Source of the DNA: Bolinopsis microptera
Lineage: Eukaryota; Ctenophora; Tentaculata; Lobata; Bolinopsidae
Assembly: GCF_026151205.1 (NCBI RefSeq)
Contig: NC_087076.1
Span: forward strand, 12,447,675-12,511,674
Direction of reading: 5' to 3'
Length of the DNA stretch: 64,000 nucleotides
The notes under the pieces were generated by a model. The model was given only the letters and a program-made list of their open reading frames with translations. It ran no database searches and was not told where the DNA came from. The position numbers were made by a program, and so were the translations under genes. This document shows positions 1-64,000 of this stretch, piece after piece (the first letter of the stretch is position 1; each line of letters opens with the position of its first letter).

Positions 1-905
1 TCTCTCCTCAATCCTGATCAGCTTATAAACTGCCAGTAACTCCACAGTGCCACCCTGATCCCGCGGCTGGTGCTGTGTGACACCAACAAATAGCCTCAAA
101 AACTAATAAGATCACATGTAGGAGCAATCAGGGGAAGGTGTGTCGGGTAGACACCGGAATCCGGATGTGAGCTGAGATCAATGAGAAGGATAATGAGGGC
201 TGGAGCCCTATTAGTGCTCAACACTTTCTATAACCCCTCCTGATATGTCTTTCAAAAACCCAGCTCCCTGATATGTCTTCAGCACACTGTTGTTCTTACT
301 TTCTCACTGCTCTGTCGTGTTCAAACATACTTTCCAAAGTGCTGTTCTATAGAATAAGCATAACATTTTTGTTGTTGTTGATACGCTTAATGCAGTGCTG
401 GTGTGTCCCCTGTACTGTATATATATATATATATATATACTATATAGTATACTGATTGATACCTGTTAATTAGTAGAACACGCAGGAACCTTGCTCCTCT
501 TATTACATAATTATGCGAGGTATCAACTCCTAACTGAATTAGGATCTAGAAATATTGCAACTGAGCGTTCCAAGATGGGTCTACAGATTCGGGTGATAAC
601 AAAGCGGTTTTGTCTGATCCAGTCCGTGCAACAATGTGACAGACTGTACTACGGTCAACAGAATACGTGCAAACTGTGCGGCAATGATACACCAGGATCG
701 TTATTGTAAGGAATCGTTACTTTGACATTCAACTTCCCTTATTCGTCGCCCGTTTCTTGGACTTGCAGACTCTCTGTCTGATTAGCTGTGAGATAAGATG
801 ATTACTTTTAATGCAATATTATGCAGATTAGTTAGCTGTTGAACATTTCCATGAAGGCAAAAGGGGCTTAATGAGTCGATTATTTTAACAAAGTATGCCA
901 ACCCC
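1..905. other. intergenic, no gene seen
   Basis: I see no open reading frame with coding character here. The only simple-sequence feature is a TA dinucleotide microsatellite at about 418-447. The short open frames (for example 491-709) have no recognisable domain and no splice context. Confidence 0.5.
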
Positions 906-918
906 TCACCCGGGTCTT

Positions 919-2908
919 GAAACTCCAGGGTAACAATATCTCCAGAGTAACAATATCTCCAGGGTAACAATATCTCCAGGGTAACAATAACTCCAGGGTA
1001 ACAATATCTTCAGGAACAATATCAGGGTAACAATATCTCCAGGGTAACAATATCTCCAGGGTAACAATATCTCCAGGGTAACAATATCTCCAGGGTAACA
1101 ATATCTCCAGGGTAACAATATCTCCAGGGTAACAATATCTCCAGGGTAACAATATCTCCAGGGTAACAATATCTCCAGGGTAACAATATCTCCAGGGTAA
1201 CAATATCTCCAGGGTAACAATATCTCCAGGGTAACAATATCTCCAGGGTAACAATATCTCCAGGGTAACAATATCTCCAGGGTAACAATATCTCCAGGGT
1301 AACAATATCTCCAGGGTAACAATATCTCCAGGGTAACAATATCTCCAGGGTAACAATATCTCCAGGGTAACAATATCTCCAGGGTAACAATATCTCCAGG
1401 GTAACAATATCTCCAGGGTAACAATATCTCCAGGGTAACAATATCTCCAGGGTAACAATATCTCCAGGGTAACAATATCTCCAGGGTAACAATATCTCCA
1501 GGGTAACAATATCTCCAGGGTAACAATTTCTCCAGGGTAACAATAACTCCAGGGTAACAATATCTCCAGGGTAACAATATCTCCAGGGTAACAATATCTC
1601 CAGGGTAACAATATCTCCAGGGTAACAATATCTTCAGGGTAACAATATCTCCAGGGTAACAATTTCTCCAGGGTAACAATAACTCCAGGGTAACAATATC
1701 TCCAGGGTAACAATATCTCCAGGGTAACAATATCTCCAGGGTAACAATATCTCCAGGGTAACAATATCTCCAGGGTAACAATATCTCCAGGGTAACAATA
1801 TCTCCAGGGTAACAATATCTCCAGGGTAACAATATCTCCAGGGTAACAATAACTCCAGGGTAACAATATCTCCAGGGTAACAATATCTCCAGGGTAACAA
1901 TATCTCCAGGGTAACAATATCTCCAGGGTAACAATATCTCCAGGGTAACAATATCTTCAGGGTAACAATATCTCCAGGGTAACAATATCTCCAGGGTAAC
2001 AATATCTTCAGGGTAACAATATCTCCAGGGTAACAATATCTCCAGGGTAACAATATCTCCAGGGTAACAATATCTCCAGGGTAACAATATCTCCAGGGTA
2101 ACAATATCTCCAGGGTAACAATATCTCCAGGGTAACAATATCTCCAGGGTAACAATATCTCCAGGGTAACAATATCTCCAGGGTAACAATATCTCCAGGG
2201 TAACAATATCTCCAGGGTAACAATATCTCCAGGGTAACAATATCTCCAGGGTAACAATATCTCCAGGGTAACAATATCTTCAGGGTAACAATATCTCCAG
2301 GGTAACAATTTCTCCAGGGTAACAATAACTCCAGGGTAACAATATCTCCAGGGTAACAATATCTCCAGGGTAACAATATCTCCAGGGTAACAATATCTCC
2401 AGGGTAACAATATCTTCAGGGTAACAATATCTCCAGGGTAACAATTTCTCCAGGGTAACAATAACTCCAGGGTAACAATATCTCCAGGGTAACAATATCT
2501 CCAGGGTAACAATATCTCCAGGGTAACAATATCTCCAGGGTAACAATATCTCCAGGGTAACAATATCTCCAGGGTAACAATAACTCCAGGGTAACAATTT
2601 CTCCAGGGTAACAATATCTCCAGGGTAACAATATCTCCAGGGTAACAATAACTCCAGGGTAACAATATCTCCAGGGTAACAATAACTCCAGGGTAACAAT
2701 AACTCCAGGGTAACAATATCTCCAGGGTAACAATATCTCCAGGGTAACAATATCTCCAGGGTAACAATATCTCCAGGGTAACAATATCTCCAGGGTAACA
2801 ATAACTCCAGGGTAACAATAACTCCAGGGTAACAATAACTCCAGGGTAACAATAACTCCAGGGTAACAATATCTCCAGGGTAACAATATCTCCAGGGTAA
2901 CAATATCT
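919..2908. repeat. 17-bp minisatellite, roughly 117 copies
   Basis: A tandem array of a 17-bp unit, consensus AACAATATCTCCAGGGT, with almost no length variation. Copies differ mainly at a few positions, giving variant units in which ATATCTCC is replaced by ATATCTTC, ATTTCTCC or ATAACTCC. A block of four variants in the order TCTTC, TCTCC, TTCTCC, AACTCC recurs at about 1630-1690, 2276-2330 and 2411-2470, so part of the array is a higher-order repeat. The unit has no stop in any frame of the minus strand, and 17 is not a multiple of 3, so all three minus frames stay open for hundreds of codons. Those long frames are an arithmetic consequence of the repeat, not genes. Confidence 0.97.
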
Positions 2909-2910
2909 CG

Positions 2911-3744
2911 GTAAATTATCAATCATAATCGTACGATTTTGTAAGATGATCGTCCCAGATTTCTTTCGCCGAACACCAAATTTTGCCAGGAACGAGTCAA
3001 CAGAAAGTGGTTGTTCCTCTTTCAATTAAAAAAGTGAAAGTATTACCATTAAGTAAATTGATAAAGGTTACCGATGATAATTGATAAATCGAATTGAATA
3101 ACCGTAATCAACAATAGTAATTACGGACAATAGCATTGAATGATATGAATGAACAATATAAAATATCAACGTCAATGTCATGACTTATGTAGCCTCGCCA
3201 TCAATCATGCTAAGGAACGAGGTATCCTTCATACTTGTGCAATCTTCTATATCCACTTTTTTTAATTATATATAATTATATTTAATTATAACTTTGACGT
3301 CAATTAAATATAGTTAGTACGCTGTTACTAATGTCAAAGCTTTCAAATACGGCGTATTTACAAACTCAGAAGAATTCTTATTTTTTAAGGAAAATAAGAG
3401 CTTAATCATTTGTACTTTATCCTCGCAAGTGCGAAATATTCTTGATCCGACGACACATGTTTTCAATCATTCTCGTTGAGATAGAACCTTTTTTTTATTT
3501 TGTAGCGCCAAGGTTGTGTTCCTTATTCTAAAGTTAAAGAAAATTAAAGGCTCGCTTTTATATATGAAGATATGATATACCTATTTCTTTCTAAGTCAAC
3601 TGACTCTATTTGATATTCGTAATTTGCGGTACGAAATATGTTGATGACGTCAGCATCAAAGTATCAACAATCAAGGCTCATTATTCTAATCCAGATTTGA
3701 TGACGACATATCTGTGATGACGTCATATCTGCAACATTTCGCCA
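2911..3744. other. intergenic, no gene seen
   Basis: A+T-rich sequence with no supported gene. TGACGTCA-type palindromes occur at about 3645 and 3716. The minus-strand open frame entering the minisatellite from about 3025 starts with TTG and has no family match that I recognise. Confidence 0.4.
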
Positions 3745-3747
3745 GGG

Positions 3748-4030
3748 GCTAGGTGGCTGAGTGGTTAGAGCTTCCGCCTTTTGCGCAGAAGGTCCAGGGT
3801 TCGAATGCCAGTGTCATCTAATCTAGGGAGATAGCTAAGGATCCGTTGGATCTATCCGAAGTTACACATTTGTGTAATGTATCCTCGGTTGACTCAGCCG
3901 AATGATCGGAAGACCGTGATTCAGGGTTAAATGAGGAGGGGTCCTGCCAAGAAATCAACTAGAATCTTCTTCAGTACATCTACATTGTAGTGTACTTTAA
4001 ACATACTACTATGCTATACTATACTATTTC
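3748..4030 (+). mobile_element. tRNA-derived SINE candidate
   Basis: The 5' part looks like a tRNA: an A-box-like TGGCTGAGTGG at about 3760, then a B-box-like GGTTCGAATGC about 40 nt later, the spacing expected of an internal RNA polymerase III promoter. The acceptor stem does not close convincingly and the B box is imperfect, so I do not call a functional tRNA. About 170 nt of non-tRNA sequence follows, ending in a run of TACTATGCTATACTATACTA, which could be the 3' tail. This is the usual SINE layout (tRNA head, unrelated body, simple tail). A second copy would be needed to prove it. Confidence 0.5.
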
Positions 4031-6300
4031 TGAAAAACTCTACTCTAATCCCCGGTATTTCTTAGCTCTTTTGCATAACTTCCTTTTACTTTTTACTGAC
4101 TTATAGTCTGTAACCTAGACCCTGCAGCGACAACAACCTCCTCAAATCTACTTCCTAAAGTTATGTCACGTGACACGTCATTAGGCAATCAAATTCCGGC
4201 AAACGCTGAAATATCCCGCTATCAGTAGGTTTGGGTCTTCAGAAGACAAACAAAAATCTAATTAGATGTAGAAGATACCCCAGCGAGGGGCAGCATATAT
4301 AATAGTGTTTGCGTCAGTTTTGTAGTCTTGTGCTATATTTATATATATTAACCACAAAACCGTACTTTTGGTGTTAAAATTGATGTCGCTAGTGTGCACT
4401 GTGCACGAATGTGTACGTTAGGAGTGGTAATGTATCAGAAATGCATACTGTCGTGGTTTTCTCTGCACCTTTTATTTTCAGCCGTACAATGTCCGATCGA
4501 TCATGTAGCTCGCTTTTGTCCTGGACTGCGTATGATGCAGAATCCGTAGTTTTGTGGGCCTTTCCCCCTTATTCTTCGGAGCAGGACCTTTTTGTTTAGG
4601 CATGTGACACCTGGGGATGTGTGCTGGCAATTCTAGTGACACCTCACTAGAAAAAAAGTGCGATCTGAGTTCTTTTCTTCTTTTCATTCGAAAAATCCAA
4701 TTATTAATCAGTGAGTTTCACGACGTTAACCTCACGATTTCCAGTCTGAGAGAAAAATTAATTTATTACATTTTAACACGCCGAGTACTCGAACATTTCG
4801 CATAAAGATAAGAGATATAGAGGCGATTATTCAGGCTATTCAAGTTATTCATTTTGGCCATAGATGCAGCCATAGTACTAGACATGATCCTACGTACAAC
4901 TCAAAGCACCAATAATATGACTGTGTGAAAGGCTGACTTAAGCTAAATGCTGACTGCATAGGAGACAATTCCGTTAAGTTAAGAAAAATGTGCACTTCTA
5001 AAAGCTTGACGTAGCTATCATGCAGTCTGGTTTAACTTTCGTGTCTGTAATAGTAAAAATAAAACCAGAGCTTCTAGAAGGATGAAGATATGAAGCAGGG
5101 ACTGCAGTTAATCCGAGTAGACTGGCGATTGTTCAAAGCATGTCACGAGTTGTCCTGTGCTTAATCTAAATATGGTGGCACGTATCGTTTCTATATATGG
5201 TAAAGATTGTATTGATGGTGTTTAATTGTGAAGCGAGTTTGGAAGTATATTTTACGCGCTCTATTGCTTTGTTCGTTTATTGTCGGACTCCGTGACGGAC
5301 GTGACTCCTTGCTTTATCGTTTTAACTATTGTGGATTATTCGTTCCTATTAGCACGCGTTCTGAGGGCTAAATTTAACTTCCATGTGATCTAAATTTAGA
5401 CGGACTAAGGGGGAAGTTGTCAAGTTGTGGTGAAAGTTTAATAAATAACGTTAATTGCCATGGTACTGAGGAAGAGAGAGCTTGAGCCACTTGCAGAGAT
5501 GCCTGCTTGACAATCATGTGCCGGTTTATCTCCACTGACATCAACAAACGAGAACAAACATGGCTTCATGAAACCAGGAACTCCCAGTGAGGGAAGCAGG
5601 GGGTAAAGGGTGAGCGATCCTTACCAACTGTCGGAAGTGACACGTTATTTTGGTGATATAACTCACCAAATACTCACCCCACTCTCCGGATAAGAGGTGC
5701 CGTGACGTCACATGAGCTGAATAATGAATTGATCTCCTGTGCTACTCGGCAAAACAGGTGTGAAGCTGCGGGCTTTATCTATAAAAATGGCGAAATTTTC
5801 TAGAATAGACAATTATTTCGTGACCGGCCCGGTACGCTTTACAATCACATCTCCGATCTTGGGCTCCGTGCTACACAGCCGCAAATATCCAAGGATTTTG
5901 AATTCGAATTGTTCGTGTCGTCTATTGTCTGGTATTCCTCAATTCTGCAGAAACGGTGTTGACTCTTCTCCAATGTAACCTACCCGCATCTAATTGGTCG
6001 TGTACATCACAACATTGCCAGGATAGTATCAATGTGGACTATCTTTTCACTTCCTTTTTGATCATTTTGATTTTGTAATAATTCACAGTCAAAGTGTGCC
6101 AGTCTTTCGTTTCATGGAAATCTGCAAATGATGTTGATCAAGCCGTCAGTTCTAAAGCAAGATTTCCATAGTTAAAACAGCTGATTCTCGTCTGAACCCA
6201 GCCAAACTCTCCCATTCACAGAAGACATATTTCTGTTATCAAACTTCTCCAGAAGAGACCTTTAAATTGAAATTAATGCACCACCTTATACCCTTCCACT
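4031..6300. other. long intergenic stretch, no gene seen
   Basis: Open frames here are short, without domains or consistent splice context. Nothing supports a gene, an RNA gene or a recognisable mobile element. Confidence 0.4.
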
Positions 6301-6305
6301 TCCGC

Positions 6306-6575
6306 ACTTCCCCCGCACTTGTGTGAATTCAACATGAAGTTACATGATTCTTACCAACTATAGCTCCCCCGCACTTTTGTGAATTCAACATGAAGTTACC
6401 GGATCCTTACCAACTATAGCTCCCCCGCACTTTTGTGAATTCAACATGAAGTTACCGGATCCTTACCAACTATAGCTCCCCCGCACTTGTGTGAATTCAA
6501 CATGAAGTTACCGGATCAACTATAGCTCACCCGCACTTTTGTGAATTCAACATGAAGTTACCGGATCCTTAACTG
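6306..6575. repeat. 56-bp tandem repeat, five copies
   Basis: The segment from CCCCCGCACTT through GAATTCAACATGAAGTT is repeated with GAATTC at 6325, 6381, 6437, 6493 and 6543. The spacing is exactly 56 bp three times, then 50 bp because the last interval has lost a few bases. Copies differ by only a few substitutions, implying recent expansion. It is non-coding as far as I can see. Confidence 0.93.
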
Positions 6576-6914
6576 CTTCCCTATTAACAGCAGGCCAAGA
6601 ACCCCACACTTGTACAGTTTGACTACCAGTCCGGCAATCAATGATCTCCCCTCTTGTTGGAACGATGTGCGCCTTACAGTGACTTGTACATAAAATCGGG
6701 ACGAAGTTCAATAATAGGTGGGTCGGTGTGACAGTGCCCACCCAAAGCATAGAACGGCTCGATACCCTGTCTACTTCAAGATACTGCAGTCCTTTGCGTG
6801 TTCTATCTTCCCCTGCCTCAACCCTTGCACTGCTCACCTCGCTATTTGGACTTTTGCCAGCCGTTTAGTAGTATATCACCTTCATTTTCTAGCTAGCTGT
6901 GTTAATTTTGTTCT

Positions 6915-7140
6915 TATATTAGGACGCAATGAAACTAACGGACCACGATGTATGGGGACTTGCCTGTGCCACCCCATGGCAACATTAAAATATATCGACT
7001 CTGTTACATTGTTTCCTGTTAACACAAAACTCCGTTACAAATTGAACTTGGATCTGGCAATACTTTACTATTGCATTCCAAAACCAGCCGATCGTATTTA
7101 TTCTCTTCTTGCATTCCATTATAAAAGTTGTAGTTAAACT
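6915..7140 (-). mobile_element. LINE 3' fragment (minus orientation)
   Basis: The stretch beginning TATTAGGACGCAATGAAACT and running through the CCACGATGTATGGGGACTTG segment to the AATACTTTACTA segment is the reverse complement of about 31700-31850. That second copy continues from the decayed 3' end of a CR1-like reverse transcriptase ORF. This is therefore most likely the 3' untranslated part of a LINE family, inserted in the opposite orientation just upstream of the proprotein convertase gene. Confidence 0.65.
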
Positions 7141-7194
7141 TAAACTTAAATTTAGTATTCCGGTAATTACTAACATATATTGCTCTTACAGGTT

Positions 7195-10100
7195 ATGAAT
7201 AGGCTAGAATTGTCGATATTGCTGTTATTAAATGTATTTGTATCTACTGTATGGTCGATGGGTTGGCTCATTGACCTAAAACACGGCGGCCACAGGGCTG
7301 CTAACAAAATCGCCAATAAATATAACCTAGTTAATAGAGGAAATGTAAGTAAATTCTACATTTTATACGCTGATCATATTTTTGTTTCTCGTCTATCATT
7401 TAAAATTATTCGTCTAAACTTTAAATAGAGCCGGCAGTTCGATTACTGTTCTAATTTTGCCGTTTAGATCATCATCAATATGTTTTGACAAAATGTCCAT
7501 ATTTTTAAATAGTCAGAATTTAATTAACTGTCCTAGTAAACTTAAAGGAGGAGAAAGTTAACTTTTGGACAACTTTTAAAGACCATCTAAAAGACCCCAT
7601 CTTAGAATTTGATCATGTTTCAGAGAGGTGGTCTACGACACATATTCCTCCTCGAAACGAAGTCTGACGACTATAGAAGTAGACGGAGAAGGGATACATC
7701 TCTTCCCTACAGAAGTAGAGATGAAATGATTCATGACATAACAAATCAGATTTTCCACGAAAAAAATGTGGTATTTGCCGAGGTTAACAGGCAGAACCTG
7801 AGCAGAAAAGTAAGAGGAATATACCATCCTGACTCGAGAAGACCGGGAGGAGGGTCCAGTAGACACACGAGAGGAGCGTTCAATCCTGACGAGTGCTGTG
7901 ATTTTAACGATCCGGAGTATAATAAGCAGTGGTATTATGTAAGTAGGTTCTTTCTTTCTGGACAGTACTTACTTACTTACTTGTACTTGAAAAGGTCTCC
8001 TCCTAGTCGTTGGAGTGGCCTGCACCACATAGTAACTCCTTTTTTGCTGCATCCTCCCGGACACATGACAAATAGTTTTTCCGAGGTCTACCTCTTGACC
8101 TTCTGGACAGAGAACCTGGACAGAGAACCTTTAAAACCTTAGTTATTAGTGCCATTAGTGTTGACCCCTTTAATTGCCATGTTGTCGAGAATCCTCGCGG
8201 TGACATACTATACAAATTAATACGGTTATCGGGTTATAGGTTCAGAATCAAGCTAAATAAAATAGTCTCTTGTCGCACTTATTCCAGGGTGTCTTATAAT
8301 TTCAGCCACAGTAACTGTTAGAACTACACGACCAGCTGAACAGATATATTCCTTAAATGTACCAAAAGGGGATGGAAATAATAGGTGCTCATCCAGGATT
8401 ATTCTAGAACGCGAGCCGTTTGAACTTAGATGAATTGATCTTCCCTTTTTAAGGATTATAAATTATCTTTTCATCCTATAATAAGCGACGTCATCATGGT
8501 GACGTCATAATACTAGTGACGTCATAATACTAGTGACGTCATCATGATGACGTCATCATAGTGACGTCATAAAACTAGTGACGTCATCATAGTGACGTCA
8601 TAATACTAGTGACGTCATAATACTAGTGACGTCATAATACTAGTGACGTCATAATACTAGTGACGTCATAATACTAGTGACGTCATAATACTAGCTACAT
8701 TTACAGCGCAGGTAATCCCATAGCCGTGACAGGGTGCAAACATTCAATTTTCCATCTCATTGGAGATAGGATATCGCTTAGCACGGTCCTAGGACAGAGA
8801 CCTACCATAAAAAACATGATTAGATTTGACCAAAGCCGGTAACATGCTTTATCGTATCACCAAAACCGAGCTCATTCGTAGTGGTACGGCGTAAGGGAAT
8901 TACAACTAGTAAGGGGATTACAACTAGGCTAGCTGTATTATTATACCCTCTCTCTGATAACCAGTTTACACTAACAGAACTATCTTGCGGCCAGGCCTGA
9001 TTTCCTGTCGTTACGGTAAAGACATCACCGGACGTTCAGGACAGATTAAACTTGTTACCGAACACAGAGCCAAATTATCAACTAATAAATGTTGTGGCGG
9101 AAGGACAAATTATGGTCATAAAAACTAGCTGTCAATATCTAGTTATTCCTGAGATTTTCTTACAATTCTTTGGTTTTATTTCAGCGTAACAATCTGAGGC
9201 TTGACATGAACATTGAGGGAGCGTGGAAACAAGGGATTACTGGAAGAGGAGTTAAAGTTACAATTCTAGATGACGGTGGGTAGGTTACAAAAACAGTAAC
9301 ATTTACTATGGAACATTTGACAGTAACTTAAAGTCTGTTCAGATTTCTGGAACATCAGCTTTTTTAAATACCTACAAAATTATAATTTTAAAATGATAAA
9401 TAAAGTAAATAAATAAGTATCTAGATAATTCAACTAAAGCAGAGATTCTTTAGCCTATAGAGAGCATGACGTCATGCAAGGGCCCATATCTACTGTAATT
9501 GTTTAGTGTTATACGTTATTACCCTACCATTTTTTTAATTATATATATATATCAGTAAATTACTTAAACAATAAACTTGTGGCATGTTGCTGACTGTCCA
9601 TTTAAACCACAGGTGTAGAAAGAACGCACGATGACCTGAAGGATAACTGGGACGCAGATGCCAGCTATGATTTCAACGATAACGATTTGGATCCTTCCCC
9701 TAGAATGACTGACGACTCAGAGAATATGTAAGTGGTAGAAATCTTTTCACGTTTATCATTCCTATTTTTAACACTATCCTTAACCATCAACGTAACGCAT
9801 CGAGGAATCCGATTCATTCTAAAGTAAGTAAGGTCAAAGTGTTTGACCCTGAATGATTGTTAAGCTGTTAATGTTAAATTCTTTGATGTAGTATCATCAG
9901 GACTCTGGTCCCCAATTACTGGAACCAAATGATGCCTACTGAAGAGACTTTTAATGCCAAGATTTTGAAAGTCAAAGGGTATATTCAATCTTCATTTATG
10001 GGTCACTTTAAATGGGCAGCAATAGTGATAAGCACTGTGCATTTACTTTGCAATTTTTTAAATTAGCAGATAAGGGCACCTTTAAAAGCATCTCATTAAC

Positions 10101-13100
10101 CACGTACGGTAGTAGATTGTGGTTAAACTTTAAGAATAAATCGGAGCATCTTAAAAGTTTAAGATGCTCCGATTGAATGACCATTCAAAAATACCTCTGG
10201 GACTTTAATACCAATCTAACCGCCAACTTAGCCTTTCAAAGCACCATTTATTCTGCGTTACCTCAACTTGAGCAATTTATATCCGATAGCTTTTAAAGTA
10301 AAAATAGCATGTGCTTGCCATGGTTTTTCGTAAAAACAAAATCCGCGTGGCGCGTGCATAATAGAATGCATATAAGAATAGTGTTACTTTAAATAACAAC
10401 CAGATTGCCTGTGGAGCAGTGTTTTAAAAATATGTGTCTGGAATGATGGAAGATTCTCCATTTAGTCGAGCAATACACACTAACTTGTTAAGCCTGCTAA
10501 TATTTAACTAAAGCTGCATACTTTATTGTTAAATAAAGAGGTAACTACTTTTAAACTGGGACAATTGAATATAAATAGAGCCGCGTTTTCCATTTATAAA
10601 GCACATACAACTCATTAAAAGAGACGTTTTTCCGGTTGAATGGGATAAATTAAATGTTATATAGGTTTAAACACCCAGCAGTTTATTTATTCTAACGAAA
10701 TGTTTTGTCGGCAACGAGGGTAGCCATGCTAAACTATGACTAATATGTGTGATGGAAGCCTCCAACACTTTCACTTTCACTTTCACTTTCACTTGGAGAC
10801 TAATAGCTATTAGTTATCTCATGTACAGGCACGGAACAAGGTGTGCAGGACAAGTTGCAGCCTCGGCTAACAACACTAAATGTGGGGTGGGGGCCGCTTT
10901 CGAAGCAAACATAGGAGGTACGTTTCAGCTGCAACAATTTTATAATAATGATGAAGAATGCCGTTTATGTTAACGGCTTCATTTTTACTAACAAACTATG
11001 CAGATCTGTATGTTCAGATGTTACAAATGCGCTAAAATATGTAAAAAGCAGTCCATCTATATCTGCTCCTTTAGAAACCATATTGTAACAATTCAGGTAT
11101 TAGGATGCTGGATGGTAGAATATCCGACGAGGTAGAGTGTGATTCCATCGGCTTTAAACGAAACTACATTGATATCTACAGCATGTCTTGGGGGCCAGAC
11201 GATGATGGGAAAACTGTGGACGGTCCAGGAAGTTGCACCAAGACTGCTCTTAAGGAAGGTGCAAGAAAGGTACTTTTTTTAATACTCAAATTGAAATGAG
11301 ATAATGTAGAATTTGTGTTACTAACTTTATAGTGATAAGTCGTTTTTGCCAAGTTAGTGAGAATAATTCTCCGAATAAGGGAGCTATATTTAACTTGTTG
11401 AAAAGTATCATCAAAGGACTGCTAAGTAAAAACTCTCAGGGAAGACACGGCAAAGGTTCCATCTTCGTTTGGGCGAGCGGCAACGGCGGGAAAGCAAACG
11501 ACGACTGCAACCTAGACGGTTACGTGTCGAGTATCTACACCATCGCCATTAGTGCCATCTCATCGAGCGGGCTCTCGCCTTGGTACAGTGAGTCCTGTGC
11601 CTGCACCCTCGCCTCCGCTTACTCGTCCGGGTTTGGAAATGAGGATAAGATCCTGACGACAGATGTCCACAATACTTGCACTGATGAACACACAGGCACC
11701 TCCGCTGCAGCACCACTAGCAGTGGGCGTGCTCGCTCTAGTTCTTCAGGCTAAGTGAGATATTTAGCCTTAGAAGTGTTGTTTTACGATTAAACTTACTG
11801 GATATTTCATCGTAAGACAAGGGTACCCAATCTTAACCACAATTTGAGGATTAATATCGGTCAAAATTTGTGAATATTTCCGAGCTTTAGAATGAGGGGT
11901 TTAATCCATATAACCTGCAGTCCCGAACTGACGTGGAGGGATATGCAACACTTGATAGTGCGGACAGCCAGCAGGGTCTCCAATGACAGGGACAGTCAAT
12001 GGACTCGGAACGGAGCCGGTCACGAGTTTCATCCTAAACTCGGCTTCGGAGTTCTTGGTAATTTCAAATCATAAAATTTAGACTAGCACGTTTGATTGGA
12101 ACTTTGATATGCGCGAAGCAGTCAAACTGTGAAAATATGAGGTTAAATTATTGACTAACTGGGCCCACTTTGCTTCAGACGCAACAAAGATGGTAAACAT
12201 GGCGCGAAACTGGACGACAGTTCCCCAGCAGCGAAAGTGCATGGCCCTCAAAGTCAACCACACAAAGTAAGCATAAATCTCATCCTACGTTCAACCTTGT
12301 CCACGCATGGAACTAGGGTTGACAAATTTTAAAACGTTGACAGTTCTCCAACTATCGTCCCCAGGGTGGTACCACCGCTACGGATACTCAACATGAGGAC
12401 AACCATCCACCCCGAAGACTGCATGGACAAGTCGACTGGCAGATTTGGTAAGGACCACCTGAGCAAGCTCGAGCACGTGCAACTGTTCCTGACGATAAGT
12501 ACGCCCACCAGGGGGGACCTCTTGCTAAAGTTAGTTTCTCCAAGTGGAACAACCAGCAAACTTCTCAGCATGAGGCCTGAAGACAACGCAGAATCCAGTT
12601 CCAGGTACGTAGCACTTCGTTGATCAGAATGAATTTTCTTTATTAGATTTTGATTTGAAATTTAACAAACGGAGACAGCATGGTATAATCCTTTAGACAA
12701 CCCGACACTCTACAGGTTCTACAATAACAGGTCTGGCTTTAAGAATTGGGGCTTTATGACTGTTAATTTTTGGGACGAAGAACCCTATGGATGGTGGCAA
12801 TTACAGATCATCAATGCGAATGGAAACCCAAACCATAAACATACTCAGTGAGTACTAAACATAGATGAATAGGACTGGGAATTTATACCGATTACCTCGT
12901 AAGTTTTTATCATGGAACATGTTTACGATCAAGTCTTGAATTAAAACCAAATACAAGCCAAAATAAAGTACAGTTTGATGAAATCTAACATTTAAGACAC
13001 CATGTACGTTCTAGTTACAGAAGGAAAATTTCAGGATGCAACCAACCAAGCTTAAGAAGTTCAAGCTGATATTCTGGGGCTCCGGGGGAACATCCAGTTC

Positions 13101-13680
13101 CCACGAACAAGAAGCAGATGAGGACGAAGAGGAAGAGCTGGATGAGATAGTTGATCAGGACGAAGATAATGATAATGTGAGTTTTCAGATCGTGCAACAC
13201 ATAAATGAGATAGGAGATAAGTGGAGTGGTGAGCACGGAGATAGCAGCCATGACATGGTTATCCCTTACAACAAGGGTTGAGACGAGTGTTGTTAATTCT
13301 CGGGGATATTATTGACAGATTTGCGACAATTCTTCATTCAATTCTTTACAGACTCTCTCTTTAACTATCTTTGTATCATGTACCTTGCTCATATAAACTC
13401 TCCTTCTCTTGGGACCGGACAAAGCATGCAGTATCTAACTTTTATGAGTAACTCAGTTTCGTAAGTGTTACAATTCTTTCTTGACACGTGACGACATTAT
13501 GCCTTCACGTGACCCCTTCTTCAAGTTCAAAGCACAAGTCTGAAATGATCCAACTTTTAGAGTGGTGAAGTGGAGATGGACACAGACGAAACTCTAGTTC
13601 ACAGACTGGACACCATGGTATCCCGCAGCCCTACCACCGAGCCTCCGATGGAGCTGCAAGACATTCACTTCAGACCCTAA
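7195..13680 (+). CDS. kexin/furin-type proprotein convertase (PCSK-like)
   Basis: A calcium-dependent subtilisin-like endoprotease that would cut secretory proproteins after basic residues. Thirteen phase-consistent exons: 7195-7344, 7624-7938, 9185-9275, 9613-9727, 10829-10917, 11097-11269, 11440-11753, 11921-12057, 12179-12266, 12365-12604, 12716-12847, 13035-13176, 13561-13680; about 701 aa. Visible in order: signal peptide (residues 1-20), inhibitory prodomain with basic sites (RRRR; SRKVR), S8 catalytic domain with Asp184 (LDDG), His225 (HGTRCAG), oxyanion Asn326 (ASGNGG) and Ser399 (GTSAAAP), then a P domain ending near [10 protein letters not shown]. The oxyanion residue is Asn, unlike PCSK2 (Asp). 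There is no transmembrane helix or Cys-rich region, so the product looks soluble like PCSK1, but orthology is undecided. An AG lies 3 nt before the ATG. The tail is acidic and can end in two ways (see findings). Confidence 0.93.
7979..8215 (-). mobile_element. possible retroelement remnant in PCSK intron 2
   Basis: The minus strand encodes a short open frame containing [19 protein letters not shown], resembling the basic RRxRGRPR...W segment common near the C terminus of non-LTR retrotransposon reverse transcriptases. It is too short and isolated to assign to a family. It may be a small decayed insertion within intron 2. Confidence 0.3.
8486..8692. repeat. CRE palindrome array (TGACGTCA), about 13 copies
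   Basis: Thirteen GACGTCA sites, twelve of them full TGACGTCA octamers, are packed into about 200 bp, mostly in a 16-bp unit TGACGTCATAATACTAG. TGACGTCA is the consensus site of CREB/ATF bZIP factors, so an array in intron 2 of a convertase gene could act as an enhancer. The same octamer also appears in ones and twos elsewhere (about 3645, 3716, 14420, 14435, 22425, 22443), which argues that it may equally be a satellite or transposon-derived motif. Confidence 0.85.
10139..10174. other. perfect 17-bp hairpin in PCSK intron 4
   Basis: AATCGGAGCATCTTAAA is followed after 2 nt by its exact reverse complement. It lies in the long intron between the exons carrying the catalytic Asp and His. No flanking transposon ends were recognised. 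Confidence 0.9.
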
Positions 13681-15198
13681 CGAACTTAGACTGGGAATAC
13701 CTTATCGGCCCTAGTTTGAGTGGACTTAAATTTGGCCAGCCCCTTTCTCTGAACGGGCCTTTTTTTGAAAAGGTGTCATTAGATGCTGCACTTTTACTTG
13801 ATTCGCTGAAGTTACAAATTCAGATGAACCGAGTAAGTGGAGTAAACAGTCATTTTGAAACATAATCTATTAATAATTATATAATTAATGTAATTATTTC
13901 CATTTACACATAGAATTAGATTCAAACTATAGCAATATATTTAGCAACTTTGATAGAGCCTATTTAACACCTACTGTCTAAACGGCCTTATTATTAGTAA
14001 ATGGGCTACACGGCCCTTATTAAGACCTTCCAAATACTCAAATAAGGGTCGATAAGGTGGCAGAACCTCTCCACAACCTAACAGACGGCACCTGAAGCCC
14101 GATCTCAGGTGACAGACGGCATGTCATTGTCACCTGGAGCTCGACCATATGACTAGCCTTGTCAAGCTGGACCCAGATGATGCCGACCTCCCGATCAGAG
14201 CTACCAGAGGACATCGTCTGAACAGAAAACATTAAAACCTAACAGTATAGGCATCTCAACTAAAGACTAACCGTGCTACGAACATTTTCATTGCGCTAAA
14301 CTACTGCCTGTCGTGTATACTGTATAGCAACTTAAGATTTCTAAGAAATTACCATTATACTAATTGTTGCCTAAAATAGGATATATTTTGAATATTCAAC
14401 GACTGTTTTCGTCATGATTCTGACGTCATCATCATGACGTCATCAACCTGTTTTTGTCATCCCATTAGTCTGTGTTTTTAGATAATTATTTTATACGAGT
14501 TCCGGTTGTTATGAGCGAGTACATGGTATGTCAGAACGATTTATTTTTGTATATTTATTTGGATGGTGATGTTGCTGCCAGCTAAGGAAACATGAGTAAC
14601 TATGTTTGCCTGGCTGATGTATAACGTTATAGCCGACTTATTTCAATTATGTGGGAGGCAAATTTATTAAGCTAACCCGATGTAGTGTCCGTGCGATGAA
14701 TTTATATTCATGTAGGGTGCTTTCATTCATCTGTTCATGCAGATTTCATTTGTTTTGTATATCGAGCAATCTTTTTAAGTAGGAATTTGCTGTTTGTATT
14801 CTGATGTTCACACATTTTGGTTCGAATATCCCTGATATTTTGTATGTCCCATTTCTTGATCTAGAGACCGTGTATTGTTCTGAGGTAATTAGAAAAGATT
14901 TTAGAAATGACAAGATTTTGTTACACGGAATATAATCGTCTAGACCATTGCACGGGCCTCTTTGCAAAGAGCAGACAGTAAAACTCCAGGATAGACTACA
15001 ACGCAATTAGAATATATCACTAAATGTGAGGTAAAGATAAGCCTATAGATTGTTGTCTAGTTTTTTAGCCGGGATAGAATGGCCCCCTGTACCTCAAAGA
15101 GGAGGGTTTGCGTCACTTGGTACTGCCTGCCTCCGTTTCTTCGTCATGATACCGCACGATACGGGCTGTCTCTGAACACTGCGGAGCATTTCTTGTCT
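13681..15198. other. convergent intergenic region, no gene seen
   Basis: This lies between the 3' ends of the convertase gene (+) and FMC1 (-), so it should hold both 3' UTRs. Two TGACGTCA palindromes sit at about 14420 and 14435. The open frames at 14038-14232 and 14746-15006 show no domain and I do not treat them as genes. Confidence 0.4.
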
Positions 15199-16539
15199 TC
15201 AGTTGGGATCTTGATGGGGAGGCAGTGTCGGGAGCGCTAATCCTACTTTAGCGGCAGCTTGCTCCGTCGTTAGCTCTCCTTTCCCGTACTTTTCTATTAA
15301 CTCCTGCAATAACAAAGATGAGTTGTATGTGATGAACAAATATGTAGTTATCCATCACCCTGGAAATCAATCACCTTAGCGATAAAATAACACCACTACG
15401 TCATCCAAGTCTTTGCTGTAACATCGCTTGAAGATAAATTCATGTACTATAAGAAGACGCGGCAACTTTTTCCAAGATATTCGTAAATAACGTAAAAAAG
15501 GTAGACAGGAAAATTGATAGAAAGATGAAGGTTGGTGCAAGGTACGGCTGAGCTCCAATCTGGTGTTTTTCTCCGAATTACCGCGCGGCTTTCCCGGCTT
15601 GTGCAATGCAGTATCACGTTTGTGATGGCAACTTGATAAGGAAATTGGTAACGCTGATTTGATTTCAGGAGAATAAGTTTGGTTTATCATCTTTACTAGA
15701 TCCAGATTACTCACCACGTAACACTAACTATGTTACAATACAGATCGTTCACACATCACGTAAACCAGATTTTGGCTATTTTGGACTGGTTGCCTCTACA
15801 GTTTCTGCTCGTGATATTTTGGCAAAATTTCAAGGACAATTTCTTGTCTTATCACTACCAGGTTTGTGGGTGTCCCTATGCTATGTAGAATGCAAACTTG
15901 GGAATTGACTAGAAGCACACATAACTTGATAAAAGGTTAAAAAACCCAAAAACCTGCTGAATCCTGATGTTTTTGAGGAGAGTAAGGTAGTTGTTAGCGA
16001 CAGCGAACCTCTCATTCAGGACGGACAAGTCCTGAGTTTCTGACTGAGTTTTCGTGCTTTCTTGTACCTCGTTGTACATTCTCCGAGTGGTCTGAGTGAC
16101 ATTTAATTATTGATACATTTTTGTATTAAATACTTTTCAAACTTGATAGAGTACGGCAATTATAACGTATCAAATAAGAATCGAATAAACTATTGCCCCC
16201 GTCTGTAAAATCTGACGGGAAACCAAACACTGTAATGCACAGAGAACTGTGCCCTCAATAACATAGGCCCGTTTTAACAAAACATAAATTTAGACGGTGA
16301 AAACTGAACTCTCAGTTCTCCTATTACGAAGGTTATCAGCTACTTTCCTAATTTAGTGGAACACCTTTAAAAACACAGATCAAATGCAGAAGTTATTTCG
16401 TTACACAAAATGTAACAATTTAAATTACCTGAGACAGCTGACCATTGTGAATAGCGTACAGCTCTGTGATAAGTCCCTTGTACGTCTGTTTTACTGCTCT
16501 TGATGCGAGGACTGCCGAATTAGCGTAAGGTGATAACAT
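15199..16539 (-). CDS. FMC1: FMC1-like ATP synthase (complex V) assembly factor
   Basis: A small mitochondrial matrix protein of the complex1_LYR-like/FMC1 family. In other species FMC1 works with ATPAF2/Atp12 in F1-ATPase assembly. Three exons on the minus strand: 16429-16539, 15954-16031, 15199-15303, all phase 0, giving 97 aa (human FMC1 is of similar length). Recognisable segments are TYKGLITELYAI (human TFRGLLRELR), YLTLLKNIRIQQ (YLCLLRSIRKH) and KYGKGELTTEQAAAKVGLALP (HGKGERSVEESAGLVGLKLP). The ATG follows an AG by 7 nt. It lies 509 bp downstream of NDUFA9 on the same strand; both act in oxidative phosphorylation, so a shared transcript is possible. Assigned from remembered family similarity, without a search. 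Confidence 0.82.
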
Positions 16540-17048
16540 GCTAAACCTAGTAATATTGAGCTGTTTATTTCATGATCATTGTTATAGTTATAGATTGAGT
16601 TGACAAAGCCTTTTTTCGATTTAACAACACCAAGTTTTCGACATTTCAACACTAAGTTTTCCACATTTCTTAGAAAATTGGATTTTGGGTAAGTTGCTAC
16701 TCTCCAGGTAACATTTGCAATTAAAATGCTTTTAATTATTTTATTTATTTATTTATACAATGAAACAGCAATAATATTCGTTACAAAATTTTAACTTACT
16801 ACCTCATTAATTTACAATACTTCTTCAAATCGAGTAATTTATAAATCTAGATAAGTAACACTATCATAGATTTTTTAAAACTCGATGGCTATTATAGCTA
16901 TTAACTTATTAAGGTTGCACGAAACATAGGAAAGTATCAGTCCGTTATGCGTGAGAGTTTCAAAATTGGCTAGTTTGAATTAAGTTTTGATAGTTCAATA
17001 TGACTCTCTAAGAGCTCTGGGTGTGATACTAATCTTATCTCCTCCCCA

Positions 17049-19538
17049 CTAAAGGTTCTCCCCGGTACCCATGGAGTTGTTATAGATATCAGATTTCTGA
17101 CCATCCAGTGGGTCCCAAGTCTGCCAGAATATTCTGTAGTTCCTTAGCCAAAAGAGGGCTTCATCCTCGAAGACAGAGGGTTTAATACCGAGATCTTCCA
17201 GTCCAGGGAGGCCGTTTATGGGTTTATCAGTTACCATCTGGTACTAAAAGATAGGTTAATCAGAGGGAAGTCGTTAAAGTTGTAACTGACGTACCAGATT
17301 ACTGAAGGTTACTTAAGGTTGCTAAAGGTTACTAAAGGTTACTAAGTTTACTAAAGGATACTAAAGTTTACTAAAGGTTACTAAAGGTTACTAAAGGATA
17401 CTAAAGGTAGTGTAGGTGAATGCATCAAGAACAGAACAGTTTTATCTTGCTGCCAAACAGTTCACATTTCAAATCACAAATCGTTATCATGTTTATAATC
17501 TGAGAATAACAAATAAAAGTGTATGTTTCTTACCCGAATATAGTTCTCATATCTCGCAATGTTGGCCTCAACAATGTGCCGTACAGGGTTGAAGATCGGT
17601 TGGTACATACGGAAGGTAATGTCCGTGATAGACTGCATGAACTCCTGTGGTAAGCTCGAGTAGAAAACGAGTTATTTTAGGATCAATTTATAAATTTCAT
17701 CAAAAAATAATAACAGTTTGATTAGGGGTCGTTCACAATTCACATATTACGTAATCACTTTTTGAACAATTTTTACCCCCCCCCCCCCCCCCTCCCGATC
17801 CCCCCCCCCCCCCCCCCCCCTCCGTTATCAGTTTTACACATAGCTAATGCTATTGTGTCAAAATAATATGTGAACGACCCTTTACACAGGAAAAAAGAAC
17901 CCCGTAAAATGGCGATCAATAATAAGATCATGTTAAACCATGACGACAAAAAAAGTTACGAAAGTAAATCTTTATTCATTACGTGAAGAGAGTAGAGTTT
18001 GGGGCCGACAAACTGGTACAATCTTTGCCTATCTTGGTCAGGTGTAGATATAATTCTGGCCACACCTTTCATCACGTCAGGCCCGAACACTGGTTGTTTG
18101 TACGTGAATATCCCTCTCTTGTAGATCTGAGTACGTCCTAGGAGATATTATCTTTTAAATCATGCTTTGCAGAATGATTTCGGTTAATCTTCTGCACTCC
18201 ATTTCTCAAATATCAAACTGATCTTCAAACAAAGTGGGGCTTCCAAAAAGTATCTTCTAACAAAGTGGGGCTTCCAAGTATCTTTGATAACCAGAAACTT
18301 CTAGGGAACCTTACCTTTTTGCACGAGTCGTTTGCGAGAATTTAGACGTGCAAGATAGTGAGTAAAGTCGTCCCAGGCGTGGAAACAGTCGGCACTACGA
18401 ACTATAATAGCAGAGTTGGGCAGCTCGTGGAGCACAATCTGACAAAACGGGAGAACGTAAGTATAATTAATAACCACTCTTAACAACTCTTTTTCAGAGT
18501 TAATCATCATCTATAGACAGCATGAGAGTAAGCCCTGCCATCTCGATGTAATAATAACCAAACTAATAAATTATAATCAGCGCTGTAGTCAACACGATTA
18601 ACAACTTTAAAATAAAGCTTCTATATCGAATAAATTGATGCCAATTATTATTAAGAATGTTTCATCTTGACAGAAAACGTGGTGCCCACCTCCTCAGAAA
18701 GTGCCTTGGTTTTAAGGTACTGTGACGGTGAGTCATAGCTAGCGTTGATGTGAGACATGTGGATGAAACAGGGAGTCCCGACGTTCTTGCAGGCCCGGGC
18801 TATTTTGTGGGTCAGGGTCGCGTTACTGTCTTTGAAACTGTGGTGTAGTCTCGGTCGGTGTGATCCTGAGAGTGTTATCAAGAACGTGAGAAAGGGTTCA
18901 AAGAACGTATCATTATAATACTATAATATTTTCGCTTCTGAGTGCTGAGCGCGATAATTCCCGACAGCTTGCTGGAGGGAACGCGCGGGCACGAAACAGC
19001 GAAGGTATTATAACAGTGAATCAGTTTGTTGATAAACAGTTTAAAATTCTGTTCACCTGTAAGGTTGACAACTACATCAGAATATTTAACAAGATCCTCA
19101 AGATGAGCCTCATCGTTAAAATCAGGAGTATAAACTTGATGTTGTTGTCCCAGATCACTTGCCATCTGAAATATCATATATTGCGTTATTGTGACGGGAA
19201 ATATTATTCAACGGATGTAAATCGTAAAGGATCTGGCTGTTCATCTGATCCAATGTTCGCCAATATATCTCAAATCTCCTCTGTACGTTTCAATTGATTA
19301 CCTTCAATGGATTGATGGTGTGAGTGTCACATCTATGTGGCAGAATAAGCTGTGACCCAGACTGCCCCAGACTGTTTATCAAGAAGCGACCCATTCTCCC
19401 GGTCGACCCAAAAACAGTGACAGTATGCGAGTTGGTGGAGGACCTACCACCCCGACCAGTAGACACTGTGACAGGAGAAGCACTCAGGGCTCTCACACCC
19501 CGCACTGCCATACCGGACGTTTGTAGACTCTTCAGCAT
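17049..19538 (-). CDS. NDUFA9: NADH dehydrogenase 1 alpha subcomplex subunit 9, mitochondrial
   Basis: An accessory subunit of respiratory complex I with an atypical short-chain dehydrogenase (NAD(P)H-binding) fold, matrix side of the inner membrane. Seven minus-strand exons: 19302-19538, 19057-19165, 18690-18865, 18315-18438, 17983-18137, 17534-17644, 17049-17237; 366 aa versus about 377 in human. The N terminus is rich in Arg/Ser/Ala, as a mitochondrial presequence should be. The Rossmann glycine motif is VTVFGSTGRMGRFLINSL, matching human TVFGATGFLGR. Other landmarks are PHRCD, SDVVVNLTG, FIHMSHINA, YLKTKALSEEV and the C-terminal LPGLEDLGI. It starts 356 bp downstream of the SNRNP40 stop, on the same strand. 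An AG (CAATAG) lies 18 nt before the ATG. Confidence 0.94.
17267..17408. repeat. short tandem repeat of GGTTACTAAA type
   Basis: About ten imperfect copies of a 10-12 bp unit (TTACTAAAGG with variants) in the intron just upstream of the last NDUFA9 exon. Confidence 0.8.
17724..17880. mobile_element. MITE copy 1, GGGTCGTTCACA terminal inverted repeats
   Basis: It begins GGGGTCGTTCACA and ends ATATGTGAACGACCC, its inverted complement. The interior carries two long cytosine runs, at about 17777-17797 and 17801-17820. The same ends bound a much shorter element at 60627-60687, so this is a small non-autonomous DNA transposon family. Copy 1 sits in an NDUFA9 intron (between exons 5 and 6). Confidence 0.8.
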
Positions 19539-19894
19539 CGTTTAGTTCATTCCATCCTATTGATTAAAACAGGTTGAGGAAAGTATGAGGATAATTTATT
19601 AGAAATCAAATTGTTAATAATGTTTTGCTTTTGGAAATCAAATGTGTCGTCGCTTTATTTCTACACATATTGGGACATTGCCACTAGTTTTTGTAAATTT
19701 GAAATGCTTACCTAAGATAAAAGTATCAGGGAGGGAGATAAAATATAGTTTAATTAAATTCAATCTGATAATTCAGTCAAAGGTCAATGTATAAATAGCA
19801 CAAGTACTGTGGCAAACCAGGCTCCGCAATTGATAAAATATGAACAAGATAAACAAAATACTGTCCGTTTTCTTTTTTCAGCATGAATGTCCGC

Positions 19895-22800
19895 TCATTT
19901 CAGTTCACCCATATATATAGATTTGTCACTGGATGCTGTCATAAGGATGGGCTGAGTGGGATGGCAATCCACATCGTTCACCGTCCCCGTATGACCAGGC
20001 AGTTTATAAAGGAGCTTCCGAGAGGAGGTGTCCCAAACGTACACCATACGATCTGACGAACCGCTCACTATCTGTAATATAGGGGTTAGTCTTTAAATCG
20101 GCAACTTTCGTATTTCAGAGGGACACCATAAACATTGGCCATTTCTGATTGCAACGAAACAAATTGTGCCAAGCTGATAATTTATGTTAGTTAATAAAGT
20201 GATGATCGTCAATTAATACAGCAACAAACAAGTAAGCTTACCTTGGTGCCTTGGGGGGACCAACAACATCTGATAAGATTCTTCTCGAAGTTGTGTTGAG
20301 CACCAACAAATGCTTTGAGACATCGGTTTGCTGGGGCGAAGGGTCTCACGTCCCACATCCTGACTGTATTGTCCATGGAGTTGGAAAGTACGAAGTTTCC
20401 GTCGGGTGACAAGGATAAACAAGTGACCGTGTCACAATGTCCCTTCATTTCTAGACTGACCTGGCAGTTTAAATGTGATGAGAATTCATGCTTCATGCGT
20501 GATAGTCAAAAATTTCTTGTAACGAAATTGATGTAGATAAATTTCTAGGGTCAAAGTAAATGACAGAGGAAGGATGAATAATGTAAAGATCATATCGCGC
20601 GCGGGTAACGTAAGAACGTCCGTTAGCAAATGCTATAATAATAAGAAATGCACAAGCGCGTCCTACATTGCAATTTTGAGAAGACCTTTCTGAAAAATGA
20701 TGTCCGAAAGGCAAATTTGAAAGTCTTACCTCTCCATGTTTTAAGTCCCACATTTTGATATGATTATCGATGCCGCCGGACATTATGTTATCTGCTTTTT
20801 CGTTGAAACAAACCGCAGTAACCTGAAATATACTGTATTATAAACCACTTTTTTACCCCATTATTATCCGAACATTCTGTAGCTATAGGTATAAATATCG
20901 TTAGAATCCGACTAATTACACATTACTATATTTGTTTTGTAGCATACCAATCATTCTATTGGCAGACAATAGATATCAGTAAAATTTTCTAAATCTATAG
21001 ATCAATTTATATATTAGATTAAATTATAATATTCAATTATACATATATATATATTTGACCAAAACCCATAATCATGGGTAGAGTGGACCGCTGCCAGTAT
21101 CTCTCTTTCCCAAACAAAAGGAAATGATATTAATTTGATTGACCGTTTTCAAATGCAAAATGATACCGAGAATGAAATCGGTCGCTCGCTTTTCCCATTC
21201 ATTCACGGCTTACGAATTGTATAAATAAGTTTCGATAAATTACATCGATCACTGTATGCTGTAATAATTTATTTGGGTTGCGTTCGGGTCGTTACCTAGT
21301 ATTTCGGGATAAGGGTGGTAGTTAGTGAATTAGCTGAAGTTAATTGAATCTTTATTGCCGAGTACAGCTATCTTCGGGTATGGTAGTTCTTCTTAATCTA
21401 TTACATTTGTAATTGTAAATGAATGGGAAAAGCGAGCGACCGATTTCATTCTCGGTATCATTTTGCATTTGAAAACGGTCAATCAAATTAATATCATTTC
21501 CTTTTGTTTGGGAAAGAGAGATACTGGCAGCGGTCCACTCTACCCATGATTATGGGTTTTGGTCAAATATCATCTCTTTTTGATTAATGTCAGGGTACTT
21601 TATAAAGTCGAAATATAATGTATAAACTGATATCTTCATTAATAAGGAGGAAGTTTTAACGATTTCGAAATTTTTCCTTTGAAAACATTTCCTTGTGTTT
21701 GGGTAAGCATATCGGTCGATCACTGACTGAATTTGCCACTTTATACTCATTCAAGTTGGCATTAAATTTATATATAATGACATTGAACTGTCGTGGTAAA
21801 GCAGAATTTGTTCGAAATCACGAATGAGCAAAATTATCACCTTTCGCACGTGCAAACTATGAGCGGACGTTGCGTGCGCATCCAATATTGAATCGCCGTA
21901 AATTTTTGCGTGTTGGTGTTTTATATATAGTTTGATAAGCATGCAAAGTTTTAAAGTATTTCAAGTAGAACTGTAATCACAACGGCACTCTAAAGTTGAC
22001 AGAAAATGACGAAAACAGCAATTTTCAGTGATTTTAGCGATTTTCTATCAATTTGGGCGTGTCCCCACGTGTGCATCTTTTCGATTTTTAACTTTAAAAC
22101 TAGCCTAATGCACAATTTATACCTATAAGAAGCAGAACTGAGCTCCACAACCCAAAGGATAGCCCAACACCAGAGATTACTAAATCGCAAAATTGAAGTT
22201 TTTATAAAATAATTCTTCAAAAAAGCACTAACTTCAATGACAAATATCTTTATGAAGGAGCAAGCTAGAAAAACTTTCCGGTAGATTTTCAGAATGCTTG
22301 AACAATTATCTAAGATGAAAATTTCCTCAGATTTTGAATAAAATTACTCCTTAATGGTTAAAAATTAATTTTAAAAGTTATTACTTTGTCAAAAATCAAG
22401 TTTTAAAAACGGTTAACTTGATGACGTCATCAAGGGGTGTTTATGACGTCATATAATTTTGTTATACAATGTAAACTAAAGTATAAACAATTATTTGCAA
22501 GACCTGTGGTCGGAAATGGCTGTATCTTTTTTACTTTTGAATCTATGGACACTTAAATACAGGCTACAATTGACTGGCAAAGCGTCTATCCCTGAATATA
22601 TGTATGTATGTATGTATCACGACAATCTATCGTAAAACAGGGGTTCTGGAAAACCCATTTCCCGATGCTCCTGAAACCTGAAACTTTTTTTGCAGTCGAT
22701 TTGGTCAACGTCTGTTTGTTTGTTTGTTTGTTTATAGAACCCGTCCCCAATCTCGTATCGGAAAATGACTAAACTCAGGTCTGAGTTGAATCGGTGTACC

Positions 22801-25800
22801 TGAAGGTTCATTAAGATTTAGATTCGTAATTGCATTACAATTGTGGCTAGAATATTTTATTCAGACAGATAGGTATCAGTAAAATTTTCTAATCATGCTT
22901 TCAAATTTGATTAAATCTATAATAAAATTATCACATATACATTTGACCACAACATCCATATCATGGTAGTGGCACCGTGCTAGTATCTTTTATCGCCAGA
23001 CAAGCAGGACAATGAATTAATCTGATTGATCCGTTTTCAAATGCAACATGATACGTAAACTCGCCGCTTTTCCATACATTTCACGCACAATGTATGAATG
23101 AATTTGAAAAAAAGATACGAACTTAATAAATGGTTGTTCTATATATTATAAGGTTATAGAATTAGCTGAATTAATTGTTATTGCCGAGGTAACTTTATCT
23201 TCTGGAGTTTCTAACATACATCTTGTAAAAAATAAAAAATAAAAGCGAGCAGACCAGATTCCCGGTATATTTGCATTGTAAAACGGAAGTAATTATCATT
23301 TCCTGTTGTTTGGGAAGGGTCTTGCAGAGGTCCACTTTACCGAATGGGTTTTGTCAATTCTCTTTGACTAATGTCATACTCAGTAAGTCAAAAAGCAAAA
23401 CTCTTCCTTAATGCTGAATTTAATCGTTTCAAATCCTGAAAAAGATTCCTGTGTTGGAAATAGTCAGAAATACGTGCCGATATAACAAAGAGCTTAAATA
23501 AAAACATTGAATGTGCGGGTAAACAAACTCAAGGAAATCACGAATTTAGAGCGTAATAAGAATACCTTCCAACGGATTTACTAAGTGAGCGGAGTTCGTA
23601 TAATTAGAGCGTAATATTTGCCGTATGGTTTAAATAAGACTTATATAAGGAATGCAAATTTTAGATTTCAATAAAAATCAAAACGGAATAAATTGAAGAT
23701 AATAAAACAGAAACAGAAAGTTTCAAATATTACCGTTCTATAATTTGCGTCCCCAAAACATTGCTCTTTATCGATTTTAATGTAAAATATAAACAATTAT
23801 AAACTATAAAAAGAACGGAGCTCAAAATCCAAGGATGAACCAGAGAGTACTTAAATCGCAAAATGAATTTTAAATAACTCAAAAAGGTACTAAATTAATC
23901 GACAATACTTATGAAGGATCGCTAGAAAAATTTTCCGTAGATTTTCAAAATGAAAATACTGAAGATAAATTTTCAGATTATGAATAAATACCTTAATGTA
24001 AAAACTAAAATTATACTTTCAAATCGTTTCAAACAATGTCTCCTTGTATGACGTTTCAAGTTTATGTAGTCAAAAATTATAAAATAATAAAGCTATAAAA
24101 ATATGAAACCGGGTCGGAAATCTGAGATTTTGAACTGAGGTCTTTAATTACGGGCTAAATGATGCAAAGCGCATCCCACTAATGATGTATGTAATGTATC
24201 CGACATCTATGCAAAACAGGATACTGTAAAACTGATTATAACATCTGAAACGGAAAACTTTTTTGATATTTGGTCAACGTCTAGACGCCCTGAAAAATTT
24301 CGGATCTGTAACTCAATTTTAACATGGTTTTTAAGGCACCTGAATATGGCGATTTTGGGTTTTTTACCGAATTTCGTATAACAGTGCTGGCGAGTATTTT
24401 CAATTTTATGCAAATTTCTTAAAAATCTCAACATAACTATTTTTTATTCCTGTTATCTTTGACATCAAATTAGAATGTTTTGAACTAAAAATAAATCTGC
24501 TGAACGACTTCCGATGAGTCTTAATGCCTGAAAAACTCCTACCGGAGGCGGTGGCCTTCGGCCGCCGCCTCCGGCCGGAGTGCACGCTTCGCGTGCACGA
24601 AAGAGGCTTGTAACGTGTACCAAAGGGGGTATAATAGTAAAGGGGGTATAATAGTAAAGGGGGTACATAGTATACCCACAATAAATGCACCGGTCGTGCT
24701 TGCCAGCACTGTGATAATACAGTGAAACAAATTTTAGTGAAACAAATTTACATATTACATAATTTACATATAGGTATTATACATATATAATACCTGATAT
24801 TTGCTGTTGAGAGTTTTGACACAATGCCGTCTCCGACTGTCCCAAAGTCTGACCGTCCCATCATCACTGCCACTACAGATCATTGTGGGGTTGTCCGACA
24901 CGTCACAACTGTTTACAAACGACTGGTGACCTTTAAACCGCCTCACTCGTACACCTAAACAGACAAAGATTATTATTATAATGATGTTCATGAAAGTAGA
25001 TGTTGATATATTTATTTGTTCGTGTAATTAACTTGAGCTACCTATAACATCAGAAGACTGTAATGAAGTGATATTTCATGATATTAGTAAAGGAGGTGGT
25101 CCGCAGATTGCGTGATGACCGTGAAAATGCCTACTTCTAAACCTCTCAATAGGTTCAATAGGTAGGATGACCGTGAAAATGCCTACTTCTAAACCCCTCA
25201 ATAGGTTCAATAGGTAGGATGACCGTGAAAATGCCTACTTCTAAACCTACCAATAGGTTCAATAGGTAGGATGACCGTGAAAATGCCTACTTCTAAACCC
25301 CTCAATAGGTTCAATAGGTAGGATGACCTTGAAAATGCCTACTTCTAAACCCCTCAATAGGTTCAATAGTAGGATGACCGTGAAAATGCCTACTTCTAAA
25401 CCTCTCAATAGACTCTAACGTTACTTACCAGCCTCTAGATCCCACATTGCCATACTCTTGTCAGTTGAAGCAGAAACTAAATGCGTCCCGTCCTTCGTAA
25501 AACATATTTGAGAAATGGAGCCGGTGTGCCCTGTGAATATAATTGTTACTAATAATAGGTTGATTAGAAAGCGAGACATAAATTACATACTTGTTGTCTA
25601 AAATTCCTATATTTTGGTAACTTTGCCCCTTTTTAATAGACATCCCATTTTGTGATGTTTTAAACATAATTTGAACAGTTGACATATCTCTTTACATGAT
25701 AATGAGATTCCATCTGACCTGGTAAGCAAGCAATGTTCTCACATTCACCAAAAACATTCCACAAGAATATCTGCCTATCAAACCCGGCACTGGCTAAGAT

Positions 25801-26259
25801 ATCACCGTAGGGGCCGAACTTGCAACAGAACACCTGACAGGATGTTAATAATTGTGTGACTTGCATGATTGATATCACTTGAGCACTTTCTTGCTAGAAA
25901 GCTGGTGGACAATTTATTGTCATTAATTCAAGGTAGTTTTTGTTATTCTCTCGGATGAGATCATTGAAAAGCGGAGCTCTCAAAATAGGATTCGACGACC
26001 CCATCAAAAACTACTGTAACTATAATTAAAATTAATTATGTCAAGTGTGTATGTCAAGTTTCATGGTCTAAATAAAATGGCGATGTTGGTCCCTCACCTC
26101 GGCTGCATGACCGGTAAGATGCATGATGGGAGCTGTCAGGTCTGAGGTTCTGGGTGGTAAGGTATTGTCAGTTGTAGTGGCAAGTGCGAGGTCTTGTTTC
26201 GTGCGCTTTGCTGCAAGTTCCAGCTCATCCGGCGCTCTTTTCAGTATTTCAATAGACAT
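19895..26259 (-). CDS. SNRNP40: U5 snRNP 40 kDa protein, WD40 repeat spliceosome subunit
   Basis: A WD40 beta-propeller subunit of the U5 snRNP that binds PRPF8 in the nucleus. Seven minus-strand exons: 26098-26259, 25719-25833, 25429-25530, 24794-24954, 20730-20822, 20242-20460, 19895-20071; 342 aa versus 357 in human. The seven-repeat propeller is complete; landmarks are [83 protein letters not shown], and the family-typical end IYMGELK. An AG lies 3 nt before the ATG (CTTAGCAG-ATC-ATG). Intron 4 is about 4 kb and holds the foldback elements; intron 3 holds a 52-bp tandem repeat. A spliceosome gene in a window with multiplied splice sites is suggestive but may be chance. Confidence 0.96.
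20955..22760. mobile_element. foldback-containing repeat unit A in SNRNP40 intron 4
   Basis: Contains a long, almost perfect inverted repeat: arms of about 153 bp at 21051-21204 and 21418-21570, starting ATATTTGACCAAAACCC and ending with its complement, around a 213-bp spacer. The sequence on both sides of this core is found again, badly decayed, in unit B immediately downstream. So the repeated unit is larger than the hairpin: about 1.8 kb, including the TGACGTCA pair at 22425/22443 and a TATG run at 22600. No protein-coding capacity was recognised. Confidence 0.8.
22860..24330. mobile_element. decayed second copy (unit B) of the foldback repeat
   Basis: Matches unit A in order: AGGTATCAGTAAAATTTTCTAA, CATTTGACCACAACATCC, the GATTGATCCGTTTTCAAATG segment, a right arm ending GAATGGGTTTTGTCAA, then CTCTTTGACTAATGTCAT and finally TTTGGTCAACGTCTAGACG. 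It has many small deletions and substitutions, so its inverted repeat no longer pairs perfectly. Unit A and unit B lie in direct tandem order, about 1.9 kb apart. Confidence 0.75.
24540..24600. other. two consecutive GC-rich hairpins with TTC loops
   Basis: CGGAGGCGGTGGCC-TTC-GGCCGCCGCCTCCG is a 14-bp stem with one mismatch. It is followed immediately by GTGCACGC-TTC-GCGTGCAC, an 8-bp perfect stem with the same loop. They stand out from the very A+T-rich intron. A 20-bp tandem repeat (AAAGGGGGTATAATAGT) follows at about 24622-24668. Confidence 0.88.
25113..25410. repeat. 52-bp tandem repeat, six copies
   Basis: GATGACC recurs at 25113, 25166, 25218, 25270, 25322 and 25373. The unit includes GTGAAAATGCCTACTTCTAA and CTCAATAGGTTCAATAGG. 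It lies in SNRNP40 intron 3, ending just before exon 3's donor at 25428. Confidence 0.93.
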
Positions 26260-26892
26260 GATCTGCTAAGTAGAGTAAGGTGTGAAGTATAATACATGGA
26301 TGAATATTGAGGGAAGTAGTGTCACCAGAACACATGATTATAGGTCATTATTAACATTATTACAGGCTATACCATTCGGAAATACCATCCTGGCGATATT
26401 GGCTTATGTTATGCTGTACAAATTATATTATGAAATAAGATCAAATCATCTAAATTTAAAAAGTTCGAAATATAAACTATAGAGTATTACTGAAAAATTT
26501 CCAGACTTCAAAATTCGAAAAACAAAAACTCAGTAACCAAATCAATATTTCAAAAATATCGTCAAATTATCCATGATAAAAAAATTCAAATCTCAGAACA
26601 TGCTAAAAGTAAAATGTATTAATTGCCGAGATAGACAAATCAAATCATCGCTAATTTTAACTGTTTTTTTAACCGTTAAAAACATCTCAAACTTTTCGAA
26701 ATTCTAATACTGTACTATTAGAAGACCATGATATCTGTGAAATGATAATGATTTCTAAAAACTGCCATAAAAAAACCTTCTAAAAACTAATTTTTATAGC
26801 TCATGCAAATAGCAAGTAAGCAACAAGAGATATCGAGTTTACCTTTACACAGCACAGTCACAACACAGTTAACACGTCACAACATATATCGT

Positions 26893-27294
26893 TCATTTCA
26901 ATATAAAGTCCAGGTCCCGGACACCTAACCCAAATAGAAGTATACAAGCAATATAAGATGTGACAATAAAATAAGTAAAGACTTTAGGACTAATCTTTGA
27001 AGAAAGATTCAGCCAGGCTAATGTTTTGTGCGTGTAGAGATGATAAAGCAACCCCAGAGAGCCCAAATATCCGGGAAATACCCAATAAATAGACCCATAG
27101 CACAAAGGTAACCAACATTTGTCGAAGGTAGAACCGGATCTGTACATCCCACCATATCGCACACCTCGCGCGATAACAGATCCAAATGGTTTGTAAAATA
27201 GAGCTTCCACCACCTCAACACCAACAGAAAGTAACGATAGATACACAACCATGTTCATCCTATTAACTATCCTCTCTCTTCTAAAAGTGCCCAT
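26893..27294 (-). CDS. possible small multi-pass membrane protein or 3' exon
   Basis: A 133-codon open frame starting with ATG 4 nt after the stop of the tandem LRAT-like gene. It is strongly hydrophobic, with about three membrane spans (near VVYLSLLSVGVEVV, GSIYWVFPGYLGSLGLLY and FTYFIVTSYIACILLFGLG). I recognise no family. Because it begins so close to the preceding stop on the same strand, it could be a second cistron. It could also be a 3' exon joined by splicing that skips that stop; possible joins within the last 30 nt would make an intron too short to be credible. An internal ATG (MNMVVYL) is an alternative start. Confidence 0.35.
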   Translation of the reverse strand: MGTFRRERIVNRMNMVVYLSLLSVGVEVVEALFYKPFGSVIARGVRYGGMYRSGSTFDKCWLPLCYGSIYWVFPGYLGSLGLLYHLYTHKTLAWLNLSSKISPKVFTYFIVTSYIACILLFGLGVRDLDFILK

Positions 27295-27298
27295 AAAA

Positions 27299-28920
27299 TT
27301 AAAGAATCACTGGATACCCTATATACTGGTAGTGGTTTACCTCATCCTCTGTGCTCTCCTTGAACAGAAGATATACATCGTAGTAAACAATTACAACGCC
27401 TAGCAACCGCAGTAGTCCATCGAACCCAACTTTACTAAGGTATTTCAATGGGCTTGTCCAGTCAATGATGGTATCGAACTTCCAACTTTCTACCTTTGCA
27501 AACTTATCAAAGAATTCTTTAGCAAAGTGTTGGCACTGGCTTTCAAGAGGATTGTATGTATTTTTCGGCAATTTGCGTTCCAGCCAACCAACCACATCAC
27601 CAAGTGAAGAAGTTGACTTGTCCATAATTAGTCTTTTTACAGGTTCTGGGCGTTTTACTCCGTTAAAGTAAAACACAACAGAGTCACGACTTTTACTACA
27701 ACTCACGTATATTCCGTCTGTCATCTTATCAACAGCCCAGCACATCCCATCAATAGATTCCGCAATTACAAAAGCATGGTAGTCGAAAGAAAGGTATTGT
27801 TGCTGCAAGTAATCGCAGAAACCTTGTGTAGAACTGCTAAATGGACCAGTTAAGGGAGTGCTGCAGACTGCAACACGTTCTAGGTTAACATCCAAATTCT
27901 GAGAACAATTTTCAAAAAATTGCCTAACGTTCTCAGCTTCGACCTTTTTAGTCCTCCACCCAATTAGTCTTCTTACATCAGTGATGGTATCCAACTTCCA
28001 ACTTTTCTTCTCTGCAAACTTATCAAAGATTTCTTTAGCAAAGTGTTGGCAGTTGCTTTCATAAGGATAGTATGTATTTTTCGGCAATTTGTGTTCCAGC
28101 CAGCCAACCACATCACCAAGTGAAGAAGTTGACTCGTCCATAATTAGTCTTATTACAGGTTCTGGGCGTTTTACTCCGTCAAAGTAAATCACAGAGTCAA
28201 TACTTTCACCACAACTCACCCATAATCCGTCTGCCATCTTATCAACAGCCCAACACAACCCATCACTAGATACCATAGTTACAGAAGCATGGAAATCCAC
28301 AGAAAGGTCTTGTTGCTGCAAAATGGAACCGCTAAATGGACCAGATAGGGGAGTTCTGCACACTGCAACACTTTTTATTTTAACTGCCAAATTCGGAGAA
28401 TAATTTTCAAAAAATGGCCTAACGTTCTCAGCTTCGACCTTTTTGGTCCTCCTCCCAAATGGTCTCTCAGTAGGGGTATGAAGTATCTCAGGTCCCTCAT
28501 CAACGTAGCCAACAGCCAACAGGAGAAAAGCTGAGAGGAGATGGACCGATATAACCACTATCTCCACTAAATTTGATCTGAAATAATTTGTTCAAATTTA
28601 AATTTTATTAGCGTACTCGTTAACTGTGTACTTCTATTAAGGTAATTTAAATGATCACTAACACCCCACGGTTATCATTATTATGAACAGCACCAATTAG
28701 GAACTGACTGGAATCGGATATCCGAATTTAATATCTGGATTCCAAGAATTTGGCTGGATATTCAACCGGAAACTGTTTTTAAATGTATTTCTATAATGTA
28801 ATATTGAGATAAAACATCGGGAACTATCTGGCTGTTTCTGGTCAGGCAGCCAAAACCCCGGTCAGTTCCTACTTTCTAGCACCAACGTGACAACTACTTA
28901 CCCTGACCATGTGTATGCAT
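27299..28920 (-). CDS. secreted/membrane protein with two tandem LRAT/NlpC-like domains
   Basis: The main open frame (27299-28566) encodes a hydrophobic leader (VVISVHLLSAFLLLAVG) and two internal repeats of about 165 aa, beginning at RTKKVEAENVR (residues about 40 and 205 of the frame). Each has a His in a hydrophobic strand (FHASVTMVS, His93; YHAFVIAES, His264) and a Cys in an N/QCQHFAKE helix start (Cys173 and Cys345). His followed by NCxHF is the permuted papain-fold signature of LRAT/H-rev107-type and related thiol acyltransferases or peptidases. Repeat 1 lacks about six residues (TQGFCDY region) present in repeat 2, and position 344 is Gln rather than Asn. A C-terminal hydrophobic segment (LLRLLGVVIVYYDVYLLF) may be a membrane anchor. 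The frame has no ATG at its start; I propose a tiny first exon 28902-28920 with donor CAGG-GTAAGT, which is tentative. Confidence 0.6.
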
Positions 28921-30048
28921 CTTCCCATATAAGGAAATCCCGAAACCACTGTAATCTGAAATGTACTTAAGTTTTCAAAGTGGTTCCAATGATTTTGGGT
29001 ATTATAAATTCTAGAAGTTTGTCATCTAATTCATAGCACATTACGTCTAAGATTTACAATTTTCTATAATACAAATACTCAACACAATAAAAAAGGACAC
29101 GCAAATCAAGTACTTCTAGATAGACACAGGATAGTCTCGAGTGAACATTTCTAAAACTTGTGCATATTTTATGATTTGAACTTGAAGCCACAACATAAAG
29201 CTTGTAACTAACCCAATACCATAGTAGAATAAGTAGTGGAAACACAGTACAAGTGTAACAGACAGGAGGAAGATGCGTGTTTTAGTCATATTCTCACTCC
29301 GTAAGCGTTTTCTCACAATCTCACTGGTTCAGCTCGAGAACAATATGAAATACAGCAATATTGAACAACCAATGCTGAACTTCACCAACTTTGCCAAATC
29401 TGAAAAGCAATTTAACAATTAACATAGCAAATAATTTTGAGATGATATGTTATGGCACACCATAATCTAATGTGTCTAGATTTAAGTACATTTAAAATTT
29501 TTAACAATACAAATCAAGTAGAAAGTCGGCCCTAGATCTAAATTATAAGTTTATGATGTTTTTTTTCTGAGGGTTTGCAATACTGTCCCAGAAAAACAAC
29601 TCACTTGGTTTCCACGGTAAAACGAACCACTTCGACCTCTACCTATCCTACAGTTAAAAAGACAGTCAAAATCTGTAATATAATACACACCTTGGCCGTT
29701 ACAATGAACTTGATCCTAAGCAAAGATATGAGATTGAGGTTTTTTAAATAAAGATAAGTTTACGTTGTTCCACACAACTATCTTTAAGACAATAAATTGA
29801 TGAATACAATTAAATATGCCAAAACATTTTCGAAACATTATTTAATAAAAAATAAACATGTGAAGCTGCAAATCAGATAACATTACAATTAAACTCTAAC
29901 TCAGATTTACTGGGATTTTTGGCAGAACGTTTATCTGGAAAATCAAACAATCCCAGTACATACAGTTTTCAGATACTCCTCTTATCAAGATGTTAAATGC
30001 ATTTATATGTTTTGATAAACAATTGAGTCTAGTAGCCAGTTCAATTTA
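28921..30048. other. mostly non-coding, one short signal-anchor ORF
   Basis: On the minus strand, from an ATG near 29289 to 29116, a 57-codon frame begins MTKTRIFLLSVTLVLCF and is hydrophobic enough to be a signal peptide or anchor. I could not join it in frame to the LRAT-like gene with good splice sites, so I leave it unassigned. The rest shows nothing I can support. Confidence 0.3.
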
Positions 30049-30996
30049 TTAAAGATAGAAATCAGTCTCATTTGACTGACATAAAGAACTCCCTTCTTGT
30101 TTTTCTTTTCTTTCTTGAGGCACATGACAATTTAATTCATTCCTGATAGTAAAGACAAAAACGAAGAATGAAGCTAGCCACAGCCACTGACTCACATTGG
30201 ATACTGCAAAGTAAACAAATCCTCCGTCTCCATTTCTCCAGTTATGATTTCGTTCAGAACAATTTTTAAATGCTTGCCACAAGACTATCTCTTCCTTAGA
30301 GCAGCTAACAGATGGTTCCCATTTTATTCTTCCAATGACTGTTAAGACAAACATCCCAAAAAGGCTGATAGCACCAGCAATTGTAACAGTAACTCTGAGT
30401 TTGAAAAGGTAAGATCTCTGAGAGAGCTGCATTATACCATCAAGGAAAGCACGGGAGTTAATTGTGTGAAGAGTGGAGTAACTGTATCCTGCAATTACCA
30501 TAAGGACAAGAGGCACGTAGTGAAGAACTGTGGAGTAAGTAACTTGAAAAGTTCCAACTCCTAGTGCCCCCACTCCAGTTAAAACACCACAACACAAGCT
30601 GAGTTGATTGAATTGATGGTTTTTTCTGTATTGCAGCTTAAACTTTTTTACTGCTGAAGAGTCTGACAGAGAATTAATTCTTTGCAAGCTTTCAATGTTC
30701 TGCTGATAAACATAATTGGCATAGGTCTTCATTGCATAATAAGTCGCATGGCTAATGAGTATTAGGAGTATTGCAGCCATCCCCAAAGTAAAACTGAATA
30801 TCATGCTTGCTGGAGGGAAATTCCCAGTGTGACTAATTCGAGGGAATATAGGACTTACATCATGCTGCAGAAATGCAGCTAAGAGATAGCTAGTAAGAAG
30901 TCCTGTCGTGCAGAAGACAACAAATATGACTGGGAGTAAAGATGGTTGGTAATATGAGCTGCAGAAATCTACAATTTTCAGTAGTGTTTCTATCAT
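30049..30996 (-). CDS. DRAM/FRAG1-family multi-pass membrane protein
   Basis: A single-exon 315-aa frame with about six hydrophobic spans. The first loop carries the family-typical pattern VSPIFPRISHTGNFPPASMIF (DRAM: VNPFLPYISDTGTTPPES), matching DRAM1/DRAM2, TMEM150 and Sfk1-type proteins. DRAM proteins sit in lysosomal membranes and modulate autophagy; TMEM150/Sfk1 act at the plasma membrane. I cannot decide between them. Conserved Cys (VSCSKEEIVLWQAFKNCSE) and WLWLASFF near the end fit the family. It is the only clearly intronless gene besides the two C2H2 paralogues, so retroposition is possible. An AG (CCAAATAG) directly precedes the ATG. Confidence 0.75.
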   Translation of the reverse strand: MIETLLKIVDFCSSYYQPSLLPVIFVVFCTTGLLTSYLLAAFLQHDVSPIFPRISHTGNFPPASMIFSFTLGMAAILLILISHATYYAMKTYANYVYQQNIESLQRINSLSDSSAVKKFKLQYRKNHQFNQLSLCCGVLTGVGALGVGTFQVTYSTVLHYVPLVLMVIAGYSYSTLHTINSRAFLDGIMQLSQRSYLFKLRVTVTIAGAISLFGMFVLTVIGRIKWEPSVSCSKEEIVLWQAFKNCSERNHNWRNGDGGFVYFAVSNVSQWLWLASFFVFVFTIRNELNCHVPQERKEKQEGSSLCQSNETDFYL

Positions 30997-31339
30997 CTAT
31001 TTGGGGACAAGTGGTCAGATATCAAAAAGGCTATACTATTTTATACAAATGGGCTAGAAAACCATTTGTATAATGGGAGGAAGCTAATAGTATTCTTTGA
31101 TAGTCAGTTTTTATCCCATGTAAAAATATCAACCACAACCAATAATAGAAAGATACGACCCATTAAAATTGCACTGAGCACAACGTAATAATAACCACAA
31201 AACTGATATTAATGTATTATATATAAATATCGACTGGGTCTCTTCAATTTAACAACGCTGGCAGAGCAGCGAATATGATTATACGTGAACAGTAAAATAA
31301 TTTAATTGGTCTGTAGAGATTTAGACCATATTGGAACAA
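30997..31339. other. upstream of DRAM-like gene, nothing recognised
   Basis: A+T-rich sequence without coding signal; it should contain the promoter of the DRAM-like gene unless that is trans-spliced from an upstream gene. Confidence 0.3.
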
Positions 31340-31359
31340 ACTTTCTCCGGACGTCAAGA

Positions 31360-31865
31360 GCTCAGAGAGCTCTAAGTTTTAAAGTTAAAAAGAAGATTAA
31401 AGAAAGATATGAATTCTAAAAGTTTTAGCTATTTTTGGAATGTTTCGGATGAAGTTTTAAGAAAAATTGAGGTAATTTCAATAATGTTATTAATAAAGAA
31501 AAGCGATATGAATATAATATCTAAATCTAAGGTTTGTTTTAGGAAAAATTGAGGTAATCAATAATGTTATTAATAAAGAAAAGCGTTATGAATATAATAT
31601 CTAGATCTAAGGTTTAATCCCCATGTTGCTAAGAAACGTTTTACTACCTTTTACTTAAATCTAGTTATACATTACTTTATCATATTTTATCGAACTAAGG
31701 TGTAGTATTGCCAGATCCCAGTTCATTTTGTAACGGAGTTTTATATTAACAGGAAACGATGTAACAAAGTTGATATATTTTAATGTTGCCATGGGGTGGC
31801 AAGTCTCCATACATCGTGGTCCGGTAGTTTCATTGCGTCCTAATATAGTACCGGAAAGTATAATT
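31360..31865 (+). mobile_element. truncated LINE 3' end with internal duplication
   Basis: Reading plus, the frame containing SYFWNVSDEVLRKIE matches the C terminus of the LINE at 33.4-36.8 kb (DFYFWNVSNEVLGKIE). It is decayed and 5'-truncated. A segment of about 70-75 bp (GGAAAAATTGAGGTAAT... through AATATCTA) is tandemly repeated at about 31465-31610. The downstream part (31700-31850) is the reverse complement of 6920-7060 and is therefore the shared 3' untranslated region. Confidence 0.75.
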
Positions 31866-31869
31866 AGGT

Positions 31870-33416
31870 AGATTTTAACTGGGTCTTTGAAACTAGAATG
31901 TTATTTAAATTTTAGTAGAAATATTCATGATGATGTGTGATCTGAGTTTGTGTCGTTATTAGCTCTAATATCTAGGTTTTGGGCTTTGGCACTCTTTCAA
32001 CAAACACAAAAACTTTAATAGGTTCAGCCGTAATGCTACATTTTTGTTTTTTCTGATCTGTTAAAAATGAAACATGGTAACTAAGCGGCGATTTGTTTCA
32101 CGTTGTGACACACACGGTCGTTCCACTAGGTGCACGGCGGGTCATACAGCGTATGAAAAGCGGCGCTCTCAATTAATCGCTCGCCCAAATTAAAAGAAAA
32201 CTCTTGTGAAAAGGCCTTGAGGGTATGAAAGTAATTTAATTGAAAAACCATAAAAACCAAAGTCATGTGATAATTTTTGGGCGAGCGAATTAGTAAAAGC
32301 CGACAAGCGGCGATCAACTTATCATTTCGCAAAATTTCTATGTTTGGGCTAAATGAAAAAAGTTCGGATGCTCATCATGCATCGGAAGTTAATGTGCGGG
32401 TGGCAAGCATTCACGTGATCGTGTTTAATAAATTGCGGTCTCGAAAAACACGTGCACGCTCACTGCCAATTTAAAAAAGTGAAGTATACGCTATTAGAGC
32501 CGCGCGCTGAGTTACATTGCATTGACAATTGTAAAGTTTGATTATTGGATTGTAAAATCGTAAAACGTGCCTGCTTGCGCGTTTGAGAGGGTTCAAAAAT
32601 AATACGTCATGGCCAGGTTATGTTTATAAACATATAATAATAATAGCTTGGGGTCCCCAGGTAACATTACATACATTACATACATATTTAATAAACGTTT
32701 TTTACAAAATATTTATTTAAAGATTTTGAAAAATATCTACTATCAATTATTTGATAGTCTATTGCTTGTTGCTCGATTCTCTCACGTCCATGAAGCTTGT
32801 AAAGAGCGCCGCATACATGAGGATAAGCGTGCCAAGTGATCAATTGGAGGACTTCGCCGCTTCGACGCGCCGCGCAAACTAGCATTCTTGTTTCGCATCG
32901 TAGATGACAAGATCGTTGCTTTGCTTTGCAGATCAACGATCAGGAAGGGTTGACATCGTCAATAAACGTGATCAATTATGACAAAATTGCTCTGATAGCC
33001 AGATATCGGCGAAAAACTGTTTCGATTTCGTGATATGATTACATATAGAGAAAGTATTCGACATTTCACGTGATATATAATAATAGTCGAGTGTAAAGTA
33101 ATTAATAATCATCTTTATGTTGTGTATTAATTATAAATTATATCCTTTCTAGTTATATTAGTTGAATTAATAAGTGATTTCTCTACTATACGTAACGGGG
33201 AGAGTCGAGACAGAGGTGCTAAAAAGAACTTTGTTGATAAGTAAGTAAGTAAGTAAGTAAAGATTATGACATTACATCATCACAAGTGTCTAAAAATATC
33301 ATTGCACTAAATAGAAAAATAATTCAAATAGACATATTCTTCCATCAACATTAATAATTTATTAAATTCAATTTTATTAATTAATAAAATCTAATGCATT
33401 ATATATAAATAATTAA
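31870..33416. other. intergenic, no gene seen
   Basis: Contains an inverted pair TAATCGCTCGCCCAAA (about 32174) and TTTGGGCGAGCGAATTA (about 32276), roughly 100 bp apart, and a TAAG tetranucleotide repeat at about 33240-33260. No coding signal. Confidence 0.4.
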
Positions 33417-36400
33417 TTAAAACTTCCCAGTGGAATAAAGATTTATAAAACGTTTCTTCGCCACAAAAGGATGAAACCAAAGATATTCATTATGTGTCTC
33501 CTTATTGCTTAAATAACTGGGTCCTTCAATTTTCCCTAAAACTTCGTTCGAAACATTCCAAAAATAAAAATCATTTACACTGTTATTAGAAATCATTTCT
33601 TTCTTAAATCCTTCCAACCTAACTTTAAAGCTTAAAACTGTCGAGCAGTTCTTGACATCTGAAAGGAGTTTGTTCCAGTAAGGAATGACTCGCTCCGGAA
33701 GAAAAGAAGACTGGAGATTCTTAACTTTAGTTACACTCTTACTACACATATTGGTTGAAACTAGATTAAGACCAGATCTGCTCATTCTGAACAAACCCTA
33801 TCCATATTCAGTCAAACCACTAGTTACTTTAAAAGCTTCAATAAGGTCCCCACGTATTCGCCGCTCTGCCAGCGTTGTCAAATTGAGGATATCCAGTCTA
33901 CGGCTGTATGGAAGAGTACCCACCTCATCAATAAGACGGGTAAACCGCCTCTGGACGCTCTCCAGCTCCAAAACAGTCCCCCAACTTCCATGAGCCGCAG
34001 GTGGATTCCACAATTGGACACAATACTCAAGATGAGGTCTTATCAAAGCTTTATAAATAGCTATCATTACAACCTTTTCTCTAATAACTAAGTTCCTTAC
34101 AATCCAGCAGATCATACGATTTGCTTTAGAAATACATGCTTTTATCTGTTCATTCCAAAGCAAGGAGCTATGGGTAATAACCCCCAAATCTTTTTCCTGT
34201 GCAGATACTTCTAGTTCTACTCCATTTACAATATAATTCGAGTTAGGATTATTATTCAGATTAATATGGACTACTTTACACTTGGCAAGATTGAAGTTTA
34301 AGTGCCATATACTCTCCCAAATTTCGAGTTCTAAAATATCATCAGATACACTTTTATGGTTAGCTGCATTACAAACTAATTTGAGATCATCTGCAAATAA
34401 TTTAATCTTATTTTTAACATTGTCAGGTAAATCGTTTATATAAAGAATAAATAACAAAGGACCTAATACTGATCCCTGGGGAACACCAGATAATACGTGT
34501 TTCACCTCAGACCATTGACCTTCTACACAAACCCTCGTGGTTCTGTCTGTCAGAAAGTCTTTTATAACATCTAAAACTTTTTGTAAAACAAAATTTTTTT
34601 TTTTTGTAAAACAAAATTTTTATTTACCACAAAACAATCAATACATATTTAATATTATTATACATTTACAAATAAATCTAAATTTAAATTCAGCTATAAA
34701 CACAATACACAGCCCGCCGCGCAGACAGCCACACATTGCTGAGAGATTCTCAGGTGCAGATGTAAGCGCCGCGCGCGCGAGGTTTGTTATTTTACAATTA
34801 CATGTCACGATATATTATTAATTATCAGAGAATTTTAGAAGCAAAATAATAATTGCATATTGGGAAAATTTTGGTCGTTAACGCAGTCTTTTCCCTTGAC
34901 CCCAAACCCCTCCAATTTAGATAAAAGTCTAAAGTGGGGGACTGTATCGAAAGCCTTACTAAAATCAAAATATAAAAGATCAACAGGAGCACCTTCATCT
35001 AAAATATCAAGAATATTATCAAATGTCTCTAAGAGATTAGATAGACAAGATTTACCCTTCACAAATCCATGCTGATGCTTTGAAATTCGTTCTTCTAAAT
35101 ATGTTAATAAATGTGCCCTCACCAACTTTTCATACACTTTGCACAAAATACAAGTTAATGAGACAGGTCTATAATTTAAGGGATCAGATTTAACACCCTT
35201 TTTGAATAATGCTACAACAGATGCTGTCTTCCAAATGTCAGGCAGGACTCCTGTTTCTGAACATTTAACAAATAATTTAGTAACAGCTTCAACAAACATT
35301 TCATCGTATGCTAAGGATTTCAACAACTTTGGATGAACGCCATCCGGACCAGAACTCTTAAAACATTAAGCTTTAAAAGCTGCTTCTTGATATCAGAACT
35401 GCTAATTTCCATATCATCAATCACCTCTTTGTTATAACTCTCATTTTGGGGAAGAGGGCCAGGTGGTTTACGCACAAACACAGAACTAAAGGCACTAGCA
35501 AGTACCTCAGCTGACTCAGATGAACTATCTGTGCGTGTACCATCTCCTCTATCTAAAGAAACAACACTTGATTTCACTTGACGTTTATTACGCAAATACG
35601 AGTAAAAAGATTTACAATTCTGTTTTAAATTAGATGTAATCTTCTTTTCATAATTTACTTTAGCTTTAATCTCTGCCACCTCAAAATTATGCTGCTTGCT
35701 ATTTGCACAGCTCAAGTTAATATACGAAGGATTAATATCAAATTCAGCCCATGCTCTGTCCTTGTTCTTCCTCATTCTTTTAAGTGCAGTTGTACTCCAT
35801 GGCAACTTGACAGGTCTGTTGTCGAGATAAACCGAAGCAGCTGGGACAGCTGCAGCAACAGACTCCAATTTACCATGTAGTTCAACCCACATATCTTGAA
35901 CATTACTTTTACAACTATAATCCCAGTCAATATTATTCATACTAAAGTTAAATAACTCTTCTGAGGAAATCTTACCCCAAATAGGCTTTAAAATCTTTTG
36001 TTTGGGACTTTTGTTAGTATTGGGCGAAACAACCAGTTCGACAAGTATGCCAACATGATCACTTTTGCCAAGCGGAGAAACGATCTTACAACCGTTGACA
36101 AGAGCATCATTTGTATACAAAACCTGATCAAGAAGACTCTCCTGGAGAGTATCTTTCACAAGCCGTCTTCTGGTTGTTTCGTTAGTAAAGTACCACGTCA
36201 AACCACTGTCATTAAATAAATCAATATACTTTTGTTGAATCATTAAAACCTGATTCTTACTAGAAATACCACTATTTACACTACCAGTTTCCCATGATAC
36301 ATTAGGTAGGTTAAAATCTCCTATGATAATGGTTTCAAAAACATTCTTTTCACTAGATATGTTCTTGATGCAAGATAATAACATATTGTTCTGTTCTAAA

Positions 36401-36765
36401 TTCAAAGAAGTAGACCTATAAATACAGCAAATACTAATCAATCCACCAGAGGTATTGACATTAATAGCTAAAGAGTCTGGTGCTTTTAAAAATGAGCTCA
36501 CTAATGAAGCATTACAACTGTTTTTAATATAAATAATAGAACCTGCACCTCCACTTATGTTGCTAGTGGAGTTATCGATTTTAAAATCTCTGTCTTTTCT
36601 AAACATACTAAAACCTTCAATAAAAATTTCAGCATCTAAAATATCACTATTAAAATGAGTTTCTGTAATGCAGATTACATGAATAGATTTATAAACTGAT
36701 AGAATACATTTTAGTTCATCAATTTTATTAAATAGTCCATTAGCATTAGTATAAAAAATATTCAT
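33417..36765 (-). pseudogene. LINE ORF2: endonuclease plus reverse transcriptase, disrupted
   Basis: The endonuclease part (36765-35320) shows NANGLFNKIDEL, CITETHF, IIGDFNLPNVSW and GKSDHVGIL, the expected catalytic motifs. After a frameshift, the reverse transcriptase runs 35326-34835 (YRPVSLT, KAFDTVPH) and breaks off at GFGVKGK. It resumes beyond the 310-bp insertion with SGVPQGSVLGPLLFILYIND and the catalytic FADD (frame ending 33798), followed by a TAG and a last open frame to 33417. It cannot make a functional enzyme as it stands. Confidence 0.9.
34578..34888. mobile_element. insertion of about 310 bp interrupting the LINE reverse transcriptase
   Basis: The LINE frame stops matching after GVKGK and resumes at VLDVIKD. 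The insert starts with two copies of TTTTTGTAAAACAAAATTTTT separated by a T run. It contains a short G+C-rich core (CCCGCCGCGCAGACAGCC; GCGCCGCGCGCGCGAGG) in otherwise A+T-rich DNA. The origin was not recognised; a T-rich end would suit a retroposed sequence in the minus direction. Confidence 0.65.
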
Positions 36766-36794
36766 GGGCTGACTACATTCTTTGTTACTGCTAT

Positions 36795-37766
36795 TTACTT
36801 CTTCTTCGCCTTCTTCTCTGTCTTTTTCTTCTCTGCTTCTTCCCGCCTCTTCTTCCTCTCTTCTCTGGCTAAAAAACGGATCTCTCGGTCTGCTCTGCAG
36901 AGATCCAGATTTATCCAGTATGATGACTCTTTCCAGCCCTTGCCATGGTTGGAATAATAGTTAACTGACTCCTGGTCAGCTGTCTGGATGATCAATGGCC
37001 GACAGGAGTCTGGCTTGTCTGAATCCACTTTACCTGCACGATGGCAACTGATAAAGTCACTTTTTTCAATCTTTAATGTCTCCTTGCAGAAATTCGAGTC
37101 CTCTTCCTGACGTAGCTTGGAGTTAGCTTTCTTGCTCTCTGGTACATTCAAAACACACAGATTGAGCTTCCTTAAATTCCGCTCATATGCATCAGTGTGC
37201 ATCTTTGTCTGAACTTTACTGACAACACTTTGTGAAGCTTGCTGTATGCTCATTTCTTCAATAACTTTCTTTTGACTATTTGCAGTCACATCTGCCCAGG
37301 ATTTGAAAGCCTGGTTCACTATTTTTGTTATTTCTTTTGGTTTTTCAGATGAATCATTAGAAGAACTGGTATGACTCACAGAATCTTCAACAATTCCTCT
37401 AATACACGGAGTTAGGGCCTCAAGTTCTTCTCTAATAACATTTCTCAGGGTCTTGGTTTCTTCACTGTCTGGATTTGTGGACTGGCTCCTCGTGCCCTTG
37501 ATGTGGGGGGAGATAAAGCAATTTTGGCAGCGCCAGTTAGTCAAGCGGTCACCTTCTTCCTGCGTTAATCCTGTAAGCCCAACACAGCAGTAGTGCCAGT
37601 ACATTTCGCAAGTTGCACATGCCAAAGAAAACTCCTCCTCAATATATTTTCTACATTCACAGCTGCGATCTTCTTCGTCGTCAATTTCACCATTATCTGT
37701 TGTCCCACCGATCTTTTCTGGACTTCTCTTGACATTTCTGGATCGTGTACTCTTTCCGCGTGTCAT
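36795..37766 (-). CDS. LINE ORF1 protein with PHD-type zinc finger
   Basis: A 323-codon intact frame from ATG at 37766. A Cys4-His-Cys3 PHD finger spans about residues 33-81 (CECRKYIEEEF, CATCEMYWHYCCVGL, WRCQNC). The middle is Ser/Glu-rich. The C-terminal half contains RNLRKLNLCVLNVPESK and RPLIIQTADQESVNYY, resembling the RNA-binding-like domain of LINE ORF1 proteins. It ends in a Lys/Glu-rich tail (AREERKKRREEAEKKK). ORF1 proteins bind the element's RNA; the function of the PHD finger in this setting is not established. Confidence 0.85.
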   Translation of the reverse strand: MTRGKSTRSRNVKRSPEKIGGTTDNGEIDDEEDRSCECRKYIEEEFSLACATCEMYWHYCCVGLTGLTQEEGDRLTNWRCQNCFISPHIKGTRSQSTNPDSEETKTLRNVIREELEALTPCIRGIVEDSVSHTSSSNDSSEKPKEITKIVNQAFKSWADVTANSQKKVIEEMSIQQASQSVVSKVQTKMHTDAYERNLRKLNLCVLNVPESKKANSKLRQEEDSNFCKETLKIEKSDFISCHRAGKVDSDKPDSCRPLIIQTADQESVNYYSNHGKGWKESSYWINLDLCRADREIRFLAREERKKRREEAEKKKTEKKAKKK

Positions 37767-39182
37767 ACCTCAAATTATTTGTTATATAGTAGTGTTGAAA
37801 GTATTAAAACTGATATAAATGGGTTAGATTTGAATTTGGAACCACAATGTCAAGGGTGATTTTTAAATGTTTCTCCCAATATTTGAGATAGGGAATATTT
37901 TTATTTTTTGAAGGGTTGTTTTTATAAAGGGTCATTGTGACAATTATGTGTATATTGTTTGGATAATTTTGATGTATAAAAAAAGGTAAATCAATTTTGA
38001 TCAAGCACAGTTGCTCGTTTTATAATCCCTTTGCTTTGCTACAACTATTATTTTTATTTTATGTCCTGGTTTCCTTTCCTTTGTCAACATTTTGAAAAGC
38101 GCTCATACTTCATCGGTATATGTAGTTTACAGTATAAACACAAACACTTTAATTTGAAGGAGGGTCCTTCCGTGACTCAGGATTTTTTGGCAAGGCCCCT
38201 TTTTATTTAATCCTTAATCTAAATGATTTTTAGATGGGGGGACCCTTCCGAATTGAAGACGACGAAACTACAATCGAGTTTGGATTAAACCTGAGCTTTT
38301 AGTCTATTTCAATGGGTGGCCAGTCTTTTCTTGGTCGAAACCTTTTCATTTTTTCCTTTTTAGCTTAAAAACTCCTCCTGTATGCCCAAAATTCATTTTC
38401 TTAACAGACAATACAATAACTCCGCTTGTATCCGCTTTTCCCATGATATCTAAACTTAAACAAATTTACAATGCTTCCGTGACTTACATTAATTCCATAT
38501 CTGGTTGGTAAAGACTCTTTTCTCGTAGGCACTTCAGATCGGTTATTACAAGCACTAGATCTCCCAAATCTGACTACTTCCAAGAGAACAACAATTTCAA
38601 GAAAGGTGGATTCCGTTAATGTACCATTCGACTTGTGATACTTGATACCATGATACTGTGAGCATTCAATTCGTATGCAATAGTCTATTTACAGGGGTCG
38701 CATTTATAAGAGAATCTCTTCCCACTGTTCGAGTTAAGCCAAATCCTCTCTAATATTCTCAACATTATCAACATTAACAATATGTTTCCTTGGATGGGAA
38801 CAGTGGCAGAAAAATCCCATGAACCGACATTTAGCAACGCAAAAAAAGAAGGAATCTCTACAATTATGCCATATCTTACATTACTAAAATAACACAGCTT
38901 CTGCCTTTGAAAAATTGCGGTGGCTTAAGATTGAAGAGGATGTACTTACATTTTACTTGATATCTATATTTCTCCTTTTGTTCTATTACAATACATCAGA
39001 ATATACTATGATTGTTTCCATTATTTATTAAGTAGCGCAACGGCCTCCCTATTACTAGAGGGATCAAGGAGATTTTGTTTTAAAAGCTTTCAAATATCTG
39101 CTACTTTCTAGCACATGAAGTGTTGATTGTGCTTAATCTGTACTGACAAGTTTTTAACATTAACTTGCTACTAATCTCAGGA
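37767..39182. other. divergent spacer between LINE and C2H2 gene
   Basis: The first few hundred bases may be the LINE's 5' untranslated region. Nothing else is recognisable. The C2H2 gene begins immediately after, behind a clear 3' splice acceptor (ACTAATCTCAG). Confidence 0.3.
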
Positions 39183-41130
39183 ATGGAGCCTAGTAATTTA
39201 CAAGACTTACAAGACTTAATCATATCCACGGAATGTCCTGATCCAGAAGATAAAGCTTGGTCCATCCCGGTGCAAATATTGATAGATCAATATGAATCAA
39301 CGAAGTACAATGATGCTCTTTGTTTAGGTAAATTTGTCTCTATATAATCAGAAAAATATAAATACGTGTTAAAAGCCAAAGATTAGAATGGATCCAGCAG
39401 GGATTAAAAAATTTGGCCTAGACAAAACAAAACAAAAGGGTCTTGATGAATTTGTTTTGATCCTCAAAGACTATAGCCAAGATTGAATGACACTGGGTGA
39501 TGTTCTAAATTACTAAATGTCCTCAATTTGGACAGCATAGTATATTTTTTAAGCTGCTGTACTTTTGACACTCTTACATTTATTAATATCATTTAGAGTT
39601 CATTTATAGCTTATTGAAATGCATTTCATGGATTCGAGATTATCATTTCTGTTACTATTGATACAAAATCATGTTAATTTTCAGGGAATTTCTCATTTGT
39701 GTTGCAGTCTGAAGAAGTACCCACTCCCAGTCAACCATCCACATCTGTGATCAAACCTAAACGCAAAGATGCTAGAAAATCAAAAGTACATAAGTCACGT
39801 GGAACATCAACATTCCATTTCTGCGAAAAATGCACTAAGGAATTTGGGTCTAAAACATTGTTCATTAGACATCTGAAGTCACACTCAGGTTTGTCTGTAC
39901 CTTGATTCTATTCATTTATTGCTCTAGTAGTTCTTTTTTCTTTTAGTTGCAGCTGTGCACCAAACACTGCAATGACTAAACAGAAATTTTGATAGTTCAA
40001 TGTGATCACATTGTTTTAAAATTAAAAGTGATGTTAATTTGTGTCAATTACAATATCAGTTAATGACAATATAATGTTTACTTTACAGATGAGCAGCCGT
40101 ATCAATGCCATCTATGTAGCAAATCGTTCAAACACTCCTGGTTGAAAGATAAGCATATAAAACTAAATCATGCTGCTATGTTTGGCAATTTGCAAGTCAC
40201 TAATGACAACAGTAAAGGAGGGAACATTCATATATGCAAGATATGCCATAAAACGTTTCCTTATTGGAACACCTATCTTGATCACGTCAAGGCCCATAAA
40301 GGTATACTATGAACAAAAATGCATTATTTTAACATTGTTATGAAATTAACTATAATTTAGATTGTTACACTCTCAGCACAAACCAAGTTTACTGATATTT
40401 TTAATGATTCTTGCAAGTATCTAGTAAGTAAGCACAAATCACTGGAATTATAATCAAACTGTATCAGAAAGTTATGTTATAAATTAATATTGTCAGGTGT
40501 AAAGGACCTAACGTGTTCAAAGGACAACTGTACAAAATCATTCAGAACCGTCAGTCAATTAAATGATCACATTAGGGGACATGAAAATGGTTTTGGATGT
40601 CGATTTTGTAACAAATCCTACAAAAGCAGAAGTGCCTTGAAATCGCATGAGCAAAAACACACAGAGGAAACTATTGAGAACAAGTGCACTATTTGTGCAA
40701 AGGAATACAATTCTAAAAATGCACTAAAGATGCATGAACGAAGTCATTCAAACCAAATATCGAGCCATAAAATGGCTAGTTCACACAGTAAGATATCTCC
40801 ACTCAATGTACCTGCTCAAAAGTCAACCGAAAGCAGCAACCAAAGTGCCATCTATTATGAAGAGGTGATGTAATTAGTAGTTTCTTTATTATTATAGTAT
40901 ATTAATTACATTTCAAAATGTCTGAACTCTTGTCGTGTGGTTCCCCTCTTACGCATTTAAAAATAAATTATTCTTTTCAGGTTGACAATCAAAGATGGTT
41001 CAGATGTAAATTATGTCCAAATATACGATCAGCTGATATTTCCACTATAATGTCTCATGTTTGCTTGACACATTCATTGGACACAGTTTCTAAAAAAGTT
41101 ATCACCAAAGACAACAAATATATAGTGTGA
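39183..41130 (+). CDS. C2H2 zinc finger protein, 359 aa
   Basis: Five exons: 39183-39327, 39685-39888, 40089-40301, 40497-40864, 40981-41130; phases 1,1,1,0. The N terminus is acidic (MEPSNLQDLQDLIISTECPD) with a basic stretch in exon 2 (KPKRKDARKSKVHK). C2H2 fingers follow: CEKCTKEF, CHLCSKSF, CKICHKTF, a longer CSKDNCTKSF, CRFCNKSY and CTICAKEY, plus a degenerate CKLCPNIRSADISTIMSHVC near the C terminus. One exon holds roughly one or two fingers. This is an ordinary DNA-binding architecture, orthology unknown. The ATG lies 2 nt after a strong acceptor (CTAATCTCAG). The gene ends 288 bp before the isochorismatase-like gene. Confidence 0.87.
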
Positions 41131-41418
41131 TGATGATAACCTTACAACGTAAATGGGAATTTTACCTGATTCTTTTTACCTGATTCTTTTTATACTGTGC
41201 ATAAAACTTCAGTTGCTTTTAAATATTAATAAGAGTCATAATTGTTAAACATAAGGCCTTAATTTTTATCTTGAAAATTTGTATGTTTAATGCATATTTT
41301 GATCTAGTGTTTGGAGTTTTATTTATTCAATAACTAGAAGAAGACATTTTTGCCTTTTCAGTAAATATAATGCATGCTATTGTTTTGACATGACACTGTA
41401 CTGTGGAGTTTTGTTAGG

Positions 41419-42687
41419 ATGTCAGTGGGCCGATTGATAGCATCCAGAACGGCCATGTTCTGCTGTGACATGCAGGACAAGTTCAGACCTTCCATCAGAC
41501 ACTTCCCAGCTATTCTGTCCAATGCCAACAGAATGTTACAAAGTGCAAAACTTCTTGACATTCCCCTGGTAGTTACAGAACAGTACCCTAAAGGTGAAGT
41601 GGGTAATATTACCGAGTTTGGCAGTTTTAAGGCTGAACTAATTAATAAACAAAAACAATTAACTTATAATCGTTTTCAATTTCAAAATATGTGATTGATT
41701 TAATCCGCAATTAATTCCTGAATCATGGAGCAGTAGCAGCTACCTCGAATAAAAGCTTCTTTTTGTCAGGTTTGGGAAGCACCTGTTCTGAGCTGGATAT
41801 AGACCACTGCTCTATCAACTGCCCCAAAACAAAATTCAGCATGATGATTCCGGAAGTTAAATCTTATCTTGAAGAAAAAAAGACCCGAAAATCAATTGTT
41901 CTTTTTGGTATAGAGGTATGTAATAATCTACAACTGTATTTATTAACAGATTGCCACTCAGACTTTGAATATATAATAATGATCTGTGCCTACAATTGAT
42001 CTTATAATTACTGTAGCGACAAGCGTTGATAACGATCATAAAATTCTCTGATAGGCTCACGTGTGTATACAACAAACAGCTATTGATCTGATATCGCTCG
42101 GTTATGAAGTTCATGTTATCGTGGATGCTACTTCCTCAAGAACTGACACCGACAGAGTCTTTGCTTTTCAGGTTTGCAATTTTAAAATCATATAAGTACT
42201 TTTGGTTCTTAAATTTGTTACTAGTATATTCATATATTAAGTATCTAGTTTTTGGATTATATCGCAAAGCCATCCGCTTTGACATCGGCAATCTTTATTT
42301 GCTTGTTTGATTGTTGATATAAGCGGGATAAAAATACTTTATTTCATTTCATTTCATATTCTTATGATTTTATCCATTATATAATATAGATTGTTATATA
42401 GATTACAGATGCTTATAGTAGTGTTGTAAATTTGATCACATGTACATTTTACAATATTATTAACTCTATTTTTCTAGAGTTGCCTTCAACACATTCCAGA
42501 AAAACTAACATATTTATAAATATTGTTCTCACAGAGAATGAGGCAAGCAGGGGTGTTCCTAACTACAAGTGAGAGCATGATCCTAACTTTAGCGGGAGGT
42601 TCAGACCACCCCCAGTTCAAACAGTTGCAGAAAATCATCACAACTGAGGCGGAGGACACAAAGTTACTCACCTTTCCAATGCTTTGA
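41419..42687 (+). CDS. isochorismatase-domain hydrolase (ISOC1/2-like)
   Basis: A cysteine hydrolase of the isochorismatase-like superfamily, single domain, 196 aa (human ISOC2 about 205). Four exons: 41419-41593, 41770-41915, 42055-42171, 42535-42687. The Asp-Lys-Cys triad is visible: Asp17 in CCDMQDKF, Lys in CPKTKFSM, and the nucleophile Cys in GIEAHVCIQQ. Other landmarks are [17 protein letters not shown] and [12 protein letters not shown]. The physiological substrate of animal ISOC proteins is not known. The start is [16 protein letters not shown], similar to the vertebrate N terminus. The ATG follows an AG by 1 nt (TTTGTTAG-G-ATG). MTAP begins 463 bp downstream. Confidence 0.92.
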
Positions 42688-43150
42688 AATCGATGATCTA
42701 TAAACTAAAAAAATACTAACAATTAAAGTAGTGGCTTTGTTTTTTACTTTGTACTCTTGTACAATGTACAATGTACATGTACAGTGTACAGTTTACGGCA
42801 AGCAATGCCAAGCTCAGTTAGAGTCTAGCTCAAAATTTGGGGCTAAGGACGAGCATGATACATTTTTAAAAATAATTTCGTGTTGCTGTTTTTTCAGAAT
42901 TTGCATGGATTTGGGTTAAACAAAGTTTGAAATGTTACAATATCTCATTTATAATTTCTAAGTTCTGCTGTTTTGGAATTAAAGTATACTGTTTACAAAA
43001 CAAGATCTGATTACACTTTGATAGTGAATTTTTTCTATTTCTCGTAATATTTTTATCTTTCTTCAAATCAAAGAGGATTCAGAAAAAAGGCACGCTCATA
43101 TTGAATTCCTTACGAAATATCATAACATTATCATTAACTGATCTGTAGCA

Positions 43151-45030
43151 ATGAAGATAGGCATCCTCGGAGGAACCGGGTTAGACGATCCCGACATACT
43201 ACTCACTAGATCAGAACTTGTCTTTGATAAAAGTGCTACAAGAACAGCTGCTAATGGACTACCAGCGGACTATGGGGAGCCCCTAGACAACCTGGTCTCT
43301 GGTACTAGGATATTATCTTTACTTTACTTATAAAAAGCTTGTCAGGATCAGCTCACTGATTCCAGGTTGGTCAAACAACCTCCACCCTTGACTTTTAGAA
43401 TGCAGACTTCTAGAATGCCCTGCGATAAATAATTTAGATCAGTGCTGGCAGTTCCTCTGGATCCATCTTTCTTACATAAAATCAGCCTTTTTAAATTGTT
43501 GATTTTAAGTTCATAACAAAACTTTTATTTTGAAGGAGTTATAGAAGGAGTTGAGTGTGTAATTCTAGCGAGACATGGCCGACAACATCAATGGAATCCT
43601 AGTAATGTCAACTACAGAGCAAACTTTCTAGCTCTTAAACAAGCAGGTTTGTTCTACAGATTTGTAAATTTTTGTTTCCATTCTCACAGTCTTGTTTACT
43701 TGTATGTACTCTGTTTAGAATTCGGTTGAAAAAGTTCAATATCAGGGATAAATCATTAAACCTTGACATCTCGATTCAGTGTCTCACAATATCATATTAT
43801 GGTAGAAGTGGTGTAATATATCTTGTCTCCCCAGGCTGTGACTTAGTGATAGCTACTCACAGTGTAGGTTCGCTGGTTGAAGAATATAAACCTAGAGATT
43901 TCATTCTGCTCGACCAGGTCATTGACAGGACACAGAAGAGAAACTTGACGTATTATGACAACAAGGATACAAGTTTTAAGGGCGTGTACCATGCTTCCTT
44001 TGGAGACCCTTACGATACCAAACTTAGACAGGTTTGTCTCCGAATTTTCTTTAGACTCTAAGTTGACATAGCTATGTTAACATTAGTCTTGTGAAACTAT
44101 TGCGTACCCACCTAGATCAGATGAAGTCTGAAACGAGTTTCATCTCTTTTCTCCATGATCACTCGTGAAACTATTATAATACCTTAAAAACTTGACATGT
44201 TTTAACCGTTTTAGGAAGTTAGGTAATTATGAATACCAAAATACAATGCTTTATTAAAGTTTCAACTGTTAAGCTCATGGTTTGTGATGATGACAAAGAA
44301 ATTCAATAGGTTATAATAGATTCGAGTGAAGAGCTAGGGTTTCCTCTTCACCAAACTGGAACGTGTGTAGCTATTGAAGGACCCAGATTCTCTTCTAGAG
44401 CTGAGGTTAGATTAATTCTTTATTTGTTCATCAATGTTTTGTTCAGTTTGCCAGAGTACCATGACCATAGATTTTACTTCATAATTTGAGGTGGCAAAAG
44501 TTTGATATCATATCAGAGATGAATTGGGATTTATATCACAAATTGATTAAGAGTTTTATTGATGCCTCTCTTTTAGAGTCTGATGTTCAAGCAGTGGGGA
44601 GCAAATCTAGTGGGGATGACACAAGTCCCTGAAGCTCAGCTGGCAAAGGAGCTGAACTTGCCTTTTGTTGCTATCGCCATGGTTACAGATTACGATGCCT
44701 GGAAACAAGATGCCAAACCTGTTACTGTTGAAGAAATTGTCAAGGTTTTTTGTCACTCGTTTTTGTTTTATTGTAATGCACGTTAGTGTCTTAAGTCTTA
44801 AGGTTTGTTACGGTTGCGGAAGTGACTTTGAACAAATCGACTTGCTCCAATGCCGTAAAATAACACCATTTAACAGTTGTACTGTAACTTTGCAGACGCT
44901 GAGGAGTAACGGTGACAAGATGATAAAGTTTCTGAAGCGGATAATACCCATGATAGCTGCTTCTAACGATTGGAAAGTAGAAACCAAAGCTGACGAGGGA
45001 TTGATCACACGCCCTTTGCCAACTGAATAA
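43151..45030 (+). CDS. MTAP: S-methyl-5'-thioadenosine phosphorylase
   Basis: Cleaves methylthioadenosine, the by-product of polyamine synthesis, to adenine and 5-methylthioribose-1-phosphate for methionine salvage (cytosolic trimer). Six exons: 43151-43301, 43536-43646, 43835-44031, 44310-44405, 44577-44744, 44896-45030; 285 aa against 283 in human. The phosphate-binding start [22 protein letters not shown] (residues 61-68), [32 protein letters not shown] and MVTDYDAWK are all present. The human TTACGSL segment reads ATHSVGSL here, a substitution at an otherwise conserved place. The ATG follows an AG by 2 nt (GATCTGTAG-CA-ATG). TMEM267 starts 563 bp downstream. Confidence 0.96.
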
Positions 45031-45374
45031 TAACCTTTTTGAGGAAAATTAATTTATTAGAATTTTGATTTTGAACCTAAATTGATTGACGACCTTTATT
45101 TTAAGAGGTTTTTATTATTTTTTAAGTTATTGATTTATTAATATGAATTTTGGCGCTGTGGGTATAGTATAGTAGTTTTCCAACGTTTACACCAGTAAAA
45201 TACTTCTAATTTTATATTCGAACTCGTTTCTGTGTTTTATCCATTCACACATCATCACAGCTCAAGGCGAAGATCGTCAAACTCAGTTTCATCAACATTA
45301 CATTTTAATATCATAAACATATCTAATCCCACAAGATATGCTATTGAAAAACAAACATACATACTTCTTAGTAC

Positions 45375-45475
45375 TTACCCCTCTACTTACCCTCACTTAC
45401 CCTCACCCCACTACTTACCCTCACTTACCCTCACTTACCCCACTACTTACCCTCACTTACCCCACTATTTACCCC
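45375..45475. repeat. minisatellite of CCTCACTTA / CCCCACTACTTA units
   Basis: Polypyrimidine-rich repeat of CTTACCCTCACTTACCC type just upstream of TMEM267. It is followed by a duplicated acceptor-like block, CTCTCTGTAGAACATGATATTGT and CTCTCTACAGAACATGATA, at about 45478 and 45558. Confidence 0.85.
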
Positions 45476-45593
45476 TACTCTCTGTAGAACATGATATTGT
45501 ACAACATCTGATCCCACAAGTTATTGACAAACACCGCATACTGTTTACTTAACCTCACTCTCTACAGAACATGATATTGTGAGTATTACGGTG

Positions 45594-47524
45594 ATGTACC
45601 TCAAGATTTTATCTATTGGTATACTGGTAACATCGTGTTATTACGGGGACTTACTGCTAAACCTCAACTCAAGTCATGTAAGTAAGTTTAAGTACATGTA
45701 AGTCGTGTTAGTAAGTGTAAGTAATGTAAGTAATTTTATGTTAGTTTAAGTACATGTAAGTCATGTAAGTAAGAGATTTAGGGAAGCACCACAGATTCTT
45801 ATATAATTTTAAATGTATCAAGATTTGCTTGAGGAGATAGCAATTGTAAGTCGTTTAGTGTCTAGATTCTATTTTTGGAGAGGACGGTAGAGAGGGCCCT
45901 AGATATTGATCACGTGATCTTGGAATCATTGACTGGGTGGCAGCTATTAGTACGAGTGTTTGGTGACAACATGTTGTTAGTGCAGTGGGCACCTTGACAT
46001 TAATACTTGAATAGTTATTAGTTTTAATAATTAAGAATAATAAATATGTAAGACGTAAGTGATAGTTAGTGTGCGTGTTCTGCAAATATAATAAATTCTT
46101 GCAAAAATGAATATATTTGCAAAAACTTCGGTTTCCAGTAAGTTTCAATAAAGTATATTGCAGCTAACTTGACAGGCTGCTTGTTTGTCAGTATGTTATA
46201 TAGTCTCTCTATTTTTCAGGGGGTGTTACTCCGGGCCATCACAGACAACCTTGTACATGGCTCTCTGGCGGTTATCATCTGGTTGCTAGGATACATGAGT
46301 CACGTGGAGTGTTGCCATAACGATGCTAAGTCACGTGACAATGTGGGTAACGGCCTGGCAAAACACACGGTTGTTATTCTGCAGAGTGTTGCGTGTGGGA
46401 TCGTGTGCTGTGCCGTGGATTTGGACCATTTTATCGCTGCTGGCTCACTAAATCTTCAGGTACAGCCTGATCTTAATCAAATGTAGATTTTTCTAGTTCA
46501 TTTTATATTTTACTAGCTTACTCTAGCTCTGACCATTACAAAAACCTCTGCTGTCATGAAATTCTCCACACACGATTAGTTAATTAGTATTAGTAATGAG
46601 ACAATCAATTATTGATAACAACATTACCAAGAAGTCCTAACCCCGACAGGACGCGCTGCACGCGCCATACCGTGGAGTACTGCACAACAGTGTCCTCCTG
46701 ATAGCACTACTAATGTGTTACTACTACAAACCTAGATCTAGTCTGGTTCTTCTTTCAGTCGCCATATCTTCTCATCAGGTACTTCATAAATAATAGAAAA
46801 ATGTTATTTCAAATCTGGACACGAGTCTTGAAACACCCTGTAGCTGTATTTGGTGTGGTCTAGGGAGTGTTTACCAGGATTATTGTGGCAACTTTGATAA
46901 TTGGGTAGAAAAAACCTTAACCTGTACCTGGTTACCTTGTTGAATGTTGCCTGCATGTAAGAGCAATTCTAACTCTGCACAAAATATTATGTTATCAGCA
47001 CACTAGACTTTTCTCAAGGCATGTTTTGTTAACTGGGCCCAAGCTAACTGTTTCACTACCGATATAATATGTAGTGTTGATCAGAGTTGCCTTTTAAATA
47101 TAATATGTGACACAAATCTATGAAATGGAGCTGATAACCTCTAATACGGGGAGCAGAACCTTTGCTTCTAACTAGACAAAACCTTTATAAAGATAGCAAA
47201 CTTGGTTATGTGTACAACTTTTAACTAAATCTGGAATGATGATGCTAAACCATTGAGCCCAAGCCTGCTCCATTGTGAGTCGTAAACAGGTCCTAATTTG
47301 TTTTGGCAAAATTCCAATTGTCATAAAAAGTATTTGACCAGACTTTCGTTTAGTTACGGGATGGTATAAGACGAGGTTTATCCTTCTCCCCTCTCTACTC
47401 CTCCCCGCCTCTTCCCTACAAGCTCTACCTCTTCCTCATGTGCGCTGTGATGCTGTCATTCAGACACTTCCTTCCTACTTCCAACCGGACTATCCACAAA
47501 CATCCTGCTTTCAAAAATGTTTGA
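45594..47524 (+). CDS. TMEM267: TMEM267-like multi-pass membrane protein
   Basis: Four phase-0 exons: 45594-45677, 46220-46459, 46650-46778, 47354-47524; 207 aa (human about 215). It resembles the YdjM/metal-dependent hydrolase-like membrane family. Landmarks are LRAITDNLVHGSLAVIIW (human LRALSDNAVHCVIGMW), CAVDLDHFIAAGSLNL (VIDVDHFFLAGSMSL), PYRGVLHNSVLL, and the cross-exon SSHQ-LRDGIRRGLSFSP (SHHIRDGIRHGLWICP). About five hydrophobic spans are seen. Function is unknown in any species as far as I know; the conserved D/H residues suggest a metal site. Start choice: the ATG at 45594 gives a short N-terminal membrane span; an upstream ATG at 45571 hits a stop after three codons. Exon 1 is followed by many GTAAGT copies (see findings). 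Confidence 0.85.
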
Positions 47525-48257
47525 TTAATTTAAAGGTAATTCGATAATTAGCATGTTAGTTAGATTTCAGAAATTTGGTTCAAGCACTTCGTGGTGTTTG
47601 ACGGTAGACATCACGGGCCGTGATATGGTTTGAAATTTTGTTGGGTGACTGAAACTTTTCGGTTGAGAATGTCAGACGTTTTCGGTGAAATTATGTTATA
47701 TTTTTGGATGAGCCATTTTCTATTGTTTATATTTTTTGTAACCGATGTTATTTGTTTAAATGTTGCGATGATAATTTTTAATGCTAAACTTGTTATGTTA
47801 TTATTTGGGTCCGGGCTTCGACAATTATAAAAATGTACTGCCATTAAATTTGTTTTAAATTAAAAAGATGCCCGACTTTTTCATTGTTTTCGTACACTTG
47901 AAATTAAAAACATTGCCTGTCAGATATCTCATTAATTAGTTTATATATCTCATTAATTAGTTAATATATCGGGGGGGGGGGGGGTGTCACGTCCGTCTAT
48001 GTCCGCTTGTCTCATAGAATCCAAAAAGGACAGGACATAGGCGGACATAGGCGGACATAGACGGACATAGGCGGACATAGACGGACATAAGCGGACATTA
48101 ATGGACACCTAAATTGCTAAATAAAATGTTCAATTTTTGCTGTTAAATAGGGGATCATGTTTTTTGTCCGTTCGGTACCCTATATTTTCAAAACGGACAA
48201 AAAATAGAGCGGACAAAAATGGACAAAAACGGACAAAAATGGAAATAACATTTAGAT

Positions 48258-50418
48258 GCTTCCTCCTCCTACTCTTCCTCCTCCTCCCCCTGGGTCTTCC
48301 TGATCTTCCTCAGTCCTCTTCCTCCTCCCCTCCTCAGTCCTCCTCCTACTCCTCCTCCTCGTTCTCAGTCCTCCTCCTCCTCCTGAGTCCTCCTCCTGGG
48401 TCCTCCTCCTGCACTGGGTCCTCCTCCTCCTCTTCATCCTCCTCCTCTTCCTCCTCAGTCCTCAGTCCTCCTCAGTCCTCCTCATCCTTCTCCTCAGTCC
48501 TCCATCCTCTTCCTCAGTCCTCCCCCAGTCCCCCTCCTCCTCCTCCTATTCAGTCCTCCCCCTCCTCCTTCTCAGTCCTCCTCAGTCCTCCTCCTCCTCC
48601 TCCTCCTCCTCTTCCCTCTCAGTCATCCTCCTCAGCCATCCTCCTCAGTCCTCCTCAGTCCTCCTCAGTCCTCCTCCTCAGTCCTCCTCCTCCTGGGTCC
48701 TCCTCCTCCTCTTCATCCTCCTCCTCTTCCTCCTCGGTCCTCAGTCCTCCTCCTCCTGGGTCCTCCTCCTCATCCTTCTCATCAGTCCTCCTCCTCCCCA
48801 GTCCTCTCCCAGTCCCCCTCATTCTCCTCCTCCTATTCAGTCCTCCTCCTCCTCCTCCTCCTCAGTCCTCCTTCTCATTTCTCCTAAGTCCTCCTCCTGA
48901 GTCCTCCTCCTCTTCCTTCTAAGTCCTCCTCCTGAGTCCTCCTCCTCCTCCCTCTCAGTCATCCTCCTCAGTCATCCTCCTCAGTCATCCTCCTCAGCGA
49001 TCCTCCCCAGCCATCCTCCTCAGCCATCCTCCTCAGTACTCCTCAGTCCTCCTCCTTCTCAGTCATCGTCAGTCCTCCTCCTCAGTCCTCCTCAGTCCTC
49101 CTTCTCCTCCTGGGTCCTCCTCCTCCTCCTCCTGGGTCTTCCTGATCCTCCCCAGTCCTCTTCCTCCTCCCCTCCTCAGTCCTCCTCCTACTCTTCCTCC
49201 TCGTCCTCAGTCCTCCTCATCAGTCATCAACAGTTCTCCTCCTCCCCAGTCCTCCTTCTCCTCCTGGGGCCTTTTCCTGGGTCCTCCTCCTGGGTCCTCC
49301 TCCTCCTCCTCCTCCTGGGTCCTCCTGGGTCTTCCTGATCCTCCCCAGTCCTCTTCCTCCTCCCCTCCTCAGTCCTCCTCCTACTCTTCCTCCTCGTCCT
49401 CACTCCTCAGTCCTCCTCATCAGTCCTCAACAGTTCTCCTCCTCCCCAGTCCTCCTCCTCCTGGGGCCTTTTCCTGGGTCCTCCTCCTGGGTCCTCCTCC
49501 TCCTCCTCCTGGGTCCTCCTGGGTCTTCCTGATCCTCCCCAGTCCTCTTCCTCCTCCCCTCCTCAGTCCTCCTCCTACTCTTCCTCCTCCTCCTCAGTCC
49601 TCCTCATCAGTCCTCAACAGTTCTCCTCCTCCCCAGTCCTCCTCCTCCTCCTGGGGCCTTTTCCTGGGTCCCCTTCCTGGGTCCTCCTCCTCCTGGGTCC
49701 TCCTTCTCCTCCTCAGTCCTTCTCCTCCTCCTCCTCAGTCCTCTTCCTCCTCTTCCTCCTCCTCCTCCCTCTCAGTCATCCTCCTCAGCCATCCTCCTCA
49801 GTCCTCCTCCTTCTCAGTCCTCCTCCTGAGTCCTCCTCCTCCTGAGTCATCCTCCTCAGTCCTCTTCCTCCTCCCCTCCTCAGTCCTCCTCCTACTCCTC
49901 CTCCTCGTCCTCAGTCCTCCTCCTCCTCCTGAGTCCTCCTCCTGGGTCCTCCTCCTGCACTAGGTCCTCCTCCTCCTCTTCATCCTCCTCCTCAGTCCTC
50001 AGTCCTCCTCAGTCCTCATCCTTCTCCTCAGTCCTCCATCCTCTTCCTCAGTCCTGGGTCTTCCTGATCCTTCTTCCTCCTCCCCTCCTCAGTCCTCCTC
50101 CTACTCCTCCTCCTCGTCCTCAGTCCTCCTCCTCCTCCTGAGTCCTCCTCCTGGGTCCTCCTCCTGCACTGGGTCCTCCTCCTCCTCTTCATCCTCCTCC
50201 TCTTCCTCCTCAGTCCTCAGTCCTTCTCAGTCCTCATCCTTCTCCTCAGTCCTCCATCCTCTTCCTCAGTCCTGGGTCTTCCTGATCCTTCTCCTCCTCC
50301 TCAGTCATCCTCCTCAGTCATCCTCCTCAGTCATCCTCCTCAGCCATCCTCCTCAGCCATCCTTCTTAGCCATCCTCCTCAGTACTCTTCAGTACTCTTC
50401 AGTACTCTTCAGTCCTCA
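48258..50418. repeat. 2.2-kb polypyrimidine (TCC-rich) satellite
   Basis: Almost only C and T on the plus strand, with units such as TCCTCCTCAGTCC, TCCTCCTGGGTCC and TCCTCATCAGTCC. Blocks of about 200 bp recur (GGGTCTTCCTGATCCTCCCC at about 49133, 49328 and 49522), indicating higher-order amplification. The complementary strand is G-rich (GGAGGAGGA), so triplex (H-DNA) or G-quadruplex formation is plausible. The serine/proline-rich frame at 48137-48922 is a by-product. Confidence 0.95.
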
Positions 50419-50590
50419 AAATGTTTGTCCGCTAATGTCCACCAATGTCCGCTAATGTCCACCAATGTCCATCCAAGTCCGCCAATGTCCGTCCGGGTCC
50501 GCCAATGTCCGTCCGAGTCCGCCAATGTCCGTCCGAGTCCGCCAATGTCCGTCCGAGTCCGCCAATGTCCGTCCGTGTCCGCCAATGTCC
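50419..50590. repeat. 20-bp tandem repeat GTCCGCCAATGTCCGTCCGA
   Basis: About eight imperfect copies at the right end of the satellite element. It is complementary in character to the GGACATAGGCGGACATAG array at about 48027-48110, so the two could pair. Confidence 0.93.
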
Positions 50591-50668
50591 CAAAAAACAC
50601 GTCCGTTGTCTCATAGAATCCAAAAAGGACAGGACATAGGCGGACATAGACGGACATGACACCCCCCC

Positions 50669-50757
50669 TATATCTCATTAATTAGTTTATATATCTCATT
50701 AATTAGTTTATATATCTCATTAATTAGTTTATATATCTCATTAATTAGTTTATATAT
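50669..50757. repeat. 21-bp A+T repeat TATATCTCATTAATTAGTTTA
   Basis: Four copies here and two more at 47926-47970, immediately left of the satellite element. The element appears to have inserted into one original array. Confidence 0.92.
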
Positions 50758-50822
50758 TGTAATATTCTATCAAGATAAAGTGGACGATAAAACAGTCTAA
50801 TCCAGAAAGTATCAGCTTGACA

Positions 50823-51837
50823 ATGGATGCTGATACAGTTGCCTGTCAAAAGATCATAAACGCTGAAACTCCTTTCGAATGTTTTGAATTACCCACTGAA
50901 GAAGTGGACCCAGAGTTAGTAAGGAGCCTTTATCTGAAGATAGCTGTTAGAATTCATCCTGATAAGAACAAATCTGATCTTGCCACACAAGCTTTCCAGG
51001 TATACAGTTGGTGTTCAATTTGGTGTTCAATTTGGTGTTCAATTTAGTGTTAAACAAGACAAAAACACGTTTCTTTCTTAACAATGCGCCTACATCTACT
51101 AGTTGTAAACCTAGGTATATTTCAGCGCTAAAGTATAAATATATAATATAAAGAATACTAGAATAACAGTCCATGAACCCTCCTAGATCCTATCCGAATC
51201 GTTTGAAGAACTTCACGACGAGTACAAACAAACCCAGCTACTCCGCAAGACTTCCCAATCCATCCACCCCCACCAGAAACACACTCGTCGCAAGAGAAAA
51301 AAGAGAAAACCCCAGGATATAGCTGATCTAGTGCACCAAACTGATAAGTGGTACACTAAAGACTGGAAGGATGTGGAGGAGGAGATAAGTAGAATGACTA
51401 ATGAGTTTAAGGAACATCTGGCTCGCAAACAGGAGAAACACGAGAAGCAGTTGGAGAAGAAGAGTGAGAGAAGAGAACGGAAAAATAAGAGGATAAAGAA
51501 GAATTTGAACTTTCTGTATGAGAAATATGGGATAGATCCCAGTGATTCGGACTCGGACAGTGATAAGAACACTTATAATTACGTAGCGTATGTTCCGGAG
51601 GTTCAGGCAATTGCAGATACCGTCGAGCCGACCCCTTCAGAACCAAGTTCAGAAGTAGCTTCTACTTCAGCTTCTTCAAAAGAATCAGTTTGTTGGGTGT
51701 GTCGGAGAAGCTTTCAATCTGAAGATATGTTGAAAATCCACTATGAGAAGTCAGAATTACATAGAACTAACGTGGAAAAAGCAAATAATCCGTCGCTCAG
51801 ATTTAAGAATAGTTTTTCTGAAGTTAAAGATACTTGA
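50823..51837 (+). CDS. J-domain protein with C-terminal RBM5/10-like C2H2 finger
   Basis: Two exons, 50823-50999 and 51187-51837, 275 aa. Residues about 15-70 form a J domain with the HPD motif at 45-47 (RIHPDKNK), which stimulates the ATPase of Hsp70. A Lys/Arg-rich nuclear-type stretch follows (HTRRKRKKRKPQD), then a charged helix or coiled coil (EFKEHLARKQEKHEKQLEKK), an acidic Ser/Asp run, and one C2H2 finger (Cys228, Cys231, His244, His251; CWVCRRSF, KSELHRTNVE). Its Cys-X2-Cys-X12-His-X6-His spacing and wording resemble the finger of the splicing factors RBM5/RBM10 (CLLCRRQF, SDLHKQN). DNAJC21 also pairs a J domain with zinc fingers but looks different. I do not recognise a one-to-one human orthologue. 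A 12-bp repeat (GGTGTTCAATTT, three copies) lies directly after the exon 1 donor. Confidence 0.85.
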
Positions 51838-52416
51838 ATTGATGTTTTTACTTTATACCAATTCTTTGCTGTTTCATGTACGTTTTTAACGTAGTAACTA
51901 TGTTATGGGCAGATTACTTGGCATTTTCGCAGTTTGTGGATTTTGTAAATTTTAAATGATGGCGTTGAGAATTAAGTGAATGTTTATTTTCAGAAAATCA
52001 ATGATGTTCCTACTTTACACGGGCATTATCTTTTTATGACCGTGTAATTTGTGTTATTGTGTGATATATACGAACTATGAAAGATGTTGAACTTCATTTA
52101 TACAGATAAGCGGCGAAGTTTAGCCAACATGGCTCATTGCTGCTGCATTTTGCTTGCTCAAAACCATCTAGACTGTTATCTTAAAGTTATAAAATTTAAA
52201 TTTAAAGACTTTCCTTTTAAGATACCTCACTATCTTCACGCTTACAGACTTTCCTGAAATGTTACACGTTTTCTACACTTTACCACCCTTTTTACCAACA
52301 CCCATCAGGCTAAAAAAGTAAAAAATGATCATTGATTTACTAATGTTACCAAATTAAATTGATAGATCCCGTCTCCCCATCTCCCTATCTTGCTAACTCA
52401 CACTTTTGGAAAGGTA
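51838..52416. other. spacer between J-domain gene and TAF10
   Basis: Holds the J-domain gene's 3' UTR. No other gene was seen. An AG lies 3 nt before the TAF10 ATG, but without a strong pyrimidine tract. Confidence 0.35.
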
Positions 52417-53210
52417 ATGAACCAGCCGATATCAGGAGACGAGTTATTGAACTTCTTCAAGACGCTAGACGATTACACGCCCACCCTGCCGGACTCCCTT
52501 ACAGCACACTATCTCTCTCAGGCAGGACTCCACACCTCCGATCCCAGGATTGTGAGTACCTCTGCTGCACGTGGGCGCTGTTTGCACGTGGGCGCTGTTT
52601 TATGTAGGCTTCGATGTTTGTCAGCCCCGTGAAGTAGTTTCTACTGAGCTGAGTTTCACTTTTGGTATTTCATATTATATGTTTCATCTTCCTCGATTTT
52701 ATTAATGAGCAAGATGGGCAGTGCTCACTTATATTCTCCAACAACAGGCCGAACAGTAGATCATGTTAAATTATATCTATATTTCTAACATTTCGTTTAC
52801 TTTTCCTTCGCTAAATATTTGTAACCACGGAACTTTCTTCTCAATTTCAGATAAGACTAGTGTCACTAGCAGCTCAGAAGTAACTTTCTCAATTTCAGAT
52901 AAGACTAGTGTCACTAGCAGCTCAGAAGTAACTTTCTCAATTTCAGATAAGACTAGTGTTACTAGCAGCTCAGAAGTAACTTTCTCAATTTCAGATAAGA
53001 CTAGTGTCACTAGCAGCTCAGAAGTTCATCACAGAGGTAGCTTCAGATGCTCTGACACACTCTCAAATGCGGGGTAACCCTGCTGGTGGGTCCAGTGCTT
53101 CCGGCAATAAGAAAAGTAAGGAAAAGAAGAATTGTCTGAGGATGGAGGATTTGCAGCCTGCACTGGCCGATATGGGCATTCAAGTCAAGAAACCAGCGTA
53201 TTACATGTGA
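52417..53210 (+). CDS. TAF10: TAF10, histone-fold subunit of TFIID/SAGA
   Basis: Histone-fold TAF shared by TFIID and SAGA in the nucleus. Two exons, 52417-52551 and 52995-53210, joined in phase 0 within DPRI-IRLVSLAAQKF, exactly where the human protein reads DPRIIRLISLAAQKF. 116 aa: essentially the conserved C-terminal domain (DYTPTLPDSLTAHYLSQAG, SGNKKSKEKKNCLRMEDLQPAL, ending VKKPAYYM); the long disordered N terminus of vertebrate TAF10 is absent. The intron ends in a tandem array in which the acceptor plus the first 30 nt of exon 2 occur four times. Only the last acceptor (AG at 52993-52994) leads to the full domain. Confidence 0.93.
52844..53024 (+). repeat. 48-bp repeat carrying the TAF10 exon 2 acceptor, four copies
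   Basis: Each copy holds TTCTCAATTTCAG followed by the exon 2 start ATAAGACTAGTG and CAGCTCAGAAG. Exon-side starts are at 52851, 52899, 52947 and 52995, exactly 48 bp apart. The first three continue AAG-TAA, an in-frame stop; the fourth continues AAG-TTC into the real exon. Copies differ by a single T/C change in the third. Confidence 0.97.
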
Positions 53211-53719
53211 TCTGGAGTGAAGTTTCGTGTGATTCATGTGATTTCACGTGATCTGGCCGCGATTACATTTCGTTTAGTCGTTTGTGTTGAAGAAAGCTGG
53301 AGTTGTCAATCCTGTTAAGACGGTTCAGTTTTAGAAAAACAAATCATCTGTTGTTGTTGTTACTGTACGTGACGTCTCACTGTTGCTTTGTTTAATCACT
53401 GATCAATGACAGTTCTATGTTCCCATACTAGTGTACCTCAAGTAGATTGGTATTTAGATAACAATGAGTTAATACCTGATCACTTCAAGACAGTTTTCAG
53501 CTTTTTAGTGCTTCCTGTAAAGTGGTTTGTTTGTTCTTTTTTAAGGTGGCGAGTTCGGCTTCATTTGGCCTTTTGGGTTCCTAAGGTGACACATTTTTAA
53601 TAGAAATTAAAGTTCAATTTATGATATGAAAAAAAAACTCAGTTCATTCAATTATTTCGAAAATAATTCTGTAAATTAAGATTGGTTCTATTTTATTCAA
53701 TTGGAATACTTGCTGTTTT
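53211..53719. other. spacer, no gene seen
   Basis: Contains the 3' end of the TAF10 transcript and sequence up to the MITE. The frame at 53406-53600 shows no domain. Confidence 0.35.
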
Positions 53720-53724
53720 CTCAA

Positions 53725-54151
53725 GGGCAGCTGGTCAGCCGGCACAATGTCACTCCTCTTAAACGACATTATTAGGTAATAAACGACATTATAATCTCTT
53801 AATGACAATATTACAAGATAAACGGCATTATATTCTGTTAATGACAATATTACGAGATAAACGACATTATATTCTGTTAATGACAATATTACAAGATAAA
53901 CGACATTATATTCTGTTAATGACAATATTACAAGATAAACGACATTATATTCTGTTAAAATGACAATTATATTGCAAGATAAACGACATTAATATTCTGT
54001 TAATGACAATATTACAAGATAAACGACATTTTATTCTGTTAATGACAATATTACGAGATAAACGACATTTTAATCTCTTATCAAAATTTAAACGACATTA
54101 TTGCCAAAAGCGACGATATTCGTGGGAATTGCGCCGGCTGACCAGCTGCCC
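53725..54151. mobile_element. 427-bp MITE with internal 39-bp minisatellite
   Basis: Terminal inverted repeats GGGCAGCTGGTCAGCCGGC (53725) and its complement ending at 54151 match over 24 bp with one difference. They are flanked by a 5-bp target duplication CTCAA (53720-53724 and 54152-54156). The interior is about eight copies of a 39-bp unit (TAATGACAATATTACAAGAT, then AAACGACATTATATTCTGT). There is no coding capacity. It is inserted just upstream of DENR. Confidence 0.9.
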
Positions 54152-54276
54152 CTCAACTTAAATAATGAAGATGGCTTGCAACCCTGAAATAAAACATTTC
54201 TCTCTCTAACTGAAAACAGCACTGATATATTCGATAACGTCCTTTTCAATTCCCTATAATTATGATGTTTACAAAT

Positions 54277-54354
54277 AACATTCCACTGCTAACATTCCAC
54301 TTGTTAACATTCCACTGCTAACATTCCACTGCTAACATTCCACTTGCTTGCAGT
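54277..54354 (+). repeat. 14-bp branch-point-like repeat before the DENR start
   Basis: Units of AACATTCCACTGCT start at 54277, 54291, 54306, 54320 and 54334; one is 15 bp. The junctions create TGCTAAC or TGTTAAC, which fit the metazoan branch-point consensus (yUnAy). The last unit runs directly into CACTTGCTTGCAG-T-ATG, an acceptor 1 nt before the DENR start codon. Confidence 0.85.
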
Positions 54355-55487
54355 ATGGCCGTGACAGAGTACCCAGTAAAAGTGAACTACTGCGGAGTTT
54401 GCTCCCTTCCCCCAGAGTACTGTGAACATGGGCCACTGTTTGACAGGTGCAAGGAATGGATGGAGGACAACTTACCTGATGACTTTGCCAGACTCATCCT
54501 CAATAAAACTCAGGTAACTAGGTTACAGTTACTAGGTGATACACTTTGCCAGACTCATCCTCAATAAAACTCAGGTAACTAGGTTACAGTTACTAGGTGA
54601 TACACTTTGCCAGACTCATTCTCAATAAAACTCAGGTTATTAGGAAAACACAAATAAAAACATCTTTGTGCATTTGAATGCTATTTGGGTTTTTATATAG
54701 TGGAAGGGGCCTTGATAACTTTGGACACTTTGGCCTACATTCGCAACGTACCATGCATGGCCATGGTACGTTTTTATTAGCAATTAGCATGCTATGGTAA
54801 GAGTAAGTTCGACAATCGTATTAATAACAAGAACAGCTTTAAAAATGGATTAAATCCCACTCATCCTGCTTAGGTGTGGTGCAAATGAAATTATTGTTCA
54901 ATTAACCAACAATATGAACAGTCCACCTTTTTAAAGGCCTTGTCAAACACGTTTTGCACCTTAGACGCCATCCTAAAATAACTCAAGAATATGATCGGCA
55001 AAACAGGAGAAAAAACAATTTAATTTTCTATCAGTTACACTTGCAGCCTGATTCCTGAGGTTATATATTGAAAATAGGTGTTATATATTGGGTATATTGA
55101 AAATAGGTGCTGAAAATAGTCATACTATTTCAGGAGGAGTTAGAAGCAATGTCTCTGAACAACAGTAAAAAGAAACAAACGAGAGGAGGTAAAGCTATGA
55201 AGAACATCACTAAAAAGCAAGAACTACCAAGACAGGTCATAGTGGGTCGGTCCATGAGAGCTCGGAAGAAGTACGTGACCCTGGTCAGGGGACTCAAGAC
55301 GTGCGACATGAACCTCAAGAAATGCGGCAAAGCGTTCGGTCAGAAGTTTGCGTGCGGATCGTCCGTGACGGGAGACGATGAGATCACGGTTCAGGGCGAC
55401 GTAGTGGACGAGATGATGGACTTCATTGTGGAAGAGCTGGGTATTGAGGAGGACCTAGTGGTGGACGGGGGTGATATTAAAGATTGA
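54355..55487 (+). CDS. DENR: density-regulated protein, translation reinitiation factor
   Basis: DENR pairs with MCT-1 to recycle 40S subunits and promote reinitiation after uORFs (cytosol). Two exons, 54355-54513 and 55134-55487, phase 0, 170 aa versus 198 in human. N-terminal zinc-binding region: YCGVCSLPPEYCEHGP, then CKEWMEDNLPDDF. A linker follows that is basic (NNSKKKQTRGGKAMKN), then the SUI1/eIF1-like domain from about residue 90 (RKKYVTLVRGLKTCDMNLKK, FACGSSVTGDDEITVQGD). The 3' end of exon 1 with its donor is present three times in tandem. Several genes in this window have short upstream frames (ATGGAATGA before NDUFA9, ATGCAATAA at 58300), which are the kind of target DENR acts on elsewhere. 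Confidence 0.95.
54483..54650 (+). repeat. 61-bp repeat carrying the DENR exon 1 donor, three copies
   Basis: CTTTGCCAGACTCAT starts at 54483, 54544 and 54605. Each copy holds the last 31 nt of exon 1, the donor CAG-GTAACT (CAG-GTTATT in the third) and 30 nt of intron. Reading through the first donor reaches CAA-TAA at about 54567, so use of the second donor would put a stop in the message. Confidence 0.97.
54651..55133 (+). other. rest of DENR intron 1
   Basis: Non-coding. It has a short direct repeat near its end (GGTGTTATATATTGGGTATA region, TTGAAAATAGGTG twice at about 55067 and 55098), shortly before the acceptor CATACTATTTCAG. Confidence 0.5.
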
Positions 55488-56207
55488 TCATTTGTTTTTG
55501 GGGCGTTTTGTAAAGTGGTTGTTTTGTAGTGCACAATTCGCGGGAAGGATTTGAATGGCTTGGAATTTTGTGGTCATTTAACTTATTGTAGAATAAAAGC
55601 TTGTGGAAAGAATTTTGAACAGTTGAGTGCTGAGCGAATTTGTTAGTTACGTTCGGATGTTAAGACTTCGATTTACTGAAAGTTTTTTCATGTGTCAATT
55701 GGTTTTGTTCATTTAAACTTTCGGTGAAAGTATCAGAATTATGAGAGTAAGTTTGTCTGACAAACGTTCAACAGTATCTTGAATCTTCATCTGATTTAGT
55801 TTTTTACACGCACGAGGCTGCAATATGCTTGAATAATGTACGATTTCTGTCTTTTTGTCTTGGTAAATTGAAAGTTGATAAGTAGTTTTATTATCATGAT
55901 CCGCATCATATCAGTCATATAAACAAAATAATATTTGGGATATAGTAATTTAAATTTGATAGATTTTGATTCTATTGTTGTAATTTGTCTCATTGGTAAA
56001 TATGAAGATTGCTGTTCCGTTGGAAAATTTTATTTATTATCAATGCTCGATTAGTTACTGCTACAGCTGTTTCCAATTAACAAAATTATCGTATATTCTC
56101 AGACAATACAATCTCACTTTTTGATCACCACATTAAAGTATTCTAACTGTACCGATTGCACAAAGTATCACATTCTGTACTGAACTTGACCTCTTTTCCC
56201 ATTTTAG
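55488..56207. other. spacer between DENR and C2H2 gene
   Basis: 3' UTR and spacer, no gene recognised. It ends in a strong pyrimidine tract and acceptor (CCTCTTTTCCCATTTTAG) directly abutting the next ATG. Confidence 0.45.
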
Positions 56208-57269
56208 ATGATGGACATGGAGCAGGACACCTCACCTCTGGACAACGGCGCTAAAGCAGTCCCCGATAAAGTGGTGAAAGATGAAAAGGAGGTGACGGCT
56301 GGTGAGGTTGAGAACGATCAAAACACCAACAACACCGACGAACTGGATGAAGAAAAGGAAGATGTTAAGACAGACGATAAGAGGGAAGAGGAAGAGGAGG
56401 ATGAGGAAGAGGACGAGGAATGTGTAGAAATGGAGGGAGATGATCAGCAGTACAACATGGACCAGGAAGTTGGACGCGAGATCACGCTGGATGATCTCAA
56501 GGACATGGATTACAAAACAGAGATGAACACGACGAAAGAGTACCAGCCGTATGATGAGAGCATGGTGGAGGGTGAGTCACTCGGAGAAGAGGACGATGAG
56601 GAGGACGACTTTAATGAGGAGAAGATAGGCGCCCGCACCATTAACTATACTGGACCTGAGACAGAGCAGGAAATGACAACTGATGCGCCTGGTAAAGCAG
56701 AGAAGGTCAAACCTAGCGATACGGAGAAACCTGCTCCCTACCCAACTAAAAAGAGAATCACATACAAGTGTTCTGTGTGCAAACATCGGACACTCCACAA
56801 ACCCGACATGATCAACCACATGAAGGTCCACAAGACTCCTAAGGTCACCAAGAACTACCGTTGTTCAGTTTGCAATTACAGCTCCACCGATAGAAATGTC
56901 CTGGTGAAGCACATTGCTGTCCACAACGGTGGGAAACCTTACCAGTGTAGATCCTGTAACTTCGAGACAACCCGCAGTTCCCACTTAGTAGAACACTGCA
57001 AAATCCACTCCGGTGACAAACCCCACAAATGTCCGCTGTGCGACTACAGCTCTGCACGCAAGTCCGACTTAACTCGGCACAATCGCATCCACACTGGCGA
57101 AAACCTCTACAGATGTCAGCACTGCGACTACACCACCATCCGAAACTCGGATCTTGTGAGGCACACTCGCATCCACACTGGGGAGAACCTCTTCCGCTGC
57201 AAATATTGCGACTACAAGAGTGTCCGTAACTCGGATCTCATTCGACACACTCGCACTCATACTAAGTGA
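56208..57269 (+). CDS. C2H2 zinc finger protein with acidic N terminus, 353 aa
   Basis: Uninterrupted frame. Residues 1-150 are very acidic (EEEEEDEEEDEECVEMEGDD). Six C2H2 fingers follow from about residue 187: CSVCKHRTLHKP, CSVCNYSSTDRN, CRSCNFETTRSS, CPLCDYSSARKS, CQHCDYTTIRNS and CKYCDYKSVRNS. The linkers are of the TGEKP type but read TGENLYR / TGENLFR, shared with the next gene. The last three fingers are nearly identical, with helix residues R(K/N)SDLxRH repeated, predicting recognition of a repeated short DNA motif. The ATG directly follows an AG, so the CDS has no 5' leader of its own if trans-spliced. Confidence 0.9.
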   Translation: MMDMEQDTSPLDNGAKAVPDKVVKDEKEVTAGEVENDQNTNNTDELDEEKEDVKTDDKREEEEEDEEEDEECVEMEGDDQQYNMDQEVGREITLDDLKDMDYKTEMNTTKEYQPYDESMVEGESLGEEDDEEDDFNEEKIGARTINYTGPETEQEMTTDAPGKAEKVKPSDTEKPAPYPTKKRITYKCSVCKHRTLHKPDMINHMKVHKTPKVTKNYRCSVCNYSSTDRNVLVKHIAVHNGGKPYQCRSCNFETTRSSHLVEHCKIHSGDKPHKCPLCDYSSARKSDLTRHNRIHTGENLYRCQHCDYTTIRNSDLVRHTRIHTGENLFRCKYCDYKSVRNSDLIRHTRTHTK

Positions 57270-58312
57270 AATAGTGCTCTACTCTTATTGCAGCTGTGTG
57301 AGAATCATTTCTCGCGCTCTAGCCGTTATCCTCATCGCCTCGGACTATCATTTTCAGCGGATATATTGATTTTTTGAAACTTTATCAATACAAATTTAAA
57401 TTGGGAAAAAATGCCCAAAATTGATGTAAAAGTGTTATAGACTCCCCGATATAGTCTTAAATAATTATACATACTATCAGCTTTTGGTATGTAGTGTGGA
57501 GTATACTAGTGATCTGGCTAATTCTTGTTTAGTTGTTTGGCAGCTGTGTGGTAATTAATAACTACAGTACAGTGAAGCAATAAATTGGTATAACTTTCAT
57601 TTGGTTTAAATCCGTATTTTAATTGCATGTTGTCTGTTTACGTGGCCAAGTCACGTTTGATTTAAGTTTATGACATGACATCTGCTGTTTGCTGTTTCTT
57701 TAATTTAATTCCTTGAAACATTCAACTTGAAAATCGTTGCCAATCCAATTATATCTCATCATATCAGTTGCCTCAAATTTTCCTTCGCTCCATTTTCATG
57801 TAATTAACCGTTTATACTTCATCAATCATCATGATACCATGCGACTTTGGCCTATGATCGTTCTAGTTTGAGTCAGTAAAATAAACCCGCTGTTTCAAGA
57901 TGATGAACTATTCTTTTATTTTTAGCAATTAAAATTATCTTTTAATCTACAATTATAATTATATAAATGGTATGTTATGAATACTATATTCCCATTTCCC
58001 CGCCAGTACTCTTGAATAGTGATAATACAGCTACCGTGTGAGTGATTACAGTAACAGTTTCTTGGAGCCCACATAGTATGTATTTATTATGTGTTAAAGT
58101 TATATTATTAAGAACATTGTGTTTTATTGCTCATATCGACATTAATAGACTGCTTTCACTGTTCAGCTCCGATCTGATAAATCAAATAAATGATATAAAC
58201 TTCTAAAGGGGATGCCCCGCGAATTTCTTATTAAAATACCAGTATACATTTAACAAATACTAGTATACAATATACATCTAACATTAACCTGCTCCCAGAA
58301 TGCAATAAAGCG
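57270..58312. other. spacer between two C2H2 paralogues
   Basis: 3' UTR and spacer, no gene recognised. A minimal upstream frame ATGCAATAA begins at about 58300, 12 nt before the next start codon. Confidence 0.45.
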
Positions 58313-59266
58313 ATGGAAGTGAGAATTCCCCAAAGTGCACCATTAGACCCCCACCACCACCTTCACTCGGCTCAGGTGGCACCATTAGACCCCCACCACC
58401 ACCTTCACTCGGCCCGGGTGGTGGAAGAAGAGTTCTTGGAAGAAGAAGAAATACTAAAGGGAGATGAGGAGATAATAGAAGAAGAGCAGATGGTGCATCT
58501 TGAGGATGTACTGGATCAGATTGGATCAGAAGACGATTCTGCTGAACTCCAGATGGAAGAGCAGAACGTCTCGTACGAAGAGATGCCCGAGAAAAAGGAA
58601 TTCCAATGTGAGTACTGCAACTATTCCACAAACCGTCGGAGTGATCTAACAAGACACGTGCGGGGTCACACCGGGGAGAACTTATTCCACTGTGTGAAGT
58701 GTGAATACAAGACAGCTCGTAAATCAGACCTGAGACGGCACCATCTGCTTCACGCGGGAGAGAAACCTTTCAAGTGTGGGGTATGTAACTACACCACATC
58801 CCGCAAGACGGTGCTGCTCAAACACATGCACATCCACACTGCTAACCTGCCCCGCTGTAGAGTCATCTTAGTTCAGGTCACTAAAGAGGGACAAAAAGTG
58901 ATCAACAACAACGCCCTGGCCGACCTTCCTTCCTCTTCTACCGTGGAGACCACCACCTCTTCCTCATCATCCCCCAAGAAACGCAGAACCTCCAGTGCTT
59001 CTGTCAAAATGTACTCGTGCGACAAATGCGACTTTGTGGCCGCTTGTCGCAAGAACTACCATGAGCACCGCCTGAGCCATGGCAAGGAGCAGAAGTGGAA
59101 ATGTCCAATGTGTGGCTATATGACAATCAGGAAATCCGACATGACAAGGCATTTCAACATCCACATTGACAACGTCTTCAAATGCAACCTGTGCGAGTAT
59201 AAAACAGTGAGACACTCGGACTTCGTCAGACATAGCAAGACCCATAATAAACACAAATACCAATAA
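58313..59266 (+). CDS. C2H2 zinc finger protein paralogue, 317 aa
   Basis: Uninterrupted frame. The N terminus carries two copies of a 14-residue unit APLDPHHHLHSAQV / APLDPHHHLHSARV, from a 42-bp in-frame DNA duplication at about 58337-58420. An acidic stretch follows (EEEFLEEEEILKGDEEII). Three C2H2 fingers (CEYCNYSTNRRS, CVKCEYKTARKS, CGVCNYTTSRKT), a basic/serine linker (SSSSSPKKRRTSSASVK), then three more (CDKCDFVAACRK, CPMCGYMTIRKS, CNLCEYKTVRHS). The style of fingers and the TGENLF linker show it is a tandem paralogue of the preceding gene. Confidence 0.9.
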   Translation: MEVRIPQSAPLDPHHHLHSAQVAPLDPHHHLHSARVVEEEFLEEEEILKGDEEIIEEEQMVHLEDVLDQIGSEDDSAELQMEEQNVSYEEMPEKKEFQCEYCNYSTNRRSDLTRHVRGHTGENLFHCVKCEYKTARKSDLRRHHLLHAGEKPFKCGVCNYTTSRKTVLLKHMHIHTANLPRCRVILVQVTKEGQKVINNNALADLPSSSTVETTTSSSSSPKKRRTSSASVKMYSCDKCDFVAACRKNYHEHRLSHGKEQKWKCPMCGYMTIRKSDMTRHFNIHIDNVFKCNLCEYKTVRHSDFVRHSKTHNKHKYQ

Positions 59267-60112
59267 ACTACATGAAGCTGCGTGTTTTGATATCAAATAC
59301 TTGTTAAATGTGATAAATTTGTACAAAGAGTAAATTTTTGGTTATTCATGGCAATTTTACGTGGATCTTTGTTGTGTTGTGCTAAATTTTGATGGCACCT
59401 GTTAACTTGATAGAAGAAATTCCCAATTTAATTGCCTCTAGTGACCGATTGTCTACTTTTGAGAGAGGTAAAGCCAGTTAAGTATATTTATGTTTGAATT
59501 TCAGTTTATCTATAACCTTTTGTAAACCTTATGCGGATTTCGATATGTGGTTGTTGTTACTTGTTTATTTTGAGGTAGCTTTTAGGCCCAGTGATTGTTT
59601 ATCGTTTGAATTAGCTAGGGCGCCAAAGTGCTGGACCTTGCCCGGTTGTGGTCAAACTAGGCGTCCGGCGCGGACCCCGAATCGCAGCCGTGTGTTGAAA
59701 TAGCACTGTACCAAGCCTTTGAAAAAGTAGTCACACTATTGCGTACGTATGAATGTTCGTGCGCTGCGCGGGATTCTGTTCTGGTGGCAACAATTATAAT
59801 GCAATTATTTGGGGCCCGGTGCATATGATGTTATAGTTTTAGGTCGCTAACATATCTTAAATCTTTTATCTTTCTAAGCCTGCTGCCGTTACTTGCTTGA
59901 TAGGAACATGTAAAGCACTCAAGGATGACTTTTCAACGTAGCACCATCAGCTAAATTGCTGACTAGGGGCCTTGTATCGCTAGAGATAATAATTTGTGAT
60001 TCCTTTAGTCTTAAATCTGCGAGGCTTCTTGTAAAGGTGTTGCTCACCATATATCTCAGGCATTCTAGAATGATGTAAAGTGGGACGAACTTTCAATCGG
60101 AGACGATGTAGC
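59267..60112. other. spacer, no gene seen
   Basis: The 3' UTR of the C2H2 gene and upstream sequence of GPATCH3. The frame at 59494-59703 is short and without domain. Confidence 0.4.
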
Positions 60113-62484
60113 ATGTCCTACTTTGTTGTGAGCAACATACCAAAGTGTTATAGATCGGCTGACTTGAGGAAACATTTCAAAACTTTCACAGAAAGGGGGC
60201 ATTTCTCCTGTTTTCATTTCAAGCACAGGCCTGAAGAAAGACCAGTTGCTGAACAACCAAAAGCAGGATCATCAGAAACACCACAACCACAGGTATCTCT
60301 AAAATTGTATTCTAAGACTTTTTGGCGGGAAATTCCTAGCCAACATTTTAACAGGAATATTGATGGTTTTGGCTTTTCGTTTCGGCGATTATGGATAAAT
60401 GCAACTTGCTCTCAAAAAGGTTACTTATCTATCTTGTGATACAAATACTGTTCAGACATTTTGCTGCGTGGTCAGACTAGAAGAATCTTTGAGCGACGAG
60501 TTTTCTAAAACATTTCACCACAAAAGATGGTCCAGTGAACTGAACAGTGATGGTGCAGAATCAAATATTGGTGTCGCAGTCATCATCAGAACTAAAATAA
60601 ATGGTGAAACTTGCAATAATTCTAGATTAGGGATCGTTCACATATTACGTAATCACTTTTTAATACTAATATGTGAACGACCCCTAAGCAGCTCGAACTT
60701 AAATTTCAATGTATCAGTAATTTGTATCACATTTTGTGAGATCTTAAATCTTTTACCATCGATGAAAACCTTAAATACTTAAATAGTGAAACCCTAGATG
60801 CGCTGAAAAAGTTGCCAGAGTTAAACCCTCCGAAAGTGATGCCAGCTGGAAACGTAGGAACGACCACTAAATTATTTCTGTCCCTCGTTAACAAATGCCT
60901 GTTACCCCCAGCTATTATCAAGGTACACTAATCGCAGGTAGTACTTACTTATTGTACTTCCAACTATATTATTGTTAGCTTGTTACAGCAAGAAAATTGA
61001 ACTTTCAGTCGTAATTTTTTCATGCCGTAGGGAAAATAATTTTACTCTTTTCAGTAGAAGCTTCAATTGGAATTTCCTCGAACAGTTAAAAGACGGCAGT
61101 ACAGCGCAGTTGCCCCATCTGACCTCTACCAGAACCGCCGATCAAATATGAAAAAATTGAAAAAGTTTAAAAGCTTAAAAACACCCAATAAACCATCAGA
61201 CTCCTCGAATTGCCCAAGTACATCGAGTAGCGGGGAAAGCTTGAGTGGTAACAGCGGTAAAAGCTCGTTTTGGAGTGAGAATGAGAGAGTTGAAGATCAC
61301 GACGGAGCTGAGGACTGGGAACGGCACGAGTCCTTCAACAATGACGTTGGAACTCAGGTTCGAAATAAAATAATTGTATAGGATTTTATTTACCTTCAGA
61401 TATTTTCTTAAAAGAATCATCAAATGAAACTCAATACCACTACACAACTTAATCAGATATATTCTTCCCTTAAGTAACCATATTTCTACAACGCTTCATT
61501 ACTTGTTTCAAACAAAGTTACAACGAATTCTTCATGTAGTGCATCCTGGGTTTGGACAGGATATGCCCGTTTAAAATATTTCCATCACGTTACATAATTA
61601 CATAATTCTCAATAAATGCAATAGATTTGTAGTGTTGTAATTAGTATATTACCGCACCCTAGGATCGTACGAAAGAGCGAATGTACGAGGAGGATATGGA
61701 GATAGTGTGGGACAAGGGTTCCAGTGGCTTAGTGTTCTACACTGATAGCAACTACTGGGCCGACTTGGAGGGAAAAGGTGCGTAATTTGTTTTAAGCTAA
61801 ATGTCACTACTCCTGCAGATTGCAAATGAACGTTTTGGCTGACAGTTTTCAAATTCTTCATCAACGATCACAACATGATTGGTAATAGTAACTACAGTAA
61901 CTATAGTAACTATGGTTATTATATACGTTGCTGGATCACAACATGATTGGTAATGGTAACCTTACTTTTGCCAGACACGGACGGGTTATGGGCAGATGAG
62001 TGGGATGTTGATATGGGGGTATATGAGGGACACCGAGGTGACAAGGATGCCAGGGACTCCCAGGATATGAGGAATGCAGATCAGTTTAGGAAACATGGAG
62101 ATGTGGAAGAGAAGATAGGTGACTTTGAGAAACACACTAAGGTTTGTGATTCATTAACTTGCTAAGAACTTTATATTAGGTTTGCTATTCCGGAAAATAT
62201 CCACACAATTTTCGCTATTGACAGATGGCAGTATAAGGCTCAAATGGTTAGGATCTCCTCGATGTCTGTAATCGACTGTATTCTTATCTTTGTTGTAGAG
62301 CTACTAAAATAACATTGGTTTGAGCCACTGTATTTGGCAGGGTTTCGGGGGTAGGTTGATGAGACAGCAAGGCTGGACAGCAGGTCAGGGACTAGGAAAG
62401 TCGTCAAAGGGCATGTCAGAACCAATGTCCACTGAAGGAGCTCAAAACTCTAAAGATAAAACTGGTCTTGGGTTAGTAATTTAA
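60113..62484 (+). CDS. GPATCH3: GPATCH3-like G-patch protein
   Basis: G-patch domains activate DEAH-box RNA helicases; human GPATCH3 has been linked to antiviral signalling and transcription. Seven exons: 60113-60292, 60456-60603, 60741-60922, 61058-61357, 61663-61777, 61975-62141, 62341-62484; 411 aa. The N terminus YFVVSNIPKCYRSADLRKHF, FSCFHFKHRPEERP matches human YLVVSGIPSVLRSAHLRSYF, FLCFHYRHRPER. Also seen: LKKLPELNPPKVMPAGNVGT, KLQLEFPRTVKRRQYS, DWERHES, SGLVFYTDSNYW, WDVDMGVYEG, and the G-patch GFGGRLMRQQGWTAGQGLG (from residue 365). Human GPATCH3 is longer (about 525 aa): the model stops soon after GLG, where CTTGG-GTTAGT could be a donor to an unseen last exon. A 61-bp MITE lies in intron 2. 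Confidence 0.88.
60627..60687. mobile_element. 61-bp MITE copy 2 in GPATCH3 intron 2
   Basis: Starts TTAGGGATCGTTCACATATT and ends AATATGTGAACGACCCCTAA, its near-perfect inverted complement, so almost the whole element is hairpin. It shares its termini and the TTACGTAATCACTTTTT segment with 17724-17880. Confidence 0.88.
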
Positions 62485-64000
62485 AGGGCTATTATTATAG
62501 GGTCTAGAGCTTTTGCAACAGTATATGTTTTGGAAGTAGATCAAATAAAAAAAGGACAGATAAGATTCATAAATGATTGTAACTTAAACAATATTTAATT
62601 AGCACATTCATATTCTTTCTGCGAAACAACTTTTTTTACTGTCATCCATCATCAATCATCATATGTTGCTCTTTGAATTGCAGAATCAAATATAAATTAT
62701 GAAACTAAATTTTATATTCGTTTAAAAAAATGAAGTACATCCAAAACATTTTGGAATTTGGACGCAAAAATTTTTTGGGGCCTAAATAAAAATCCGTTCA
62801 CAAAATAAGGTGAAAATGCGATTCCGAAAATTTCATGCACAAATTTTGAAAACTGACTGAGTTGTTTCAACTTGAAATTTTAGGAAATCACTTGAATTAT
62901 CAAACCAAATGTGTCTATAAACTTTGGAGTTCCTAGCCCAAAGTGTTCTCACTTTGTGGCGACAATAGTGATTAAGTATCCACCAGATCTTAAAATGATC
63001 ATAACTCGGCTTAATTACTTACTTTGTAAGAGGGAGTGGCGTGCCACACTCTCTGTAATCAATGAAATTTTGCGAAACTTTCAGAAATTCTAAGTTTGAC
63101 CCATATCTATATTCTCTGAAATTTTTGTCAAATTTTGACACGAATAACGTTGCGTGTGGGTAGTTACTTTCGGGCCACCCTGTAGTAGGATTACCTGTCT
63201 TTTCACCTATTGAATGAGAGGAATGCTAAATGTCAATGAGGTCGGCTAGCTGACAGTCACTAATTTTTCAAAAACATCGTACGGAATATGTTATCGGGTT
63301 GGCGCTACGATGATGACAGAAGGCTGCTCCTTCGAAATATAGACCACTCCCCTTCAATTATGTGGATAGGAGATATATAATTTGCTGCGCGTGACACCGG
63401 TCATGAGTTAATTAATTACGCCCGAAGTTGTTTACGCCGCAAAGTTATTTTGCCCAGTTTTCCGGTTTTATTTATTATTTGTGCGTGGCGCAATTTTTAC
63501 CGTGCACGGATCCCACTCATTTATGGAAAATGTAGCATGTAAATATTCTGCACAAATGAAAACACGATTGTCAGGTACGCCAAACTTTTCACTTGAAATA
63601 ATTACTGGTACAAGTCCACTGTAGGGAAGACCGATCGTGCGTGGTGTAACCGCGGCGAAATTCTTGTTAAATCTATCTGTTCATTTGTTAATTTGTCGGA
63701 ACAAAATTATTTAGTGTTATATCGTTCTCTGAAATTGAGAAGAATATAAAGAATATATAGCTAACATTTTTTGTTTATATCAACGAAACATTTTAGTACT
63801 TAAATCTTCATTTCAAATACAACTTAACTGATCTGTATGAAACGACCACCAAGCAAATAGAGAACAAAACACTACATTTTGATACTGTCTTAAAAGAGAC
63901 ACGATTAAGTCTACCTTAATAAAGTCTACCTTAAATACCCAACATTTGTATCACGGAACTCTTTGTCGCTCTCCTTAGATTCAAACCTGCGTTGTTATGG
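62485..64000. other. 3' end of window, no gene seen
   Basis: Open frames are short; 62911-63093 has no recognisable domain and no splice context. A missing last exon of GPATCH3 could lie here, but I could not identify the human-like C terminus. Confidence 0.35.

Follow-up and report, generated by a model that had tools for sequence, protein, structure and literature searches.

A tandemly repeated splice acceptor in the TAF10 gene of the ctenophore Bolinopsis microptera resembles the mirage minisatellites of lancelets

The TAF10 gene of Bolinopsis microptera carries a 48-bp tandem repeat in which a splice acceptor and the start of exon 2 occur four times. An earlier note on this DNA had described the unit, and its account is borne out: TRF places the repeat at 52838–53025, with 3.9 copies, 98% matches, and a score of 369, and the four acceptor positions are exactly those that the note gave. 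We suggest, with a probability of about 0.78, that the array is a mirage minisatellite, neutral or mildly leaky, which reflects a repeat-prone genome and belongs to a recurrent class. Positions are those of the window, the whole stretch of 64,000 nucleotides that was analysed, and the features are collected in the table.

Mirages are minisatellites at 3′ or 5′ splice sites that have been reported from lancelets, in Adh/Adh3, TnC, the globins BflGb6 and BflGb9, and PGBD5 (PMC3087553, PMC3902484). Like the TAF10 array, they consist of tandem copies of an intron/exon boundary, several of them similar, with the authentic boundary alongside. Their units are 10–160 bp long, with AG/GT signals in many copies, and the TAF10 array is alike in this. 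The published mirages are from lancelets, whereas the arrays described here are in a ctenophore, in the genes TAF10, DENR, HIRA, and RALGAPB. TAF10 is a new gene for the mirage class. No case of ctenophore minisatellites at splice sites, or of ctenophore mirages, was found in the open-licence literature searched.

Features of the TAF10 and DENR genes in the window
Feature	Position	Strand	Evidence
TAF10 exon 1 (MNQPIS...SDPRI), donor ATT/GTGAGT at 52552	52417–52551	+	translation, Pfam TAF10, genome profile search
Branch-point-like sites TTCTAAC (A at 52788) and TTGTAAC (A at 52824)	52783–52825	+	motif match only
Repeat copy 1, acceptor end 52850, IRLVSLAAQK-stop	52838–52885	+	TRF, reading frame
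Repeat copy 2, acceptor end 52898, IRLVSLAAQK-stop	52886–52933	+	TRF, reading frame
Repeat copy 3, acceptor end 52946, C→T, IRLVLLAAQK-stop	52934–52981	+	TRF, reading frame
Repeat copy 4, acceptor end 52994, continues into TAF10 histone fold	52982–53025	+	TRF, reading frame
TAF10 exon 2 (IRLVSLAAQKFITE...PAYYM, stop)	52995–53210	+	translation, Pfam, genome profile search
DENR exon 1 (DENR_N)	54355–54513	+	Pfam PF21023, 3e-20
61-bp × 2.7 array with three copies of the DENR exon-1 donor	54482–54644	+	TRF
DENR exon 2 (SUI1 domain)	55134–55487	+	Pfam PF01253, 2.3e-19

Counted from 52838, every copy takes in 13 nt of the intron end, AG included, and some 31 nt of exon 2. The repeat unit spans the intron/exon boundary, as that boundary is placed by the reading frame. 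Copies 1–3 read ...CAG-AAG-TAA, while copy 4 reads AAG-TTC and goes on into the histone fold, as had been noted before. The authentic boundary is at the outer end of the array, with copy 4 alone leading into TAF10. The frame had also been described as identical after each acceptor; this holds for copies 1, 2, and 4, but the base change in copy 3 replaces the serine of the peptide by leucine. Over the 42 positions compared, the copies show 0–1 differences, and this one base in copy 3 is the only deviation. Around the acceptor, 20 intron and 3 exon bases are common to copies 2, 3, and 4, and copy 1 deviates from these only upstream of its acceptor, where it has its own left flank. With copies this alike (a single differing base in 42 positions, in copy 3), the expansion is either recent or homogenised.

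Exon 1 joined to exon 2 from acceptor 4 encodes a 116-aa TAF10, which matches Pfam PF03540 at 2.9e-37. In a structure-sequence search, this product matches a solved TFIID subunit 10, which we take to be the human protein, at 1.3e-34. The intron has a length of 299–443 nt, depending on the acceptor chosen, and exon 2 appears to be the last exon. In the 264.65-Mb assembly (232 contigs), the TAF10 profile matches two places, which are both exons of the present gene, and a probe of 521 bp from the array region matches one place. Thus, neither a second TAF10 nor a second haplotype was found in the assembly with the profile and the probe, where a missing match is not proof of absence. Since no other TAF10 gene was found, a functional message presumably must be made from this one.

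The published genome is a wtdbg2 assembly polished with pilon using Illumina reads (PMC10232365), and long noisy reads might have produced an error in the copy number. However, the 188 bp of the array are far below long-read length, copy 3 has a private substitution and copy 1 a private left flank, and similar arrays are found elsewhere in the genome. We therefore regard an assembly error as very improbable.

The array would have arisen when a short segment that happened to hold the 3′ end of TAF10 intron 1 together with the beginning of exon 2 was duplicated in tandem, and this duplication would later have expanded to the four near-identical copies. Judging from the reading frame, splicing to the last acceptor would give normal TAF10. 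In productive messages, copies 1–3 would then act as intron, and any use of them would lead to a 55-residue fragment. The number of copies probably varies between animals; in lancelets, the BflGb6 mirage is reported to have six copies in one haplotype and three in another (PMC3087553).

What would the upstream acceptors produce? Acceptors 1, 2, and 3 each give a computed product of 55 residues ending in LAAQK, in place of the 116 residues from acceptor 4, so the earlier note was correct that the proximal acceptors lead to truncated reading frames. It had further proposed that each upstream copy could act as a 29-nt cryptic exon. The donor-like sites are indeed present, GAA/GTAACT matching the consensus at six of nine positions, but only 19 nt separate GTAACT from the next acceptor. 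Such an exon must therefore in practice skip one or two copies, with an intron of 67 or 115 nt. Its use leads to an immediate stop and again to 55 residues, the stop ending 4 nt past the last junction in all six combinations.

Poison exons, in the scheme of alternative splicing coupled to nonsense-mediated decay (AS-NMD), are cases in which an alternative splice choice brings in an early stop. By the exon-junction rule, NMD needs the last exon junction to follow the stop by more than about 50 nt. The TAF10 array is like a poison exon in its early stop, but the position of the stop does not accord with the rule: it is within the last exon, or 4 nt after the last junction. Exon-junction NMD is therefore not expected for the TAF10 products, and the idea that their messages are NMD-prone is not supported, although a long-3′UTR form of NMD may act on them. 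Furthermore, when duplications of 14–60 nt of intron and 6–60 nt of exon around the TAF10 acceptor were simulated, 2133 of 2585 truncated or shifted the frame. A poisoned inner copy is thus the ordinary outcome of such a duplication, and the stop is not evidence of design.

The contexts of the four acceptors differ. The AG-free zone is 89 nt before acceptor 1 and 16 nt before acceptors 2–4. The branch-point-like motifs TTGTAAC and TTCTAAC match 26 and 62 nt upstream of acceptor 1, respectively, while AAGTAAC sits 15 nt from acceptors 2–4. Acceptor 1 thus combines the widest AG-free zone with a favourably placed branch-point-like site, and it is not to be presumed that acceptor 4 alone is used. 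Upstream 3′ sites were found to be preferred by Reed and Maniatis, as summarised in PMC9225289, where the upstream of two comparable 3′ sites is described as preferred under intron definition; the data of that paper on comparable sites of internal exons indicate a weaker upstream preference under exon definition. Together, the proximity preference and the length of the AG-free zone suggest real use of the unproductive upstream acceptors, which we consider a live possibility. Acceptor 4 is nevertheless a plausible working site in the present genome, since other acceptors are laid out alike or shorter. The single-copy acceptor deduced for a WD40 exon on the minus strand of the window has a 16-nt AG-free zone with a TAGTAAC 15 nt from the AG, and for the exon-2 acceptor of DENR the AG-free zone measures 12 nt. 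An RNA structure that hides the upstream acceptors was considered and rejected, with a z score of −0.01 and 94 of 200 shuffles folding at least as well; no structured RNA in the window matched Rfam at the gathering score.

A regulatory role of the upstream acceptors is possible, and its one positive support is the favourable context of acceptor 1. On such an account, substantial and possibly regulated use of these acceptors would send messages into the 55-residue frame and so set the supply of a TFIID/SAGA subunit. The longest AG-free zone and the TTGTAAC 26 nt upstream both belong to acceptor 1, intron proximity favours upstream 3′ sites (PMC9225289), and acceptors 1–3 share one common truncation. 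We consider this account unlikely, however. Decay through an exon junction is not expected for its products, most of the simulated duplications would have a like effect, and unrelated genes show equal anatomy, as described below. In lancelets, moreover, mirages reportedly leave regular splicing undisturbed, as Adh3 data and globin RT-PCR suggest (PMC3087553, PMC3902484).

The gene directly downstream of TAF10 is DENR, identified by its DENR_N and SUI1 domains. Here it is the donor of exon 1 that is triplicated, mirroring the TAF10 acceptor case. The donors after 54513, 54574, and 54635 match the consensus at 8/9, 8/9, and 7/9 positions, respectively. The first alone gives the full 170-residue protein, and the second and third give 70 residues. 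The stop lies 7 nt before the junction for the second donor and 68 nt for the third. Because of this 68-nt distance, the third DENR donor could yield an exon-junction NMD substrate, unlike the TAF10 products. A further 14/29-bp array at 54276–54344 repeats CTAACATT-like motifs, which are branch-point-like, and stops a few bases short of the TTGCAG in front of the DENR ATG.

To describe how often such arrays occur, we counted tandem repeats with a period of 25–150, at least 85% matches, and a TRF score of at least 80. A sample of 20 stretches of 7 kb at preset positions of the genome (140 kb) contains 22 of them, or 1.57 per 10 kb, the same density as in the window, with 10 in 64 kb. The 22 sampled arrays have a median length of about 170 bases and a mean of about 390. 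For each of the 32 arrays in sample and window, flanking ORFs of 50 aa or longer were taken, four at most; two arrays (in L014 and L022) had none. The Pfam search took 10 flanking ORFs, 8 from the sample and 2 from the window, of which 7 were without a family, and one was also searched against PDB. All splice sites used here are placed by reading frames, and for HIRA, RALGAPB, and the WD40 exon these are the frames of the ORFs.

In the sample, at least 2 of the 22 arrays straddle the deduced acceptor of an identified gene (HIRA and RALGAPB); this is a minimum figure, as the searches covered a part of the flanking ORFs. Two of the 10 arrays in the window straddle a splice site, namely the TAF10 acceptor and the DENR donor. 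A third window array, at 25114–25411 by the WD40 exon, was not counted; it begins about 17 bp inside the intron, and the donor is not repeated. The 108-bp unit of the HIRA array (L009:414–610) repeats TATTTTCAG some 30 nt upstream of the ATG that opens an 881-residue ORF, and is presumed to duplicate a 5′UTR acceptor. This ORF is uninterrupted and has an array within about 30 bp on either side, the other being L009:3308–3547. The RALGAPB array (L023:6552–6640, minus strand) has a 43-bp unit that doubles the deduced acceptor CACCAG/GTC. The adjoining exon matches solved RalGAP-beta at 6e-10 in the PDB search, and the first, inner copy, if used, leads to a stop in all three phases.

Thus, the arrays recur on several genes, TAF10, DENR, HIRA, and RALGAPB, as is characteristic of mirages. 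With 19,000 genes (18,972 are reported for Mnemiopsis; PMC11797021) and five introns assumed for each, this assumed density of splice sites leads to an expectation of about 3–6 chance overlaps among 22 arrays. We therefore claim recurrence, and not enrichment at splice sites. By hand arithmetic, 2 in 140 kb scales to about 3,800 genome-wide, with a Poisson range of roughly 460–13,700. As a control, kinase exons gave 3 arrays in 112,971 bases (30 loci among the 136 matches listed), sparser than in the sample; these loci are a poor control for splice sites because they are mostly long single-frame kinases. One of the 3, L051:3068–3176, is a likely splice-site array and was excluded from the count, and its two putative exons matched no solved structure at E values up to 1. 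At L051:2880–3180, there are compound duplications of an exon-like stretch and of an apparent exon of 18 or 19 nt, the latter together with its acceptor and GTAAG donor.

The occurrence of the same kind of array on DENR, HIRA, and RALGAPB makes a repeat-prone genome more likely than a special switch at TAF10. Of the two options that the earlier note had left side by side, neutral duplication is therefore the better reading, given this recurrence and the precedent of the lancelet mirages. Recurrence also bears on whether the animal carried a segregating, partly damaging allele, in which a recent expansion reduces the output of TAF10 while the other haplotype masks the effect. The copies differ at one base in 42, consistent with a recent or homogenised expansion, copy number differs among lancelet mirage haplotypes, and the B. 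microptera assembly was cleared of haplotigs according to PMC10232365. The locus is at one place in the assembly, and hence another haplotype is not visible there. With DENR, HIRA, and RALGAPB affected too, however, four independent damaging alleles in one animal would be needed, and we consider this quite improbable.

Repeats at splice sites are known from other systems. In human duplicated genes, internal tandem repeats at exon–intron boundaries have on average 30-bp units in four copies, and are reported to change splicing and create new introns in some cases (PMC2812944). Like the TAF10 array, they are minisatellite expansions at an exon–intron boundary, but they are described for paralogues from segmental duplications with transcript support, while the TAF10 array is in a single gene and is read from genomic sequence. 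Some Drosophila introns seemingly arose by tandem duplication (PMC2891723), and intron gain via tandem duplication of AG/GT proto-splice sites is described in potato (PMC4974935). The TAF10 array shares with these cases a tandem duplication that carries splice signals. Intron gain from an exon-internal AG/GT does not describe TAF10, where an existing boundary is duplicated, the gap is 19 nt, and the donor matches at 6/9 positions. Intronic minisatellites in connection with alternative splicing are treated in C. elegans in PMC4039745.

Returning to the reading of the array as a mirage minisatellite, these observations extend the phenomenon from lancelets to a comb jelly and suggest that it is not rare there. 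Ctenophores are argued to be the sister group of all other animals (PMC10232365). Each array is a natural competition between identical splice sites, of which one outer site alone makes protein. A bolder proposal, which we hold to be doubtful, is that ctenophore genomes have thousands of mirages in ordinary genes and that their splicing routinely passes identical inner sites for the outermost, contrary to the preferences for proximity and for the first AG that are known from elsewhere. If this were true, TAF10 would be a clean natural test, acceptor 1 looking the best equipped, and leakage there would set TFIID/SAGA dosage. Iso-Seq and RNA-seq reads of B. microptera are stated to exist (PMC10232365), and existing long-read transcripts could show which splice site is chosen, and on what basis.

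TAF10, DENR, and two zinc-finger ORFs are arranged head to tail on one strand at 52417–59263. An acceptor-like TTGCAG is located 1 nt before the DENR ATG, and TTTTAG directly before the ATG of the first zinc-finger ORF. The Hormiphora spliced leader is printed in PMC8527503; its 3′ end, followed by GT, had four matches, all within about 83 kb of contig C13, and the controls had none. Trans-splicing or polycistronic transcription of the TAF10–DENR–zinc-finger row is possible from this arrangement. Elsewhere in the window, a TCC/TCAG-rich polypyrimidine tract of about 2 kb is on the plus strand at 48261–50354, with a GC skew of −0.6 in 48001–50000, and a 17-bp unit is repeated in 117 copies at 923–2909 with 97% matches (TRF).
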